Source of the DNA: a virus
DNA length: 64,000 bases
Strand: one strand, 5' to 3'
Virus record (IMG/VR): IMGVR_UViG_3300023184_000028
Location: 54,551 to 118,550 of that record
The notes under the pieces: model-generated
What the model was told of the DNA's origin: nothing
The model's database searches: none
What the model saw: the letters and a program-made list of their open reading frames with translations, nothing else
In this document: positions 1-64,000 of the stretch, piece after piece
Layout of the letters: every line of letters begins with the position of its first letter
Position numbering within the stretch: position 1 is the stretch's first letter
Made by a program: the position numbers and the translations under genes

Positions 1-1
1 C

Positions 2-466
2 CCTATAGTTCATACTGGAACTCAACCTGTGGTTTCTCCTAGTTTAATATACTATGAAGCACAAAAAGTTGATGAATGGGTTGGTGAAAATTATGCCGGA
101 ACATCTGTTAGGGGTGCCGCCAAATACTTAAAAACTGCAGGTAAAATAACATCGTACTATTGGGCATTTGATGTTAACACTTTAGTTAATACCGTATTAA
201 ATTTAGGTCCAGTTGTTGTCGGCACCAATTGGTATTACAATATGTTTTACCCGGTAAATGGTGTTATAAGTGTAGGAGGTTATTACGCTGGCGGTCACGC
301 TTACGTAATAAATGGGGTTGATACAGTAAAAAAACAATTTAGAATAAAAAATAGTTGGGGTCAAACTTGGGGTATTACTGGACATGCTTATATCTCATTT
401 ACGGATATGGCAAGATTAATTTCTGAAAGTGGTGAAATATGTTTGGCAGTAGAAAATAATTTTTAA
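2..466 (+). CDS. Papain-like (C1) cysteine peptidase, C-terminal part (5' end outside window)
   Basis: The reading frame is open from base 2, so the true start lies upstream and only the C-terminal ~155 residues are visible. A GTG at 29 is an internal codon rather than a convincing start. The visible part has the C1 peptidase signature of the second half of the fold: GGHAYVING supplies the catalytic His, and IKNSWGQTWG supplies the catalytic Asn and the following Trp. The catalytic Cys would be in the missing N-terminal half. It sits directly upstream of the adhesin genes, so cleavage of a virion protein or of host surface protein is possible, but that is inference. Family assignment is fairly sure; activity cannot be judged without the Cys. 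Confidence 0.72.
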   Translation, partial: PIVHTGTQPVVSPSLIYYEAQKVDEWVGENYAGTSVRGAAKYLKTAGKITSYYWAFDVNTLVNTVLNLGPVVVGTNWYYNMFYPVNGVISVGGYYAGGHAYVINGVDTVKKQFRIKNSWGQTWGITGHAYISFTDMARLISESGEICLAVENNF

Positions 467-480
467 TAAATAATATTACC

Positions 481-1701
481 ATGAAATGTTATAAATATAC
501 AATTACGAACACGGCAACTACTTGGGTAACATTTGGTTACCATAGTTGCGAAAGTAACTTAATCGTAACTCAAGATGAGTTATTTCCGGGTCAGCATAAA
601 TATGTTTGGGCATACGAAGATACAATAGTATCTGCTTTCCAAACAGGTTATAATCTTAATAATGATACTTTAAACCCAATACCAATTTCAACAGGTGCTA
701 CAACCACTACTACAACCATTCCACCTACACCAACTAATACTGAAACGCCAACGCCAACAAATACTGAAACGCCAACACCGACTCCTACTCCAACATTACC
801 AATGTATTATTACGATGTTAATGGTTATAGTTGCGGAACTCCTTGTAATTTTGCGGGAACATTTGTTGTTAAATCATCAACTCCTTTAACTACCGGATAT
901 TTTTATAATAACCCTGAAAATAGGACATATTCATTTGAAATTTTATCATTAACATCAGAAGTTGTTACAAATTATGATTTATCAACCGAACCTGGATATA
1001 GTGATTGTGTATCGTCTTGTTATGGGCCAACACCCACACCAACTAACACATCTACCCCCACACCAACAGTAACACCAACAATAACACCAACACAAGCACC
1101 TAATTATAGTCAATGTGCGTCAGGGTGGACATTATTAAACTTGGATGTTACAACATATAGAAATGGTGACCCAATTCCTGAAGTAACAGGTAACACAGAA
1201 TGGACTGGTTTGACAACAGGTGCTTGGTGTAATCCTGGAGGTAGTTCAAATCCAAACCCATTGTATGGAAAATTATATAATTGGTATGCAGTAAATGACC
1301 CAAGAGGTCTCGCACCCGAGGGGTATCATATACCAACACAAAGTGAATGGTTAGATTTAATAAATTGCGCCGGAGGAGCATCAATTGCTGGAGGTGAATT
1401 AAAAATGACAGGAAATACTGGTAATTGGGCGCCACCAAATTCAGGTGCAACTAATAGTACTAATTTTTCGGGTTTACCAGCAGGAGTAAGGGCTTCAACA
1501 AATGGAAGTTTTGGGGGAACATATACACAGGCAGGTTTTTGGGCATCAAATGAACAAAGTTCATTAAATGCTATTTCAAATTTTTTAACTTATTCAAGTA
1601 CTAATGTTTCTTCTGTAAATTCACCAAAAAGTAGAGGACTTAGTGTTAGATTAATACAAGACCCAACAACAACACCAACACCAACTCCAACAATAACGTA
1701 A
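481..1701 (+). CDS. Adhesin/tail-fibre protein with Pro-Thr linkers and FISUMP domain
   Basis: This 406-residue protein is modular. Residues 1-65 form a Cys-containing N-terminal domain that also starts the protein at 8994 (CYKYTI.N ... KYVWAYED). Residues about 67-107 are a Thr/Pro-rich linker of PTPTNTE units. Residues 108-180 form a Cys-rich small domain, and 183-207 are a second PTPT linker. Residues about 210-392 match the Fibrobacter succinogenes major paralogous (FISUMP) domain: LYNWYAVND, GLAPEGYHIPTQSEW and GFWASNE are visible. The protein ends in a third PT tail. FISUMP domains occur mainly in Bacteroidetes/Fibrobacteres surface proteins, so a host-binding role is likely. The start ATG follows the peptidase stop by 14 bases. 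The linkers resemble O-glycosylated mucin-like stalks. Confidence 0.75.
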   Translation: MKCYKYTITNTATTWVTFGYHSCESNLIVTQDELFPGQHKYVWAYEDTIVSAFQTGYNLNNDTLNPIPISTGATTTTTTIPPTPTNTETPTPTNTETPTPTPTPTLPMYYYDVNGYSCGTPCNFAGTFVVKSSTPLTTGYFYNNPENRTYSFEILSLTSEVVTNYDLSTEPGYSDCVSSCYGPTPTPTNTSTPTPTVTPTITPTQAPNYSQCASGWTLLNLDVTTYRNGDPIPEVTGNTEWTGLTTGAWCNPGGSSNPNPLYGKLYNWYAVNDPRGLAPEGYHIPTQSEWLDLINCAGGASIAGGELKMTGNTGNWAPPNSGATNSTNFSGLPAGVRASTNGSFGGTYTQAGFWASNEQSSLNAISNFLTYSSTNVSSVNSPKSRGLSVRLIQDPTTTPTPTPTIT

Positions 1702-1728
1702 AAAAAGTAAATAATAAAACAATAAAAG

Positions 1729-1737
1729 ATATTTATA
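1729..1737 (+). promoter_or_regulatory. TATTTAT-type promoter motif
   Basis: ATATTTATA lies 17 bases before the beta-helix fibre ATG. It is one of about 18 matches that sit just before transcription-unit starts; no -35 box is evident. Confidence 0.5.
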
Positions 1738-1754
1738 AATAAAATAGAAAAATT

Positions 1755-4232
1755 ATGTTAACAGGAAAAACCATAGGACAATTAACTTATTTGGAAGTAC
1801 CAACACCAGATACTTTAATACCCGTAGAATTAAGCGGAGCCACATATCATATTGACTTCTCGGCAATCACTACAGGAGGACTTATTGAAGTAACTTACTC
1901 TGAACTTGTAGATAAAATTAATGGTGAAACATTAACAAAAGGTACTCATTATATCATAACTGATTTCCAAACTTGTTATGATGTTCCTGAATATTATGTA
2001 AATGGTAATCCTAAAGGAAGTAATGTAATACAATACAATCAAGGCAATATTGAACCTATTATTGTTTTCGCAACAAGTATTAGTACAATTAGTTCTACCG
2101 CATATCAACCATCATATCCAAATGATAGAATCCAGTATGATTGGACTTTTAATATGACACCAAATACAGGTGGGATTGCTCTTGGTAGAATAACAGAAAG
2201 AATTGATGAATATAACAATAGAACCGACTATGACCACAGAACCATACTTTTTAATAGATTTAAATCATACAATAAAGGCTCTCAATTAACGGGGACTATC
2301 AATAGTTATGATTCCTCAACGGGTATAATAACAGGTAATGGTACTTTATTTTTAGGTGAAGTAGAAATTGGGGACATACTATTTTTTGAATATCAAGGAT
2401 ATATGGTGGGTGTTAGGGTTTATAGTGCTAGTACAAATACCACAATATTAGTTATTGTTGACCCGTCATTTGGAAGCACAATAAACTTCACAGGTGGACT
2501 TATTCCTTTCTACGCATCAACACCAACAGGTAATTACTACGAATATAAAGAGGTTTATATTGGACAAAAAAATGAAGAAGACTGGGATAATTTTTTAACT
2601 TTTAATTTAGATGGAAGTGCAATACATAACTATATTGGTGATTATTCTAAATTTTATCTTGATGAAATCGGAAGTAACTCAGGATTTTTATTGGCAAATA
2701 ATGTGTTTTATGGTAATAGAACTTATTCAAATACTATTGGTGATAGGTCTTATAACAATACGGGAACATATTGGTTTGCAAGAAATACAATTGCCGGTAG
2801 ATTTTATAACAATGTAATTCATAATAATGGTTTTTATAGTAATAGTATTGGAGAATATTTTGATAATAACATTATTAAAGGTTATATGTATGAAAATACA
2901 ATTGAACAATACTTTGAGAATAATGAAATTTATAGGGACTTTTATAGTAATCAAATTGGTAACTATTTTGATTATAATACAACATACCATTATTTTTACG
3001 ATAATAAAATAGGTGTTTATTTTGAAAATAACACTATTGGTCAAGAAGACATATATTATGAATTTTATTCAAACAAAATAAATAATAATTTTAAAGGTAA
3101 TTTATTTCTTGGTGATTTTTCTCTTAATACTGTCGATTCTAATGTTGTGGGTAATCATTTTTCAGGTTATACTGTGGCAAATAAAATAGGTTTAGAAACA
3201 AATTATAATGACTTTTCAGATGTTGTGACAGGAAATGATTTAAAAGGGAATTTTTATGAAAACACTATTGACGGTTCATTTGACGGAAATACTATTGGAT
3301 TTACGTTTCACGATAACTCAATAGTTGGTACTCTACAAGGAAATAAGTTTGGCTATGAAACTTCAGGTAATACTATTACAGGATATTTCACAGGTAATAC
3401 TGTTGGAAATTATTTTAATAATAATGAATTTTCAGGTGAAACCACAGAAAACATAATAGGTGATTTATGTTATGAAAACCAAATATTAAACTATTTTGAG
3501 GGTAATAACATATCTTATGGTTTTAAAGGTAATCTTATTTTAGAACCATTTGCATTTAACAATGTGGGTCTTGGATTCACCGCAAATCAAATATCTGGCC
3601 AGACAATATTTAATACGTTTGGTGACGCAACCGCAGGAAACGATTTCTTAGGTAATTTTATAAGTAATAAAATAAGTAATTTGTTTGTAGAAAATTCGGT
3701 TGGCAGTGATTTTAGTCTTAATACTATTGGAGAATCATTTGGTTTTAATATTATCGGTAATTCATTTGGAGCAAACACAGTTGGAATAGGATTCCAATAT
3801 AACACCATCGGTAATGAATTTGAAAGTAATTATATTGGTGATATATTTTCCGGAAATACCATAGGTAATAGTTTTGGATATGGAGCTGTCTCAAGTCAAA
3901 AAAATATTGTAGGTGATAATTTTATTGCCAATACAATAGGAGAACATTTTTATAATAATAGAATTAGTAATAATTTTAACCTTAATACTGTTGATAACTA
4001 TTTCCAATGGAATATTGTTGATACCATAGTTGGCGATACTTGTTTAACTACGGGTGTTTTGTACGAACCAACTACGGTTAATATCTTTAAAAATAGAAAT
4101 CTTGATAATAGATTGTCGTATTATGATGAGTTAGATGTATTAACAATAGAAACATTAACTGAAGCACCTTGTAATGACTTTGTGACTTTAGACATACCAG
4201 AGAATGATTTGAATTTTGGATTAATATTATAA
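1755..4232 (+). CDS. Tail-fibre-like protein with long beta-helix repeat region
   Basis: The 825-residue protein begins with a short motif (KTIGQLTYLEVPTPDTLIPV) that matches the N-terminus of the protein at 7857, probably a shared attachment or trimerisation segment. From about residue 290 to 760 it consists of dozens of degenerate 10-11 residue repeats of the type NTIG..F..N, with Asn, Ile, Gly and Phe/Tyr at fixed places. This pattern fits a parallel beta-helix or similar beta-solenoid shaft. No enzymatic motif is recognised. It is flanked by other fibre-like genes and preceded by a TATTTAT promoter motif at 1729-1737. Function as a receptor-binding or side-fibre shaft is inferred from architecture and context. 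Confidence 0.65.
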   Translation: MLTGKTIGQLTYLEVPTPDTLIPVELSGATYHIDFSAITTGGLIEVTYSELVDKINGETLTKGTHYIITDFQTCYDVPEYYVNGNPKGSNVIQYNQGNIEPIIVFATSISTISSTAYQPSYPNDRIQYDWTFNMTPNTGGIALGRITERIDEYNNRTDYDHRTILFNRFKSYNKGSQLTGTINSYDSSTGIITGNGTLFLGEVEIGDILFFEYQGYMVGVRVYSASTNTTILVIVDPSFGSTINFTGGLIPFYASTPTGNYYEYKEVYIGQKNEEDWDNFLTFNLDGSAIHNYIGDYSKFYLDEIGSNSGFLLANNVFYGNRTYSNTIGDRSYNNTGTYWFARNTIAGRFYNNVIHNNGFYSNSIGEYFDNNIIKGYMYENTIEQYFENNEIYRDFYSNQIGNYFDYNTTYHYFYDNKIGVYFENNTIGQEDIYYEFYSNKINNNFKGNLFLGDFSLNTVDSNVVGNHFSGYTVANKIGLETNYNDFSDVVTGNDLKGNFYENTIDGSFDGNTIGFTFHDNSIVGTLQGNKFGYETSGNTITGYFTGNTVGNYFNNNEFSGETTENIIGDLCYENQILNYFEGNNISYGFKGNLILEPFAFNNVGLGFTANQISGQTIFNTFGDATAGNDFLGNFISNKISNLFVENSVGSDFSLNTIGESFGFNIIGNSFGANTVGIGFQYNTIGNEFESNYIGDIFSGNTIGNSFGYGAVSSQKNIVGDNFIANTIGEHFYNNRISNNFNLNTVDNYFQWNIVDTIVGDTCLTTGVLYEPTTVNIFKNRNLDNRLSYYDELDVLTIETLTEAPCNDFVTLDIPENDLNFGLIL

Positions 4233-4257
4233 TAAATAAAAAATAAAAAATAAAAAA

Positions 4258-5334
4258 ATGATACAAGGAATTAGAATAACAAGTACAAATTTATCAGGTG
4301 CCACCGCCGATGTAACTTTTTATCCAACAACAGGTGGCTCAACTTCTTTAGGTACTCAAACGGTACCTTTTGATAACATTAGTGATTATCCTTACGGTAC
4401 TTATGATTTATCAATTGCCGAATACGATAGAACCTATGAAATAGAAGTACCAGCACCCTTAACAGGCCAAAGTGCGTATACTGATACGGTAAGGGGAGTT
4501 ACAGTAGATGGCGGAGCACAACCATTCTCAGGTGCGGTATTATCTGAGGTGTGGGGTACATATACAACAGAATATATCACAAATGAAGGTATACCATCTA
4601 CAGACATTGTTTTAGCGGAAGGTATTTGTTCAGATGATGTGGATGCATCAAAAGTACCCGGAAATATTGGTGGATGGCCAACCAGTATTAATTCATTTTT
4701 AGGACCGTTTATGTCCGGTGGATTGGCAGGTTATCCGTTTGTTGGTAGTGTTGGGTTTGGAGCATTTGCAAGTCACGTAGCAACAACTCTTGGTGGAACC
4801 TTGTTTGTTACAAGTATGCCACATATTGGTGTAACTGAAGAAGGTAGTTCAGGTAGAATGTTACGTAGAGGTAAATCCGATAGTTTGACTGATAATACTT
4901 GTGGTGCTGTATGGGGTGCAATTAACCAAGTTGTAAATGTATTAAGTACCGCACCAAGTCAAGATAATCCACCATTTGACAATGGTAATTATTCTTTTTG
5001 GAAATTAACAGATATTTTATGGCCGTATAAATCAACCTTAACAGGTTTTACAGGTACTGCTGAAGAAATATATAATAAACAAATGATATTTGCTACAGAA
5101 ACTATTAGGGATTCCGCATATCAGTATGTTATTGACTATTTACCAGGTGCAACCGAAGCAAATACAGAAAATGATGTATATTTTTTAAGCGGTATTTTTA
5201 TTAATAGTGATGTTAGTACGGGTACAACACAATTTGAATCATATGTTGTTGTTGATAAAGTTATGAAATATGTGTTTGACGACCAATGGTATGATATAAC
5301 TGGCGATTATTTGGCGGGATTACCAATTGACTAA
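4258..5334 (+). CDS. Virion-associated protein with N-terminal small beta domain, otherwise unknown
   Basis: Residues about 5-62 form a small beta-rich domain (NLSGATADVTFYPTTGG ... LGTQTVPF ... YGTYDLSI) that recurs as nearly the whole of two short proteins at 7589 and 8755. The remaining ~295 residues are not recognised. They are rich in Gly, Ser and Thr with long stretches of small residues (for example PFMSGGLAGYPFVGSVGFGAFASH) and have no clear transmembrane segment or catalytic motif. Its place between a beta-helix fibre and other fibre-like genes suggests a virion adhesin or fibre accessory protein. That role is inferred from neighbours only. Confidence 0.45.
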   Translation: MIQGIRITSTNLSGATADVTFYPTTGGSTSLGTQTVPFDNISDYPYGTYDLSIAEYDRTYEIEVPAPLTGQSAYTDTVRGVTVDGGAQPFSGAVLSEVWGTYTTEYITNEGIPSTDIVLAEGICSDDVDASKVPGNIGGWPTSINSFLGPFMSGGLAGYPFVGSVGFGAFASHVATTLGGTLFVTSMPHIGVTEEGSSGRMLRRGKSDSLTDNTCGAVWGAINQVVNVLSTAPSQDNPPFDNGNYSFWKLTDILWPYKSTLTGFTGTAEEIYNKQMIFATETIRDSAYQYVIDYLPGATEANTENDVYFLSGIFINSDVSTGTTQFESYVVVDKVMKYVFDDQWYDITGDYLAGLPID

Positions 5335-5360
5335 ATAAATTAAAATAAAAAATAATAATT

Positions 5361-5627
5361 ATGAGAATTTGTATATTATGTGAAGAATCTAAAGTTTCAC
5401 AAGCAAGAGAAAAAATGAAAAATAATAATATCTTAAAAATAGATTTATCCCCAACCGGAGAATTACCCGCAACACATAAGTTATGTGTTATGGCAGTAAC
5501 CGAAGAAAGGGCGAAACAACTTATGGATTCCGCCGAATTAACAATAATTGAGGCAATGAACCCAAGTGAATTTTTGGAAAAACATAATCTAAAAAAAATC
5601 GGCAAATACGGAATTGGAAACCTATAA
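5361..5627 (+). CDS. Small protein of unknown function, translationally coupled to oxygenase
   Basis: This 88-residue protein is not recognised. It is charged and predicted mixed alpha/beta, with two Cys near the N-terminus (ICILCEESK), and has no transmembrane segment. The start is an ATG after an A-rich leader (AATAATTATG), the usual arrangement in this genome. Its last 14 bases overlap the TTG start of the 2OG-Fe(II) oxygenase gene, so the two are probably translated together. A partner, substrate adaptor or regulator of the oxygenase is possible but unproven. Confidence 0.5.
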   Translation: MRICILCEESKVSQAREKMKNNNILKIDLSPTGELPATHKLCVMAVTEERAKQLMDSAELTIIEAMNPSEFLEKHNLKKIGKYGIGNL

Positions 5628-6234
5628 GATAAAAAAAAATTTCATCACAAAGGATGAATCAAACCAAATAGTAAATTGGTTAGATTCTGTTAACCATACA
5701 GGTGATGATAGTAATTACCATCTTACAGAGCTCTCCAAAGTATTAAAAGGTAAATCTTGTATTTTTGATATTTCAAATACATCATTAACAAATTATATCA
5801 CAAAATTCCAATCAATATCAGACGTATCTAAAAACCCTTTACCTGATTTTATTCATAACATAATAGATAGAATATCAGAAGAGTTTAATTTTCCAAAAGA
5901 TAATATTTTTCTTCAGGCGGTTGATATGAATAAAGGGGGAAAAATTAACCCACATTATGATGCATCTCTTGATGGATATGTTAATTATAAATGTAACATT
6001 AGTGTATTGTCAGAAGATTATGATTTATTTTTAGACAAAGAGTCAATTAAAATACAAGAAACTGATTTATACGGATTTGAGGCCTCATTATATAAACATT
6101 GGACAAACGAGTTTAATTCAAGAAGAGTTTTTTTAAGTTTTGGGTTTTTATTAAAATATGAAGATGTGGGTAGAGATATAAACGACCCGAGAGTTAGATT
6201 AAGTAAAAGAATTGAGAAATACTTTCAAAAATAA
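5614..6234 (+). CDS. 2OG-Fe(II) oxygenase-like protein
   Basis: The 206-residue protein has the arrangement of a small 2-oxoglutarate/Fe(II) dioxygenase. NPHYDAS supplies the HxD pair (His114, Asp116), LYKHW the distal His162, and SRRVFLSFGF an Arg (170/171) followed by a beta strand, as in prolyl-hydroxylase-like enzymes. The frame has no early ATG; the best start is TTG at 5614, overlapping the upstream gene by 14 bases. It lies among tail-fibre genes and some 4 kb before a glycosyltransferase island. Hydroxylation of a virion protein, for example Pro in the PT linkers, is an attractive inference. The substrate cannot be read from sequence, and modification of another protein or a nucleobase remains possible. 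Confidence 0.65.
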   Translation: METYKIKKNFITKDESNQIVNWLDSVNHTGDDSNYHLTELSKVLKGKSCIFDISNTSLTNYITKFQSISDVSKNPLPDFIHNIIDRISEEFNFPKDNIFLQAVDMNKGGKINPHYDASLDGYVNYKCNISVLSEDYDLFLDKESIKIQETDLYGFEASLYKHWTNEFNSRRVFLSFGFLLKYEDVGRDINDPRVRLSKRIEKYFQK

Positions 6235-6235
6235 A

Positions 6236-6244
6236 ATATTTATT
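6236..6244 (+). promoter_or_regulatory. TATTTAT-type promoter motif
   Basis: ATATTTATT lies 12 bases before the fibre-like gene at 6257. Confidence 0.45.
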
Positions 6245-6256
6245 AAATAAAGAAAA

Positions 6257-7228
6257 ATGGGAACAAAATACATTGTAAATAACGTAACAGAACAAACTAT
6301 AACAGGTGATTTAAAAATCAACGGAAATATAGTCGTCACAGGTTCAACAACAAATAATAGTATAGGTACTTATAAAGCATTATTAAGTCAAACAGGTTCA
6401 TTAACAGGGACTAGCGTGGGTGACTTTGGTGGTCAATTAATAATTGGTGAAACATATACTATTACAAATTATCAAACTGGTGATACTTTTACTAATGTTG
6501 CTGATGTAATAAGTGGTACTATTAACACAAGCGGTTGTGTATTTATCGCAATTGCAGATGTACCGTCAAATTGGTCAAATAGTTCTGAATTAGTATCAGA
6601 TGGTGATATTGTTTCCCGTGTTTTAGAAAATTCACTAGGTTTTGATATTGATTGGATTCATAATGATACTGGTTATTACATTGGGTATCGTTCTGGACTT
6701 CCTTTTACATACTTTAATGAATTTCCGAGAAATGATATATATACGAATGCCCAATCAATATATCCTTTTAATTATTTTGGTTGTCCTTTTTCACCACTTT
6801 TAACAATTGGTGTTGGTAGTGATTATTCACCTAATGATTCTTTATATTTATCTGTCACTGATGTGTGTGCAGGTCCAGGTCCTGCGTATTTAGATAACTT
6901 ACTATACTTTACACCTATTCAAATACAATTTAAAAAAGAATATCTTGATATATATGGTGCACTTGATGCTTCTTTTCCTTTTAATTATGTGAGCTTGGCA
7001 TTATTTTGTAATGGTAGTTATTTAACCGATATTTATGCTGACGATACATCTTATGTTAATAACATGTCTGAATTAATAACACTATTAAATAATGACCCAG
7101 AAAGTAAAGTATATGATATATCATTCTCTGAAGGTGGTCCAGGCGGTATTACAATGAGAATGTCAAAAGATATTAAAAATTTATATTGTGAGGGTGAATT
7201 AACATTTTTAATTTATAGTAACATTTAA
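6257..7228 (+). CDS. Tail-fibre-like protein
   Basis: The 323-residue protein has an N-terminal segment typical of phage fibre heads (TITGDLKINGNIVVTGSTTNN). This segment also occurs internally in the protein at 7857 (LTINGDLIVTGNT). Both proteins continue with a related stretch (LSQTG ... ENSLGFDIDWIHNDTGYY against ISQTG ... ENTLGFTPVWEYISAGTY), so their C-terminal halves are paralogous. It has no catalytic motif and no membrane segment. A TATTTAT motif at 6236-6244 lies 12 bases before the ATG, so a new transcription unit may begin here. It is interpreted as a structural fibre or its tip; the exact place in the virion is unknown. Confidence 0.55.
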   Translation: MGTKYIVNNVTEQTITGDLKINGNIVVTGSTTNNSIGTYKALLSQTGSLTGTSVGDFGGQLIIGETYTITNYQTGDTFTNVADVISGTINTSGCVFIAIADVPSNWSNSSELVSDGDIVSRVLENSLGFDIDWIHNDTGYYIGYRSGLPFTYFNEFPRNDIYTNAQSIYPFNYFGCPFSPLLTIGVGSDYSPNDSLYLSVTDVCAGPGPAYLDNLLYFTPIQIQFKKEYLDIYGALDASFPFNYVSLALFCNGSYLTDIYADDTSYVNNMSELITLLNNDPESKVYDISFSEGGPGGITMRMSKDIKNLYCEGELTFLIYSNI

Positions 7229-7240
7229 AAAAATAAAATT

Positions 7241-7582
7241 ATGATAAAGATAATAAAAAGAACAACAGACAATAAATACCTTAAATCAGTTGAAACTGAA
7301 ACATGGGTTGATAATGTTAAAGACGCATTTGAAATGACATACCTAGAGTGTGAATCTGCTAAAGCAGCATTAAATGGTTTGTTTTTACCAGAACAATTAC
7401 AAGTAATTGTTAATCCTCAAAAAAGTAAACCAATGACAGATGAAGAAATATCACAGATGTCTGCAATGAGACCAAGAAAAAACGTATTACCAAAATCGCA
7501 ACCTATGATGATGAATAATAAAGTAAGTAAAAAAGAAGAGTATCTAAAAAGTTTAGATATAAGTAAATTTTTTAAAAAATAA
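7241..7582 (+). CDS. Unknown protein, possible fibre accessory
   Basis: This 113-residue protein is not recognised. The N-terminal half is mixed alpha/beta (KIIKRTTDNKYLKSVETETW); the C-terminal half is Met-, Lys- and Pro-rich and probably flexible, ending in a basic helix (SLDISKFFKK). It has no Cys cluster, signal peptide or transmembrane segment. It is tightly packed between two fibre-type genes (12 bases upstream, 6 downstream) in the same direction. A small fibre chaperone or connector would suit the place but is only a guess. Confidence 0.45.
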   Translation: MIKIIKRTTDNKYLKSVETETWVDNVKDAFEMTYLECESAKAALNGLFLPEQLQVIVNPQKSKPMTDEEISQMSAMRPRKNVLPKSQPMMMNNKVSKKEEYLKSLDISKFFKK

Positions 7583-7588
7583 ATTACT

Positions 7589-7849
7589 TTGTACGCAGTA
7601 AAATTAAATAGCAATTTATATAGTGGTCAGACGGCTAATATTATCTTTAGTCCTGATACAGGAGGTACTGTAGATATTGGTTCTGTGGTTATACCATATG
7701 ATTTTTTTGTTGATTATTATTATGGTGTCTATAGCTTTTCATTTCCTGACATAAACAAAAATTGTTTTTTATATCTTAATGACCACTATTTATTATTGGA
7801 AAATGGATATAATTTACTACAAGAAGACGGTTCAACGATAATTATATAA
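7589..7849 (+). CDS. Small beta-domain protein, paralogue of 8755 and of the N-terminus at 4258
   Basis: The 86-residue protein consists almost entirely of the small domain seen twice more in this region: NLYSGQTANIIFSPDTGG, then IGSVVIPYD and YYGVYSFSFPD. The only start available is TTG at 7589, six bases after the previous stop. The C-terminal tail (LLENGYNLLQEDGSTIII) ends in hydrophobic residues but is too short for a membrane anchor. No enzyme motif is visible. Repeated use of the domain next to different fibre genes suggests a clip-on structural or connector module. Function is unknown. Confidence 0.55.
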   Translation: MYAVKLNSNLYSGQTANIIFSPDTGGTVDIGSVVIPYDFFVDYYYGVYSFSFPDINKNCFLYLNDHYLLLENGYNLLQEDGSTIII

Positions 7850-7856
7850 AAAGATT

Positions 7857-8753
7857 ATGGCAAGTTTAAAAATAAGTCAACTACCCTCATTAAGTGCAAT
7901 AACAGGTACTGATATAATACCTATTGTAAGTTCAGGTGATACTTATAAAGTATCTTATAGTTTATTATCAAATGGTGATTATCAATTATTTAGAAATAAA
8001 ACAATAAGTCAATCAGGATTTACATTTACCTTTGCTGGTAACTTAAATAGTAAATTAATTATATCTCAAAAATTTGAACAAGGATTGGGTAATAACGCCT
8101 TTGGTATTTATTCTCACGCTCAAGGACAAAATACAATAGCATATGGCGATTATTCTCACTCAGAGGGGTATGGTACAAAATCTACTGCTGCGTACTCTTT
8201 TGTACATGGATATAATAGTGAATCTTTAGGAAATTATTCTTTTACATCAGGTATTGGAACATTTACCTCAGCACAAGGACAGGCAGTATTTGGTAAGTAT
8301 AACACAACAGGTAATACAAGTTCTTTATTCGTTATTGGTAATGGAACCAGTGTTTTTACTAGACGAGATTTAGCATTATTTAATTCAACAGGACTTACAA
8401 TAAATGGTGATTTAATTGTCACAGGAAATACTAATATTAAACCTTATAGTGTTTATATTGGTTTAATATCTCAAACGGGTACATCGGCACCTACTGATGT
8501 TGTTTTAGAAAACACATTAGGATTTACACCTGTTTGGGAATATATATCAGCAGGAACATATAGTGTTAGTCAAACAGACGCTTTTCCAATAGAAAAAGTG
8601 TATGTTAACACACCATTAATGGTTAATAACGATATTACAGATTATTACGCAATAGATAATACTTATTTTCCAAACACATTAATTGTTAGAACATTAAGCG
8701 GTCTTGATGATTCGTTATACTATTCACCAATTGAAATAAGAGTTTACAACTAA
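7857..8753 (+). CDS. Tail-fibre protein with YadA-head-like repeats
   Basis: The 298-residue protein starts with the same attachment-like motif as the fibre at 1755 (LKISQLPSLSAITGTDIIPI). Residues about 80-145 are 14-16 residue repeats of the form GIYSHAQGQNTIAYGDYSHSEGYGTKS, the left-handed beta-roll pattern of YadA-type trimeric adhesin heads. A stretch like that at 6257 follows (LTINGDLIVTGNT) and then a related C-terminal domain. YadA-head repeats form trimeric stalks in bacterial adhesins and in phage fibres, so a trimeric receptor-binding fibre is likely. The ATG follows the previous stop by seven bases. Confidence 0.7.
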   Translation: MASLKISQLPSLSAITGTDIIPIVSSGDTYKVSYSLLSNGDYQLFRNKTISQSGFTFTFAGNLNSKLIISQKFEQGLGNNAFGIYSHAQGQNTIAYGDYSHSEGYGTKSTAAYSFVHGYNSESLGNYSFTSGIGTFTSAQGQAVFGKYNTTGNTSSLFVIGNGTSVFTRRDLALFNSTGLTINGDLIVTGNTNIKPYSVYIGLISQTGTSAPTDVVLENTLGFTPVWEYISAGTYSVSQTDAFPIEKVYVNTPLMVNNDITDYYAIDNTYFPNTLIVRTLSGLDDSLYYSPIEIRVYN

Positions 8754-8754
8754 T

Positions 8755-8982
8755 ATGAGCACATCAACCACCATAACACTTGAAAGTATAAATTATAGTG
8801 GTGAGTCAGCTTCCATTATTTTTAGGCCGATTGGAGACACTGTGTCAATTAATTTAGGTACTCAAATACTTCCATACGTATTTGACCCATCAATTTTAGA
8901 ACCATCCAAAACTATTTATGGACAATATGTAATTAAGACCTCAACAGGGAATTGTTCATATAACTTATTTGTGGTTAAGTAA
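8755..8982 (+). CDS. Small beta-domain protein, third copy of the fibre-region module
   Basis: The 75-residue protein repeats the small domain found at 4258 and 7589: INYSGESASIIFRPIGDT, INLGTQILPYVF, then YGQYVIKTSTGNC. The start ATG lies one base after the preceding stop, implying coupled translation with the YadA-like fibre. No signal peptide or membrane segment is seen. Together the three copies show a domain duplicated beside three different fibre-type genes. A connector, chaperone or decoration role is inferred only from that arrangement. Confidence 0.55.
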   Translation: MSTSTTITLESINYSGESASIIFRPIGDTVSINLGTQILPYVFDPSILEPSKTIYGQYVIKTSTGNCSYNLFVVK

Positions 8983-8990
8983 TATTTATA
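8982..8990 (+). promoter_or_regulatory. TATTTAT-type promoter motif, three bases from ATG
   Basis: ATATTTATA overlaps the stop of the preceding small gene and ends three bases before the LRR adhesin ATG. If it acts as a -10 element the mRNA would be nearly leaderless. Confidence 0.45.
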
Positions 8991-8993
8991 GAC

Positions 8994-10217
8994 ATGGGAA
9001 ATCCTTTATATTGTTGTAAATATACTATAGTTAACTCCGGCTCAACTCCGGCGTATTTTAACTACGTTTCGTGTGTTCCAAATACTCCAACCAATAATTT
9101 CCAAATACCATTATCACCAAAACAAGTAAAATATATTTGGTCTTTTGACGGGATGTTTACCCCATTAAATAGGACAATTGGGATTCTTTGTAAAGAATGT
9201 AAACCATTTAATGTTACTCCAGTCCCATCCAAAACACCTACTCGGACTCCGACCCCAACCATAACTTCAACTATTACGCCTACAATGACTCCAACCGTAA
9301 CACCAACGGTAACACCATCAAATTTACCATTATCAGGTTGTTATGAAGGATATTCAATACCTAACACATATATAATGTATACTGATTGTTGTGATGGAAC
9401 TATAGTTTCTAGATACGTTATTGAACAAACACCATACTTGGTTAATGTTGATTTATCACAATTCTATCAAAATATTAATTTTACATATCAAATTTCAAAT
9501 TGTCCAACTCCAACTCCAACCCCAACAATAACTTCAACACCGACAGTTACTCCAACAAATACTGTAACCCCAAGTCAAAGTTATATACCTAAAATATTAA
9601 CAATGAAGTTTAATTCAACAGGTAATACTAATAATTGGTTTGTGGAAGGTTCCACTTTCTTTGATATGGTTGTTGATTGGGGTGACACTCAAATTGAAGC
9701 GTATGTCGCATCTAATATGTATAATCCAACTCACACATATTCGGCTAGTGGTGAGTATTCTTGTGTGATAACATTTACCGACCCAACAATTATAACATCT
9801 TTAGATATCTCAACAGGGTATGGAGATAACAGATTAGTTGAGATAACAGGATTAGAATATTTAACGACATTATCTTACTTAAATTTAAGTGGTAATTTAT
9901 TAAGTGCGTTTACTCCAACAATTCTAACATCATTAAATCTTTTAGATTTATCGTCTAATCAAATTGTATCATTTAATTCATTATACCCAATTTCAAGTTC
10001 TTTAGGTTTCTTATACTTAAATGATAACTCATTATCAAATACTGAAATTGATAATTCTTTAATTTATTTATCAGGAACAACAAGTTGGTCTTCACCTAAT
10101 TTAATGACCTTTAATAATCAATTGGGTGGCGGATGTTTAGTAAACCCAAGTTCAGGATATGACGAGTACTTGAGTTTAACAGGTGCAGGATGGACAATTT
10201 CTATTGATATTTGTTAA
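8994..10217 (+). CDS. Adhesin with Pro-Thr linkers, PKD-like domain and leucine-rich repeats
   Basis: This 407-residue protein shares its Cys-containing N-terminal domain (CCKYTIVN ... KYIWSFD) with the adhesin at 481. It has a PT-rich linker at about residues 77-112, a short Cys-containing domain, and a second PTPT linker at about 172-198. A PKD-like beta domain follows (MVVDWGD ... PTHTYSASGEYSCVI). Residues about 265-350 are leucine-rich repeats (LSYLNLSGNLLSAF, LNLLDLSSNQIVSF, LGFLYLNDNSLS). LRR and PKD modules are binding domains of surface proteins, so this is probably a receptor-binding adhesin. A TATTTAT motif lies only three bases before the ATG. Confidence 0.72.
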   Translation: MGNPLYCCKYTIVNSGSTPAYFNYVSCVPNTPTNNFQIPLSPKQVKYIWSFDGMFTPLNRTIGILCKECKPFNVTPVPSKTPTRTPTPTITSTITPTMTPTVTPTVTPSNLPLSGCYEGYSIPNTYIMYTDCCDGTIVSRYVIEQTPYLVNVDLSQFYQNINFTYQISNCPTPTPTPTITSTPTVTPTNTVTPSQSYIPKILTMKFNSTGNTNNWFVEGSTFFDMVVDWGDTQIEAYVASNMYNPTHTYSASGEYSCVITFTDPTIITSLDISTGYGDNRLVEITGLEYLTTLSYLNLSGNLLSAFTPTILTSLNLLDLSSNQIVSFNSLYPISSSLGFLYLNDNSLSNTEIDNSLIYLSGTTSWSSPNLMTFNNQLGGGCLVNPSSGYDEYLSLTGAGWTISIDIC

Positions 10218-10270
10218 AATTACTATTCATTATTTTATTCTTTGTTTTATTTTTTAATAAAAAGTAAAAC

Positions 10271-11524
10271 ATGAGTAAAATTTTTATTCAGATAGCAAGC
10301 TATCGTGACCCACAGTTACCTCTCACAATAAAAAACGCAATTGAAAATGCAAAAAGTCCAAAAAATTTAAGATTTGGTATTGCAAGACAATTTCATGAGG
10401 ATGATAAATTTGATGATTTATCAGAGTATTCCAATGATAAAAGATTTAGAATCTTAGATATCCCTTATAATGAATCAAGAGGAGTTTGTTGGGCAAGACA
10501 TTTGACACAACAACTTTATGAAAACGAAGAATATACAATGCAAATTGATTCTCACATGAGATTTGAAAAAGATTGGGATAAGACCTTCATAGACATGATT
10601 AAACAGCTTCAAAAGAAGGGACACCCTAAACCATTACTTACAGGTTATGTGTCCTCATTTGACCCCGATAATGACCCTGGTGCAAGAGTTAGAGAGCCGT
10701 GGAGAATGGCGTTTGATAGATTCATTCCTGAAGGCGCGGTATTCTTTTTACCTGAAACAATTCCAAGTTGGCAAGAACTTAAATCCCCCGTACCTGCAAG
10801 ATTTTATTCTGCACATTTTTGCTTCACAGTAGGTCAATTCTCAAAAGAAGTTCAACATGACCCTGAATTTTATTTTCACGGCGAAGAAATTTCAATTGCC
10901 GCAAGAGCATATACTCATGGATATGATTTATTCCATCCACATAAAGTCGCCATTTGGCACGAATATACTCGTAAAGGTAGAACAAAACAATGGGATGACG
11001 ATAAAGAATGGGGTGAAAAAAATAGATTAGCACATCTAAAAAACAGAAAACTTTTTGGTATGGATGGTGAGGTTTATGATGAAGAGTATTTTGGTAATTA
11101 TGGATTTGGTAAAGAAAGAACTTTAACTGAGTATGAAAAATACTCAGGATTATTATTCAGTAATCGCGCAGTACAACAATATACGTTAGATAAAAACTAT
11201 CCTCCAAATCCTTATGATTTTCAGAATGAAGAAGATTGGAAAAACAGTTTTGCTCAAATATTCAAGCATTGTATTGATGTGGGGTATTCTCAAGTACCAG
11301 AAAAAGATTATGATTTTTGGGTAGTCGCTTTTCATAATTCAGCGGACGAAACTATTTTTAGAAAAGATGCGGACATTAATGAAATTAATGGTATGATGAG
11401 AGACCCTGACGGTTATTGTAAAGTATGGAGAGAGTTCCAAACATCTCATAAACCAACATACTGGGTAGTATGGCCACATTCATTATCTAAAGGATGGTGT
11501 GATAGAATTACAGGAAATTTATAA
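10271..11524 (+). CDS. GT60-like polypeptide GlcNAc-transferase
   Basis: The N-terminal ~270 of 417 residues match the GT60 / Pfam GlcNAc family: IFIQIASYRDPQLPLTIKNA at the start, then SRGVCWARHLTQQLY, and MQIDSHMRF carrying the DxH/DxD-type metal-binding site. Later motifs include FYSAHFCFTVGQF, FYFHGEEISIAARAYTHGYD and WHEYTR. Characterised GT60 enzymes add alpha-GlcNAc to hydroxyproline of Skp1 (Dictyostelium Gnt1) or to Thr of mucins (trypanosomes). The C-terminal ~140 residues are not recognised. It opens a run of glycan genes and follows adhesins with PT-rich linkers and a 2OG oxygenase, so initiation of glycosylation on those adhesins is a reasonable inference. The substrate is not shown by the sequence. 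Confidence 0.75.
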   Translation: MSKIFIQIASYRDPQLPLTIKNAIENAKSPKNLRFGIARQFHEDDKFDDLSEYSNDKRFRILDIPYNESRGVCWARHLTQQLYENEEYTMQIDSHMRFEKDWDKTFIDMIKQLQKKGHPKPLLTGYVSSFDPDNDPGARVREPWRMAFDRFIPEGAVFFLPETIPSWQELKSPVPARFYSAHFCFTVGQFSKEVQHDPEFYFHGEEISIAARAYTHGYDLFHPHKVAIWHEYTRKGRTKQWDDDKEWGEKNRLAHLKNRKLFGMDGEVYDEEYFGNYGFGKERTLTEYEKYSGLLFSNRAVQQYTLDKNYPPNPYDFQNEEDWKNSFAQIFKHCIDVGYSQVPEKDYDFWVVAFHNSADETIFRKDADINEINGMMRDPDGYCKVWREFQTSHKPTYWVVWPHSLSKGWCDRITGNL

Positions 11525-11530
11525 AAAAAT

Positions 11531-11920
11531 ATGGAAAATATAAAATTAGTTAATAACGAGCCAAAATATTATGAATTTATAAGATTTTTAAGAACAACTG
11601 AAGAAAATATTAGTGGTTTTTTAAGTCAATCATCAATAAGTGAAAATGAACAGTTAGAATATATGGAAAAATATGGTAATTGTTATTATGTTGCGTTATT
11701 AAACGAAAATCCTGTTGGATTTGTTGGAGTTATTGATGATGATATTAGAGTAGCTACTCATCCTAATTTTAAAAAATTAGGAATTGGTAAATTTATGATT
11801 AATGAAATTGTAAAAAAATTTCCTAAAAGTTTTGCAAAAATTAAACTAAATAATGAATCAAGTCTTAAACTTTTTGAGTCTTGCGGATTCAAAAAAGAAT
11901 TATTAATTATGAAAAAATGA
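11531..11920 (+). CDS. GNAT-family N-acetyltransferase
   Basis: The 129-residue protein has the GNAT layout: a central strand NPVGFVGVIDDDIRVATHP, then the acetyl-CoA pyrophosphate-binding turn KKLGIGKFMINEIVKKF, and the C-terminal LNNESSLKLFESCGFKKE characteristic of the family. It begins six bases after the GT60-like gene. Its stop overlaps the ATG of the aminotransferase-like gene (ATGA), so the two are translationally coupled. In sugar-nucleotide pathways an aminotransferase and an N-acetyltransferase act in sequence to make N-acetylated amino sugars, which suits this pair. The acceptor is inferred. Confidence 0.72.
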   Translation: MENIKLVNNEPKYYEFIRFLRTTEENISGFLSQSSISENEQLEYMEKYGNCYYVALLNENPVGFVGVIDDDIRVATHPNFKKLGIGKFMINEIVKKFPKSFAKIKLNNESSLKLFESCGFKKELLIMKK

Positions 11921-12558
11921 TTTATAAAAGACCTAAAAACAATCCGTATAAAATAGTACAAATGTTTGAGGAAGAGGTGGCGGATTACACCGGTTCAAAA
12001 TTTGCAGTATCTGTTGACAGTTGTACTAACGCATTGTTTCTTGTGTGTAAATATTTGAAAGTTGAAGAAGTTACAATACCATCAAAAACTTATCTTTCTG
12101 TTCCTCAATCAATAATACATTCAGGTGGTGAAGTTATTTTTGATAAAAGGGATGAAACTAATAATTGGCTTGGGATGTATCAATTAAAACCATACCCTAT
12201 TTATGATGCGGCTAAAAGATTCACTTCAGGTATGTATTTACCAAATTCATTTATGTGTTTATCTTTCCACATAAAAAAACATTTAAAAATATCTAAAGGA
12301 GGTATGATTTTAACTGATGATGAAAATTCTGTTAAATGGTTTAAAAAAGCAAGATATGAAGGAAGAAGCGAAAAATTATATCACGAAGATGATATTGATA
12401 TGTTAGGTTGGAATATGTATATGACACCTCAACAAGCATCTCACGGGTTATCATTAATGCAAAATATCCCCATGCATAATAAAGATTTGGGGGAAAATAA
12501 TGGTTACAGAGATTTGACCGAATTTTCTGTCTTCAAAGATTGTAAAACAATAATATGA
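11917..12558 (+). CDS. Compact DegT/DnrJ-type PLP aminotransferase
   Basis: The start is taken as the ATG at 11917, overlapping the previous stop, rather than an upstream in-frame TTG. The 213-residue product shows DegT/DnrJ/EryC1 hallmarks: FEEEVADYTGSKFAVSVDSCTNAL at the N-terminus, YDAAKRF with the Asp (97) expected to hold the PLP ring nitrogen, SFHIKKHLKISKGGM with Lys121 at the Schiff-base position, and KARYEGR. Typical members are 370-400 residues; this one lacks much of the middle and the C-terminal small domain. It may be a minimal active enzyme, a partner-dependent form or a degenerate remnant. An amino-sugar role is supported by the adjacent GNAT gene. Confidence 0.68.
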   Translation: MIYKRPKNNPYKIVQMFEEEVADYTGSKFAVSVDSCTNALFLVCKYLKVEEVTIPSKTYLSVPQSIIHSGGEVIFDKRDETNNWLGMYQLKPYPIYDAAKRFTSGMYLPNSFMCLSFHIKKHLKISKGGMILTDDENSVKWFKKARYEGRSEKLYHEDDIDMLGWNMYMTPQQASHGLSLMQNIPMHNKDLGENNGYRDLTEFSVFKDCKTII

Positions 12559-13322
12559 ATAAAATTTGTTTTGTGTTGGACACACATTATCTTAATTATA
12601 CGAATAGATTAAAACAAACTTCTTTAAAATCATTTATAGACTTAGAATTAGAAAAATTTGGAATTCATTTTTTTATTTCAACAAATAGACCTGATGATTT
12701 CAAAGAGTATAAATCAGACAGTATACACGTTTTTGATATAAATGAATTAAGAAAAAATAACGATATTTCTTTAAAATATGAACTATTACCTGAAATCCCT
12801 ACTGGGATTTACCCGTCAGGATTTCCTTGGAATTTGGAAAGATTTATTTTGAAGAAAGCTGCGGATATGGGATTTAATTACATTATAAACTTAGATTCTG
12901 ATGTTATTTTTGATGAAAGATATTCAGGATTAGAAATTAAAAATTTATTGGAAGATATTTTTGAAAAAAATACAATATGTACCAACCAAGCAATCTTTAC
13001 TTATGATGTTAATTCACAATCTGAAATTTTTTATTTACACAATAAATATAAAAAACACTTTAATTTAAATTTTGAAACTAATCAATATAATAGTTTAGAT
13101 GGTCCTGTTGTTATTTATATGGGAGAAACAACAAAAGACATATTGAGGTATTATAACAATTGGAATATGTTATCTAATTTTGGGTATCAAAAAGAATTTG
13201 GTTATGGATATGAAGGAATTGTTTGTGGTAATTGGTCTTTGTGCATACCAATGTCAGATTTCAAATTAAAATGGGTGGGTGTACCTTTTATACCACACCA
13301 TAAATATGATGATAGATATTAA
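12555..13322 (+). CDS. GT-A-type glycosyltransferase
   Basis: The 255-residue protein has the appearance of a GT-A nucleotide-sugar transferase. ICFVLDTHYLNYTNRL begins the first strand, WNLERFILKKAADMGFNYIINLDSD leads to a DSD metal-binding motif at about residue 115, and later stretches resemble the acceptor side (FGYGYEGIVCGNW). Its ATG overlaps the preceding TGA, so it is coupled to the aminotransferase. It is likely to add a sugar in the same glycan pathway as its neighbours. Donor and acceptor are unknown, and the subfamily was not recognised. Confidence 0.6.
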   Translation: MNKICFVLDTHYLNYTNRLKQTSLKSFIDLELEKFGIHFFISTNRPDDFKEYKSDSIHVFDINELRKNNDISLKYELLPEIPTGIYPSGFPWNLERFILKKAADMGFNYIINLDSDVIFDERYSGLEIKNLLEDIFEKNTICTNQAIFTYDVNSQSEIFYLHNKYKKHFNLNFETNQYNSLDGPVVIYMGETTKDILRYYNNWNMLSNFGYQKEFGYGYEGIVCGNWSLCIPMSDFKLKWVGVPFIPHHKYDDRY

Positions 13323-13324
13323 TT

Positions 13325-14854
13325 ATGGTAAAAATTTTAGATATAGAAATAGCCGAAAAAGGTTATTATATTAATTTAGACGAATCTACTGATAGAAAAG
13401 AAAATGTAGAAAAACAAATAGAAAAATATAAGATAGAAAACTTAGAACGTTTTTCGGCATTGACTGACCCTGCAAGATTTTTATCTTGTACTAAATCACA
13501 TTTAGAAATTTTTAAAAAATCACTAGAAATGGATGTAAACACCATATTCATTTTAGAAGATGATTTTCAAATTTACGATGAATGTAAGATTAATCAGTTT
13601 AATTTTGATTTTAAAAAAACATTATCTGATGCCATGTCTCAACTCAAAGAGGTTGAATGGGATGTTGTTATGTTTGGGTGCAATCCAAAAACGTATTTAA
13701 TTCCTGAAACAAATCTACTATCTAGAAATTTTTCAAGTACCGGTTCTTGGGCTTATATTATAAATAAAAGGGCTTATAAATATATTTTTGAGAATTCGGA
13801 TTATTTTAAGGATTATTTAGCAATAGATGATTGGTTGGCGGTTTTGAGTAAAAAAGGTTTTAATGTTTTTACAACTACTCCAAAATTAATTTCACATGCG
13901 GTTGGATTTGAATCAACATTACTTCCATCGGGTAAAGTTAATTATGATACGTGGATTGAAGGTAATTATGAGAATTATTTATATCAATTCATAACCAATT
14001 TAAATTTTTTTGAAGACTATTCCGTTGAAAGAAGCGTAACCATTGTTATTGTAGGTCATTTTGTTGATAATTTTTTACATTATTTGAGATATCTTTTAAA
14101 AACAATTCCAACTGAAATTGAAAAATGTAAATTCTTAATTATTTACGACACTAATCACAAAACGGCCGAATATTCAAAGATTGCCGAGCTTCAAAATTAT
14201 TTTAAAAATAGGAATAAACCGATAAATTATGAAATAAAATACTCTAATGGTGGGTTAATAGATAGTGTTGATATTATGTTAAAATCACTAACAACTGATT
14301 ATTTTATATTTTTAGAACATGATTGGATTTTTTTAAAAAATGAGAAAATTGATTTTAAAGGTCTTTTAAATTGTTTTAATAAATATAATTTTGTAAATGC
14401 TGTATGGTTCAATAAAGATGATAATCAATTAAAAGGTTTTGAAATTTCCGGAACTGGAGATGGAAAAGAAACACCATATGGTAAAGAAGAAAGAATTGAG
14501 GATTTTGATTTAGTGACAACAGTAAGATGGTCTAATAATCCATCTATGTTAAGAACATCAAAGTATAAAGAGTGGTACGAAAAATACATATATAATCCGG
14601 GCGTTGGTATAAATCACCAAGGTCAATATAATGTGGAAGATTCAATGATTAGGGAATATAGAGAATTATTATTAAAAACAAAATGGGAAGATATTAGAGA
14701 TAATTGGGGTACTTTTTTGTATGGAAAGGTTGGTTCCGGTCCTTATGTGGGTCATACTGACGGTTCTCGTAGATATCAAACAACAATCAGAACTATGGCG
14801 GAAGATAATGCAGATGAATATGTAAAAAATAATCCGTTACCAAATAACGATTAA
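13325..14854 (+). CDS. Two-domain glycosyltransferase (GT25-like plus second GT-A domain)
   Basis: Residues 1 to about 230 resemble the GT25 family: GYYINLDESTDRKENVEKQI, FLSCTKSHLEIFKKSLEM, IFILEDDF carrying the metal-binding acidic cluster, and GSWAYIINKRAYKYIFEN. After residue 235 a second unit begins (SVTIVIVGHFVDNFLHYLRYLL), with SNGGLIDSVDIMLKSL and YFIFLEHDWIF at about 325-332, a GT-A-like pattern. The protein thus probably carries out two transfer steps. GT25 enzymes act on lipopolysaccharide or on collagen hydroxylysine, so either a surface glycan or protein-linked glycan is possible. It sits two bases after the upstream gene. Confidence 0.65.
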   Translation: MVKILDIEIAEKGYYINLDESTDRKENVEKQIEKYKIENLERFSALTDPARFLSCTKSHLEIFKKSLEMDVNTIFILEDDFQIYDECKINQFNFDFKKTLSDAMSQLKEVEWDVVMFGCNPKTYLIPETNLLSRNFSSTGSWAYIINKRAYKYIFENSDYFKDYLAIDDWLAVLSKKGFNVFTTTPKLISHAVGFESTLLPSGKVNYDTWIEGNYENYLYQFITNLNFFEDYSVERSVTIVIVGHFVDNFLHYLRYLLKTIPTEIEKCKFLIIYDTNHKTAEYSKIAELQNYFKNRNKPINYEIKYSNGGLIDSVDIMLKSLTTDYFIFLEHDWIFLKNEKIDFKGLLNCFNKYNFVNAVWFNKDDNQLKGFEISGTGDGKETPYGKEERIEDFDLVTTVRWSNNPSMLRTSKYKEWYEKYIYNPGVGINHQGQYNVEDSMIREYRELLLKTKWEDIRDNWGTFLYGKVGSGPYVGHTDGSRRYQTTIRTMAEDNADEYVKNNPLPNND

Positions 14855-14865
14855 AAAAAAATAAT

Positions 14866-15414
14866 ATGAAAAATCTTGAAGAAATTTATAATGAAAAATG
14901 TTTAACTTATTCTGATATATCTGAACACTTACCCACATTAAAGAAATATACCGAGGAATGTGAACACGTTACTGAAATGGGTGTCAGATATGTTATTTCA
15001 ACGTATGCTTTTATGATGGGTAAACCAAAAAAATTAATATCTATTGATATTTTACCTGTTGAAAATTTTGGTATCAATCGCGAAGACTTAAAAAAATTAG
15101 CGTTAGAAAATGGTGTTGAATTTAATTTCATAGTTGGAGATACTACTAAAATAGAAATTGAGGAAACTGATTTACTTTTTATTGATACATGGCATGTTTA
15201 CCACCAGTTAATAAAAGAATTAACTTTACACGGAAATAAATCTAGAAAATATATTATTTTACATGATACAACTACTTTTGGTGAATATGGTGAATGTAAT
15301 GAAGGAGAAGGTCTATGGAAAGCCGTTGAAGAATTTTTAAACCTAAATTCAAACTGGATTTTAGAAAAAAAATATACAAACAATAATGGACTAACAATTT
15401 TAAAAAAAATTTAA
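14866..15414 (+). CDS. Class I SAM methyltransferase-like protein
   Basis: The 182-residue protein matches the small Methyltransf_24/CmcI-like group often found in glycan clusters. VTEMGVRYVISTYAFM covers motif I and the following helix, KKLISIDILPV the second strand with its acidic end, FIVGDTTKIEI the third, and DLLFIDTWHVYHQLIKEL a motif followed by YIILHDTTTFGEYGE. The Gly-rich SAM loop is short (EMGVRYV) compared with classical GxGxG. Placed inside the glycan island it probably methylates a sugar. The substrate is unknown, and loss of activity cannot be excluded. Confidence 0.58.
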   Translation: MKNLEEIYNEKCLTYSDISEHLPTLKKYTEECEHVTEMGVRYVISTYAFMMGKPKKLISIDILPVENFGINREDLKKLALENGVEFNFIVGDTTKIEIEETDLLFIDTWHVYHQLIKELTLHGNKSRKYIILHDTTTFGEYGECNEGEGLWKAVEEFLNLNSNWILEKKYTNNNGLTILKKI

Positions 15415-15417
15415 ATT

Positions 15418-16194
15418 ATGGAAGTTAATATTATAATAACTTGTTATAATAAGGAAATATATTACCCTTATTTAAAAAAAATTATAGAATCATACAAAAA
15501 AATTAAACCAAACATTGTTTTATGTTATTCAGGTAATGATGATAAATTTATTTGTGATATAAAAATTGAAAATCTAATAAACGGGGGTAGAGGAGATAAT
15601 CATCACGAACACGCTTGTTTATATGCCGATATTGATTATAAATTAACTATTTTAGGGTATAATCATTTGAAAAGTAACGGAGTTAAAAATTGGATTAAAT
15701 TATCAGTTGATAGCTGGCTAATGGATGAAAAAAAACTAATTGATATTTTTAATGAGTTAGAATCTCAAAACTGTGTATATGCAGGTAACCGTTGGTATAC
15801 TCATATAAATTTATCCACAGATGTTTTTTTCTCCAACACAAAAAATAATAATATATTTGAAGATTTAGAAAAAAATGGGGAAGAATTTTTAGATTGGTTA
15901 TATTATAATAAAATACCAACTGGATTTGAAAATCTAATGAGATATATTGTAATTCCTTATGATTATCTGATAATAAATGGTAGAGAGCCTTTGGATGCAG
16001 ATAAAACAAGATGGATGTGTCCTGAATTGGGTTGGGCGATGTCTCACGATTTAGGTACAAACATCACTTTTTATGAAAATTACATATCAGATGAAAAAAA
16101 GGCTGAAGTGACAAAAATTTTAGGTAATAAAATACCATTTTCTATGGAATGGTATAAACAAGACTCAGGGCAACAAAAAAAAAATTATATATAA
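15418..16194 (+). CDS. Probable glycosyltransferase, GT-A-like
   Basis: The 258-residue protein begins with a strand-turn pattern of GT-A enzymes (NIIITCYNKEIYYPYLKKII). It continues with VLCYSGNDDKF and WIKLSVDSWLMDEKKL, the latter occupying the place of a DxD region (VDSW). A histidine-rich turn (GDNHHEHACLYADIDYKL) is unusual. It has no membrane segment. The gene lies three bases after the methyltransferase and one base before the fusion gene, so it is part of the same unit. The call rests on weak fold-level resemblance and on context; the subfamily is not recognised. Confidence 0.5.
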   Translation: MEVNIIITCYNKEIYYPYLKKIIESYKKIKPNIVLCYSGNDDKFICDIKIENLINGGRGDNHHEHACLYADIDYKLTILGYNHLKSNGVKNWIKLSVDSWLMDEKKLIDIFNELESQNCVYAGNRWYTHINLSTDVFFSNTKNNNIFEDLEKNGEEFLDWLYYNKIPTGFENLMRYIVIPYDYLIINGREPLDADKTRWMCPELGWAMSHDLGTNITFYENYISDEKKAEVTKILGNKIPFSMEWYKQDSGQQKKNYI

Positions 16195-16195
16195 A

Positions 16196-18532
16196 ATGAA
16201 AAATCTTTTAAATAAAATAATTTCTTTTAATAATAAAAAAATTAATTCATCAATAATAAATGATGACCAAATAAGTAAATTAGTTTATTACTTATTAGAT
16301 ATTATTGAAAATAAAATTGAAGGTGACATTGTTGAGTTTGGTTGTTATGTTGGGGAATCAAGTAAATATTTGATGAAAACATTAGTTGAATGTGATGTTA
16401 ATAAAAAACTTTACGTTTACGATTCTTTTGAGGGGCTACCTGATTTGTCTGAATGGGAAAAAAATACGGGGTGGAGACCTAGAACACTAAAAACTAGCGA
16501 AGAAATATTAATTAGTAATTTTGTAGAAAATAATTTACCAATACCTATAATACATAAAGATTGGTTTAAAGATGTTCCTGATTACAAAGTACCTGAAAAA
16601 ATTTCTTTTGCTTTTTTGGACGGTGATTTTTATGATTCAATTTATGATAGTTTATCAAAAATATATGATAAAGTTCAGGATGGGGGTTATATTTGTTTTC
16701 ATGATTATAAAAGAAATGATTTACCAGGCGTTGAGGCAGCAATAAAAGATTTTTTTATCAGTATTGGAGTTGAGGATAATACAATTGAAGTTACAACACA
16801 ATTAGGTGTTTTTAGAAAAAATAAATCCTTCCCTCCAATTGAGGTTAAACATTTACCAAATAATAAAATCACATTAGTTACTGGATTATGGGATTTAGGT
16901 AGAGATAAACTCACTGAAGGATGGTCTCGTACATATCAACATTATTTAGATAACTTTAGGCAACTTTTACAGGTTGATGAAAATATGATAATATTTGGTG
17001 ATGAGGAACTTCAAAAATTTGTTAGAGAAAATAGGTCGTCCGATAAAACTCAATTTATTCTTAGAACAACTGATTGGTTTAAAAATAATGATTACTACCC
17101 ATTAATTCAAAATATTAGAAATAACCCTAATTGGTGTAATCAAGTTGGGTGGTTATCCGAATCAACTCAAGCAAAACTTGAAATGTATAATCCTTTGGTT
17201 ATGTCTAAAATGTTTTTACTACATGATGCAAAGATTGTTGATAGTTTTAACTCGGAATATATGTTTTGGATTGATGCTGGATTGACAAATACAATTCATT
17301 CTGGATATTTTACTCATGATAAAGTTTTAGATAAACTTTCTAAGTATATTTCTAAATTTTCATTTGTTTGTTTTCCTTACGAAACTACAACTGAAATTCA
17401 TGGGTTTGAAATAAATAAAATGAATTCTATATCGGGGGATAAAGTTAATAAAGTCGCCAGGGCTGGATTTTTTGGAGGTCCAAAAGAGTCAATATCCAAT
17501 ATGAATTCAATTTATTATGGATTATTATTATCCACACTACAAGAAGGTTATATGGGTACCGAAGAAAGTATTTTTACGATAATGACTTATAAGCATTCTG
17601 ATTTAATTAATTATTTTGAAATTGATGGTAATGGATTGTTCGGTAAGTTTTTTGAAGACCTTAAAAACGATAATTTAATAGTTAAATCAGAAAGTAAAAT
17701 ATCTGTTGAAAATACATTAGACACTAATAAAGTAGGGTTATATGTTTTAACATTTAATAGTCCAAACCAATTTAGGACTCTAATAAAATCAATGTTAGAA
17801 TATGATAAAGATTTTGTCTTAAAAACAACAAAATTTTTATTAGATAATTCTACCGATGAAACAACTTTTAATGAATATTCAGAATTATGTAAAGAACACG
17901 GTTTTGAACATATAAAAAAAGATAACTTAGGAATTTGTGGAGGAAGACAGTGGATTGCAGAACATTTTGATAAAACTGATTTAGATTATTACATCTTCAG
18001 TGAAGATGATATGTTTTTTCAAAATAAACCAGGAGAAACATGTAGAAATGGATTTAATAGGTATTCACCAAATTTATTTTCAAACACATTACAAGTAATT
18101 AAAAAAGAAAATTTAGATTTTATAAAGTACAATTATAGTGAATTTTATGGTGATAATGGTACTCAATGGTCTTGGTATAATGTTCCCCAACATGTTAGAG
18201 AAGAATTTTGGCCTGAAAAAACAAAGTTACCTGAGATGGGATTAGACCCCAATTCACCTAAGACTAAATTTAATAATATTAAAACTCATAATGGATTACC
18301 TTATGTTGATGGTGAAATATACTACTGTAATTGGACTCAATTAATTAGTAGGATAGGTAATAAAAAAATGTTTTTGGATACTACTTGGGCACATCCTTTT
18401 GAGAATACATGGATGTCTCATATGTATCAACTAACAAAAAAAGGAGAACTTAAGGGTGGATTGTTATTACTTACTCCTGTTGAGCACAATCGTTTTGACC
18501 ATTATGACGGAAAATTGAGAAAAGAATCATAA
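16196..18532 (+). CDS. Three-domain fusion: TylF-like methyltransferase, HtrL/YibB-like and GT2-like domains
   Basis: The 778-residue protein has three parts. Residues 1 to about 218 match TylF/macrocin O-methyltransferases (GDIVEFGCYVGESSKYL, YVYDSFEGLPD, FAFLDGDFYDSIYDSL, GGYICFHDYKRNDLPGVE). Residues about 225-500 match the HtrL/YibB (WlaTC) family (ITLVTGLWDLGRDKLTEGWSR, NPLVMSKMFLL, EYMFWIDAGL, RAGFFGGP). Residues about 508-778 form a GT2-like domain (VGLYVLTFNSPNQFRTLIKSM, LGICGGRQWIAEHF, YYIFSEDDMFF). Such a fusion would couple sugar transfer with O-methylation. It is the last gene of the glycan island, starts one base after its neighbour's stop, and is followed by a short gap with a new promoter motif. 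Confidence 0.68.
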   Translation: MKNLLNKIISFNNKKINSSIINDDQISKLVYYLLDIIENKIEGDIVEFGCYVGESSKYLMKTLVECDVNKKLYVYDSFEGLPDLSEWEKNTGWRPRTLKTSEEILISNFVENNLPIPIIHKDWFKDVPDYKVPEKISFAFLDGDFYDSIYDSLSKIYDKVQDGGYICFHDYKRNDLPGVEAAIKDFFISIGVEDNTIEVTTQLGVFRKNKSFPPIEVKHLPNNKITLVTGLWDLGRDKLTEGWSRTYQHYLDNFRQLLQVDENMIIFGDEELQKFVRENRSSDKTQFILRTTDWFKNNDYYPLIQNIRNNPNWCNQVGWLSESTQAKLEMYNPLVMSKMFLLHDAKIVDSFNSEYMFWIDAGLTNTIHSGYFTHDKVLDKLSKYISKFSFVCFPYETTTEIHGFEINKMNSISGDKVNKVARAGFFGGPKESISNMNSIYYGLLLSTLQEGYMGTEESIFTIMTYKHSDLINYFEIDGNGLFGKFFEDLKNDNLIVKSESKISVENTLDTNKVGLYVLTFNSPNQFRTLIKSMLEYDKDFVLKTTKFLLDNSTDETTFNEYSELCKEHGFEHIKKDNLGICGGRQWIAEHFDKTDLDYYIFSEDDMFFQNKPGETCRNGFNRYSPNLFSNTLQVIKKENLDFIKYNYSEFYGDNGTQWSWYNVPQHVREEFWPEKTKLPEMGLDPNSPKTKFNNIKTHNGLPYVDGEIYYCNWTQLISRIGNKKMFLDTTWAHPFENTWMSHMYQLTKKGELKGGLLLLTPVEHNRFDHYDGKLRKES

Positions 18533-18537
18533 TCGTT

Positions 18538-18546
18538 GTATTTATA
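18538..18546 (+). promoter_or_regulatory. TATTTAT-type promoter motif
   Basis: GTATTTATA lies 13 bases before the putative baseplate protein at 18560 and separates it from the glycan island. Confidence 0.45.
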
Positions 18547-18559
18547 ATAAAAAAGATAG

Positions 18560-18940
18560 ATGGAATTTTTTATTAAAAAAAATGCAACGTTACCTCTTCT
18601 TAAAATGCAAATCGTAAAAGACGGAAGAAGTGATTACCAAAATTTTATGGAGTTGATAGAAACTTCAACCATTGTTTTTTCTATGGTAAATACTGATACT
18701 GGTATTGCCAAAATAACGTCTAAAACTGCCGGATTTGTTTCCAAAACTTTTAATAGTCCTGACACTCCAACTGAATATTATATTTACTACCCATTCACAA
18801 AACGGGATACCAATACCGTTGGTAGATTTGAAGCACAATTCTTATTGAAGAACTCTCAGGGAGATTTAATTGTGCCTATTAGGGAACCTTTGTTTATTAA
18901 CATTCAAGATTCTTTTATTTCAGATGACCCATGTTGTTAA
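18560..18940 (+). CDS. Putative baseplate/fibre-associated protein (BppU-N-like layout)
   Basis: The 126-residue protein is not firmly recognised. Its order of elements (LPLLKMQIVKDGR, STIVFSMVNTDTG, YIYYPFTKRDTNTVGRFEAQFLLKNSQGDLIVPIREPLFINI) resembles the N-terminal immunoglobulin-like domain of phage BppU-type baseplate proteins, in which a final DG/G-containing hairpin precedes the last strand. It ends with a Cys pair. It has its own TATTTAT motif 13 bases before the ATG and precedes the polymerase regulatory region. The structural role is inferred. Confidence 0.4.
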   Translation: MEFFIKKNATLPLLKMQIVKDGRSDYQNFMELIETSTIVFSMVNTDTGIAKITSKTAGFVSKTFNSPDTPTEYYIYYPFTKRDTNTVGRFEAQFLLKNSQGDLIVPIREPLFINIQDSFISDDPCC

Positions 18941-18973
18941 TTGATTTCCAAAAATAATTATTTTATATTTATA
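18941..18973 (+). promoter_or_regulatory. Sigma70-like promoter candidate overlapping a TATTTAT motif, DNA polymerase
   Basis: TTGATT at 18941-18946 is followed after 17 bases by TATATT at 18964-18969, overlapping ATATTTATA at 18965-18973. It lies about 60 bases before the polymerase ATG. The spacing is ideal, but AT-rich DNA makes chance matches common. Confidence 0.4.
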
Positions 18974-18987
18974 GTAATAAGGTTAAT

Positions 18988-19002
18988 CCAACAATTTGTT
19001 GG
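18988..19002 (+). promoter_or_regulatory. Hairpin in DNA polymerase leader, possible translational operator
   Basis: CCAACA-ATT-TGTTGG can form a six-base-pair stem with a three-base loop, 29 bases before the polymerase ATG. T4 gp43 represses its own translation by binding an RNA hairpin in its leader. Here the hairpin is not followed by a T-tract, so termination is unlikely. Operator function is inferred. Confidence 0.3.
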
Positions 19003-19031
19003 AGCCAATGTACCACAAAAAACTATAAATT

Positions 19032-21803
19032 ATGATTTCCCAAGAAGAGATTAAGTCCTTTTTAGAAGGCAACGACCCCGAAGAGCACATTGTGTGCGTA
19101 GAGTTTGATTACGCGAAAGATTGCGTTTACAAGATTAAAGAAATTCCAGGACAACCTAAAACAATACAGAGAGACACGTTTATTGCGTTCTCATGGGTTG
19201 GAGATTTAAGAAACCTAAATTTTTACCAAGATTCTAAAGAACTACAGAAAGAGTCAATGACCAAATATGGTATTGTAATTGAAAAATTAGAAACTCAAGG
19301 TAATGATAGATTAGAGAAAGGACTTAAGTTTATGGTTAAGTCATTAAAGGGATATCGTTCACTTATACAATTTTTTAGAGATGGTGGATTAGACCCGTGG
19401 TCTGATAGAGCAAAAGATAAAATACTAATACTTCCTCCTGTAGAACAATATTTAATTTCAAAAGAAAAAAGATTATTCAAAGGTTATGAAGAATACAATG
19501 ATGTTACCCGACTTGTATTTGACTTGGAGACGACCTCATTAGAACCTAAGGATGGTCGTATATTCATGATTGGAATCAAGACAAACAAAGGATACAAGAA
19601 GGTGATAGAATGTTCTGACGCTGAACAGGAACGTCAAGGATTGATAGAATTCTTTAATATAATAGATGACATCAAACCAAGTATTATTGGTGGTTATAAC
19701 TCCGCAAACTTTGATTGGTTTTGGATATTTGAAAGATGTAAGGCACTTAATTTAGACATTAAAAAGATTTGTAGAACATTAAATCCTGGTAAAAATATTT
19801 CCCAATCTGAGAGTATGTTAAAACTTGCTAATGAGGTTGAGAAGTATAATCAGGTATCAATGTGGGGTTATAATATAATAGACATTATTCACGCCACAAG
19901 AAGGGCTCAAGCCATTAACTCAGGTATTAAGTCTGCTGGCTTGAAATATATAACAAAGTATATTGATGCTGAAGCTCCTGACCGTGTGTATATTGAACAT
20001 ACAGATATTGGTTCTATGTATGCCAAGAAAGAAGAGTATTGGTTAAATACTCAGAATGGTAAATATAAAAAGGCCGATAAACCTGAGTTTGATGATTTGG
20101 ATAAAAGATTTCCCGATGTTTATATTAAAGTAACTGGCGACAATATTGTGGAGAGATATCTTGATGATGATTTGGAGGAGACGTTATTGGTTGATGATGA
20201 GTTTAATCAGGGTTCGTTCTTGTTGGCGGCTATGATTCCGACAACCTATGAAAGGGTATCTACTATGGGTACCGCAACATTATGGAAAATGTTAATGTTA
20301 GCATGGTCATATAAGTTTAAGTTAGCAATACCTCAAAAACAACAAAAAACAGAATTTGTAGGTGGATTGTCAAGATTGTTAAGAGTAGGTTATTCAAGAA
20401 ATGTACTTAAGCTTGATTTTAGTTCACTATATCCATCAATACAACTTGTTCATGATGTATTCCCTGAGTGTGACGTTACGGGTGGTATGAAAGCTATGCT
20501 TAAGTATTTCCGTGATACTCGTATTCTATATAAGAACTTGGCAGGACAGTTTGAGAAAGAAGACCCCAAGAAGTCATTGTCTTACGATAGAAAACAATTA
20601 CCGATTAAGATATTCATTAATAGTATGTTCGGAGCATTATCTGCCCCACAAGTATTCGCATGGGGAGATATGTACATGGGAGAACAAATTACCTGTACGG
20701 GTAGACAATATCTTCGTATGATGATTAAGTTCTTCATGAAACGTGGATATACCCCTCTGGTGATGGACACGGATGGTGTGAACTTCTCCAAACCTGATGA
20801 TTGGGAGAATAGACGGTATATTGGGAAAGGTAATAATTGGAAGGTTAAAGAGGGTAAAGAATATAAGGGTGACGATGCGGATGTTGCCGAGTTTAATGAT
20901 TTATTTATGAAAGGTGAGATGGCGTTAGATACTGATGGAACTTGGCCTTCTTGTATTAATTTAGCACGTAAGAACTATGCGGTTATGGACGCTAAGGGTA
21001 AGGTTAAACTCACAGGTAATACCATTAAGTCCAAAAAACTTCCTTTATATATTGAGGATTTCTTGGATAAAGGAGTTAAGATGTTATTGGAGGGTAAGGG
21101 TCAGGAATTTGTTAATTGGTATTACGATTATCTTCAGATTATATTTGATAAACAAATTCCACTAATGAAGATTGCTCAAAGAGCCAAAGTTAAATTATCT
21201 ATGGATGATTATATGAAGAGAACAACTCAAAAAACTAAGTCGGGTGGAGCTATGAGTAGAATGGCTCATATGGAATTGGCAATACAAAATAAGTTAAATG
21301 TAAATTTAGGTGATGTAATATACTATGTTAATAACGGTTCAAAAGCTTCTCATGGTGATGTCCAAAAAATATCAAAACCAACTAAGGCTCAAAATGAAGA
21401 ACACACTAAAAAATATGGTAAACCAATGCCGGTGGATTATATTCAGATTAATAGTTACATGTTAGATGCTAAAGAGTTGGAGAATAACCCTGAAATGACG
21501 GGTGAGTATAATGTCCCAAGAGCAATTGCAACGTTTAATAAGAGAATTGAACCATTATTAGTCGTATTCAAAAAAGAAATTAGAGATGGTTTATTGGTTG
21601 AGGACCCTAAAGATATGGGATTATTTACCAAAGAACAATGTGAACTAATTAATGGTATTCCGTTTGAAGAAGGTGACCAAGATAGTTTGGAAGAAGTATT
21701 AACTGTATCTGAACCTGAAGTTAAGTATTGGGAGAAAAGAGGATTAAGTTGTGACTATATGTATGAGTTGGCGGAAAAAGGATGGGAAGAATATATTAAT
21801 TAA
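19032..21803 (+). CDS. 43: Family B DNA polymerase, T4 gp43-like
   Basis: The 923-residue protein carries the exonuclease and polymerase motifs of T4-type replicative polymerases. Exo I is LVFDLETTSLEP near residue 163 and exo II is GGYNSANFDWFW near 219. Polymerase motif A is KLDFSSLYPSIQ near 459, motif B RKQLPIKIFINSMFG near 519, and motif C VMDTDGVNF near 576. T4 gp43 is 898 residues, so the length is normal and the gene looks intact. It copies the phage genome together with the SSB, helicase and recombinase encoded near 52-60 kb. Its 3' end overlaps the convergent gene at 21800 by four bases. An upstream promoter-like pair and a hairpin may regulate it. Confidence 0.93.
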   Translation: MISQEEIKSFLEGNDPEEHIVCVEFDYAKDCVYKIKEIPGQPKTIQRDTFIAFSWVGDLRNLNFYQDSKELQKESMTKYGIVIEKLETQGNDRLEKGLKFMVKSLKGYRSLIQFFRDGGLDPWSDRAKDKILILPPVEQYLISKEKRLFKGYEEYNDVTRLVFDLETTSLEPKDGRIFMIGIKTNKGYKKVIECSDAEQERQGLIEFFNIIDDIKPSIIGGYNSANFDWFWIFERCKALNLDIKKICRTLNPGKNISQSESMLKLANEVEKYNQVSMWGYNIIDIIHATRRAQAINSGIKSAGLKYITKYIDAEAPDRVYIEHTDIGSMYAKKEEYWLNTQNGKYKKADKPEFDDLDKRFPDVYIKVTGDNIVERYLDDDLEETLLVDDEFNQGSFLLAAMIPTTYERVSTMGTATLWKMLMLAWSYKFKLAIPQKQQKTEFVGGLSRLLRVGYSRNVLKLDFSSLYPSIQLVHDVFPECDVTGGMKAMLKYFRDTRILYKNLAGQFEKEDPKKSLSYDRKQLPIKIFINSMFGALSAPQVFAWGDMYMGEQITCTGRQYLRMMIKFFMKRGYTPLVMDTDGVNFSKPDDWENRRYIGKGNNWKVKEGKEYKGDDADVAEFNDLFMKGEMALDTDGTWPSCINLARKNYAVMDAKGKVKLTGNTIKSKKLPLYIEDFLDKGVKMLLEGKGQEFVNWYYDYLQIIFDKQIPLMKIAQRAKVKLSMDDYMKRTTQKTKSGGAMSRMAHMELAIQNKLNVNLGDVIYYVNNGSKASHGDVQKISKPTKAQNEEHTKKYGKPMPVDYIQINSYMLDAKELENNPEMTGEYNVPRAIATFNKRIEPLLVVFKKEIRDGLLVEDPKDMGLFTKEQCELINGIPFEEGDQDSLEEVLTVSEPEVKYWEKRGLSCDYMYELAEKGWEEYIN

Positions 21804-22135
21804 GACATTTTTAATCCGTCCGAACTTAATACATACCATCCACCGGCACAATAAGCAAACTCAACACAAGCCCCTTTATCAATGAGTATTTCATCAAACT
21901 CATCATCAATTTTACCCATTAAAGGTATTATTAATACTTTTGTAAGCGCTTTTATTGTTACGTGGTCAGTTGTTGTGTGGTCTAATCTAATAGTACAACT
22001 ATCCACTTGTTTAATAATTACAATTCCTTCTCCTCTTGTGGTGAATTGATTATCAGAAACAATTACCATTTCTGATGATATTACTATTTTTCCATTTATT
22101 ACTCTTTCCGATGGGGTATTTCTAATTATTGACAT
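21800..22135 (-). CDS. Small structural-like beta protein of unknown role
   Basis: The 111-residue protein is rich in beta-strand patterns. Its C-terminal half (DHVTIKALTKVLIIPLMGKIDD ... IDKGACVEFAYCAGGWYVLSSDG) resembles a domain common at the ends of phage fibre or decoration proteins. It has two Cys and no membrane segment. It starts four bases after the end of the neck-like gene upstream on the same strand and converges with the polymerase gene, sharing four bases at the stops. A virion decoration or fibre role is likely from the pattern, but no specific family is certain. Confidence 0.45.
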   Translation of the reverse strand: MSIIRNTPSERVINGKIVISSEMVIVSDNQFTTRGEGIVIIKQVDSCTIRLDHTTTDHVTIKALTKVLIIPLMGKIDDEFDEILIDKGACVEFAYCAGGWYVLSSDGLKMS

Positions 22136-22138
22136 AAA

Positions 22139-23251
22139 TTATATTACATATATTTGACGAGGGAACGCTCTGAATTTCATCGCCTTATTTAAGTTCTCAG
22201 CGGTTAATGCATCCCTTTCCATCATTTTTTCAGGTCTCAATCTTTCCAAACGCAACATTAATTCCTCTCTGAGTTTATCTCTTTCGTCTTTACCTTCGGT
22301 CAATAAACTTGTATAATCCATAGTTAATTCACTATCAGGGGTTTTAAGATTACCACTATATTTTCCTCTAACTCTACCTAAAGTTTCTTTACAAAGTCCA
22401 ATAAACCATCTTCTAACCCACTGTTGTGATGGATTATTTAGGTCATCCCAATTAATTTCATCAATCGGAACGTCAGAAGGTAATTTAACGATATCAGGGT
22501 TTTTCTTTAGACAATCATCTCTGTCGCCACCTTCAACATCATAATACCAATACCAAACTTTTCCGTTGTGGTATGAGGCATTACCAAAGTCAAATTTACC
22601 GCCAGGTACGTTCATTAAATGAATCATTTTTTTACCGTCAGGTAAAGCTGTAATTCTGTAAGTTAATTCAGAACCCAACATTCTTCTCTGAATATTTGTT
22701 TCTTGCATTCTTAACAACATATCAAATGCCGGCATCATGGTATAAGAACCTGAATACCCTAACTGAGCGAACCCACCAGTACCTCCAAGTCCAGGTCCTC
22801 CCATTGCTCCGAAAGCCCAAGGGTCAAACAAGACATTGTTCATAGTTGGTGGTGTTAACCATAATAATTCATTGATTTCTCTACCTGCCGGAATTTCGTA
22901 TAATTGTTGTCCTTTTTGTAGAGTAATATAGTCTTTCTTTAATACCCAATCACCACCAGCTTGTAATCCAACTATTTTAGAGTATGCGTAAGAATATCTT
23001 GTTTCATAATCTAAACTTCTAGTTACGAACGCATGTGCTAAAGATTGTTCATCTAAATTCAGGTTTTGTAATGAACCCCATTGAGATTCAATCAACCAAT
23101 CTTGTATATATTGAGAATAGTCACCAATCGCCAATTCCAATAAAGAATCTAACATCTCATCTTCAAGTTCAACACTTCTTAATGGTGCTCCGAGTAAATG
23201 TTTTACTCTTTTATATAATTTACTTCTATTTGGTTCGGATATTATAGTCAT
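22139..23251 (-). CDS. Putative neck/head-tail connector protein
   Basis: The 370-residue protein begins with helices (KLYKRVKHLLGAPLRSVELEDEMLDSLLELAIGDYSQYIQDWL). It has a Gly/Phe-rich middle with loops (GAMGGPGLGGTGGFAQLGYSG) and ends with ETLGRVRGKYSG followed by LLTEGKDERDKLREELM. This last part resembles neck proteins of T4-like phages of marine bacteria, as far as I can recall. No enzyme motif is visible. It is preceded on the minus strand by a TATTTAT motif, like the sheath and tube genes, which suits late expression. Assignment to gp13 specifically is not claimed. Confidence 0.45.
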   Translation of the reverse strand: MTIISEPNRSKLYKRVKHLLGAPLRSVELEDEMLDSLLELAIGDYSQYIQDWLIESQWGSLQNLNLDEQSLAHAFVTRSLDYETRYSYAYSKIVGLQAGGDWVLKKDYITLQKGQQLYEIPAGREINELLWLTPPTMNNVLFDPWAFGAMGGPGLGGTGGFAQLGYSGSYTMMPAFDMLLRMQETNIQRRMLGSELTYRITALPDGKKMIHLMNVPGGKFDFGNASYHNGKVWYWYYDVEGGDRDDCLKKNPDIVKLPSDVPIDEINWDDLNNPSQQWVRRWFIGLCKETLGRVRGKYSGNLKTPDSELTMDYTSLLTEGKDERDKLREELMLRLERLRPEKMMERDALTAENLNKAMKFRAFPRQIYVI

Positions 23252-23260
23252 AGAATTTCT

Positions 23261-24904
23261 TTATGATAAATATTCAGAACAATCAATAAATTTTAATTCA
23301 TTGCTCCCTTTTAGTGTTGCCACTTCATTAGTCAACGGTATTGTAAATTCATTACCTCTTGTTGATATATTAGTGGTCTTAAAAATCTTAACAACTCTTC
23401 TTGATGGATTAACAAATGTTAAAAAATCTACTTTACTGTAGTTTTTTGCACCTGATGAACCACCAATTACAACATAATCACCATCAACAACTTCCGTCTT
23501 AAATGGTTTTATTTGTGAGGTTGATTTAACGTCATCCTTTGTAATATTAGCATCAATACCTTTATTCATATCTGATGCCAATCCTGCACCTGCAATTATT
23601 TCACAAGAACCCTCACCCCAATTTTCGTTAATTATTTTTTTGGCCGCATCCTCATTTCTTTTTCCAATACAATCAGTTTTCTTCAATATTTTTTCAACCG
23701 TCTTAAAGGTGTTAGATGACTCTCTATCAAATAGAGGTTTTTTGATTGCCTCCATAACACTAAAAAATCTTTCTAATTCTGAAATATTTTTAGCAGGGTC
23801 ATCACCGTACTGAATAGGTTCCATATTTTGTTTCTTCAAATATCTATTAATATCTCTATGTATAACACAAAACGCACTGTAAGATGATGTTAAGTTATTC
23901 AATAATGACCTCTGATTTTCAGCACTGTATAAACCAGGAAGGTGTCCAATAGGTAATCTATCACCTTCTTTCCAATTTGCAGGATATAATGTTTTTAATA
24001 TATTATTCCATCCTCTTACATAGGACGACTTAAATTCTTGATATAATTTAGATTTTTTAATATTTTCACTATGTGGAAACAATAAATCTCTAAATATTTT
24101 TTCTTCTCCCGGCAAACATTTTTCAGATTGTCCTGTCGCTTCTAACAAAATTTCATTGGTTTCTAGTTTTAGTAGTGTCATAACTGTTTCTTCGTTTATT
24201 TTGGTTTCTAATTTCATTTTGTAAAGTTTCTCAACAAATTCCCAATTTACTGCTTCCCAGAATTGTTTGATATAATCATCTCTCCTATTTCTATATTTCA
24301 GATAATAAGCATGTTCCCATAAATCTAATCCAAGAATTGGATAACCACCGTCTTTAACATCATCCATTAATGGGTTATCTTGGTTTGGTGTTGACATTAT
24401 TTTTAATTTGTTACTTTTCGTAACTACCAACCAAACCCAACCTGAACCAAATCTTTCTTTAGCAATTGTCTCAAATTCTTTCTTGAATTTGTTAAAGGTA
24501 TTAAAATCTTTGTTAATCCTTTGTGAAACTAATTCTTTTGGTTTTTGTGGGGTAGGGGACAACATCTTCCAAAACAATGCGTGATTGTAAGCACCCCCTG
24601 CGTTATTTCTAATGGTATCATCATATTTGCTAATCGTTTTAACAATTTGTTCCAAATCTAAATCACCATATTTTTCTTTATCTAATGCAAGATTTAATTT
24701 TTCAACATATCCTTTATAGTGTTTGTTGTAGTGAAAGTCCATAGTTTCGGGGTCAATAAATTTCTTTAATGCCGTTTTAGCGTATGGTAATTTCTCAATA
24801 CCTATTTTTTTCATTTCAGTTATGAAAAATTTTTCACTAAAATCTTTTTCTTTTTTAACAATTTCTTCTTCCAATTGCTCTATTCTATTAACTAAGTTTT
24901 TCAT
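23261..24904 (-). CDS. Fe/Mn superoxide dismutase fused to a PD-(D/E)xK nuclease-like C-terminal domain
   Basis: Residues about 35-230 form a complete Fe/Mn superoxide dismutase. His58 (DFHYNKHYKGYV), His108 (NNAGGAYNHALFW), Asp194 and His198 (LGLDLWEHAYYLKY) are the metal ligands, and Gln175 (PNQDNPLM) is placed as in Mn enzymes. The following ~315 residues are foreign to SODs. Near the end, GKRNEDAAKKII (Glu418), MNKGIDANI (Asp451) and STSQIKPF (Gln464, Lys466) give the helix-E, D and QxK pattern of PD-(D/E)xK nucleases; this reading is tentative. The link contains ILLEA, a possible prohead-protease site. A TATTTAT motif ends three bases before the ATG. A late-expressed, possibly virion-packaged protein is inferred. 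Confidence 0.8.
   Translation of the reverse strand: MKNLVNRIEQLEEEIVKKEKDFSEKFFITEMKKIGIEKLPYAKTALKKFIDPETMDFHYNKHYKGYVEKLNLALDKEKYGDLDLEQIVKTISKYDDTIRNNAGGAYNHALFWKMLSPTPQKPKELVSQRINKDFNTFNKFKKEFETIAKERFGSGWVWLVVTKSNKLKIMSTPNQDNPLMDDVKDGGYPILGLDLWEHAYYLKYRNRRDDYIKQFWEAVNWEFVEKLYKMKLETKINEETVMTLLKLETNEILLEATGQSEKCLPGEEKIFRDLLFPHSENIKKSKLYQEFKSSYVRGWNNILKTLYPANWKEGDRLPIGHLPGLYSAENQRSLLNNLTSSYSAFCVIHRDINRYLKKQNMEPIQYGDDPAKNISELERFFSVMEAIKKPLFDRESSNTFKTVEKILKKTDCIGKRNEDAAKKIINENWGEGSCEIIAGAGLASDMNKGIDANITKDDVKSTSQIKPFKTEVVDGDYVVIGGSSGAKNYSKVDFLTFVNPSRRVVKIFKTTNISTRGNEFTIPLTNEVATLKGSNELKFIDCSEYLS
23265..23273 (-). promoter_or_regulatory. TATTTAT-type promoter motif, neck-like gene
   Basis: On the minus strand ATATTTATC lies 13 bases before the ATG of the neck-like protein, inside the end of the SOD-fusion gene. 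Confidence 0.45.
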
Positions 24905-24907
24905 AAC

Positions 24908-24916
24908 TATAAATAT
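24908..24916 (-). promoter_or_regulatory. TATTTAT-type promoter motif, SOD fusion
   Basis: On the minus strand ATATTTATA overlaps the helicase stop codon and ends three bases before the SOD-fusion ATG. Confidence 0.45.
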
Positions 24917-26676
24917 TAAGATTTGTTGTTTATTAATCTCATTATCTCCTCAACAACATCAACCTTATCTATGTTATCACCCATCACTGTTTCAAAAATA
25001 TTTTTCTTTTTGGATAGGATATCATAGATAACACCCGCAATTGTATTCTCAAAGATAGGATAATAAACTGAAACATTTGATTTTTGTCCGTATCTATACG
25101 CTCTATCTTCCCCCTGACTATGGTCTGAAGGTACAAATGATAGGTCGTTCATGATAACTGCCTCACCCGCAGTTAATGTTAAACCAACACCGGCAGCTTT
25201 AAGATTACCAACAAATACTTTTATTTTATCATTTGTTTGAAACTCATCCACAGCGTTTTGTCTTTTAGCGGGAGAACAACTACCATCAACATAGACAGCC
25301 TTTTTTCCAAAATGTTCCACCAATTTTTGTAGGGAGGCAGTAAAGTTAGTAAATATGATAACTTTTTTTCCTTGTTCCACGATATTCTCGGCAAGTTCTA
25401 TTGTTGATTCTATTTTTTCATCGGCAATTATCTGTCTAACTTTTGTAAGTTTGGTAAATTGTAATGTCATGGATGAAGATTCTTCAGCCTTTGTTTTATA
25501 CCAATCATAATATTCACCCATTAGTTCCTCATACAATCTTGACCTTAATCTCAAATAAACGGGTGTAATAATCTTATCAGGTAAATCCAACACGTCTTCT
25601 TTTAATCTTCTTAACACTTGTTTGGATGTTCTATCTCTAAGTTCTTCAAGGTTGGATGCACCATTCGTATTCCATATTTTTCTATTACCACCAACTCTAA
25701 ATTGATATCCCTCACAATATCTAATAACGTAAGCCATCCAATTTCCTGCAACAGGATTCTCAATTAGACTCAATAAATTATAATAATTGATTGGCCTTGA
25801 TGTCATCGGAGTACCCGTTAATAACCATAACTTATCAACACTTTTGGCAAAACTATTAATTAATTTGGTTCTTTGTGCTTGAACATTCTGAAGATAATGT
25901 GCCTCATCTATTACTATTAAATCAAAATTACATTGATAAATTGGACTATTCTCTTTGTCTTTTATATCATAAAAATTCTTAATAATATCGTAATTGGTAA
26001 TAACAAAATCGTGTTCGGTTGAGAAATTTTTACTTTCACAGATAAACACACTCCTATCACTATAGTTAGCAATCTCTCTTTGCCAGTTTATCTTAAGGGA
26101 TGCGGGACAAATAATGAGAATCTTTTTAGCCCCTGTTTCTAACGCCGCGATAATCGTTGCAGTCGTCTTTCCCAATCCCATATCATCAGCAAGAATAAAT
26201 CTTTTACTACCAACCAATTTCTCAATAGCTTCTTTCTGATGTGATAATGGGGGACGATGGTCATACTTGGTATAATCAATCTCAACTTGTTCTACTTTAT
26301 GTGATTTAATTATTGCATTCTTCGGTAACCAAAAATCATGGTTTGTTTCCCCACTAAATATTTTACCCCAAATATGATATGATTTATCCTTCTCAACCAA
26401 TAATTTTTCAACCCAAATTTGTTCGGGGACTATGGTATATAATTTTTCATCCGCAATCTTTTGAGCAAAGTATGGGTCTAAATCAACCCACTTCTTGGCA
26501 ACTTTAGGTTGATTATTATGGAAATTAATAATGTAATCCGATTGTGCTCGGGTAGGATAAAATTTTTTATTAACTTGAGCTTGATGTTTTAATTTGAGAA
26601 TATAGTTATTCGCACCCTCATATGAGTCCAATATTTTTAATGCCGTTCTTTCTATTAAGTGAGTAGTATTTTCCAA
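24916..26676 (-). CDS. SNF2-family helicase/ATPase
   Basis: The 586-residue protein has all main SNF2 helicase motifs. LSHQKEAIEKLV is the Q-like motif, LADDMGLGKTT motif I (Walker A), ILIICPASLKINW Ia, VIDEAHYLQN motif II (DEAH), LWLLTGTPMTSRP motif III, KVIIFTNFTASL IV, VGNLKAAGVGLTLT V and QGEDRAYRYGQ VI. The ~100-residue N-terminal part resembles the DNA-binding region of SMARCAL1-like annealing helicases (YDHRPPLSHQKE junction). It probably remodels replication or recombination intermediates, a role UvsW fills in T4. The only start is TTG at 26676. The gene is divergent from 26725 across a shared AT-rich promoter region. Confidence 0.87.
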   Translation of the reverse strand: MENTTHLIERTALKILDSYEGANNYILKLKHQAQVNKKFYPTRAQSDYIINFHNNQPKVAKKWVDLDPYFAQKIADEKLYTIVPEQIWVEKLLVEKDKSYHIWGKIFSGETNHDFWLPKNAIIKSHKVEQVEIDYTKYDHRPPLSHQKEAIEKLVGSKRFILADDMGLGKTTATIIAALETGAKKILIICPASLKINWQREIANYSDRSVFICESKNFSTEHDFVITNYDIIKNFYDIKDKENSPIYQCNFDLIVIDEAHYLQNVQAQRTKLINSFAKSVDKLWLLTGTPMTSRPINYYNLLSLIENPVAGNWMAYVIRYCEGYQFRVGGNRKIWNTNGASNLEELRDRTSKQVLRRLKEDVLDLPDKIITPVYLRLRSRLYEELMGEYYDWYKTKAEESSSMTLQFTKLTKVRQIIADEKIESTIELAENIVEQGKKVIIFTNFTASLQKLVEHFGKKAVYVDGSCSPAKRQNAVDEFQTNDKIKVFVGNLKAAGVGLTLTAGEAVIMNDLSFVPSDHSQGEDRAYRYGQKSNVSVYYPIFENTIAGVIYDILSKKKNIFETVMGDNIDKVDVVEEIMRLINNKS

Positions 26677-26694
26677 AAATACGTTATTTATATA

Positions 26695-26723
26695 ATAATA
26701 ACAAAATTATAAATATTTATCAA
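26695..26723 (-). promoter_or_regulatory. Sigma70-like promoter candidate for the SNF2 helicase
   Basis: On the minus strand TTGATA (26723-26718), 17 bases, TATTAT (26700-26695) precede the helicase TTG start by 18 bases. The region also carries the plus-strand motif for the divergent gene. Confidence 0.35.
26713..26721 (+). promoter_or_regulatory. TATTTAT-type promoter motif, three bases from ATG
   Basis: ATATTTATC ends three bases before the ATG at 26725, the start of the neck/terminator block. It overlaps the minus-strand -35-like box of the helicase. Confidence 0.45.
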
Positions 26724-26724
26724 T

Positions 26725-27240
26725 ATGTCAAACAGTAAAGTTCCAATTACAAGGTTAGGTAAGTTCTTCGGGGCCGAGGATTATTCATTGGATGTTAATA
26801 TGGGTGAGGAGTGGTTACATGGAGATATGAACTTCACATTGGTTCTATATCGTGTGGATAGATACAAAACCAAAACAGATGATGTTTATGGTGAGGTATT
26901 ATCTGACGGTATAAAATATTTACCTCCTGTAGAGTTTAAGGGATTAGTACAAATTGTTGCACCTGAAAATAAATTTATGGGTAATTCAAAGATAGAACAG
27001 TTTGAGCCTGGAAATATTAAAGTTTCTGTTTATCAAAAGCATTTGGATGAACTTGAAGTGGATATCTCATATGGTGATTATTTAGGATATTATGAAACCG
27101 AAACAAGAGTTAGATATTATGTTGTTGCAAATGATGGTAGGGTTGTTTCGGATAATAAACACACGTACGCAGGCTACAAACCTTTTTATAGAACAATTAT
27201 TGCGGCACCTGTAAGTCAAAACGAATTTAGAGGATTATGA
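26725..27240 (+). CDS. Probable neck/tail structural protein
   Basis: The 171-residue protein is not assigned to a named family. It is mainly beta (ITRLGKFFGAEDYSLDVNMGEEWLHGDMNFTLVLYRVDR) with a well-formed C-terminal beta region (TRVRYYVVANDGRVVSDNKH). It starts a co-directional block whose third gene is tail-terminator-like and whose next unit is the sheath. Its TATTTAT motif lies three bases before the ATG, and its stop overlaps the ATG of the next gene (ATGA). A head-completion or neck role is inferred from position only. Confidence 0.45.
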   Translation: MSNSKVPITRLGKFFGAEDYSLDVNMGEEWLHGDMNFTLVLYRVDRYKTKTDDVYGEVLSDGIKYLPPVEFKGLVQIVAPENKFMGNSKIEQFEPGNIKVSVYQKHLDELEVDISYGDYLGYYETETRVRYYVVANDGRVVSDNKHTYAGYKPFYRTIIAAPVSQNEFRGL

Positions 27241-27878
27241 GAATATTGGTAACAGAAAGACAATTGAAAATACTTGAGCAAAACAAAACTCCTCAAGAAC
27301 AACTTGATGATTTTAATAATCAAGAGGATAAGATTAAATCATCTTTTATACCAAAGAAGATTGTTAAAAAATGGTTAACATATCTTGAAACCAAATATCC
27401 TTCATTGTCTTTTAGATTTGAGTATGGAAATGATGTATTAATCGCCAAAGGTAAAATAAAAAATATTACGGAATCAGATAATATGGATAGTCCTTTAGGT
27501 AAAAGAGTGAAGGTTTATTATAATCTACATAAACAAACTTTTTCCGTAACATATAACAATTTGGTTATTTTTCATGCTGATTATGTTAAATTAAGTGATG
27601 TTGAGTTTAGAGTTAGACCCGGAGGAAAAGAAAAAGTTAGAAAAGAAAAATCTAAAAACGTTCACGCCTTCGTTATTGGTAATTTGGTAGATTATTGTGA
27701 GTTTCCTTGTGATAATCTACCTGAAGATTCGTTGGGTAATGTAGTAACGTATAATCCTTACAAATATGATAGTTTTGTTTATAAGGATACCGAAGAACCT
27801 GTTTATCATGCAAAAGAAGTTGATATGATAAATCTTAAAAATAAATTATTCGTAATAAACGAAATAACTCAAAGATAA
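27237..27878 (+). CDS. Unknown virion-type protein with prohead-protease-like N-terminus
   Basis: The 213-residue protein is not recognised. The first 14 residues (MRILVTERQLKILE) form a short amphipathic segment ending in ILE before Gln, matching the (I/L)xE cleavage rule of the T4 gp21 prohead protease. Similar leaders begin the proteins at 51101 and 53789. The remainder is mixed alpha/beta with a basic stretch (RPGGKEKVRKEKSKN). The ATG overlaps the preceding stop and its own stop overlaps the next ATG, so all three genes are translated together. A structural or packaged role is inferred. Confidence 0.45.
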   Translation: MRILVTERQLKILEQNKTPQEQLDDFNNQEDKIKSSFIPKKIVKKWLTYLETKYPSLSFRFEYGNDVLIAKGKIKNITESDNMDSPLGKRVKVYYNLHKQTFSVTYNNLVIFHADYVKLSDVEFRVRPGGKEKVRKEKSKNVHAFVIGNLVDYCEFPCDNLPEDSLGNVVTYNPYKYDSFVYKDTEEPVYHAKEVDMINLKNKLFVINEITQR

Positions 27879-28921
27879 TGGGATTTCCAAAAAAAATAAA
27901 AAAAGACATTAACTTATATCCTGAAAAAACATTATACCCAAGAAGGGTGGAATTGTTAGATAAGATTAATGAACACGGAACTTATTTACCAAAATCAATT
28001 CTACACGCAGATTTAGATAGAGGGTTTTTAGATTTTGTTAGAGATGACCTAAAGGTTGTTGTTGATGGTAAGATAATACCTGTTATTGATATTTTGGTGA
28101 CTCTACAGAATTGGGCTCAATTTACTGAAACATGGAAATTCCAAGATTTAGATAAAAACGCAACACCACCATTCATAAGTGTTGTTAGAGTACCTGAAAT
28201 AAAATACGGTACCCACCCGTCATTAATTTATACAATACCAAATAGAAGACATTATTATTACGCATCAGTTCCAAGTTTTGACGGTAATAAAATGAATGTT
28301 GACGTATATAAGATTCCTCAACCAGTTCCCGTAGATATAACATACAATGTTAAAATTGTATGTAGTAGAATGAGAGAATTAAATATGCTAAATAAAAACA
28401 TACTACAAAAATTTTCATCAAGACAAGCATACACTCAAATAAAAGGACATTATATACCAATTATTTGGAATAATATAACAGATGATGCATCAGTAACTGA
28501 AATAGAAAAAAGAAAATATTATATACAAAGTTATGAATTTACTTTGGTAGGATTTTTAATTGATGAAGATGAATTTGAAGTGTCTCCAGGCGTACAGAGA
28601 ACTTTACAATTATTTGAAACAACGGCCACGGAAAAAAGAAAAGGAAAATCCCAAAGGATTGATAACACATCAAGTTATCCCGTTATTTACGAATTTGTTG
28701 ATGAAAATACCGAAACACAAAAAAAATTTTATGATAGAGTTAATTTAAAAATTATAACTCTAAATAATACACAAACTTTTGAAGTTTATATAAATGGGGA
28801 TTACTACGGCATTAACTTAAATGAAGTTTCCGTTAATCCAGGAGATAACGTTAATTTTATAATAACTAAAGAGTTTACTGATTTAACATCACAAATTGAC
28901 TGTGTTGCTATCATAGTTTAA
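27878..28921 (+). CDS. Putative tail terminator/tail completion protein (gp15-like layout)
   Basis: The 347-residue protein has a central region typical of tail terminators: PPFISVVRVPEIKYGTHPSL, then VPVDITYNVKIVCSRMRELNMLNKNIL with an F following, and YYIQSYEFTLVGFLID. In such proteins a Y.V.I....MR.LN pattern forms the ring core that caps the tail tube. About 90 C-terminal residues form an extra beta domain (TLNNTQTFEVYINGDYYG). It directly precedes the sheath unit, the place of gene 15 in T4 order. The 3' end overlaps a small minus-strand gene by four bases. The call is by pattern and order, not certain. Confidence 0.5.
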   Translation: MGFPKKIKKDINLYPEKTLYPRRVELLDKINEHGTYLPKSILHADLDRGFLDFVRDDLKVVVDGKIIPVIDILVTLQNWAQFTETWKFQDLDKNATPPFISVVRVPEIKYGTHPSLIYTIPNRRHYYYASVPSFDGNKMNVDVYKIPQPVPVDITYNVKIVCSRMRELNMLNKNILQKFSSRQAYTQIKGHYIPIIWNNITDDASVTEIEKRKYYIQSYEFTLVGFLIDEDEFEVSPGVQRTLQLFETTATEKRKGKSQRIDNTSSYPVIYEFVDENTETQKKFYDRVNLKIITLNNTQTFEVYINGDYYGINLNEVSVNPGDNVNFIITKEFTDLTSQIDCVAIIV

Positions 28922-29079
28922 CTTTCCCCGTAAATATCTTTCTTATCCTTACATTTTTCCATTATTAAATTTTCCAAAAACTTGTAAATTTTAATACCTC
29001 TCTTATCGCAATACTTCTTCAGTATCTCATGAGACTCAACGGAAATCTTAAGGTTTTTTATCTTTTTCTTATCTTCCAT
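28918..29079 (-). CDS. Small ribbon-helix-helix-like protein (53 aa)
   Basis: A 53-codon frame on the minus strand runs from an ATG at 29079 to a TAA at 28918. Its product (NLKISVESHEILKKYCDKRG, then a helix ending LENLIMEKCK) has the strand-helix-helix pattern of Arc/CopG/MetJ-type DNA-binding proteins: a short basic N-terminus, alternating LKISV as the ribbon, then two helices. A TATTTAT motif on the minus strand 42 bases upstream supports real expression, and the gene fills the only sizeable gap before the sheath gene. It could regulate phage or host promoters. It is too short for the family to be certain. Confidence 0.6.
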   Translation of the reverse strand: MEDKKKIKNLKISVESHEILKKYCDKRGIKIYKFLENLIMEKCKDKKDIYGES

Positions 29080-29121
29080 AATATATAAGGCAGAAAAAAG
29101 GTAGAAAATAATCTGCCATAA

Positions 29122-29130
29122 TATAAATAT
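29122..29130 (-). promoter_or_regulatory. TATTTAT-type promoter motif, ribbon-helix-helix gene
   Basis: On the minus strand ATATTTATA lies 42 bases before the ATG at 29079, in an otherwise non-coding stretch. Confidence 0.45.
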
Positions 29131-29165
29131 CTTTTGTAAAGTAAAGTTTTTTCGCTAAAAAAGAA

Positions 29166-29174
29166 ATATTTATT
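29166..29174 (+). promoter_or_regulatory. TATTTAT-type promoter motif, tail sheath
   Basis: ATATTTATT lies 35 bases before the sheath ATG. No -35-like box is seen 17 bases upstream. Confidence 0.5.
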
Positions 29175-29209
29175 AGAAAATAAATCAAACAAAAGAAAAT
29201 TAAAGAATA

Positions 29210-32200
29210 ATGGCAACAAACAGCAAAGTATTCGTATCACCTGGGGTGTATACATCCGAAAGGGATTTAAGTTTCGTCGCTCAAAGTGTTGGTGTAACAA
29301 CTTTGGGTATTGTTGGTGAGACTTTAAGAGGTCCTGCCTTCGAGCCCGTTTTTGTAACTAACTATGATGAGTTTCAAGCTTATTTTGGAGGAACAACTCC
29401 AGAAAAATTTGTGAACACACAAATTCCAAAGTATGAAGCCGCTTATATAGCGAAATCATATCTTCAACAATCAAATCAACTATTTGTAACAAGAGTACTT
29501 GGATTATCAGGTTATGACGCGGGTCCTTCTTGGTCAATTAAAACAATTGCAAACGTAGACGTTGACACTGTAGGTTTCGTTCAAGCTTGTTCGGGAACTC
29601 CTATTTATAGTCCAACCCCTTCATGTGTTGTAACATGTGACCCACCAATTCCAGTAACATTTAGTGTTGAATTTAGTGGTACTGCAGGACAAGATGGTTC
29701 TATAGTACTTACTAACTGGATAGGTGGTAGTGAAATCCAAGTTAAATTGGACGACACCTATACTAAATTTAATGGTAGTACTTCAACATTAAGAGAAGAC
29801 ATTAACGCAGAATTGTTAACTGTTTTTGGTAGTCCAGCAAAAAGTGCATCAACTATTAGTTACTTTGGTACAATATGGGAAACTGAATATTTAATGTTAG
29901 CTCCTGTGTATACTTCAGCAACCAATGTTTTTTCAGTTCAGAATGTTTGTTCAACAAGTGCTATATTAAGTTCTCGTTTAAATGACGCGTGGTACTATTC
30001 GTTATTTGATAACTTTAGTGGTAATAGTTATTCAGGTTTCTCATTCTTCAGTATTGTTGATACTTTAGTAATGTTACCTAAATCTACAACTACTACAACA
30101 ACATCACCTACAACTACCACAACTACATTTAATCCATGTAACCCTGGTGGCGGAGGTGGTGGTGGTGTAACTACAACTACAACTACAGAACCAGATTCAT
30201 TCTCAGGTACTGTAACAGGTTTAATCTACTATTTTACTGGTGATTCTTACGTTAATTATAACAATTTAATAGTTGCAACGATGAGGTCTAGAGGTATTTC
30301 TAACTTTAATACAACTCAACATGGTCCATTATATGAAGTAACTGAATTATCTAACGTAGCTTTAGATTTCTCAGGAAGTTATATGGCGGTAGAAAAAAAT
30401 CCATATGCACCTTTTGGAATTAATATTACGGGAGATACTGGTACTGTTTATTCGTTTCAGGCATCAATGAATCCTAATATTGTTAGTTATTTACCTAAAG
30501 TATTTGGTACTGACAATTTTGCTAAACCAAAATCTGAAGTTCCTTTATTTGTTGAATCAAGATTTGACAGTATGGTAAGTTGGGCATATAAAAAAGGTTT
30601 TATTAGAGGTTTAAGACAAGATTTAACTTCATTTGATAGTGCTAGAAGTAATTTACCAACAAATCATGGTTATTATAATGAACAATATAAATCGCCAGAA
30701 AGCCCTTGGGTTGTTTCTGAATTGAGAGGTAGTGTTGTTTATAATCTATTTAAAGTTATATCTGTATCAGATGGTGATAGTGCTAACAGACAAATTAAAG
30801 TTTCATTTATTAATATGTCATTTGACAATAATAATTTTGATGTATTAGTTCGTGATTTTTATGATTCAGATGAATCTCCTGTTGTTTTGGAAAAATTCAC
30901 TAACTGTTCTATGGATTCAAATCTTAATAGTTTTATTGCTAAAAAAATCGGTACTTCTAACGGTGATTTTACATTGAATTCTAAATTTATTATGTTAGAA
31001 ATGAATGAAGATGCACCTATGGATGCATTACCATGTGGATTTGAAGGTTATAAATACCAAGTTTTTGGTACTGATAAATCTCCATTCCCTGTATATAAAA
31101 CAAGATATACATATCCTGGTGAACAAGTATTTAACCCACCATTTGGTTATTCTGATGGTACTGAAGATGCGTCATTTAGTAGCGGAGATAATGTTAGAAG
31201 AACTTACTTAGGTTTATCAACTAATGTTGATTCTGAATATGATGGAGATTTCTTTGATTATATTGGTAAAATAAATACCGGTTCAATTGAAAACCCAACA
31301 TTGAATGATTGGAATTATATGACAAAAGGTTTCCATATGGACTCGGGAGCAACCTCAATAATAATTTCAAATCAATACACAACTTCAGGTATGTCAGCAT
31401 TTGCCGCAGGTGCCGCTGATTTTAGATTTGACCCAATTGATGAGAATAATCCTTACTATAGAATTTACGCAAGAAAATTCACTGTTATGGTAGCGGGTGG
31501 TTTTGACGGATGGGATATCTATAGAGAATCAAGAACAAATACTGATAAGTACATTCTTGGTAAATCAGGTTACTTAGGTGGAGCCGCACCAGACGCTAGA
31601 TATCCATCAGCAAGTGGTGTTGGTTTATTCAAAAGAATACAAATTGAAGATAATACTGTAGATTGGGCAAATACTGATTACTACGCTTACTTATTAGGAC
31701 AAAGAACATTCTCACATCCTGAATCTACTAATATCAATGTGTTTGTAACTCCAGGTATTGACTACGTTAATAACTTAGGATTGGTTAATCAAGCAATTAA
31801 TTTAGTTGAAATAAATAGAGCTGACTCTTTGTATATCACAACAACACCTGATTTTGAAATGTTTGTACCTAATACTATGAGTCCAATGGATTTCCATTAT
31901 CCTACAGATGCGGTTGACTTGTTAGCCGAATCAGGAATAGATTCTAACTATACGGCAACTTACTATCCTTGGGTATTGACAAGAGATAATGTTAATAATA
32001 CTCAGATTTACATTCCAGCAACTGCTGAAGTTTGTAGAAACTTAGCGTTAACAGATAACATCGCTTTCCCTTGGTTCGCATCAGCGGGTTACACAAGAGG
32101 TCTTGTAAATGCAATTAAAGCTAGACGTAAGTTGACTCAAGAAGATAGAGATACTCTATACATTGGTAGAATCAACCCAATCGCAACGTTCTCAGATGTA

Positions 32201-32563
32201 GGTACGGTAATTTGGGGTAACAAAACTCTACAAGTTGCAGAAAGTGCTCTTAATAGAATCAACGTAAGAAGATTATTATTACAAGCTCGTAAATTAATAT
32301 CTGCAGTAGCTGTTAGATTGTTGTTTGAACAAAATGACCAAAAAGTAAGACAAGATTTCTTAGACGCTGTCAATCCTATCTTAGATGCAATCAGAAGAGA
32401 TAGAGGTTTATACGATTTCCGTGTAACAGTTTCTAATTCTATTGAAGATTTTGATAAAAATCAGTTGGTAGGTAAGATTTATATTAAACCTACTAAATCT
32501 TTAGAATTTATTGATATTGAATTCTTGATTACACCAACAGGTGCTTCATTTGAAGATATCTAA
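29210..32563 (+). CDS. 18: Contractile tail sheath protein, gp18-like
   Basis: The N-terminus (KVFVSPGVYTSERDLS, then GVTTLGIVGETLRGPAFEPVFV and YFGG) is the standard start of T4-type sheath proteins. The C-terminal third carries the conserved core (VGLFKRIQIED, DAVNPILDAIRRDRGLYDFRV, GKIYIKPTKSLEFIDIEF). At 1117 residues it is far longer than T4 gp18 (659). The extra mass is a central insertion that includes Thr-rich and Gly-rich low-complexity stretches at about residues 289-327. Insertions at this place are expected to face outward on the sheath. A TATTTAT motif lies 35 bases upstream and a strong terminator follows the stop. Confidence 0.92.
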   Translation: MATNSKVFVSPGVYTSERDLSFVAQSVGVTTLGIVGETLRGPAFEPVFVTNYDEFQAYFGGTTPEKFVNTQIPKYEAAYIAKSYLQQSNQLFVTRVLGLSGYDAGPSWSIKTIANVDVDTVGFVQACSGTPIYSPTPSCVVTCDPPIPVTFSVEFSGTAGQDGSIVLTNWIGGSEIQVKLDDTYTKFNGSTSTLREDINAELLTVFGSPAKSASTISYFGTIWETEYLMLAPVYTSATNVFSVQNVCSTSAILSSRLNDAWYYSLFDNFSGNSYSGFSFFSIVDTLVMLPKSTTTTTTSPTTTTTTFNPCNPGGGGGGGVTTTTTTEPDSFSGTVTGLIYYFTGDSYVNYNNLIVATMRSRGISNFNTTQHGPLYEVTELSNVALDFSGSYMAVEKNPYAPFGINITGDTGTVYSFQASMNPNIVSYLPKVFGTDNFAKPKSEVPLFVESRFDSMVSWAYKKGFIRGLRQDLTSFDSARSNLPTNHGYYNEQYKSPESPWVVSELRGSVVYNLFKVISVSDGDSANRQIKVSFINMSFDNNNFDVLVRDFYDSDESPVVLEKFTNCSMDSNLNSFIAKKIGTSNGDFTLNSKFIMLEMNEDAPMDALPCGFEGYKYQVFGTDKSPFPVYKTRYTYPGEQVFNPPFGYSDGTEDASFSSGDNVRRTYLGLSTNVDSEYDGDFFDYIGKINTGSIENPTLNDWNYMTKGFHMDSGATSIIISNQYTTSGMSAFAAGAADFRFDPIDENNPYYRIYARKFTVMVAGGFDGWDIYRESRTNTDKYILGKSGYLGGAAPDARYPSASGVGLFKRIQIEDNTVDWANTDYYAYLLGQRTFSHPESTNINVFVTPGIDYVNNLGLVNQAINLVEINRADSLYITTTPDFEMFVPNTMSPMDFHYPTDAVDLLAESGIDSNYTATYYPWVLTRDNVNNTQIYIPATAEVCRNLALTDNIAFPWFASAGYTRGLVNAIKARRKLTQEDRDTLYIGRINPIATFSDVGTVIWGNKTLQVAESALNRINVRRLLLQARKLISAVAVRLLFEQNDQKVRQDFLDAVNPILDAIRRDRGLYDFRVTVSNSIEDFDKNQLVGKIYIKPTKSLEFIDIEFLITPTGASFEDI

Positions 32564-32573
32564 TATTTATAAT

Positions 32574-32603
32574 GGATGGGGAATAAAATCCCCATCCTTT
32601 TTT
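32574..32603 (+). terminator. Intrinsic terminator after tail sheath gene
   Basis: A nine-base-pair stem (GGATGGGGA at 32574-32582 with TCCCCATCC at 32589-32597) closes a six-base loop and is followed by six T. It lies ten bases after the sheath stop. Confidence 0.9.
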
Positions 32604-32610
32604 GCCTATT

Positions 32611-33426
32611 ATGAAAAAAAAACTGAGAGAAGGGATTAATGATGAGGGGACACCTGATTTAAAGTATTATGCGTTTGATTGGGATGATAATATTGTCACA
32701 ATGCCGACAAAAATAATACTTAAAAACGAGGAAGGTGATGATGTTGGAATGTCTACTGAAGATTTTGCTAAATACAGAAGTAGATTAGGGAAAGAAAATT
32801 TTAATTATAAAGGGGACGTTATTGTTGGTTATGGTGAGAATCCTTTTAGGAATTTCAGAACCGAGGGTGATAAATTATTTATAATTGATTCCATGTTAGC
32901 AAAACCAGGTCCTGCTTGGGGTGATTTTATGGAAGCAATAAACTCAGGTTCAATATTCTCAATAATAACAGCTAGAGGACATAATCCTAATACGATTAAA
33001 GAAGCGGTTTATAATTATATTATTTCAGGTTTCAATGGGTTGGATAAAAGTGAGTTGATAAAAAACTTAAAAAAATATAGGGAATTTACAGACCAAGATA
33101 ACTTAAAAGATATTGAATTAATTAGAGATTATCTTAATTTATGTAGATTTTATCCTGTTTCTTTTGGTGAAGGTGCTGAATCAAATCCTGAAGAAGCTAA
33201 AATAAAGGCGTTAGAAGAATTTGTGAATTATATTAAGGAATTATCACATGAATTAAATAAAAAGGCTTATTTAAAAAATAATGTGAAAAATTTCTTTTTA
33301 CCTACTGTAGGATTTTCTGATGATGATATTAAAAATGTTGAAGCAATTAAATCGCATTTTAATAATAAAGAAGATAATATAGTTAAAACATATTCAACAC
33401 AAGGAGGAATTAAAAAAGAATATTAA
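32611..33426 (+). CDS. HAD-superfamily phosphatase-like protein
   Basis: The start is taken at the ATG at 32611; an in-frame TTG nine bases earlier lies at the end of the terminator T-tract. In the 271-residue product KYYAFDWDDNIVTMP is HAD motif I (Asp23, Asp25), FSIITARGHNPNTI is motif II, and VGFSDDDIKNVEAI is motif IV with its acidic pair, so the active site looks complete. A ~60-residue cap region lies between motif I and II. It may act on nucleotides, DNA ends or a phosphoprotein. It is located between sheath and tube genes and has no T4 tail counterpart known to me. Confidence 0.65.
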   Translation: MKKKLREGINDEGTPDLKYYAFDWDDNIVTMPTKIILKNEEGDDVGMSTEDFAKYRSRLGKENFNYKGDVIVGYGENPFRNFRTEGDKLFIIDSMLAKPGPAWGDFMEAINSGSIFSIITARGHNPNTIKEAVYNYIISGFNGLDKSELIKNLKKYREFTDQDNLKDIELIRDYLNLCRFYPVSFGEGAESNPEEAKIKALEEFVNYIKELSHELNKKAYLKNNVKNFFLPTVGFSDDDIKNVEAIKSHFNNKEDNIVKTYSTQGGIKKEY

Positions 33427-33505
33427 TTAATAACTGGATACTGGATTCTAGATAAGAATAAAAAATAAAAAAAACAAAGTAAATACAAATATTTTTTAAA
33501 ACGAA

Positions 33506-33514
33506 GTATTTATA
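33506..33514 (+). promoter_or_regulatory. TATTTAT-type promoter motif, tail tube
   Basis: GTATTTATA lies 35 bases before the tube ATG, the same spacing as for the sheath gene. The surrounding gap (33427-33549) holds no other feature I can support. Confidence 0.5.
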
Positions 33515-33549
33515 ATAAAATAAAACAAAAAAATTAAAATTGTAATATT

Positions 33550-34038
33550 ATGGCTGATTTACTCATGAAGATGCCGGTTCCATACGAACCAAAACGGCAG
33601 AATAGGTTTATCTTAAGATTTCCATCTAATTTGGGAATCAACGAATGGTTTGTTGAATCTGCAGCTAGACCACACATCAAAATTAACTCAACTGAAATTC
33701 AGTTCTTAAATACATCTACTTACGTAGCAGGTAGATTTACTTGGGACCCAATTACAGTTAAGTTTAGAGACCCAATTGGACCTTCAGCGTCTCAAGCTCT
33801 TATGGAGTGGGTTCGTTTATGTGCTGAATCAGTTACAGGACGTATGGGTTACGCAGCGGGTTACAAGAAAAATGTTGATTTGGACATGTTAGACCCAACA
33901 GGTGTTGTGGTTGAAAAATGGATTCTTCAAGATACATTCTTAACCGATGTAAATTTTGATTCTTTGAGTTATTCTCAAGATGCGTTAGCGACAATCACTG
34001 CTTCTCTTAGAATGGATAGATGTATATTGGTTTATTGA
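33550..34038 (+). CDS. 19: Tail tube protein, gp19-like
   Basis: The 162-residue protein matches the length (163) and layout of T4 gp19. It begins PVPYEPKRQNRFILRFP, continues with WFVESAARPHIKI and TWDPITVKFRDPIGPSASQALMEWV, and ends with DVNFDSLSYSQDALATITASLRMDRC, the strand pattern of the tube-protein beta-barrel. It polymerises into the inner tail tube inside the sheath. A TATTTAT motif lies 35 bases before the ATG, and a hairpin terminator follows in the downstream gap, so it is probably a separate, highly expressed late transcript. Confidence 0.9.
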   Translation: MADLLMKMPVPYEPKRQNRFILRFPSNLGINEWFVESAARPHIKINSTEIQFLNTSTYVAGRFTWDPITVKFRDPIGPSASQALMEWVRLCAESVTGRMGYAAGYKKNVDLDMLDPTGVVVEKWILQDTFLTDVNFDSLSYSQDALATITASLRMDRCILVY

Positions 34039-34096
34039 TTTTTTATTACTAAAATATATTAATATATTCTATTGATAAAAAAAATATAATCCCTAT

Positions 34097-34142
34097 ATTT
34101 AACCGTAGAGACAATAAACTCTTTACGGTTAAATTTTTTTTT
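34097..34142 (+). terminator. Intrinsic terminator after tail tube gene
   Basis: An 11-base-pair perfect outer stem (34097-34107 with 34124-34134), a two-base bulge and a three-base-pair inner stem close an eight-base loop. A run of nine T follows (34134-34142). Confidence 0.85.
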
Positions 34143-34144
34143 AT

Positions 34145-34900
34145 ATGGATGCAACACAACAATATGCTCAACAGAATTTCTCATTACCACACGATGTCGT
34201 AAAATTACCATCAGGTGGAGTATTTTATAAATCAAAGAAAAAGGTTATCAAAGTAGGGTATCTTACTGCTGCTGATGAAAATCTATTGATGGCGGGAGGA
34301 ACTATTGGAAACGATAGCGTTATTATGACACTCCTTCGTAGTAAAATATATGAATCTGATATTAAACCTGAGGAGTTATTACAAAGTGATATCCAAGCAA
34401 TTCTAATCTTCTTAAGAAACACTGCTTTCGGAACTGACTATGAGTTTTCAATTGAAGACCCCGAAACAGGTAAAATATTTAATTCCATTATATCTTTGGA
34501 GGAATTATTTTTAAAACAAACTGATGTTAAACCAAGTGAAGATGGTTCTTTATTAGCAACATTACCTAAATCAGGTATTTCTGTTAAAGTGAAACCTTTA
34601 TCTTTTGGTGAATTAAATGAGTTGGATAAAATGGCGGAATCATATCCACAAGGAAGAGTAGTTCCAAAACAAACTTGGAAATTACAACGAATGATTGTTG
34701 AAATGGATGGTAATTCAGACAAATCATATATTGTTCAAAATATTGAAACATTACCTATTTCAGATGCCAAATTTATTAGAAAATTTGTTGATGACAATGA
34801 GCCAGGATTAGACCTAAACAAAAAAATTATAGCCCCATCAGGAAAAGAGATATCTGTCAATATATCTTTTGGGGCGGAGTTCTTTCGGCCTTTCTTCTAA
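34145..34900 (+). CDS. T4 gp26-like baseplate hub-assembly / tail assembly chaperone protein
   Basis: The 251-residue protein resembles the T4 baseplate-assembly family (Pfam T4_baseplate; gp26/gp51 group). VKLPSGGVFYKSKKKVIKVGYLTAADENLLM opens the protein, followed by LLRSKI, DIQAILIFLRNTAFGTDYEF, ISVKVKPLSFGELNEL and a C-terminal INISFGAEFFRP. It lies immediately before the tape-measure gene, the place held by tail assembly chaperones in most tailed phages. A second frame (34833-35048) extends past its stop and is described separately. The gene has no TATTTAT motif close to its ATG and follows a terminator by three bases. Confidence 0.72.
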   Translation: MDATQQYAQQNFSLPHDVVKLPSGGVFYKSKKKVIKVGYLTAADENLLMAGGTIGNDSVIMTLLRSKIYESDIKPEELLQSDIQAILIFLRNTAFGTDYEFSIEDPETGKIFNSIISLEELFLKQTDVKPSEDGSLLATLPKSGISVKVKPLSFGELNELDKMAESYPQGRVVPKQTWKLQRMIVEMDGNSDKSYIVQNIETLPISDAKFIRKFVDDNEPGLDLNKKIIAPSGKEISVNISFGAEFFRPFF

Positions 34901-35048
34901 TTACCGAGAATCACAATCTAGAGAATACTATATCTGCACTAAACACTTAAACGTGTCTTATGCAGATTTTTGTGTTATGCCTATCTTTCTACGAAAATTC
35001 ATAATTAATGAATTAGTTACGGAAAACTCTCCACCACAAAATAAATAA
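34869..35048 (+). CDS. Out-of-frame extension of the tail chaperone (59 aa if started at TTG)
   Basis: The +1 frame relative to the chaperone gene is open from 34833 to a TAA at 35046-35048. Beyond the chaperone stop it encodes SNYRESQSREYYICTKHLN followed by VSYADFCVMPIFLRKFIINELV. This contains an MP..LRKF pattern that recalls the small proteins or frameshift tails of tail chaperones. The frame could be translated from TTG at 34869 or by +1 slippage: GGG at 34871-34873 can re-pair perfectly one base on, because 34871-34874 is GGGG. No ATG starts the frame before its mid-part (34977). Expression is inferred; the amino-acid pattern and position argue it is real. Confidence 0.6.
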   Translation: MGRSSFGLSSNYRESQSREYYICTKHLNVSYADFCVMPIFLRKFIINELVTENSPPQNK

Positions 35049-35052
35049 CTAA

Positions 35053-35061
35053 ATATTTATG
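35053..35061 (+). promoter_or_regulatory. TATTTAT-type promoter motif, tape measure
   Basis: ATATTTATG lies 16 bases before the tape-measure ATG and five bases after the stop of the chaperone extension. Confidence 0.4.
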
Positions 35062-35077
35062 TTAAATGTAATTTATT

Positions 35078-38000
35078 ATGCTTGAAGGAAAAAAAACAGA
35101 TACTACTTCATCAGAAGTAAAAGAAGCTCTACCAATATTTGGTGACTTTGATTTAGGTAAAGTTGCTGATGGATTAAATCCTGTGAATGCCGCGTTTAGG
35201 ATTCTTAACAGTAATGTCAATGTACTTAGTGAATCATTTCAAACAAAGTTAGTAGAATCTATTAATAAAATGGAAACTGCGGTTACCAGTTTAGCAATGA
35301 AGTTTGGTGGTAATAGGGAAATGGTTGGTGAAATTGAAAAGAGTCTTAGTTTAGCGAGAAGTAGTGTTGTATCATTAGGTGGTACATTAGATGATGTTGT
35401 AAATATTCAAGCGGGTGTAATTAAAGGATTACAAACTCAAACAATTTTAGATAAAGAATCTTATGGTGATTTATATGCCATTGGTAATTTAATTAATGAC
35501 GGTGCCAAAACCACTGCAGAATCAACTGCAAATTTAGTAAAACAATTTTCAGATGCTGGATATGGTTTATATAATATTAGCAAAGAAATGGGTACTATTA
35601 TTTCTAATGCTAGAGAAATTGGTGTTGCTACATCTGCGGTTTATAAACAACTTAGTGATAATATTGGTGTTGTTTCTTTATATAACTTTGAAAATGGTGT
35701 GCAAGGTATGGCCAAAATGGCGACTGAAGCTGCGGGATTAAGACTTAATATGGCAGATGTTTTAAAGGTCGCTGATAAAGTTTTTAACCCTGAAGATGCG
35801 ATACAAATGGCTGCTGATATGCAGAGGTTAGGTGTTAATGTAACTAGTTTATTAGACCCATATAAGTTAATGGATATGGGTAGAAATCATCCTGAAGAGT
35901 TACAAAAATCCATGGAAGAAATGCTTGGGTCTCTAACATATTTTGATGAAAAACAACAAGCTATAAGGATATTACCAAACGAACAAGGTAGATTAAGAAA
36001 AATTGCTGAGGCAATGGGAATGGGTGCAAAAGAAGCCGCTCAAATGGCGGTTAATTTTGCTGATATGGATAGAAAGATGAGTAAAATTAAATTCTCATCT
36101 GATTTTGCAACAGAAGAAGATAAACAATTAGTTGCACATATGGCACAAATTGGTGAAAAAGGTACACAATTTGAAGGTAAATATGTCGTTAATTTATTGG
36201 ACGAATCTGGTGAACCAACGTTAAAGGCGGTTGAAGAGTTAACTAAAGCCGATAAAGAGAGGCTCAAAAAAATGGAGGGGGATAAAGGTAAAAGTCCCAC
36301 TGAATTACAAATTGAGGCTAATAATTATCTTTCTAATATCAACAATAGTTTAAAGGCTAGAGAAGGGGTAGTCCCTACAGCAATGGCTGCATCAACATCT
36401 TTTCAAAAGATACAAAAAGGAATTTACGAAAGAGTTGACCCTGTAATAAAAGGTGTGGGTGCTGCTTATGGTATGGTGGAAAATAAGAAAGGTTATATTG
36501 ATGTAAAACCTGCCATTAGTAAAGCAGAAAAAGTTGCTGAGAATACTCTTGGAGGGTTTGTTAATGCTTTACAAAATGGGGAAACCGATACTAAAAAAAT
36601 ATTTAATAATTTAAAAGGTTCATTTAATGACTTGGTTACTGATTTTGGAAATGCTTCTAAAAAGATTGCTGAGTTCTCTAACAGAATATCAGAAGAAGGT
36701 GTAAAAAGTGGTAAATATTCTGAAACTCACAAATATGATGATTTAGTAAATAGTATTACTAATATGGTTACAACGGTGACAAACAAATTTGGTGTTATTT
36801 TATCAAATTCAAATACAACGCCAAATACTACAGTAGTAACTAATTCAAACTACACCCCAACAACTAACCCTAATTATCCTATTACACCTTCATCGTCACA
36901 ACCAGCACCTCCACCATCGTCAACAATAACAATACCACCGGCAAGTAATACTCTTCCCGTAATTAACGCTAATTATCCGGTATCGTCACAACCAGCACCT
37001 CCACCATCGTCAACAATAACAATACCACCGGCAAGTAATACTCTTCCCGTAACTAATGCTAACTATCAAATACCATCACAACCAACAACAAATACACCAC
37101 CACTAATACAAAGAATTACAACACCACAAACAAATAATGTTGGAGTTGCACCAACAACTAATAATTCTTTATCAACACAACAACAGTCACTTACCAATTT
37201 ATCTAAACTGTTTAAAGAAATTGATGATAATATTAATAATCTTTCTACTTCTAAGATTCAACAAAGTTCAATACCTTCTACAAGTATAGATTGGGTTAGT
37301 ATTATAAGTACGGGTAGTGCTTTAGGATTTGGTAATGCATTATCTAAATTTGAGAATCCTGGAACAATAAAAATGACATTGTATGGTGATAAAGCGGGAT
37401 TAGGGTTACAGATAAGTAATAGTGTTGGTAAAATGGAAAATACTATTGGTAATGCCATCACCGAATCTCAAAAGTCAAATACAAACGTAGTAACAAAAAC
37501 GGAAGTTAAAAAAGAAGAATCTTCTACACAAAAAAATACAATATCGGTACCTACTTCTTATACAACTCCTAACGAATTAAAAGGTGCGGTACAAAAACCA
37601 TTTATAGGACCAATACAACCTGAAAAAACATCCGTTATTACCGCAACACCTCCACCAACACCTGAACCTATTATAAATGTTGTAAAACCTAAAATTGGTG
37701 GTGAGGATGAAACATCGTTAATTTCTGAAATTGTAAGAAATGAAAATAATATTATAAATGAGGTAAAAGATTGGAAAACACCGATGGTATTGCCTGAGGA
37801 GACTAAGAAAGAAACAAATATGTTTTTATTACCATCAACTACGGAAAAACCTTATGATGTTAATACACCTTTAAAACCTAAAGAAGAAGAAAAAGAAAAA
37901 ACAATAACACCTACAGAAACTAAAACTATTGAGACGAAGCCGACAACCGATATTTTTGGTAGTTCTAATAAGTTAACTGATTCTATTGTTAATTTCTTAA

Positions 38001-39256
38001 ATAAAAATAAACCAGTAACAACTGATATTAAGGAATCCCCTATATCTCCTGTGGTTGATTTAAGTAAGATATCTGATAATTTAAAAACATTATTAACTGA
38101 AAAAACAATAACACCTGTATCCCCTCCATCACCTGAGCCTACAATAAAATTCACAATGCCTAAAATTGGTGGAGAGGATGAAACATCATTAATTTCTGAA
38201 ATAATAAGAAATGAAAATAATATTATAAATGAGGTAAAAGATTTGAGAACGCCAATGGCGTTACCGGAGGAACCTAAAAAAGAGAAAACGGCACCTGTTT
38301 TTAATATATTAAAACAAACTGAAAAACCTTACGATATTAAGGTACCTTTAAGACCAAAAGAACAATCAATTGAAAAAGAAATTAAAACGGTTGATACTGA
38401 ACAATCTAAAATCTTAAAATTTGAAAATGACTTTTTAGGTAATTTTAATAAAATGAATGAAACTTTGGATAAAGGTTTTAACTCTCAAGTTTCTTCTGCG
38501 GATTTAAGTAATAAAAATATTGAAAAAGATGGTGAAATTAAAACGCAGATATTATCAGCAAATGTGAAATTGAGTGATGATTTTACTAAAGGAATTTCTA
38601 ATATTACTAATATAGATAATAATCAAGTTAATCAAACACCAACTACTGAGTTAAAAATGACCGATGAGATTAAAAATCTATTAGGTAAAAATCAGTCTCA
38701 AACATTTGTTGAAAAACTAACTACTGTACCTCCAATATTAAATCCAACTATCAAATTACCTGATTATTTAAATAATGTTAAACCTGAGGGAGAAACGTCA
38801 ATAAAAGTAAAGGAAGATATTATTTCAACAACTAAAAAAACAACTGAACTTTTTAATGATATAAATAAAATATATAATCCAAGTTCATTAATTGCTAATT
38901 TAAATGAAAGTAATAAAGGATTATATAGTACTATTAATAAAGTTATTACACCTGTTAATGAAGGAAGCGTTACTAACGTTAAACCACCTGTAACTACTAC
39001 ACCAATATCTAATGTTATACCACCAGCAATTACAAATGTGTCTAATGTTACTAGAACTGAAACGGTAACCAAAGATGTAAATCATAAATTTGATGATATA
39101 AAGGGAGATATAACTATAAATGTACCTAATATGCCAAATTTAGAAGCCGCATTAAATAATCCTCAATTTATTGGAGACTTACAAAGAAAAATTGTTAATC
39201 ATGTTATAAATCAAAAAATATTAGAAGGGGCCGGTAACTATAGTTATAATGTTTAA
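35078..39256 (+). CDS. Tail tape measure-like protein
   Basis: The 1392-residue protein lies directly after the chaperone genes, the classical tape-measure position. The first ~530 residues are helical with alternating charged and small residues (INKMETAVTSLAMKF, IGVATSAVYKQLSDNIGVVSL, AEAMGMGAKEAAQMAVNFADM) as in phage tape measures. Residues 590-720 are a Pro/Ser/Thr-rich region with a perfect 30-residue tandem repeat. The region from about 870 to 1100 holds two related units spaced 157 residues apart (PKIGGEDETSLISEI). No transmembrane helices were seen. Such proteins set tail length and sit inside the tube. T4 gp29 is 590 residues, so a longer tail is possible. Confidence 0.65.
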   Translation: MLEGKKTDTTSSEVKEALPIFGDFDLGKVADGLNPVNAAFRILNSNVNVLSESFQTKLVESINKMETAVTSLAMKFGGNREMVGEIEKSLSLARSSVVSLGGTLDDVVNIQAGVIKGLQTQTILDKESYGDLYAIGNLINDGAKTTAESTANLVKQFSDAGYGLYNISKEMGTIISNAREIGVATSAVYKQLSDNIGVVSLYNFENGVQGMAKMATEAAGLRLNMADVLKVADKVFNPEDAIQMAADMQRLGVNVTSLLDPYKLMDMGRNHPEELQKSMEEMLGSLTYFDEKQQAIRILPNEQGRLRKIAEAMGMGAKEAAQMAVNFADMDRKMSKIKFSSDFATEEDKQLVAHMAQIGEKGTQFEGKYVVNLLDESGEPTLKAVEELTKADKERLKKMEGDKGKSPTELQIEANNYLSNINNSLKAREGVVPTAMAASTSFQKIQKGIYERVDPVIKGVGAAYGMVENKKGYIDVKPAISKAEKVAENTLGGFVNALQNGETDTKKIFNNLKGSFNDLVTDFGNASKKIAEFSNRISEEGVKSGKYSETHKYDDLVNSITNMVTTVTNKFGVILSNSNTTPNTTVVTNSNYTPTTNPNYPITPSSSQPAPPPSSTITIPPASNTLPVINANYPVSSQPAPPPSSTITIPPASNTLPVTNANYQIPSQPTTNTPPLIQRITTPQTNNVGVAPTTNNSLSTQQQSLTNLSKLFKEIDDNINNLSTSKIQQSSIPSTSIDWVSIISTGSALGFGNALSKFENPGTIKMTLYGDKAGLGLQISNSVGKMENTIGNAITESQKSNTNVVTKTEVKKEESSTQKNTISVPTSYTTPNELKGAVQKPFIGPIQPEKTSVITATPPPTPEPIINVVKPKIGGEDETSLISEIVRNENNIINEVKDWKTPMVLPEETKKETNMFLLPSTTEKPYDVNTPLKPKEEEKEKTITPTETKTIETKPTTDIFGSSNKLTDSIVNFLNKNKPVTTDIKESPISPVVDLSKISDNLKTLLTEKTITPVSPPSPEPTIKFTMPKIGGEDETSLISEIIRNENNIINEVKDLRTPMALPEEPKKEKTAPVFNILKQTEKPYDIKVPLRPKEQSIEKEIKTVDTEQSKILKFENDFLGNFNKMNETLDKGFNSQVSSADLSNKNIEKDGEIKTQILSANVKLSDDFTKGISNITNIDNNQVNQTPTTELKMTDEIKNLLGKNQSQTFVEKLTTVPPILNPTIKLPDYLNNVKPEGETSIKVKEDIISTTKKTTELFNDINKIYNPSSLIANLNESNKGLYSTINKVITPVNEGSVTNVKPPVTTTPISNVIPPAITNVSNVTRTETVTKDVNHKFDDIKGDITINVPNMPNLEAALNNPQFIGDLQRKIVNHVINQKILEGAGNYSYNV
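36892..37052 (+). repeat. 90-base direct repeat in tape-measure gene
   Basis: A 71-base block at 36892-36962 recurs identically at 36982-37052, a period of 90 bases (30 codons). It encodes SSQPAPPPSSTITIPPASNT twice. Identity at the DNA level suggests a recent duplication. Confidence 0.85.
37688..38285 (+). repeat. Two diverged coding repeats in tape-measure gene, 471-base period
   Basis: The unit beginning PKIGGEDETSLISEI, followed by RNENNIINEVKD, occurs at 37688 and again at 38159, exactly 157 codons apart. Similar flanks (PEP before; EKPYD and PLKPKE after) show that more than the core was duplicated. Confidence 0.75.
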
Positions 39257-39271
39257 AAAACAATTAACAAT

Positions 39272-39280
39272 CTATTTATT
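39272..39280 (+). promoter_or_regulatory. TATTTAT-type promoter motif, OmpA-domain baseplate gene
   Basis: CTATTTATT lies 15 bases before the ATG at 39296. The three giant/wedge genes downstream overlap and probably share this transcript. Confidence 0.4.
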
Positions 39281-39295
39281 ATAAAAGAATTATAA

Positions 39296-42200
39296 ATGCC
39301 AAGTAGTTTAGATTTTTCATCAACCGAAGCTTTTAGGAATAGATGTCTCACTAAGAATTTATCCCCTTATACAGTACCTGGCGTCTATGCACCACCATCT
39401 ATAACAAATATAGTACAAGAGATAGTACAAACAGTTTCATCTGTTATTGACTCACCTGATAACCTTATAGCAAATGACCCATTTGCAGATGTTTTATATC
39501 CATTAAATCTTTATGGCCCTGATGGTGGGTATGATAAAAATATTAATGTTGGCGGATTGAGTAATACTCGGTCTAACGCTGGTCCATATGACTATAGTGA
39601 TGCTAAATTACCAAGATTAAGTCTAAATACCGAAAGTTTAATACCGTCTTTAAATAAATACGGTTCTTTAACACCAACAGATTTAATATCCATTAATAAT
39701 ATTCAATCTGTACCTACGTTTGTACAATACTCAGACCCACTAAGTTTTATACCATCAACATATACGCCTTATGAAATTTTATTAAATAATGATAACGCTG
39801 TTGGTGATAATGGTAGTTTATCTCAAGATTCATATATTGCTCAATTAGGTGCAAAACAACTTAAAAAAGATTTTGAAGATAGAATTGCTAGAGAGATTTA
39901 TAGAAATTCGGTAGGTAGAGTTAATTTATTAAATGCCGTTGGTAATCCATTACAGGCAATACAAATTTTACAAGGAAAGACACCTTTAATTGAAAAAAAT
40001 TGGACTATCTCAAGACCAAGTAATTATATTTTTAGAGCAGCTGATTTTATTGCCAGATTGGGGGGAGCTTATTATCCTGCATCTGTAATACCCGGTGATT
40101 ATTTTACGGCCGACGACCATAATTTAAGTTTATTTGGGCAGATATCAAAAGCATTCAATGGAGGGAAAGACCCAAGATTATCATATGATGATGAGGGAAA
40201 TCCTAAAGGAAGTAGCAGTACAAGTAAATTAATAGGTAGATTTTATTCAAGACCATCACCGTCTCAATTATTTCTTGATAATACAGGTCAAGGACAAAAA
40301 TCACAATTATATTATAATTTAGGATTTAATAGATATGCTCCTGATTATAATAAATCTATTTTTGGTGAGATTAGGGATAAAATTAATCAATCAATAGACA
40401 ACCCAACTAAAGGGGGTTACTATGTTGGTACAAAACAATTAGACGCTTCTTATATTAATTCACCAGCTGGTGATGTGCCTATTGACCCTTGGGGTAGAGA
40501 AATGCAATCATCGGTTTATGGTCCTGACAAATTATATAAAACATTTGAAGGTAATCTTATTGATGATAACTATAAAATTGGTTTAGGGGGATTGGCTATT
40601 ACAAGTGATGAAGTAAGAGGAGAAACGGGAGGATTAGTTTGGACTTCACCAAAATATAACGTTGTTGGAAAAGAAGCGATGATTGGAGGTGACTTATCTA
40701 AAAATTATACAAGAAATAATTTCTCATCAAAAATAACATCAATTTTTTTAACTGATAATTTTACATTTAAACAAGGTTCAATATTAGATAATACACAAAG
40801 AATAGTTGACTCAACACCTAGAAGTACTAGAAGATTTTCACATGCGGGTAACGCAATTAATCAATTGAGTAAAGTATTTCATGATGGGTATAAAGAAATA
40901 ACTAAAGGTTCAAAAATTCAAGGGTATATTAATCCTGCAAAATCAGTATATAGTGGTACTAATGTTTATTGTAGAGTATTTGCTAAAGACACCCCTTATT
41001 ATCAGTATTCCGATTTACAAAAAACTGATGGTAATATAAGAAAATATACATATTCTGTTTTAGATAATACATTCAATCTTAATATTGCACCAACTAAAGG
41101 ACCTGGGTCAACAAATATCGTTGATGGTAAAGTTAAAAAATATATGTTTTCTTTAGAAAATTTGGCATGGGCGAGCTCAAAAAGAAGTGGGGTTTCAGTT
41201 TCAGATTTACCGGCTTGTGAAGTAGGACCTAATGGGGGTCGTATTATGTGGTTCCCACCATATGATATTAGTTTTAGTGAAACTGTATCACCAACATTTA
41301 AAGGACAAGATTTTCTTGGAAGACCCGAACCTGTTTATACCTATACAAGCACAAAAAGGTCAGGACAATTAAGTTGGAAAATAATTGTTGACCACCCATC
41401 AATATTAAATGTTATTGCAAATAAGGAATTACAAAACAATCCAAATGCGGATAATATCATAGAATCTTTTATTGCGGGATGTTTGAAATATGATATATAT
41501 GAGTTGGCTAGGAGATGGAATCAAATTAGTCCAAACGAATTATTTGTATTACAAGAAACTATCAAAAAGAACAATCCGAAAGTAGAATATGTTGCTGCGG
41601 TTGCTGGAGACCTACCAACTACTAAAGATGTTACAAATACTATAGTTACACCTATAAGTGTACCTAACTTAAAGAATTATGAAGGATTTGGATATTATTT
41701 TGATAATGATACACCAAATCCCAATACTTATGCGACTACATCCACAAGTAATTGGAATACATTATATAATACCTATATACAAAATATTGATTCATATAGT
41801 GCGAAAGCACCTACTGATAAATTAAAAGATGCGGTAAGAACATTTTTTTATTCTGCAATAACGTATAACTACGAACAAACAAATGCCTTATATAGAGATA
41901 TTGAAAAATATTTTAATGATTTTAAACAAAATCCTGATTCTACCACACAACCATTAGTTACAATTACTTTGGTTGGAAGTGCATCTGCTGTGGCGTCTAA
42001 TCAATATAATGTTAATTTATCTGCAAGAAGAATTAATTCTGTTGTAAATTACTTATCGGGAGATAGTTTCTTATCTCAATACATTCAGAATGGACAATTA
42101 AAAATTGTGAATGGTGGTGCACAAGGTGAGGATTATACGGCAACAACAATGGCTAATTCAGGGTTTCCTGTAGATAGTATTGATTGTACTCAATTATCAA

Positions 42201-44245
42201 AAAATGCAACTTTATTTGAAAAAAGATATTCAGTAAATGCGATGGCTTGTAGAAGAGTAGCAATTTCAGATATAACATATAGTACTCCCGACCCAAAACA
42301 AACTGTTAGTACAACAAAAGAAAATACTAGTCCTGGAAAACAAGGGACTCCCGAATATTGGACTTCCACACCACAACCTGATACAATAACAACCCAACAA
42401 AGAATTAAAGAAGGTATTAGTAAAGAAGTTTTAAGAAAATTATTATCTGAATGTGATTATTTTGAAGTATTAAAAGAAAATGACAGTATGATTTATAGTA
42501 AATTACAAGATAAATTAAAATTTTTTAATCCTGCATTTCATTCTATAACACCTGAAGGATTAAATTCTAGACTAACATTTTTACAACAATGTATGAGACC
42601 TGGAGATACAATACCATCAAAAGACAAAGATGGTAAGGATGTTTATAATGATGCTAGAAATACAGCCTTTGGTGCCCCTCCTGTGTTAGTGTTAAGAATT
42701 GGGGATTTTTACAATACTAAGATTATACCACAAAGTATGAATATCACATATGACCCATTGTTATTGGATATGAATCCTGAAGGTATTGGGGTTCAACCAA
42801 TGATTGCAAAAATTAGTTTAAATTTTGAAATAATAGGTGGTGAGGGATTAAAAGGTCCTATTGATAAATTACAAAATGCTTTGTCATTTAATTATTATGC
42901 AAATACAGAAATGTATGATGAGAGGGCAGATGCTACAGACGATTCTTATCAACAGATAGATAATGATTTAGTTAAAGCGATTTTAGATAATTCTGATTAT
43001 GTTGTTGGTATTAATAACTTAAATAACGAACTTGAAAATGAGGGAGGAAATACTATAGGTATTATACAAGAAAGATTTGTAGATAATACGGGTATCAGTG
43101 GAACCACGACGTATCAGAAAATAATGGATTCCTATTATGATGCGGGGCAATCATACTTAAATTCGTTTTTTAATAAATCAAAAGAAATTATATCTCAATA
43201 TAACATACCATTATTTACTCTTTTTTCTTTAGAAAGAAAATATTCACAAGGTAATGCTAGAGAATTTACATCACCATTTACTATGTTTATATATGGTAAG
43301 CCCGATAACGTACAACAAAATATTAACGATTTATTTGATAATATTATTGATGATATACAAAGAGTTAATAGTAAAACTGATGACGGAAATAGATTTATTG
43401 CGACCTTATTTAGATATAACTTTCCAAAGAAAAAAGTTATTAATGTTATTAAAACTAATTTAATTAATGAAGTTAATTCTGCAAAAGAAAAATTAATTAC
43501 TTCATTAAGTCAAGTAATTCAAGAATTGGTACAAAATCAACAAAATCTTGTAGGTGTTATGGCTAAATTGGATTTAGTTGATACACTAACAGATGGTTAT
43601 ATTAAATCTAACCAAAGCGCTCAAATATTTAATTTAACGGCAACAACCGAAGTACAAACAGGTTCTAATGCTGCCAACACTTACGATGAATTAGTTAATG
43701 ATTATAGTTCAGGTAGTACAAAATTATTTACATTCTACGTTAATTATTTAACAAACAATTTAATTAAGTATGGTTTTGATTTTGATGATATTAATCTTGT
43801 TTATAATCCTGATTTTATTTATCCTAATTGTGATGTTTGTACAAATTCTGAGAAAAGATTTTTTACAGGAATGAGTAATATACTTTTAAATGAAACAAGT
43901 TATAATTCTTTTAGGAGTCATGTCATTACCAGTGATATTGCTAATGAAAATTATAATGGATTTACTCCCTTAACGGTCTTTGATTTATTTTATTCAGGAA
44001 GAAAAATCGTTTATGATACTGAATATAAGTTAGAACAAGATTTCTTTTTGAATAAAATTGAAACTGAATATAATAAAAATTATAAAGAATGGAATGCTTT
44101 TGTTAAAGGAAAGACAAGGAAGTTTTTATTCACAAACTATGTTGGAGGCACTCCAGTACAAGAAGAAAGGTTAAAAAATCTATATAAAGATGGTAATTCT
44201 AATACCAATAATAACGTTTTCAACGGTAAAACTAAATTTAACTAA
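39296..44245 (+). CDS. Giant baseplate-type protein with internal OmpA-like domain
   Basis: The 1649-residue protein is structural by context. Around residues 645-720 it has a conserved phage/injection-system pattern (GGRIMWFPPYDISFSETVSPTF, then GRPEPVYTYTSTKRSGQLSWKIIVDHPS). Residues about 886-965 look like an OmpA C-terminal peptidoglycan-binding domain: TITLVGSASA, NLSARRINSVVNYL and a short strand after it, with a ~50-residue loop. A further ~650 residues include PPVLVLRIGDFYNTKIIPQSM, a likely second copy of a tail-type beta domain. Its stop overlaps the ATG of the gp53-like gene. A role at the baseplate touching the cell wall is inferred. Confidence 0.55.
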   Translation: MPSSLDFSSTEAFRNRCLTKNLSPYTVPGVYAPPSITNIVQEIVQTVSSVIDSPDNLIANDPFADVLYPLNLYGPDGGYDKNINVGGLSNTRSNAGPYDYSDAKLPRLSLNTESLIPSLNKYGSLTPTDLISINNIQSVPTFVQYSDPLSFIPSTYTPYEILLNNDNAVGDNGSLSQDSYIAQLGAKQLKKDFEDRIAREIYRNSVGRVNLLNAVGNPLQAIQILQGKTPLIEKNWTISRPSNYIFRAADFIARLGGAYYPASVIPGDYFTADDHNLSLFGQISKAFNGGKDPRLSYDDEGNPKGSSSTSKLIGRFYSRPSPSQLFLDNTGQGQKSQLYYNLGFNRYAPDYNKSIFGEIRDKINQSIDNPTKGGYYVGTKQLDASYINSPAGDVPIDPWGREMQSSVYGPDKLYKTFEGNLIDDNYKIGLGGLAITSDEVRGETGGLVWTSPKYNVVGKEAMIGGDLSKNYTRNNFSSKITSIFLTDNFTFKQGSILDNTQRIVDSTPRSTRRFSHAGNAINQLSKVFHDGYKEITKGSKIQGYINPAKSVYSGTNVYCRVFAKDTPYYQYSDLQKTDGNIRKYTYSVLDNTFNLNIAPTKGPGSTNIVDGKVKKYMFSLENLAWASSKRSGVSVSDLPACEVGPNGGRIMWFPPYDISFSETVSPTFKGQDFLGRPEPVYTYTSTKRSGQLSWKIIVDHPSILNVIANKELQNNPNADNIIESFIAGCLKYDIYELARRWNQISPNELFVLQETIKKNNPKVEYVAAVAGDLPTTKDVTNTIVTPISVPNLKNYEGFGYYFDNDTPNPNTYATTSTSNWNTLYNTYIQNIDSYSAKAPTDKLKDAVRTFFYSAITYNYEQTNALYRDIEKYFNDFKQNPDSTTQPLVTITLVGSASAVASNQYNVNLSARRINSVVNYLSGDSFLSQYIQNGQLKIVNGGAQGEDYTATTMANSGFPVDSIDCTQLSKNATLFEKRYSVNAMACRRVAISDITYSTPDPKQTVSTTKENTSPGKQGTPEYWTSTPQPDTITTQQRIKEGISKEVLRKLLSECDYFEVLKENDSMIYSKLQDKLKFFNPAFHSITPEGLNSRLTFLQQCMRPGDTIPSKDKDGKDVYNDARNTAFGAPPVLVLRIGDFYNTKIIPQSMNITYDPLLLDMNPEGIGVQPMIAKISLNFEIIGGEGLKGPIDKLQNALSFNYYANTEMYDERADATDDSYQQIDNDLVKAILDNSDYVVGINNLNNELENEGGNTIGIIQERFVDNTGISGTTTYQKIMDSYYDAGQSYLNSFFNKSKEIISQYNIPLFTLFSLERKYSQGNAREFTSPFTMFIYGKPDNVQQNINDLFDNIIDDIQRVNSKTDDGNRFIATLFRYNFPKKKVINVIKTNLINEVNSAKEKLITSLSQVIQELVQNQQNLVGVMAKLDLVDTLTDGYIKSNQSAQIFNLTATTEVQTGSNAANTYDELVNDYSSGSTKLFTFYVNYLTNNLIKYGFDFDDINLVYNPDFIYPNCDVCTNSEKRFFTGMSNILLNETSYNSFRSHVITSDIANENYNGFTPLTVFDLFYSGRKIVYDTEYKLEQDFFLNKIETEYNKNYKEWNAFVKGKTRKFLFTNYVGGTPVQEERLKNLYKDGNSNTNNNVFNGKTKFN

Positions 44246-44568
44246 TGAGTAATTTATATTTTAATAGATACGTTAATTTTGTAATTAATGGGGAACAAAC
44301 AGTTGTACCGTTTGCTAAGGTACCTGGTAAACCATCGGACAAAAAATATTTTTATAAAAAAAATGTTAGTCGTCTTGATAAAATTAGTCAAGAATATTAT
44401 GGTAGTCCTTATTTTGGTTGGTTAATATTATTGGCAAATCCTGAATATGGTGGGTTAGAATGGAACATACCTGATGGTGGTTTATTAATTGTACCCTTTC
44501 CATTAACTTCCTCAATCCAAGATTATGAGGCAAATTTAAAAAATTATTTTTTCTATTATGGTAGATAA
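44245..44568 (+). CDS. Baseplate wedge protein, gp53/LysM-like
   Basis: The 107-residue protein has a LysM-like core: SRLDKISQEYYGSPYFGWLILLANPEYGGLEW followed by IPDGGLLIVPFP. This is the pattern of T4 gp53-type baseplate wedge proteins, in which a LysM fold joins neighbouring wedges. T4 gp53 is 196 residues, so this is a short version. The ATG overlaps the upstream stop (TAATG), and the next gene starts 11 bases before this gene's stop, giving tight translational coupling with both giant baseplate genes. Confidence 0.6.
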   Translation: MSNLYFNRYVNFVINGEQTVVPFAKVPGKPSDKKYFYKKNVSRLDKISQEYYGSPYFGWLILLANPEYGGLEWNIPDGGLLIVPFPLTSSIQDYEANLKNYFFYYGR

Positions 44569-47500
44569 TGACGATAATGTTTATGTTGAGTTAGATTACG
44601 ATAATATTGTTTTGGTTGACCCAAATAAAGTTATTAGTAGTGACGGAGTTGTCAGTGAAAGATTGGTTAAACATGAAAATCTTGTAATGTATGCTAATTT
44701 AGAAGCGTCTTTAATACCAAGAACAAGATTAAATTTTAATAATCAAGGTAATTTTGAGAATCAAAAAATATCAATTGCTACAATAAATTTTTTAAAACCA
44801 GGAAATAAGTCTTATTTAACAAATGAGTATACAAACTCATTAACGGGAATTAAGATTGATAATACTGTAGAAAAGAATCAAACTTTTGTTAGCCAAGATA
44901 ATACTAATATTGTTGATAGTGAATTATTGTTAATTAGTTCAATAAATATTGAATTAAAACAGGCAGGAATTGCAACAGTATCTATTGAAATGGATGACAT
45001 TAGAGGGAGAGCATTATTTGAACAAGGTGAAAATTCACCGTACGCGGCTTTTTTTAATTACCCATATCCTATATTTCATTTAACGGTAAAAGGATATTTT
45101 GGTAAAGCGATTACTTATCAGTTATTTTTGAGGTCATTTAATGCAAGATTTGATACTGAGTCAGGTAATTTTAAAGTTTCTCTTATTTTATTACCATATA
45201 CTTTTAATGTTTTGACTAACATACCTATTAGAGACTTATTTTCAGTTCCCTATATGTATGCGAAACAATACACGGTCAATCAAACTAATGATAGTTCTGC
45301 GCAATCTTCAAGTATAACTGCAGGTAACACAACTAAAAGTGATGTTATTAATATTAATACTTCAAAAGGTAAACAAAAAATACATGAAGTTTATTCAGAA
45401 TATAAAGCTAAAGGATTAATTGATGATGATTTCCCTGAATTAACCGTACAAGAACTTGTAACTAGATTAGAAAATATTGAAGCGTATATTACACATACAT
45501 TTAGTGATGGTGATTTATCTATAATAACAGATGCGGATAACTATTCCAATACTTTGGATGATTATAAAAAACAAGTTTATGGGTATCTTTCAGAATCATG
45601 GTTTGGGAAATATATTGATAGTAGTAATTTTTATATTAGTACGAATAATATAAAAGTATACACCTTTAAAAAAGAAGTGTTTGAAAAAAGTGAGGTTAAG
45701 GCAGTTGAAGACGAGTTAAAAAAAATTATTGAAACAAAAAATTTAGAATTAAAAAATAACCCAACATATGGTGATATTAGTAATCCTATTACATATGATA
45801 AGATATATCTTAAAACATTTTCTAAAAATGATGTAGATGTAAGTAAATCTTATAAACAAAGAACAGGAAAAGACCCAGATGACACCAATAATTCAGTTGA
45901 TTATGAACAATTCCGAAATGATTTAAGTGCTCAATTTAATAATATTATATATATTAACGGAAACCCTGTTCAATATTGGTATTTTTTTGAGGGAGAAAAT
46001 TCATTTGATAATTGTATTACTAATATTAAAAATCTTTTAACAAGTAAATCAGATGAAAAAACAAACTTATTAAGTGAAAAATTATCAAGTAGATTAGAAG
46101 ATAAAAAAGAAGGTTTGGGATTTAAACCATTATTAATAAATGTAATTGCGGTTATACTTGCAAGTAGTGAGGCGTTTTTAAGATTGTTATCTGATGTTCA
46201 CAATCAAGCGTGGAATGTTAGAGAAGACCCTAATAGAAGAGGAGCGATTTTAGACTCCAATAAAAGTGTGATATCTACAGATTCAAAAGATTCAGTTCAA
46301 AAAGATGGGAGTAATTTAATACCGGTTTATCCTTGGCCACAATTTTTCGTTCAAAGGAATGGAGGGAATGATGAACCATTTGCTTTGGCGTACCCTGGAG
46401 ACCCTAGGTATATTCAACAAACAAAAGGTTTTATGTATAACATTTGGCCTGAAATAGAATTTGTTGAAGAATTTATAAAGGCAAGAACAATTAACACAAG
46501 TTATACTCAAAATTTAGGACAATCGGTAAACTCCGCTCAAGTTACTAACAGAGTTTCAATAAATGCATTAGATTTCCCAACAGATAATATTATTTATTCA
46601 AACAAACAAACCGTTAGATTTTTATACGAAATTTGGGAGAGAATTTATTTATATTCAAATTATCAAAGATTAATGAGACCTGGTACTGAAAATAGTATTA
46701 GTAATCTTGTTGGTGAGACCGAAGCAATTAATATAAAAAATTCTTTGTCTCAAGACTCGCCTGATTTAATAAAAACACTTAAAGAATTTGGTTTTAACTC
46801 TAATAATTTTATTAGCACTATGAAGAATATTTCTTTAGGTGGTGTGGGAGAAAGTTGGCAAAAATATATAAGAGATATTTTTGTAACACCCTATATTCAG
46901 TCTGAAGTTGATAATAGTTTTAGTATTTTAGATAAAACATACATTACTCCTGGTGTAAATATCGTTTCACCCGAACCAACACAGATGAATAAATTAAAAG
47001 ATTATTTATCTACACAAAATAGTAATACTACTGATATAACCGACACAATACCTTTTAGTGGTATAACCGATTGGTTTAAAACCAATTTGGCTGATGGTAA
47101 AACTTCATCACCTACTGACATGTATAACACAACAAAAACTTTGTTGGTAAACGACGATAAAAAAATGATTGCAAATTTTGCACCACAAACTAGCGTAAAA
47201 GAAACAAGACCAATAACTAATTTTAATTTTTATAGTGTTACTAAACCAGAACCCAATCCTACTAATTTAAAACAATTTTATTTAGATAGAATTAACGATA
47301 ATGTTAAAAACCAATTACCAACAGAAGGAAGTTTATTTTTTAAAACATATAGTGGTAATGTTTTAGATGTTCAAACAACATCAATATTAAATACACCATA
47401 TTTTGTAAATTCAATACAACAAGGGGTTAATAATTGGTTATCAGGTAATTCTTTTCCATACGCGAGTTCTGCGTTTTTATTTTTACAAAGCTTACCATTA

Positions 47501-50500
47501 GCAACTTTAAGAGAAAAATATAAAACATATGATGGTACGTCTTCATTAGACTTAGATTACATTTTTGCAACATTTAAGAAATTTGGTGCCATTCATAAAA
47601 TACCGTATGCTTGGGTCTTAAAATATGGAAGTATTTGGTATCGGTATAAGACGTTTGTTAATACAGGAATTGATATTTTACAAAACGTATTTAAAGATTT
47701 TGATTATGTTAAAAATTTTGACCCAATAACTCAAAATTTAAATAAATCGTATAATTTAAATATAAATGGAACAACCCAGTTAGTTCCGTTAGAAACTTCA
47801 ACAACTGTTGGTAGTATTAATTTAACACAAATTAATTTGGGATTTTATCCTAAATTAATCAATGATTTTAATGTTTTTTTTAGAGGTTATAATTTATTTG
47901 ATGGTTATACTGATACAGATATTCAAAATAAATTAAATACTAACAGTGGATTTACCTTAGTGTTTAATACAAATTCATTATCATCTTTTGATAAAAATTT
48001 GTCTACTAATCAATCTTTAAGGTTAAAGACGTGGAGTTGTACTATACAGGATTCTAGAAAACAAAAAGACTATGTGGTACCGTCATTTGGTAGTAATTTT
48101 AATCAGACATTAAATGAATGTTTTGACAACAATGGTAATGTTTTAATAAACATTCCATCAAATCCTGCGGTATTTAACGGCTCAGTTAGAACATTTTGGT
48201 CTTTACCTAACTATGGGTATTTTGACAATTCAAATTTAACAATACCATCACCGACAAAATACATGAAAAAAATATATTCAGGTATGTCAGAACAAGAATC
48301 ATTTTCAATCAGAGGAATAGACAATGATTATACTAATATAGAGGAAATATTTTCTACATTTGAAAAATCAATTTTAGATGTTATGGAGGATGAGTTTTTG
48401 AAATTTTCAAAATCAATGTATGACTATGAAGTTAATCAAAACGTTAATAACACAATGACTAAAGTTATAATAGACAAACTTCCTAAAGATGTTGATGCTA
48501 AAAATAAAAACTTTCAAGCATTGATGATTAATTTATTAACGATTAATCAAGTAAAATCTTATTCGTCCTCAGATGATTTTAATACTCAAGTCCAAACAAG
48601 TCAATTTAGTAATGCGTTGAATGTGATTCAAAATTTTTTAGAATATGATGTTGTATTAAAATATGGTAATCCATCAGGGTACGATAGAAAATTATTTGAT
48701 AGTTATTCAACTGTTAATCAAATTGAGGATAAAATAACTTTCAACCCATATGTTATTGGTACCCTACCAAGTAGTACTACATCATCAATCCCTTTAAGTT
48801 CTTTTATAAGTTCAAATATCCAAGCGTGGAATAACTTATCTTTATATGTTGGATTTTCAGATGAAGATGGTGTTAAATATACAAATACGGGTTCAACAAT
48901 TACCGATTTTTTTATTGATATGAATATTGAATTTACACCAGATTCGGTTAAAATATTAGCACCAATTATAAAAATATATTCAACACAAAAGAAGATTGAC
49001 CCAACATTTAATAAAACTAAATTTACTGCAGCAATAAATCAATTTTTATTAAATAATAAAAAATTTAGCGATTTAGTTTTTAATTCGTTATTTACACAAT
49101 TACAAAAAACATTACCAACAATAACGGAACAACCTCAAAAACCTACTGATAGGGCGGTTCAATCAGAGCAACTTCAATATACTTTATGGGATTCATTTAA
49201 AGGATTAAATGACAGATGGATTTCGGGGTATGAATTTTCACAAAAAACAATGTTAGATGATTTTTTATTTTTGGATAGAGCTAGTAGAAATATAAGAAAT
49301 AAAATTTTTATTGACCCATATGTTGTAAGAAAATATTTAAGTTTAAATAGTCTTAGTGAGGGGGCTACTGTACTTGGAGTATTAGGCTCAATTATTACTG
49401 AACATAATTTTTACGTATCAATGCAACCTGCTTTTGTTAATTTTTATAATGTTAATGAAGTTAAGAAAAATGCGACACCTCAAAGCGAGCCAATTTTGGC
49501 GTTTGGTAATAATTTATTTGGAACATTTTTAAATGTGGATACTAGAGAATCGTCACCAAAAATGGTGTGTATGTATACAAGTATAGGAAGTCAACATACT
49601 GATACATCTAAAAATGAAATGAATAGATATAATTCAGACTCATTTCATTTTGAAAGACCAAGTACTGTTCCATTAAGAGAAACATATGATAGTAATACAA
49701 ATTGGGGTCAAGTTAACAAAGTAGTTGGATTTAATGTTGATATTGGAATAAGAAATCAAAATATTTTTTATCATTTTAATGTATCTCAAGATATGGGCAA
49801 AGAAACTGATGAATCCTTAAAAAATCTTGATTACACAATTAATCAAGTTAACGGTAAAAAAGGTTCTACTCAAAATGCTGGATTATGGGATTTTTATAAG
49901 TCAAGGTCATACACATCACAGGTTAGATGTATGGGTAATGCTATGATACAACCTACGATGTATTTTAATTTAAGACATGTTCCTATGTTTTACGGACCAT
50001 ACATGATAACTGAGGTTAAACATACTATCTCACCTGGAAGTTTTGAAACAACATTTGGGGGTGTTAGACAAAGTGTTTTTAGTTTTGATGACAATATAAA
50101 TTATATGCAAATTCTAACTAAAAAAATTTTGACGGAATTTGCAGAAAAATTAAAAACAAAAACACAAACAACAGGGACTATTAATACAATTAATAACAAA
50201 AGTAATACCACTTTAGATAATACGTATGAAATTGATATCTCAAGTAATTGTTCTAAATATTTATCTGGTATTAAGTCTTATGAAAAATACTCACCGGCAA
50301 CACAATCGGCAACAACACTGTCTGTGTCGGATATGGTTAGTGATATTAAAACATACATAAGTGCGACAGGAGGTAATGATGTTATAGCGAGATTATTAAG
50401 TTTTGTTACAGTTTATTTAGGTTCGTATAATGGAAGTGTTTTTAATTGTTGGAATAATAATTATAGTGCAACATTTTTAACATTTTATAATGATAAAGCA

Positions 50501-50833
50501 GAATTAATTAAATGGCCTGGCGAGAGTATTAAATATTTTCAATCACAATATTTATGTGAAATTACTAACGGAATATCAATACCGTTTGCGGTGTTTAAGG
50601 ATAAACAAGATATGTTTTCATTAATGAAAACTAGATGGGGAAAAATATCAATAGATAGTACGATAAATAGAAATAACCCAGAAAGTTTTTTACAGGCTTG
50701 GTTTACAAAATGGAATAAAAGTTGGAACAAAGATTATTTTGATAATTATAAAAATAATCTTCCAGATGATTATTCAAAAAAATTAAAAGAAGTTACAGAT
50801 GCTTTAAAATTAGCGGAATTGTTAGGTTTATAG
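44558..50833 (+). CDS. Giant baseplate hub-like protein (2091 aa)
   Basis: This is the largest gene of the window. Near the N-terminus (residues 130-225) a beta-rich region reads SINIELKQAGIATVSIEMDDIRG, then PYPIFHLTVKGYFGKAITYQLF and NFKVSLILLPYTFNVL. Near residues 1700-1850 VVGFNVDIGIRNQNIF, RCMGNAMIQPTMYFNLRHVPMFYGPYMITEVKH and FETTFGGVRQ follow the pattern of gp27/gpD-type hub domains. The final ~190 residues form a separate Trp-rich domain of unknown fold. It overlaps the gp53-like gene by 11 bases. Assignment as hub or hub-wedge fusion is inferred; no catalytic motif was identified. Confidence 0.55.
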   Translation: MVDNDDNVYVELDYDNIVLVDPNKVISSDGVVSERLVKHENLVMYANLEASLIPRTRLNFNNQGNFENQKISIATINFLKPGNKSYLTNEYTNSLTGIKIDNTVEKNQTFVSQDNTNIVDSELLLISSINIELKQAGIATVSIEMDDIRGRALFEQGENSPYAAFFNYPYPIFHLTVKGYFGKAITYQLFLRSFNARFDTESGNFKVSLILLPYTFNVLTNIPIRDLFSVPYMYAKQYTVNQTNDSSAQSSSITAGNTTKSDVININTSKGKQKIHEVYSEYKAKGLIDDDFPELTVQELVTRLENIEAYITHTFSDGDLSIITDADNYSNTLDDYKKQVYGYLSESWFGKYIDSSNFYISTNNIKVYTFKKEVFEKSEVKAVEDELKKIIETKNLELKNNPTYGDISNPITYDKIYLKTFSKNDVDVSKSYKQRTGKDPDDTNNSVDYEQFRNDLSAQFNNIIYINGNPVQYWYFFEGENSFDNCITNIKNLLTSKSDEKTNLLSEKLSSRLEDKKEGLGFKPLLINVIAVILASSEAFLRLLSDVHNQAWNVREDPNRRGAILDSNKSVISTDSKDSVQKDGSNLIPVYPWPQFFVQRNGGNDEPFALAYPGDPRYIQQTKGFMYNIWPEIEFVEEFIKARTINTSYTQNLGQSVNSAQVTNRVSINALDFPTDNIIYSNKQTVRFLYEIWERIYLYSNYQRLMRPGTENSISNLVGETEAINIKNSLSQDSPDLIKTLKEFGFNSNNFISTMKNISLGGVGESWQKYIRDIFVTPYIQSEVDNSFSILDKTYITPGVNIVSPEPTQMNKLKDYLSTQNSNTTDITDTIPFSGITDWFKTNLADGKTSSPTDMYNTTKTLLVNDDKKMIANFAPQTSVKETRPITNFNFYSVTKPEPNPTNLKQFYLDRINDNVKNQLPTEGSLFFKTYSGNVLDVQTTSILNTPYFVNSIQQGVNNWLSGNSFPYASSAFLFLQSLPLATLREKYKTYDGTSSLDLDYIFATFKKFGAIHKIPYAWVLKYGSIWYRYKTFVNTGIDILQNVFKDFDYVKNFDPITQNLNKSYNLNINGTTQLVPLETSTTVGSINLTQINLGFYPKLINDFNVFFRGYNLFDGYTDTDIQNKLNTNSGFTLVFNTNSLSSFDKNLSTNQSLRLKTWSCTIQDSRKQKDYVVPSFGSNFNQTLNECFDNNGNVLINIPSNPAVFNGSVRTFWSLPNYGYFDNSNLTIPSPTKYMKKIYSGMSEQESFSIRGIDNDYTNIEEIFSTFEKSILDVMEDEFLKFSKSMYDYEVNQNVNNTMTKVIIDKLPKDVDAKNKNFQALMINLLTINQVKSYSSSDDFNTQVQTSQFSNALNVIQNFLEYDVVLKYGNPSGYDRKLFDSYSTVNQIEDKITFNPYVIGTLPSSTTSSIPLSSFISSNIQAWNNLSLYVGFSDEDGVKYTNTGSTITDFFIDMNIEFTPDSVKILAPIIKIYSTQKKIDPTFNKTKFTAAINQFLLNNKKFSDLVFNSLFTQLQKTLPTITEQPQKPTDRAVQSEQLQYTLWDSFKGLNDRWISGYEFSQKTMLDDFLFLDRASRNIRNKIFIDPYVVRKYLSLNSLSEGATVLGVLGSIITEHNFYVSMQPAFVNFYNVNEVKKNATPQSEPILAFGNNLFGTFLNVDTRESSPKMVCMYTSIGSQHTDTSKNEMNRYNSDSFHFERPSTVPLRETYDSNTNWGQVNKVVGFNVDIGIRNQNIFYHFNVSQDMGKETDESLKNLDYTINQVNGKKGSTQNAGLWDFYKSRSYTSQVRCMGNAMIQPTMYFNLRHVPMFYGPYMITEVKHTISPGSFETTFGGVRQSVFSFDDNINYMQILTKKILTEFAEKLKTKTQTTGTINTINNKSNTTLDNTYEIDISSNCSKYLSGIKSYEKYSPATQSATTLSVSDMVSDIKTYISATGGNDVIARLLSFVTVYLGSYNGSVFNCWNNNYSATFLTFYNDKAELIKWPGESIKYFQSQYLCEITNGISIPFAVFKDKQDMFSLMKTRWGKISIDSTINRNNPESFLQAWFTKWNKSWNKDYFDNYKNNLPDDYSKKLKEVTDALKLAELLGL

Positions 50834-50852
50834 AGATTTTAACTAAATGATG

Positions 50853-50861
50853 ATATTTATA
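50853..50861 (+). promoter_or_regulatory. TATTTAT-type promoter motif
   Basis: ATATTTATA lies 11 bases before the small gene at 50873. Confidence 0.45.
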
Positions 50862-50872
50862 ATAAAAACAAT

Positions 50873-51097
50873 ATGGATATAAAAAACACATTAGATACGT
50901 ACCTAAATAAAAAAGGAAGGTATACTGAAAAAGAAACTGGTAACGGTTTTAAAGAAGTTTGTGATTTAGAAACAGGTGATTGTTATACTGTTAGAATGAA
51001 AGATGGTTTAATTGAAAGAGTAGACCATATGATGTCAGCAAATAAAAGAGTACAAGTTGAAACTTCAAAAGGAGTTAAACAATTATTAAATGGTTAA
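50873..51097 (+). CDS. Small protein of unknown function
   Basis: The 74-residue protein is basic and not recognised. It has a helix at the start (MDIKNTLDTYLNKKGRY) and a beta hairpin with two Cys (VCDLETGDCYTVRMKDGLIERVD). It follows the giant baseplate gene after a 39-base gap containing a clear TATTTAT promoter motif, and ends three bases before the next gene. It may be expressed together with 51101 as a small late operon. No function can be proposed from the sequence. Confidence 0.5.
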   Translation: MDIKNTLDTYLNKKGRYTEKETGNGFKEVCDLETGDCYTVRMKDGLIERVDHMMSANKRVQVETSKGVKQLLNG

Positions 51098-51100
51098 CAT

Positions 51101-51766
51101 ATGTCAATAGATAAAAAAATTATAGAAGAATTAAATAGATACCGTAGTATCAATAAATATATCATGGAGCAAGATGCTGCCACTGATGTACCCCCACCAG
51201 GAGGAGATGTACCACCACCAACAGGATTAGGAACACCCCCACCACCAGGAGGAGATGTACCACCAGCACCTGAAGCGGGAGCAGCGCCAGCACCTGTAGA
51301 TATTGCAAATGACCCTGATGTAGAAAAGATTGGTGATGAAGATAAAGGTGGTGCTGAAGGCGGAGATGAGTCAGGTACGGAAGAATTGGATATTACTGAT
51401 TTAGTTACTACTCAAAAAGATGCTAGTCAAAAACAAGATGATTACTTTGAAGAATTATTCGCTCACATAGAAAGATTAGAATCTAAATTAGGTGAGATGG
51501 ATAATTTGGTTAATAAAATTAACTCATTAGAGGCGGCAGTTGAAAGAAGTCGTCCAAAAACTCCACAAGAAAAACTTGAGTTAAGAAGTTTGGATTCAGG
51601 ACCTTACAATCAAAAGTTAACAGATTTTTTTGTTGATAAGGAACAGGACATGCAAAAGTCAGGTAAAAATGAATATATTTTAACTACTGATGATGTTGAG
51701 AATTTCTCACCGTCAGACCTTAGAACATCATTTGTGCCAGGACCTCATAAAAACTTCGGAATTTAA
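51101..51766 (+). CDS. Pro/Gly-rich, coiled-coil protein with prohead-protease-like leader
   Basis: The 221-residue protein begins with a helical leader ending NKYIME before Gln (residue 23), which fits the T4 gp21 (I/L)xE cleavage rule. Residues 28-65 are a Pro/Gly/Ala-rich linker with repeats of PPPGGDVPP, and residues 66-95 are strongly acidic. Residues about 105-150 form a coiled coil (EELFAHIERLESKLGEMDNLVNKINSLEAAVER). A C-terminal helical domain follows and ends HKNFGI. The composition resembles prohead core or internal head proteins, which would suit packaging. A precise function is not recognised. Confidence 0.5.
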   Translation: MSIDKKIIEELNRYRSINKYIMEQDAATDVPPPGGDVPPPTGLGTPPPPGGDVPPAPEAGAAPAPVDIANDPDVEKIGDEDKGGAEGGDESGTEELDITDLVTTQKDASQKQDDYFEELFAHIERLESKLGEMDNLVNKINSLEAAVERSRPKTPQEKLELRSLDSGPYNQKLTDFFVDKEQDMQKSGKNEYILTTDDVENFSPSDLRTSFVPGPHKNFGI

Positions 51767-51767
51767 T

Positions 51768-51796
51768 TTGACAAAGACATAATTTGGGTTTATATT
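51768..51796 (+). promoter_or_regulatory. Sigma70-like promoter candidate, SSB gene
   Basis: TTGACA at 51768-51773, 17 bases, TATATT at 51791-51796; the ATG follows 34 bases later. This is the best sigma70 match in the window. Confidence 0.5.
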
Positions 51797-51830
51797 TAGT
51801 TATTAATAAAAATTAAATAAAACTTAAGTT

Positions 51831-52670
51831 ATGATGTCAACACTAGATTCAGTCCTTGCACAGTACGAGAAATCAAAACAGTCAAGCGGTTCAGGCAGTG
51901 GCAAAATGTCACAGGAAGAGCGTATGAAGAAATACTTCGCGGCAATCCTTCCACAAAATCAAAATTCAGCACAAAAGAGAATTAGAATTCTCCCTACCAA
52001 AGATGGTAGTTCCCCATTCGTAGAAGCATGGTTTCACGAAGTACAAGTAGGTGGTCAATGGAACAAAATCTACGACCCCGCAAAGAACGACAACGAACGT
52101 TCACCCCTCAATGAAGTTTACGAAGAATTAATATCCACAGGTAAAGAGTCGGATAAACAATTGGCGAGTCAATATAGGTCGCGTAAGTTTTATATTGTTA
52201 AAGTTATTGACAGAGACAAACCTGAAGAAGGTGTTAAGTTCTGGCGTTTTAAGCACAACTATAAGAACGAAGGTGTTCTTGATAAAATCATTCCTATTTG
52301 GAGAGCTAAAGGTGATGTTACCGACCCTGAAAAAGGACGTGACCTTATCATTGAGTTAGCTAAAGCTAAAACACCAAAAGGTAAGGATTATACAATCATC
52401 CAAACGGTTATGTATGATGACCCAAGTCCTGTACACACTGAAAAGTCTCAGGCTGATGAGTGGGTTAAGGATGAGTTATCTTGGAGAGATGTTTATTCCA
52501 AAAAACAAACTGACTATCTTGAGGCTATTGCTCGTGGAGAAACTCCAAGATGGGATTCAGATAAAGGTGGTTATGTTTTTGGTGATTCATCTACAAGTGA
52601 AGTTGTTTTAGGTGGAGCATCAGTAGACCCACAAGCGGATTCTGATGTTGATACGGAATTACCGTTTTAA
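51831..52670 (+). CDS. 32: Single-stranded DNA-binding protein, gp32-like
   Basis: The 279-residue protein follows the gp32 plan. A flexible basic N-terminus (LAQYEKSKQSSGSGSGK) is followed by an OB-fold core (KRIRILPTKDGSSPFVEAWFHEVQVGGQWNKI, RSRKFYIVKVIDR, VKFWRFKHN) and an acidic C-terminus. The sequence has no Cys at all, so the zinc site of T4 gp32 is absent. It ends DSDVDTELPF, like the acidic tip of bacterial SSBs that recruits partner proteins. A sigma70-like promoter pair lies upstream and a strong terminator follows. It protects ssDNA for the polymerase, helicase and UvsX encoded nearby. Confidence 0.88.
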   Translation: MMSTLDSVLAQYEKSKQSSGSGSGKMSQEERMKKYFAAILPQNQNSAQKRIRILPTKDGSSPFVEAWFHEVQVGGQWNKIYDPAKNDNERSPLNEVYEELISTGKESDKQLASQYRSRKFYIVKVIDRDKPEEGVKFWRFKHNYKNEGVLDKIIPIWRAKGDVTDPEKGRDLIIELAKAKTPKGKDYTIIQTVMYDDPSPVHTEKSQADEWVKDELSWRDVYSKKQTDYLEAIARGETPRWDSDKGGYVFGDSSTSEVVLGGASVDPQADSDVDTELPF

Positions 52671-52685
52671 TTAAATAAAATATAA

Positions 52686-52715
52686 GGGTGGAGATAAAAC
52701 ATCTCCGCCCTTTTT
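52686..52715 (+). terminator. Intrinsic terminator after SSB gene
   Basis: A ten-base-pair stem with one G-T pair (52686-52695 with 52701-52710) closes a five-base loop and is followed by five T, 15 bases after the SSB stop. Confidence 0.9.
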
Positions 52716-52728
52716 AATATACAAACTT

Positions 52729-53724
52729 ATGGCAGGAATTAAGAAAAAAGACATTGGTGGGATTGGGAACATAAAAGATAAGTTCTCAACCAAAACCAAA
52801 TATAAAGAAACTAACTACTATAATTGTGGTGAAGCGTTTCATAATGCTTGTGGAATACCAGGTCCTGTAATGGGGGGTATCAATATGTTCTTGGGACATA
52901 GTAATAGTAGTAAGACAACAGCTATGATACTTGCGGCGGCAGACGCTCAAAAGAAAGGACATCTACCTGTGTTCATTATCACCGAGAAGAAATGGAGTTG
53001 GGAGCACGCAGTTGAGTTGGGATTACAAGCGACAAAAAACGAGAACGGAGAATGGGATGGAGACTTTATCTTTAATGATTCGTTTGATTATATTGAGCAG
53101 GTTACGGACTTTATTAATGAAGTGTTGGATGCTCAAGAAAAAGGTGAGGTTCCGTATAACTTATTGTTCTTATGGGATTCAGTTGGTTCTATCCCATGTA
53201 AAATGACATTTGATGGCAAAGGCGGCAAACAACATAATGCTGCAACATTAGCTGATAAGATTGGTATGGGGGTTCATTCAAGAATAACCAAATCAAAGAA
53301 AGAAGATTATCCATATTATAATTCAATGGTTGTGGTCAATCAGCCCTGGGTTGAGTTACCTGACAATCCATTTGGACAACCAACGATTAAAGCAAAAGGT
53401 GGTGAGGCGTTATGGTTGGCATCTTCATTGGTCTTCTTATTTGGTAATCAAAAGAACGCAGGTATCAATCATATTACAGCCACCAAGAATGGTAGAACCG
53501 TATCATATGCAATCAGAACAAAAGTATCTATTCTTAAAAACCACGTAAATGGTTTGGGATACAAGGATGGAAAAGTGATTGCCGTTCATAACGGATATAT
53601 TCAAGACACCAAAGAAGATTTGGAAAAATATAAAAAGGATTATTCACAATATTGGAACGCGATATTATCTGGTGATGGTGAAATAAACATTGAAGAATCG
53701 GAAGAAGTAGAAATAACAGAATAA
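52729..53724 (+). CDS. uvsX: RecA/UvsX-like recombinase
   Basis: The 331-residue protein shows the RecA core. GGINMFLGHSNSSKTT contains a Walker A variant in which Ser replaces Gly before Lys62, as in T4 UvsX. LPVFIITEKKWSWEHAVELG follows, then LLFLWDSVGSIP is Walker B, and MVVVNQPWVELP with GGEALWLASSLVFLF covers the DNA-binding side. The C-terminus is acidic (EESEEVEITE). It catalyses strand exchange in recombination-dependent replication with the SSB encoded just upstream. It lies between two intrinsic terminators; no promoter of its own is evident, so readthrough from the SSB transcript is likely. Confidence 0.88.
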   Translation: MAGIKKKDIGGIGNIKDKFSTKTKYKETNYYNCGEAFHNACGIPGPVMGGINMFLGHSNSSKTTAMILAAADAQKKGHLPVFIITEKKWSWEHAVELGLQATKNENGEWDGDFIFNDSFDYIEQVTDFINEVLDAQEKGEVPYNLLFLWDSVGSIPCKMTFDGKGGKQHNAATLADKIGMGVHSRITKSKKEDYPYYNSMVVVNQPWVELPDNPFGQPTIKAKGGEALWLASSLVFLFGNQKNAGINHITATKNGRTVSYAIRTKVSILKNHVNGLGYKDGKVIAVHNGYIQDTKEDLEKYKKDYSQYWNAILSGDGEINIEESEEVEITE

Positions 53725-53729
53725 AAATT

Positions 53730-53757
53730 AACCCCTCCATTAAAAGAGGGGTTTTTT
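53730..53757 (+). terminator. Intrinsic terminator after uvsX
   Basis: AACCCCTC and GAGGGGTT pair around an eight-base loop, followed by a T-tract. It is nearly identical to the terminator at 54273. Confidence 0.88.
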
Positions 53758-53767
53758 ATTATATTAG

Positions 53768-53776
53768 ATATTTATA
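53768..53776 (+). promoter_or_regulatory. TATTTAT-type promoter motif, membrane protein
   Basis: ATATTTATA lies 12 bases before the ATG at 53789 and ten bases after the uvsX terminator. Confidence 0.5.
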
Positions 53777-53788
53777 AATAAAAATATC

Positions 53789-54268
53789 ATGGCAAAAAAA
53801 ATTATAAGATTAACTGAATCTGACCTAACAAAACTTATTAAGAGAGTTATTCTAGAATCGGAAGATGACATTCAACCTGATGATTTAGAATCCGGAATTA
53901 ATGTATCATCAAATGAACTTGAACAACACGCTCAAGAAGGAACGTTACCACCAATTGTTGCTAAAGTATTAAATACCCCAATCGGTAAAGAAATAATATC
54001 AAAAGTTGAAGAATATTGTTCCCAAGGACAACCTAAAGAAACAATTTTAAGTTATTTAAGAGGGAAGAGGGATGAATTTAGAAAACAAAAAAGGGAGAAA
54101 ACAAAACAAAACGCTCAAGTTCAAGAACAACTTACAATGTTGGGGGCGGTTGCATTTCTTGTTGGATTTATTCTCCTTATGCTATTATTAATTAAAATTT
54201 TTAGAGGTGGAGATGGTTGTGGAAGTTATACTGATTGGAGAAACCGAAACTTTAGTGGATATAAATAA
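53789..54268 (+). CDS. Membrane protein with prohead-protease-like leader, unknown function
   Basis: The 159-residue protein starts KKIIRLTESDLTKLIKRVILE before Ser, an RLTESDL leader that I recall from several phages of Bacteroidetes. Its ILE (residues 21-23) fits (I/L)xE cleavage. A charged helical region follows (SYLRGKRDEFRKQKREKTKQNAQVQEQ), then one transmembrane helix at about 114-137 (GAVAFLVGFILLMLLLIKIF) and a short Gly/Arg-rich tail. It is isolated between two nearly identical terminator-promoter blocks, so it forms a one-gene transcript. Lysis or membrane signalling roles are possible; neither is shown. Confidence 0.55.
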   Translation: MAKKIIRLTESDLTKLIKRVILESEDDIQPDDLESGINVSSNELEQHAQEGTLPPIVAKVLNTPIGKEIISKVEEYCSQGQPKETILSYLRGKRDEFRKQKREKTKQNAQVQEQLTMLGAVAFLVGFILLMLLLIKIFRGGDGCGSYTDWRNRNFSGYK

Positions 54269-54272
54269 AATT

Positions 54273-54299
54273 AACCCCTCCTTTAAAGAGGGGTTTTTT
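54273..54299 (+). terminator. Intrinsic terminator after the membrane protein gene
   Basis: AACCCCTC (54273-54280) pairs with GAGGGGTT (54288-54295) around a seven-base loop, with T at 54294-54299. Confidence 0.88.
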
Positions 54300-54309
54300 A
54301 TTATATTAG

Positions 54310-54318
54310 ATATTTATA
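54310..54318 (+). promoter_or_regulatory. TATTTAT-type promoter motif, histidine kinase operon
   Basis: ATATTTATA lies seven bases before the kinase ATG, ten bases after the preceding terminator. Confidence 0.5.
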
Positions 54319-54325
54319 TATACCT

Positions 54326-55933
54326 ATGAAAAAATCTCACAAAATCTATTTACTTTTATCAATTATTATAATGCTGGTTTTTTTTACAATTAAAACAATT
54401 GTTTTATTTGAAATAATGCCATCTCAAAAATGGACTAGAATTACAGAGTATGTGTGTTTTATTTTATTTATTCCACTATTTCGTTTAATTACCAAAGATT
54501 TCATTTCCAAAAGTAAAAATGTTGAATTAGGTCACGTTGAATTAGAAAATTTTATAGATAGTGCGGCCATAATATCTAAGGCGGATAGGAATGGTAAAAT
54601 AATATATGTCAATAAAAAATTTACAGAAGTTTCGGGTTGGGGTTTGGATGAGGTAATGGGTAAAGACCATAGTGTTGTTAATTCTGGTTTACATCCCAAA
54701 GAACTATGGACAGAAATGTATAAGACAACAATTAAAGATAAAAAAATATGGAATCATGTTGTCACTAATAAATCTAAGAATGGTGAATTATATTATGTTG
54801 ACACATATATTAAAGCTAGTTTTGATTTGGAAGGGAAATTAAAAGGGTTTATGTCTATTAGACAAGATGTTACAGAATTAAAAAGAAAAGAAATTGAGAT
54901 TAGAAATAGAATGGATGCGATAAATAAATCAAATGCAGTTATTGAATTTGATTTGGAAGGTAAGGTTATGTTTGCGAATGATTTGTTTTTGACAACTATG
55001 GGGTATAAAACAATAAAGGAAGGTGGTTTGGATGAAATAGTTGGTAAACACCATAGAATATTTGTTAGTGAAGAATATTCAAATTCGGAAGAATATAAGG
55101 AATTTTGGGATACCCTTAAAAGTGGTGTGTATGTTTCGGGTGAATTTGAAAGACTCTCAAAGAGTGGTGATATTGTTTGGTTACAAGCGTCATATAATCC
55201 TGTAATAGATTTTAATGGTAAACCATATAAGATTATGAAGATTGCTCAAGACATTACTAATATGGTTGAACAAAGACTGGAGATAGATAAAAAGAACTCT
55301 TATTTGGAACACGCAGCGAAGATATTAAGACACGATATGCATTCGGGAATTAATACATATATGCCAAGGGGTGTTACATCATTGGAAAGAAGGCTAAAAC
55401 CTGAAGATATTGAAACGTTGAAATTGGATGCTCCATTAAAAATGATTAAAGAAGGATTAAAACATTCACAAAAAGTTTATAAAGGTGTTTATGAGTTTAC
55501 AAATTTGGTAAAGAAAGATGCTGTTTTAACAAAAACAACTTGTAACCTTACTGAAATTCTTCACGATTATTTAAATTCAACTGCATATTCGTCTCAAGTT
55601 AAGATTGATGAACTAGTAACATTAGATGTTAATGAATCATTGTTTTGTACTGCAATAGATAACTTAATTCGTAACGGATTAAAATATAATGATTCGGACT
55701 CAAAGTTTGTTAAAATATATATGGAAGACGATTTTATTGTAATTCAAGATAATGGTAGAGGGATGACACAAAAAGATTTTGACCATTTATCACAACCATA
55801 TACGAGAAAAGAAGGGCAAAAAGAATCTGGAACGGGTCTCGGATTAAATATTTGTATTGCAATATTAAAAGAACATGGTTTTTCTATTACCTGTGAAAAA
55901 AATGAAATAGGAACTAAAATTAAAATTAAATAA
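54326..55933 (+). CDS. Membrane PAS-PAS sensor histidine kinase
   Basis: The 535-residue protein has two transmembrane segments at about 7-30 and 41-57. PAS domain 1 spans about 65-185 (AIISKADRNGKIIYVNKKFTEVSGW). PAS domain 2 spans about 195-315 (VIEFDLEGKVMFANDLFLTTMGY, then IFVSEEYSNS and WLQASYNPVIDFNGKP). An H-box region has RHDMHSGIN with His336 as phosphoacceptor. A complete HATPase domain has an N-box (AIDNLIRNGLKYND), G1 (IQDNGRGM) and G2 (SGTGLGLNI). All catalytic motifs are intact, so activity is expected. Its own TATTTAT motif lies seven bases before the ATG and the receiver gene follows 14 bases after. Sensor kinases are very unusual in phages. Confidence 0.9.
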   Translation: MKKSHKIYLLLSIIIMLVFFTIKTIVLFEIMPSQKWTRITEYVCFILFIPLFRLITKDFISKSKNVELGHVELENFIDSAAIISKADRNGKIIYVNKKFTEVSGWGLDEVMGKDHSVVNSGLHPKELWTEMYKTTIKDKKIWNHVVTNKSKNGELYYVDTYIKASFDLEGKLKGFMSIRQDVTELKRKEIEIRNRMDAINKSNAVIEFDLEGKVMFANDLFLTTMGYKTIKEGGLDEIVGKHHRIFVSEEYSNSEEYKEFWDTLKSGVYVSGEFERLSKSGDIVWLQASYNPVIDFNGKPYKIMKIAQDITNMVEQRLEIDKKNSYLEHAAKILRHDMHSGINTYMPRGVTSLERRLKPEDIETLKLDAPLKMIKEGLKHSQKVYKGVYEFTNLVKKDAVLTKTTCNLTEILHDYLNSTAYSSQVKIDELVTLDVNESLFCTAIDNLIRNGLKYNDSDSKFVKIYMEDDFIVIQDNGRGMTQKDFDHLSQPYTRKEGQKESGTGLGLNICIAILKEHGFSITCEKNEIGTKIKIK

Positions 55934-55947
55934 AAAAAAACCTACCT

Positions 55948-56385
55948 ATGATTGACTCAATTATGCTTGTGGATGATGAGGATTTATTCCATCTTGTTTT
56001 TGAAGACGCTTGTTCTTTATTAGATATAAGTTTGTCTTTAAAATCGTTAAACAGTGCTGACCAAGCCGAAAAACTTTTTAAGAAATGGTTTACCGAAGGA
56101 AATACTGAAGGTAGGCCGGAATGTGTTTTTGTGGATTTAAATATTATTGGTTCATCCTTTGATGGGATAGAACTTATTAGAAAAGTTAATTTTGAGTATG
56201 GTAATAATGTGGTGATTGGGATAATATCATCATCAAATGAATCAACAGAACAATCAAAAGCGGTTCAGGCTGGTGCTCAATTTTGGATTATTAAATCAGA
56301 TGATATAGAGCCAAGATTGGAAGAATTCAGAAAAGATTTTGATGGTTATAAAAAAAGAACGGCACCTTTTAAAGTATATAAATAA
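55948..56385 (+). CDS. Stand-alone response-regulator receiver protein
   Basis: The 145-residue protein is a single receiver domain. SIMLVDDEDLF gives the acidic pocket (Asp9, Asp10), VFVDLNI the phospho-acceptor Asp63, GIISSS the Ser/Thr switch, and FWIIKSDD the conserved Lys116. No DNA-binding or output domain follows. It lies 14 bases after the kinase gene and its stop overlaps the next ATG by one base, so the three form an operon. Phosphotransfer from His336 of the kinase to Asp63 is the obvious expectation. The output is probably a protein contact, possibly with the downstream membrane protein, which is inference. Confidence 0.88.
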   Translation: MIDSIMLVDDEDLFHLVFEDACSLLDISLSLKSLNSADQAEKLFKKWFTEGNTEGRPECVFVDLNIIGSSFDGIELIRKVNFEYGNNVVIGIISSSNESTEQSKAVQAGAQFWIIKSDDIEPRLEEFRKDFDGYKKRTAPFKVYK

Positions 56386-57059
56386 TGATTAAATTTTGTT
56401 CACAAACAAAAAAAGATTTAATTAACTTAAAAGAAACAAAAAATATTGTTTTTGAGGGTAATATTGCAAAAATGATTGATTCGGATGGTGATGATGAGTT
56501 TAATGAATATATTAATTTTTGTATTGAAAAGGATAAGGAAACAAGAAGAAAAAGATTGGATATTACAAAACAGGTTCAAAATCAAAATAAAGAGCTGTCC
56601 GACTTAAATATTGAAAACGAAAGAATCTTAGAAGAATTACAAGAAACTTTAAAAAATGTTGAGGAAACAAAAACTCATATTGAATACCAAAACAAAGAGC
56701 TGATTGATTGGAAAAATGATAATGAAAGATTAACTATAGAACTTACAAGTCAAATGAGTAAGGCTGAACTGGCAAAAATGGAAGCCGAAAGAGCTAAAAC
56801 TGATGCGGAAAACAATTTGGATGTTTTACAGAAAAAAACTCAATTTGAATTAATTAATATGATTGTTAAAATAGCCCTATCAATAATTCTTGGTGTCGGT
56901 CTCATAACAACAGGGTTATATTTGGTTTCAATATTTACCGGAAAAGAAACTCAAATTATTGGTTCTACATGGTCAAATATGTTTGGTATATTATTAACGA
57001 ATGCCTTTAGTATTGTTGGTACAATAATGGGTGTTAAATATGCCACAGAAAAAAAATAA
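56385..57059 (+). CDS. Coiled-coil membrane protein, third member of the two-component operon
   Basis: The 224-residue protein has an N-terminal ~50-residue domain (TKKDLINLKETKNIVFEGNIAKMIDSDG). A long coiled coil follows at about 55-155 (KELSDLNIENERILEELQETL), then two transmembrane helices at about 157-184 (IVKIALSIILGVGLITTGLYLV) and 197-219 (MFGILLTNAFSIVGTIMGV). No catalytic motif is seen. Its ATG overlaps the receiver stop (TAATG). By context it may be the effector or membrane anchor for the receiver. Holin-like activity is conceivable but unsupported. The gene is not followed by an evident terminator. Confidence 0.6.
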   Translation: MIKFCSQTKKDLINLKETKNIVFEGNIAKMIDSDGDDEFNEYINFCIEKDKETRRKRLDITKQVQNQNKELSDLNIENERILEELQETLKNVEETKTHIEYQNKELIDWKNDNERLTIELTSQMSKAELAKMEAERAKTDAENNLDVLQKKTQFELINMIVKIALSIILGVGLITTGLYLVSIFTGKETQIIGSTWSNMFGILLTNAFSIVGTIMGVKYATEKK

Positions 57060-57061
57060 AA

Positions 57062-57090
57062 TTGACTTATCACCGACTTACAACTATACT
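57062..57090 (+). promoter_or_regulatory. Sigma70-like promoter candidate, 5' nuclease gene
   Basis: TTGACT at 57062-57067, 17 bases, TATACT at 57085-57090. The GTG start is 41 bases on. The gap 57060-57130 has no terminator I can see. Confidence 0.45.
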
Positions 57091-57130
57091 TAATTCAGAA
57101 ACAATATTTTATCACCACACAAATGGTTAA

Positions 57131-58120
57131 GTGAAAACATTTTTAATTGACGGAAACAATCTCTACAAAATTGGATATGAGGGAGTTAGGGATTTGTTCT
57201 CAGGTAATAATCATATCGGAGGAATATACCATTTCATTAATACAATTCGGAAGTTTTTAGAAGAACAGAATTACGACAAGGTAATTGTGTTTTGGGACAG
57301 TGAGTCCAATACATCGGTTAGAAAAGAATTATACCCCAACTATAAGGCACAAAGAAGAAATGAGATGAGTGAAGACCAAGAGGAGTCCTACCTTCATCAA
57401 AGACGACGTGTAAAACAATACTTGGAAGAAGTATTTGTTAGACAATTAGAAGTTCCCAATAATGAGGCTGACGATTTAATAGCACAATACTGTAATATTG
57501 CATTAGATGAGAATATAACCATCTTTTCAGGAGATAAGGACTTTACACAGCTCATATCAGAAAGAGTCCAAATTTACTCTCCTAATAAGAAAGAATACTA
57601 TAAATTAGGCGATATGATATCACTTGATAAAGTTAATATCCCCCATCAAAATGTATTACTGACGAAGGTGTTTGTTGGTGATACGTCAGATAATATTTCA
57701 GGTATTGATGGGCTTGGTGTAAAAACTTTGGTTAAGTTATTCCCTATGTTGCAGGAGAAATCATGCACTATCACTGAAATCTTGGATAATGCACGACTTA
57801 TCCTGCAGGAAAAGAAAGTTCCAAAAATTATTGATAAAATTTTGACAGGACACTCAAAAAATGGTATACTTGGGGAAGAGTTTTATAATACAAATCTAAA
57901 GATAATAGATTTAGGAAACCCCCTCGTAACAGATGAGGCGAAAGAATTGGTGGAAGAAGTTTATAAAGAAAGAATTGACCCCACGGATAGGGGATATAAA
58001 AATCTAATGAAGATGATGATGGCTGACGGACTATTCAAGTATTTGCCGAAAGACGACAATGCTTGGATTAACTTCCTAAAACCATTTCTAAAATTAACAA
58101 GAAAAGAAAAGAAAAAATAA
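57131..58120 (+). CDS. FEN-type 5'-3' exonuclease (T4 RNase H-like)
   Basis: The 329-residue protein matches T4 RNase H / 5' flap nucleases. LIDGNNLYKIGYEG carries the first metal-binding Asp, VIVFWDSESNTSVRKELYPNYKAQR the second region with the arch-side basics, NEADDLIAQYC and ITIFSGDKDFTQLI the next acidic residues, and FVGDTSDNISGIDGLGVKTLVKLF the helix-hairpin-helix. It removes RNA primers from lagging-strand fragments and works with the polymerase and SSB. The start is GTG at 57131. A sigma70-like pair (TTGACT, 17 bases, TATACT) lies 41 bases upstream. Confidence 0.88.
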   Translation: MKTFLIDGNNLYKIGYEGVRDLFSGNNHIGGIYHFINTIRKFLEEQNYDKVIVFWDSESNTSVRKELYPNYKAQRRNEMSEDQEESYLHQRRRVKQYLEEVFVRQLEVPNNEADDLIAQYCNIALDENITIFSGDKDFTQLISERVQIYSPNKKEYYKLGDMISLDKVNIPHQNVLLTKVFVGDTSDNISGIDGLGVKTLVKLFPMLQEKSCTITEILDNARLILQEKKVPKIIDKILTGHSKNGILGEEFYNTNLKIIDLGNPLVTDEAKELVEEVYKERIDPTDRGYKNLMKMMMADGLFKYLPKDDNAWINFLKPFLKLTRKEKKK

Positions 58121-58139
58121 CCAAAAAACAAAATAAAGT

Positions 58140-58592
58140 ATGAAAGAGATGGACATTACTAAAATGGAATTTTTGTTGACACTTAACGATATTATTATCG
58201 TCCAAAGATTCTATAATGTGAGAAACTACAACCCAAGTGTGAGGAATTCTTTTGAGATTTACGACTTGATGTTTCAGATTAAAAACGAGTTGCAAAACGA
58301 CTTGAAGTGGAAGACAATTGTGTATATGATTGACAACAAATCGTTGATTGAACAAGACCCAAAAGTCATGAATACTTCTATGACTAATGAACCTGAATTT
58401 TTTAACATGTATATTAAAGTTGGGGATGAGACAATTTGTCATAGACAATTTGATGCTAAAATGTATCCACCAAAGATAAGATATACTGTGGATGTACGCC
58501 CTTACTTGAAAAGTATTCTTAAGGATTTGACTGACATTTTTTCAGAACAAAATTTAACTTATGAATATCTCGGACTTCCGCTAGAGGCTTAA
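58140..58592 (+). CDS. Conserved-looking unknown protein in the replication block
   Basis: The 150-residue protein is not recognised. It is mixed alpha/beta, with an N-terminal helix containing LLTLNDIIIVQRFYNVRNYNP and a C-terminal half TICHRQFDAKMYPPKIRYTVDVRPYL. It has no membrane segment or nucleotide-binding motif. It lies between the 5' nuclease and the replicative helicase, in the same direction and close to both, so it is probably transcribed with the nuclease. A replication accessory role is inferred from the neighbours only. Confidence 0.5.
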   Translation: MKEMDITKMEFLLTLNDIIIVQRFYNVRNYNPSVRNSFEIYDLMFQIKNELQNDLKWKTIVYMIDNKSLIEQDPKVMNTSMTNEPEFFNMYIKVGDETICHRQFDAKMYPPKIRYTVDVRPYLKSILKDLTDIFSEQNLTYEYLGLPLEA

Positions 58593-58600
58593 TATTTATT
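58592..58600 (+). promoter_or_regulatory. TATTTAT-type promoter motif, replicative helicase
   Basis: ATATTTATT lies 21 bases before the helicase ATG and overlaps the stop of the preceding gene. Confidence 0.4.
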
Positions 58601-58621
58601 TTAACACAAACACATTTTAGC

Positions 58622-60004
58622 ATGAATTCTGACAAAAATTTTAATTATTTAGGTAATACATTTCAACTACAACTTCTTAACCAAATCATTTTAGACAAGG
58701 AATTTTCTCGTTCAATAATTGATGTTACTGAGTTGAACTACTTTGAGAACAAATACTTTAAGATTATCATTCAGATGATTAAAGAGTATTATGTAAAGTA
58801 TGAATCAACACCATCGTTTGACACTTTGGAACAAATTGCTAAGTCAGAAATTTCACAAGAACTTGCGGCAAAGATTGTCTTAGATACAATTAAGCAAGTG
58901 AAAGATGCACCATTTGAAGGTGTGACATTTGTTCAGGAAAAAGCATTGAAATTCTGTAAACAACAAGAGTTACAGAAGGTGATGACAAAGGCTCAAAAAA
59001 TTATTGATGGGGGAGAGTTTGAGAATTATGATACGTTAGAGGAAATGGTTAGAGAAGCCTTACAAGTAGGCGAGGTTGACAAAGGAACTGAGGATGTGTT
59101 CCACAACCTTGAGGATGTATTAAACGACGATTTTAGACATCCAATTCCGATGGGGGTACCTTCTATAGACAAACTACTTAAAGGTGGTTTGGCGAAGGGA
59201 GAGATAGGTGTGATACTAGCCCCAACGGGAGTAGGTAAATCAACATTACTTACAAAAATGGCAAATCACGCATATAATCTTGGGTATAATGTTCTTCAGA
59301 TATTTTTTGAGGATAACCCAAAGATTATACAAAGAAAACATTTCACATTGTGGACGGGAATATCACCTGATGAATTGGCAAATCAAAAAGAAATGGTGAT
59401 GAAAAAGGTTATTGAAATTAAGGAGACACTACCAAATAGATTAATCCTTAAAAAATTACCTTCCGACACAATGACGATGTTACAGATTAAAAACCAAATT
59501 AGAAAGATGATTGCTGAGGGTAATAAAATTGATATGGTACTTTTGGATTATATTGATTGTGTTGTCCCCGACAAAAATCTTGGTGATGAGTGGAAAAGTG
59601 AAGGTTCAGTTATGAGAGGGTTTGAGGCCATGTGTCATGAACTTAATTTAGTTGGTTGGACTGCTACACAGGGTAACAGAAGTTCAATATCTTCTGAGGT
59701 CGTTACCACCGACCAAATGGGTGGCTCCATTAAAAAAGCCCAAGTTGGACACGTTATTATTTCAGTCGCTAAAACTCTACAGCAAAAAGAAATGAAATTG
59801 GCGACAATCGCTATCACAAAATCTCGTATTGGTCCCGATGGAATCATCTTTGAGAACTGTAAATTTGATAACGAATTATTGGTTATTGACACCGAAAGTT
59901 CCGTAACGTTCTTAGGTTTTGAAGAAAACAAAGAAGTACAACAAAAGAACAGAGTTAAAGAGTTATTGGAGAAGAGAAAAGAAAGAGAATCACAAAACAA
60001 ATAA
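58622..60004 (+). CDS. Replicative DNA helicase, DnaB/gp41-like
   Basis: The 460-residue protein has an N-terminal helical domain (LQLLNQIILDKEFSRSII, then YFKIIIQMIKEYY). A RecA-type core begins near residue 170 with GVPSIDKLLKGGLAKGEIGVILAPTGVGKSTLL, in which Walker A is APTGVGKST (200-208). IDMVLLDYIDCV is the Walker B strand, WTATQGNRSS the motif-3 region, and AITKSRIGPDG the Arg-finger loop. It unwinds DNA ahead of the polymerase on the lagging-strand template. T4 gp41 is 475 residues, so the size is normal. A TATTTAT motif lies 21 bases upstream. No gp59-like loader is recognised in the window. Confidence 0.88.
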   Translation: MNSDKNFNYLGNTFQLQLLNQIILDKEFSRSIIDVTELNYFENKYFKIIIQMIKEYYVKYESTPSFDTLEQIAKSEISQELAAKIVLDTIKQVKDAPFEGVTFVQEKALKFCKQQELQKVMTKAQKIIDGGEFENYDTLEEMVREALQVGEVDKGTEDVFHNLEDVLNDDFRHPIPMGVPSIDKLLKGGLAKGEIGVILAPTGVGKSTLLTKMANHAYNLGYNVLQIFFEDNPKIIQRKHFTLWTGISPDELANQKEMVMKKVIEIKETLPNRLILKKLPSDTMTMLQIKNQIRKMIAEGNKIDMVLLDYIDCVVPDKNLGDEWKSEGSVMRGFEAMCHELNLVGWTATQGNRSSISSEVVTTDQMGGSIKKAQVGHVIISVAKTLQQKEMKLATIAITKSRIGPDGIIFENCKFDNELLVIDTESSVTFLGFEENKEVQQKNRVKELLEKRKERESQNK

Positions 60005-60018
60005 ACTAAAAACGAAAA

Positions 60019-61887
60019 ATGAATAAAATGGACGCATCTCAGAAGATATTGTCTGACATTACGGTGTATATGAAATACGCCAAATTTTTACCCGAACTTG
60101 ATAGAAGAGAAACGTGGGAAGAATTAGTAACCAGAAACATGAATATGCACATTAAAAAATACCCCAAACTCGGAAGTGAGATTGTTGAGGTATACAAATA
60201 TGTGTATGATAAAAAAGTATTACCCTCAATGAGGTCAATGCAATTCGGTGGAAAACCAATTGAAATTTCTCCAAACAGAATTTATAATTGTGCTTACCTA
60301 CCTATTGACCATTTGGACGCATTTGCTGAAGCAATGTTTCTACTTTTGGGTGGAACAGGTGTTGGGTACTCAGTACAAAAACATCATGTTGAGAAATTAC
60401 CTGAAATTAGAAAACCAAACTCAAACAGAAAAAGAAGATTCTTAATTGGAGATTCTATTGAAGGATGGGCTGACGCAATCAAAGTATTGTTCAAATCTTA
60501 TTTCGGAGAACAGTTGTCAATGCCTGAGTTTGATTTCTCTGATATCAGACCAAAAGGAGCTCAACTGGTAACATCAGGTGGTAAAGCACCAGGTCCTCAA
60601 CCACTTAAAGATTGTCTACACAAACTACAAGGAATGTTAGAGGCGAGAGAAGATGGTGATAAATTAAGTCCTATTGAGGTTCATGATATGGTTTGTCATA
60701 TCGCTGACGCTGTCCTTGCCGGAGGAATTCGCAGAGCTGCTCTCATCTCCTTATTCAGTGCTGATGACCACGAAATGATTGCTTGTAAAGCGGGTGCATG
60801 GTGGGAGAACAACCCACAAAGAGGTAGAGCAAATAACTCCGCAGCACTTGTTAGACACAAAATCACTAAAGAGTTCTTCATGGACTTATGGAAAAGAGTT
60901 GAAGCTTCAGGTGCTGGTGAGCCAGGAATCTATTTCACAAATGATAAAGATTGGGGAACTAATCCTTGTTGTGAGATAGCACTTCGTTCAAATCAATTCT
61001 GTAATCTTTGTGAAGTTAATGTCTCTGACATTGAATCACAAGAAGACTTAAATAGTAGAGTTAAAGCTGCGGCATTTATTGGAACCCTACAAGCTGGCTA
61101 TACTAATTTCCATTATCTTCGTGATGTTTGGAGAAGAACAACTGAAAAAGAAGCACTTATCGGTGTATCAATGACAGGTATTGGTTCAGGTGTTGTACTT
61201 GGATACGATATGAAAGAAGCTGCGAAACTTGTTAAAGAAGAGAATTCAAGAGTTGCAAAACTTATTGGAATTAACGAATCTGCAAGAACAACAACTGTTA
61301 AACCTGCAGGGACAACATCATTGACATTGGGAACATCAAGTGGTATTCACGCTTGGCACAACGACTACTACGTTAGAAGAGTTCGTGTAGGTAAGAATGA
61401 AGCAATTTATAACTATCTACTTCAGAATCACCCTGAACTTGTTGAAGATGAATACTTCCGTCCTCATGACACCGCAGTAATCTCTGTACCACAAAAAGCA
61501 CCAGAAGGAGCAATATTGAGAACAGAAAGTCCATTCCAACTTCTTGATAGAATTAAAAAGATTACTTTAGATTGGGTTAGACCTGGACACAGAAGTGGTT
61601 CTAATACTCACAACGTATCTGCAACCGTAAGTTTGAAACCTGAAGATTGGGAATTAGCAGGAGAATGGATGTGGAATAATCGTGAATTTTATAATGGCTT
61701 ATCAGTACTTCCATTTGATGGGGGTTCATATATCCAAGCCCCTTTTACAGATTGTACTAAAGAAGAGTTTGAGCAATTATTTGCTAAACTACATACAATT
61801 GATTTATCTAAAGTTATTGAATTAACTGATAATACAGATTTAAGTGGAGAACTTGCTTGTGTTGGTGGGGCTTGTGAAATTAAGTAA
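60019..61887 (+). CDS. nrdJ: Class II (adenosylcobalamin-dependent type) ribonucleotide reductase
   Basis: The 622-residue protein fits the monomeric class II reductases. GGTGVGYSVQ is the family start motif; NPCCEIAL gives Asn315, Cys317 (thiyl position) and Glu319; Cys91 (IYNCAYL) and Cys328 (QFCNL) fit the redox pair. VKPAGTTSLTLGTSSGIHAWH is the phosphate-binding part. A C-terminal tail with Cys614 and Cys619 (ACVGGACEIK) would relay electrons. No beta subunit gene is present, which supports class II. It reduces ribonucleotides for phage DNA synthesis and needs a cobalamin cofactor from the host. It starts 14 bases after the helicase stop. Confidence 0.85.
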   Translation: MNKMDASQKILSDITVYMKYAKFLPELDRRETWEELVTRNMNMHIKKYPKLGSEIVEVYKYVYDKKVLPSMRSMQFGGKPIEISPNRIYNCAYLPIDHLDAFAEAMFLLLGGTGVGYSVQKHHVEKLPEIRKPNSNRKRRFLIGDSIEGWADAIKVLFKSYFGEQLSMPEFDFSDIRPKGAQLVTSGGKAPGPQPLKDCLHKLQGMLEAREDGDKLSPIEVHDMVCHIADAVLAGGIRRAALISLFSADDHEMIACKAGAWWENNPQRGRANNSAALVRHKITKEFFMDLWKRVEASGAGEPGIYFTNDKDWGTNPCCEIALRSNQFCNLCEVNVSDIESQEDLNSRVKAAAFIGTLQAGYTNFHYLRDVWRRTTEKEALIGVSMTGIGSGVVLGYDMKEAAKLVKEENSRVAKLIGINESARTTTVKPAGTTSLTLGTSSGIHAWHNDYYVRRVRVGKNEAIYNYLLQNHPELVEDEYFRPHDTAVISVPQKAPEGAILRTESPFQLLDRIKKITLDWVRPGHRSGSNTHNVSATVSLKPEDWELAGEWMWNNREFYNGLSVLPFDGGSYIQAPFTDCTKEEFEQLFAKLHTIDLSKVIELTDNTDLSGELACVGGACEIK

Positions 61888-61888
61888 T

Positions 61889-62089
61889 ATGGAAAACATA
61901 GAACAAAAAATTAGGGAGAAGGATAAACTTCTCCCTTCTTATTATTATTTTAACGAAAAGGGTTTATTAGTTTTTACTGAGGACTATCATTTAAGTAGAG
62001 GACATTGCTGCGGAAACAAATGTTTAAATTGTCCTTACGAACCTAGATATGAAAAAGGGGTGACAAACATAAAAAAAACTAATACATAA
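61889..62089 (+). CDS. Small Cys-rich DUF5522-like protein
   Basis: The start is the ATG at 61889 just after the reductase stop; an in-frame ATG at 61844 would overlap the reductase tail in another frame and is not needed. The 66-residue product has the pattern GLLVFTEDYHLSRGHCCGNKCLNCPY, with four Cys (CC, then C..C) suited to binding a metal. This is the DUF5522 pattern, found mostly in Bacteroidetes and supporting that host group. The function of the family is not known to me. It is coupled to the reductase by a one-base gap. Confidence 0.6.
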   Translation: MENIEQKIREKDKLLPSYYYFNEKGLLVFTEDYHLSRGHCCGNKCLNCPYEPRYEKGVTNIKKTNT

Positions 62090-62097
62090 TATTTATT
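62089..62097 (+). promoter_or_regulatory. TATTTAT-type promoter motif, gp25
   Basis: ATATTTATT ends three bases before the gp25 ATG and marks the switch from nucleotide metabolism to baseplate genes. Confidence 0.45.
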
Positions 62098-62100
62098 TGT

Positions 62101-62562
62101 ATGTCAAATGGTAAAACATACGGTATAGCGTTTCCCTTTAATATTTCAAATCAAGGTAAGTACCTAAGATTAACTCAAACTGCTAATGATGAAATTAGAA
62201 CTGATTTAATTCATTTACTCTTAACAAGAAAGGGTTCAAGATATTTTTTACCTGATTTTGGTACAAGATTATATGAATATATATTTGAACCAATGGATAG
62301 TCCGACATTCAATAATATTGAGGCGGATATTAGAGAGGCTTGTGAAAAATACATGCCACAACTTAAAATAACTAATATTTCTATAAAGGCAGCATCAGAT
62401 GAAGAAGAAGTTAATGTTGTTACTACGGCAGGAAATGTTATTAATAAAGAATTTAATGTGCCTAATTCAAGTACTCAACCATACACAGCAAAGGTTAGAA
62501 TTGATTATGCGATAACAGACGATGTATTTAATTCAAGAGATTTTGTAATACTTAATATTTAA
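62101..62562 (+). CDS. 25: Baseplate wedge protein, gp25-like
   Basis: The 153-residue protein matches the gp25/GPW lysozyme-fold family. GIAFPFNISNQGKYLRLTQTANDEIRTDLIHLLLTRKGSRYFLPDFGTRLYEYIFE is the core, with the typical R.....FG..L..... pattern, and the following helix is NIEADIREACEKYMP. T4 gp25 is 132 residues; the extra part is at the C-terminus. It joins wedge and sheath at the baseplate. A TATTTAT motif ends three bases before the ATG, and the gp6-like gene follows six bases after its stop. Confidence 0.85.
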   Translation: MSNGKTYGIAFPFNISNQGKYLRLTQTANDEIRTDLIHLLLTRKGSRYFLPDFGTRLYEYIFEPMDSPTFNNIEADIREACEKYMPQLKITNISIKAASDEEEVNVVTTAGNVINKEFNVPNSSTQPYTAKVRIDYAITDDVFNSRDFVILNI

Positions 62563-62568
62563 TATTAT

Positions 62569-64000
62569 ATGGGAGAAAAAAGAATATCATATTCCGTAAG
62601 GGATTTTCAATCAATAAGAACAGAATTAATAAATTTTGTTAAAACATATTATCCAGAATTAATAGATAATTTTAACGATGCGTCTGTTTTTTCTATGTTT
62701 TTGGATTTGAATGCTGCGGTATCAGATAATTTACATTACCATATTGATAGAAGTATTCAAGAAACGGTATTACAATACGCACAACAAAAATCATCAATAT
62801 ATAATATTGCCAGAACTTATGGATTAAAATTACCGGGACAAAGACCTTCAGTTGCTTTAGTTGATTTTTCAATTACAGTTCCAGCTAATGGAGATAGACC
62901 TGATGAAAGATATTTGGGTTTGTTAAGAAAGGGAAGTCAAGTTATTGGTGCGGGACAAGTATTTGAAACTGTTAATGATATTGATTTTACATCACCCTTC
63001 AATTCTGAAGGTTTTCCAAATAGAACTATTCGTCCTAATACTAATGGTAATAATACATTGGTAAATTATACTATAACAAAACGAGAAATTGTAGTTAATG
63101 GTATTACAAAAGTTTTTAAACAAACAATAACTCCTGGTGATGTTAAACCTTTTTATGAGTTATTTTTACCTGAAAAAAATATACTTGGAGTTACTTCTGT
63201 TATTCAAAAAGATGGGACAAATTATTCTAATGTACCTACAGTTCAAGAATTTTTAACTTTAAATGGAAAATGGTATGAAGTGGAGGCGTTAGCACAGGAT
63301 AGAGTTTTTATTGAAGACCCAACAAAACCTACAGACGCACCTGGGGTTAAAGTCGGTACTTATATCTCAACGGATAATAGATTCATGACCGAATACACAC
63401 CCGAAGGATTTATGAAAATGACTTTTGGTGGTGGTAACACATCGGCTGAAGACCAGTTAAGGGAGTTTGCGAGAACGGGAATCAATGTTCAAAGTATCCA
63501 AACATATTTAAATAACTTTTCTTTGGGTAGCACATTAAAACCAAATACAACATTATTTGTACAATATAGAATTGGTGGTGGTTTAGGAACAAATCTTGGA
63601 GTTAATGTTATTAATCAAATAGGTACTGTTTATTTCTTTGTAAATGGTCCTTCGGATGAAACTAATACATCTGTAATTACTTCTTTAAGATGTAATAATG
63701 TTACCGCAGCGATTGGGGGTTCAGGGTTACCTACTTTAGAAGAAGTTAGAAATTTTATTTCATTTAATTTTGCTTCTCAGAATAGAGCGGTCACAGTAAA
63801 TGATTATGAGGCTTTGATTAGAAAAATGCCATCAAATTTTGGAGCACCCGCAAAAGTTGCCATTTTAGAAGAAGATAATAAAGTTAAAGTTAAAATTTTG
63901 TCATATGATGCCAACGGTTCATTAACGGCAATTGTATCTAATACTTTATTAGGTAATATTGCAGAATATTTGTCTAACTATAGAATGTTGAATGATTATA
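62569..64000 (+). CDS. 6: Baseplate wedge protein, gp6/baseplate J-like (3' end outside window)
   Basis: A long frame starts at the ATG at 62569 (MGEKRISYSVRDFQSIRTEL) and remains open to the last base of the window. It encodes 477 residues of a gp6-type wedge protein. The beginning (FNDASVFSMFLDLNAAVSDNLHYHIDRSIQE) is typical of this family, and later RDF/J-type features follow (LLRKGSQVIGAGQVFE; NRAVTVNDYEALIRKMPSNFGAPAKVAI). It forms the inner ring of the baseplate with gp25 and gp53. The stop codon is not in the window. Confidence 0.85.
   Translation, partial: MGEKRISYSVRDFQSIRTELINFVKTYYPELIDNFNDASVFSMFLDLNAAVSDNLHYHIDRSIQETVLQYAQQKSSIYNIARTYGLKLPGQRPSVALVDFSITVPANGDRPDERYLGLLRKGSQVIGAGQVFETVNDIDFTSPFNSEGFPNRTIRPNTNGNNTLVNYTITKREIVVNGITKVFKQTITPGDVKPFYELFLPEKNILGVTSVIQKDGTNYSNVPTVQEFLTLNGKWYEVEALAQDRVFIEDPTKPTDAPGVKVGTYISTDNRFMTEYTPEGFMKMTFGGGNTSAEDQLREFARTGINVQSIQTYLNNFSLGSTLKPNTTLFVQYRIGGGLGTNLGVNVINQIGTVYFFVNGPSDETNTSVITSLRCNNVTAAIGGSGLPTLEEVRNFISFNFASQNRAVTVNDYEALIRKMPSNFGAPAKVAILEEDNKVKVKILSYDANGSLTAIVSNTLLGNIAEYLSNYRMLNDY

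Follow-up and report, generated by a model that had tools for sequence, protein, structure and literature searches.

The tail assembly chaperone gene of the phage studied here, a large relative of T4, very probably gives rise to two proteins, a G/GT-type pair, by programmed +1 frameshifting at the sequence TTT-CGG. The window, i.e., the whole stretch of 64,000 nucleotides that was analyzed, is part of a 192-kb virus record and contains the following features relevant to this proposal:

29210–32563, plus strand: tail sheath protein (phrog_23, 1.3e-54)
33550–34038, plus strand: tail tube protein (phrog_4542, 7.3e-27)
34145–34900, plus strand: tail assembly chaperone, short form (G-like), 251 aa, T4 gp26/gp51 family, PF12322
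34832–34875, plus strand: upstream hairpin in which 34832–34837 pairs with 34870–34875 and 34847–34850 with 34866–34869 (RNAalifold, 34 distinct sequences)
34883–34888, plus strand: proposed +1 slip site TTT-CGG, with P-site TTT at 34883–34885, A-site CGG at 34886–34888 and re-pairing on TTC at 34884–34886
34887–35048, plus strand: +1-frame extension (T-like), 53 residues from GGC to the stop codon TAA at 35046–35048; the fusion has 300 aa
34898–34900, plus strand: TAA stop codon of the short form in the 0 frame
35078–39256, plus strand: putative tape measure protein, 1392 aa, assigned by position and size

The chaperone is a member of the PF12322 family as judged from the Pfam cut-off, which is passed, and from the fold matches described below. 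It scores 31.3 bits against the PF12322 model (T4_baseplate; cut-off 24.5) and matches phrog_150 "baseplate hub" with 3.4e-13; the chaperone of the relative L019 reaches 67.3 bits against PF12322. The gene follows the tail tube gene and precedes the large ORF at 35078–39256, which is the position expected for a G/GT gene. Family searches with this large ORF gave no strong match. Two further ORFs of the tail region were noted, a 271-aa ORF in the interval between sheath and tube (32611–33426), for which the family search was without match, and a very large ORF (39296–44245) with a weak OmpA-like match at residues 884–944 (17.3 bits, below the cut-off).

As described in the initial annotation, no stop codon interrupts the +1 frame between 34833 and the TAA at 35046–35048; this frame extends 48 codons beyond the chaperone stop and encodes ...SREYYICTKHLNVSYADFCVMPIFLRKFIINELV.... 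In shuffled local DNA an open stretch of this length arises by chance with about 2%. The other shifted extensions of at least 40 codons found among the 38 long ORFs of the window are due to adjoining long ORFs or to an ATG-started small gene. A small gene at 61889–62089 directly follows the ribonucleotide reductase ORF (60019–61887) and is open in the +1 frame of that ORF; it starts with an ATG of its own, contains a Cys-rich GHCCGNKCLNCPY motif, and is an ordinary neighbor without frameshift.

Four IMG/VR scans and a tblastn search of GenBank phages yielded 262 usable loci of relatives, 192 of them distinct and forming 118 clusters at 85%, a sample which is skewed to loci with short peptide patterns of the three query proteins. 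The +1 frame runs at least 30 codons beyond the chaperone stop in 189 of the 192 distinct loci and, since locus L172 also fuses in +1, the arrangement is found in 190 of 192. In the remaining two (LR756511 and XacN1) the chaperone is extended in −1. It is this retention in relatives which makes the open frame of the window significant, and it supports the initial proposal that the chaperone is extended by a programmed +1 frameshift. Isolates with the +1 arrangement are Flavobacterium phage immuto, Microcystis phage Mel-JY01, Bacillus phage SP-15, Streptococcus phage GXN1, Listeria phage LIS04, the Streptomyces phages BRock and LuckySocke and, from a later search, Rhodothermus phage RM378. Among the public annotated regions examined none has the joined gene annotated; several give a separate, mostly shortened ORF. 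A scan of a genome collection returned no cellular homologues.

Substitution rates indicate that the extension is under purifying selection. Beyond the chaperone stop, where the +1 frame alone is expected to code, the median pairwise dN/dS ranges from 0.13 to 0.43 over five sets. The two window-family sets gave 0.19 and 0.13, the immuto-type sets 0.23 and 0.43, and the Mel-type loci 0.26. Lack of selection on this frame had been named at the outset as an observation speaking against the extension, and the opposite is found.

The site of the shift can be narrowed down by comparing the loci. In L003, L004, L012, L016, L018, and L019 the +1 frame is open over no more than the last 20–23 nt of the chaperone ORF, and therefore the shift must take place at GAG TTY TTT YGG CCT or in the few codons that follow. 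The P-site codon is UUU in 155 and CUU in 30 of the 192 loci. With a pyrimidine following UUU or CUU in these 185 loci (YTT-Y), re-pairing of the P-site tRNA one base further on is possible. In the A site we find UGG (123 loci) or CGN (54 loci, including CGC in 22, CGT in 18, and CGG in 14), and the codon after the A site is CCU in 178 of 192 loci. Four immuto-type loci reading TTT CTA TGG and LIS04 reading TTT TTT AGT are compatible with a slip on the first UUU.

Codon usage at the site is strongly biased when clusters are taken as independent. In each of three groups all slip-codon phenylalanines are encoded by UUU (25/25 clusters with a background of 83%, 34/34 with one of 75%, and 34/34 in the third group; background 75–83% overall), and the A-site arginine of the window family is CGN in 25/25 clusters and never AGA or AGG, CGN making up 13.6% of the arginine codons in the same genes. 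The A-site codon of the window is rare, CGG accounting for 6 of the 574 arginine codons (1%); this rare-codon result applies to CGG and CGN, and other clades have UGG in the A site. Dual coding is expected to produce the bias seen after the slip and some of the A-site bias, but not the bias further upstream. We found neither a lambda-like −1 slippery heptamer, the shift being +1 and the site YTT-Y, nor a Shine–Dalgarno stimulator as in prfB. The sequence GGAG at 34876–34879 was dropped as a candidate for such a stimulator, being replaced in relatives by, e.g., GTAGAG and GTCGAA. For the window protein the predicted tryptic peptide across the junction is EISVNISFGAEFFGLSSNYR, its short-form counterpart being EISVNISFGAEFFRPFF.

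Could the extension be a separate small gene, translated by coupling or reinitiation from its own start? The initial annotation offered the TTG at 34869 as such a start, a TTG or GTG is indeed present in the +1 frame of the window and some relatives, and the shortened separate ORFs of the public records would agree with this reading. We nevertheless consider it improbable. The TTG at 34869 is not conserved in relatives, and in 56 of 185 loci the +1 frame lacks any ATG, GTG, or TTG ahead of the slip site, which excludes a separate gene in many loci. The first +1 start codon downstream of the slip lies a median of 23 codons into the extension and past the conserved FFGL..YR segment. A gene with its own ATG in related phages had been considered as evidence against the frameshift; many relatives offer no start codon for it. 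The simplest alternative, an assembly error or a frameshift mutation which split one ORF, draws on the fact that a single base would join both frames. It is refuted for all practical purposes by the comparison, since the 192 distinct loci, which come from numerous metagenomes and from isolates, overlap alike and all but two are in +1.

Slippage of the RNA polymerase on a T run, leading to an mRNA that lacks one base and needs no ribosomal shift, appears a shade less probable than the separate gene. T runs of 6–8 cross the site in most relatives; however, in 40 loci, including the window-family members with TTCTTTCGG, no T run at the site is longer than 3 and the frame relation is the same, and transcriptional slippage is therefore unlikely. 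The constraint on the A-site codon and the upstream RNA hairpin also fit translation better. A real shift could finally occur at GGGG (34871–34874), the slip site favored by the initial annotation, and the GGG at codon −4 is in fact invariant in the window family (25/25). We regard this as very improbable, since L003, L004, L012, and L016 have a +1 stop codon just after the GGG (GGG GTA GAG, containing TAG) and their +1 frame opens only 23 nt before the ORF end; moreover, the G run finds another use in pairing with an invariant CCCC in the hairpin. Programmed +1 frameshifting at TTT-CGG thus remains by far the explanation best supported by the evidence, all of which is comparative.

Upstream of the slip codon the window family shows a codon constraint which we attribute to RNA structure: the GGG at codon −4 compares with a background of 8%, and GCC is used for 19/19 alanines at codon −17 (background 18%). 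The 57 nt upstream of the slip fold with a mean z of −2.13 relative to shuffles, and 72% of the sequences are below −1.5. The base of the hairpin is separated from the slip codon by 7 nt, and GGGG 34871–34874 lies in its 3′ arm. Its covariation is 0.352 compared with 0.212 for shuffled alignments (0/500 reach the observed value) and at most 0.180 when the structure is slid along the alignment. One pair is G-U, G-C, or A-U in 34/34 sequences and another is C-G, G-C, A-U, or G-U in 32/34. The fold energy is better than 100/100 column shuffles in each of two window-family subfamilies separately. This support applies to a 10-pair structure; a longer inner stem (14-pair structure) was without family-wide support and was discarded. 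Downstream of the slip no convincing signal for RNA structure was obtained in the window family, the immuto-type, or the Mel-type loci. The upstream signal is absent from Mel-type loci and at most weak in immuto-type loci. Being confined to the window family, the hairpin is therefore not essential to the general mechanism.

In the window family the hairpin probably acts as a stimulator of frameshifting. In T4 gene 60, zippering of a 5′ stem loop where the mRNA leaves the exit channel has been proposed to drive the ribosome forward; in SARS coronavirus an element on the 5′ side of the frameshift site was able to enhance +1 shifts in synthetic constructs (PMC5009743). Gene 60 resembles the window in that its stem loop immediately precedes the recoding site and differs in that it involves a long bypass and not a +1 shift (PMC5009743). 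Ribosomes of Bacteroidia are described as not recognizing Shine–Dalgarno sequences (PMC9976891). The start sites of the window phage are likewise without Shine–Dalgarno sequences. Outside the window, the genome of the phage at locus L287 encodes a bS21 homologue (G000:C1:20266–20424; PF01165, 31.9 bits, over the cut-off). As bS21 helps to hide the anti-Shine–Dalgarno sequence in Bacteroidia, a phage bS21 could alter host decoding late in infection.

According to the proposed mechanism, most ribosomes would read through to the TAA at 34898–34900 and produce the 251-aa short form. In some ribosomes the tRNA-Phe on the P-site UUU (34883–34885), with the very rare CGG in the A site, would slip +1 onto UUC; decoding would then continue with GGC CTT TCT up to 35045 and yield the 300-aa GT-like long form with its predicted three-helix C-terminal part. 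The hairpin would fold as the mRNA leaves the ribosome and probably favors the forward slip. The ratio of short to long form and the function in assembly are taken from lambda by analogy: the shared domain would bind the tape measure protein and the extension would recruit tail tube subunits.

The model of the 300-aa fusion, built with related sequences included, has a mean pLDDT of 88.9 and a pTM of 0.84, and in it the extension is folded into three helices (253–268, 272–277, and 280–294). Foldseek returned no match for the fusion model among solved structures and matched it to viral models named T4-like baseplate hub assembly protein or chaperone. In T4 (L032) PF12322 spans residues 1–206 of the 208 of gp26 and residues 1–201 of the 249 of gp51, leaving a tail of 48 residues; gp51 therefore looks like gp26 plus a 48-residue tail, which is the plan of the short and the long form. 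T4 thus seems to encode the short and the long chaperone as two genes. The resemblance of the extension to the gp51 tail is suggestive and not significant: hhalign gave a weak match (probability 8%, single-pair E 0.004), the whole-length comparison reached a probability of 1.4%, and alignments of the fusion with gp51 and gp26 were not significant. T4 gp51 has long been called essential and of unknown function.

In phage lambda the tail assembly chaperones gpG and gpGT are produced by a programmed −1 frameshift. Our locus shares with lambda the two lengths of the chaperone, the overlapping frames located after the tail tube gene and ahead of the tape measure gene, and the extension in the shifted frame. 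It differs in the +1 direction, in the UUU/CUU-Y slip codon followed by UGG or a rare CGN in the A site, in the upstream hairpin of the window family, and in the chaperone being filed under another family, PF12322. With T4 gp26/gp51 it shares this Pfam family and the extents, gp26 corresponding to the short form and gp51 to the long form, whereas T4 has two separate genes and here one gene would give both products. The slip site itself resembles known +1 sites, namely UCC_UUU_CGU of influenza A PA-X and CUU_UGA of the bacterial prfB. UUC_UUU_CGG of the window is close to the PA-X site, and in all of them a P-site UUU (CUU in relatives) could re-pair one base forward before a slow codon. The genes are nevertheless unrelated, and prfB has a Shine–Dalgarno-like stimulator and a stop codon.

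Frameshifting of G/GT genes is general in long-tailed phages, T4 being excepted in a 2016 review, which also lists the haloarchaeal myovirus HSTV-2 as a likely +1 case and +1 shifts in Listeria phage genes (PMC5009743). More recently −1 frameshifting at poly-T/GTTTTT has been reported for chaperone genes of T4-like phages, Vandenendeviridae, and Andersonviridae (PMC12846349). These systems share with ours the genomic position, the logic, and a T-rich site near the end of the chaperone gene and shift in the opposite direction (PMC12846349). The remark in the initial annotation that T4-type phages are not generally known to use this frameshift calls for an update, as PMC12846349 cites Vladimirov 2022 for poly-T signals of the −1 type in chaperone genes of T4-like phages.

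Among our loci we also noted −1 extensions at TTTTTT, probable −1 sites, in RAS14, Atu_ph07, Munch, PA5oct, OLIVR5, and the Straboviridae member AS-yj. The −1 extensions at TTTTTT, a similar Phe-Phe pair, are located at 3381–3569 in L280, 2238–2495 in L282, 2289–2534 in L283, 2286–2504 in L284, 2804–3040 in L285, 3642–3860 in L279, and 2738–2998 in L030. Vladimirov et al. (2022) reportedly identified the T4-like tail assembly chaperones, the title arguing for a mechanism other than frameshifting. Since extensions in both directions are found, the family seems to frameshift both ways at a Phe-Phe pair.

G/GT frameshifting and its −1 poly-T form are already known; the +1 version with a 5′ hairpin in a T4-like chaperone appears to be new. 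Tentatively, and with somewhat less than even confidence, we suggest that a 5′ mRNA hairpin instead of a Shine–Dalgarno helix drives the +1 shift in phages of hosts not using Shine–Dalgarno sequences. T4 gp26 and gp51 might then be the duplicated derivative of an ancestral frameshifted gene, with the slip direction at one Phe-Phe pair switching between +1 and −1. If the proposed frameshift operates, chaperones of the gp26/gp51 family, whose type member was the exception of the 2016 review (PMC5009743), would be widely encoded with a +1 frameshift and the annotation of many large phages would be corrected. The loci would provide a naturally repeated data set for the rules of +1 slippage (UUU or CUU in the P site, UGG or CGN in the A site), the 5′ hairpin would be a testable candidate stimulator, and T4 gp51 would gain an evolutionary reading.
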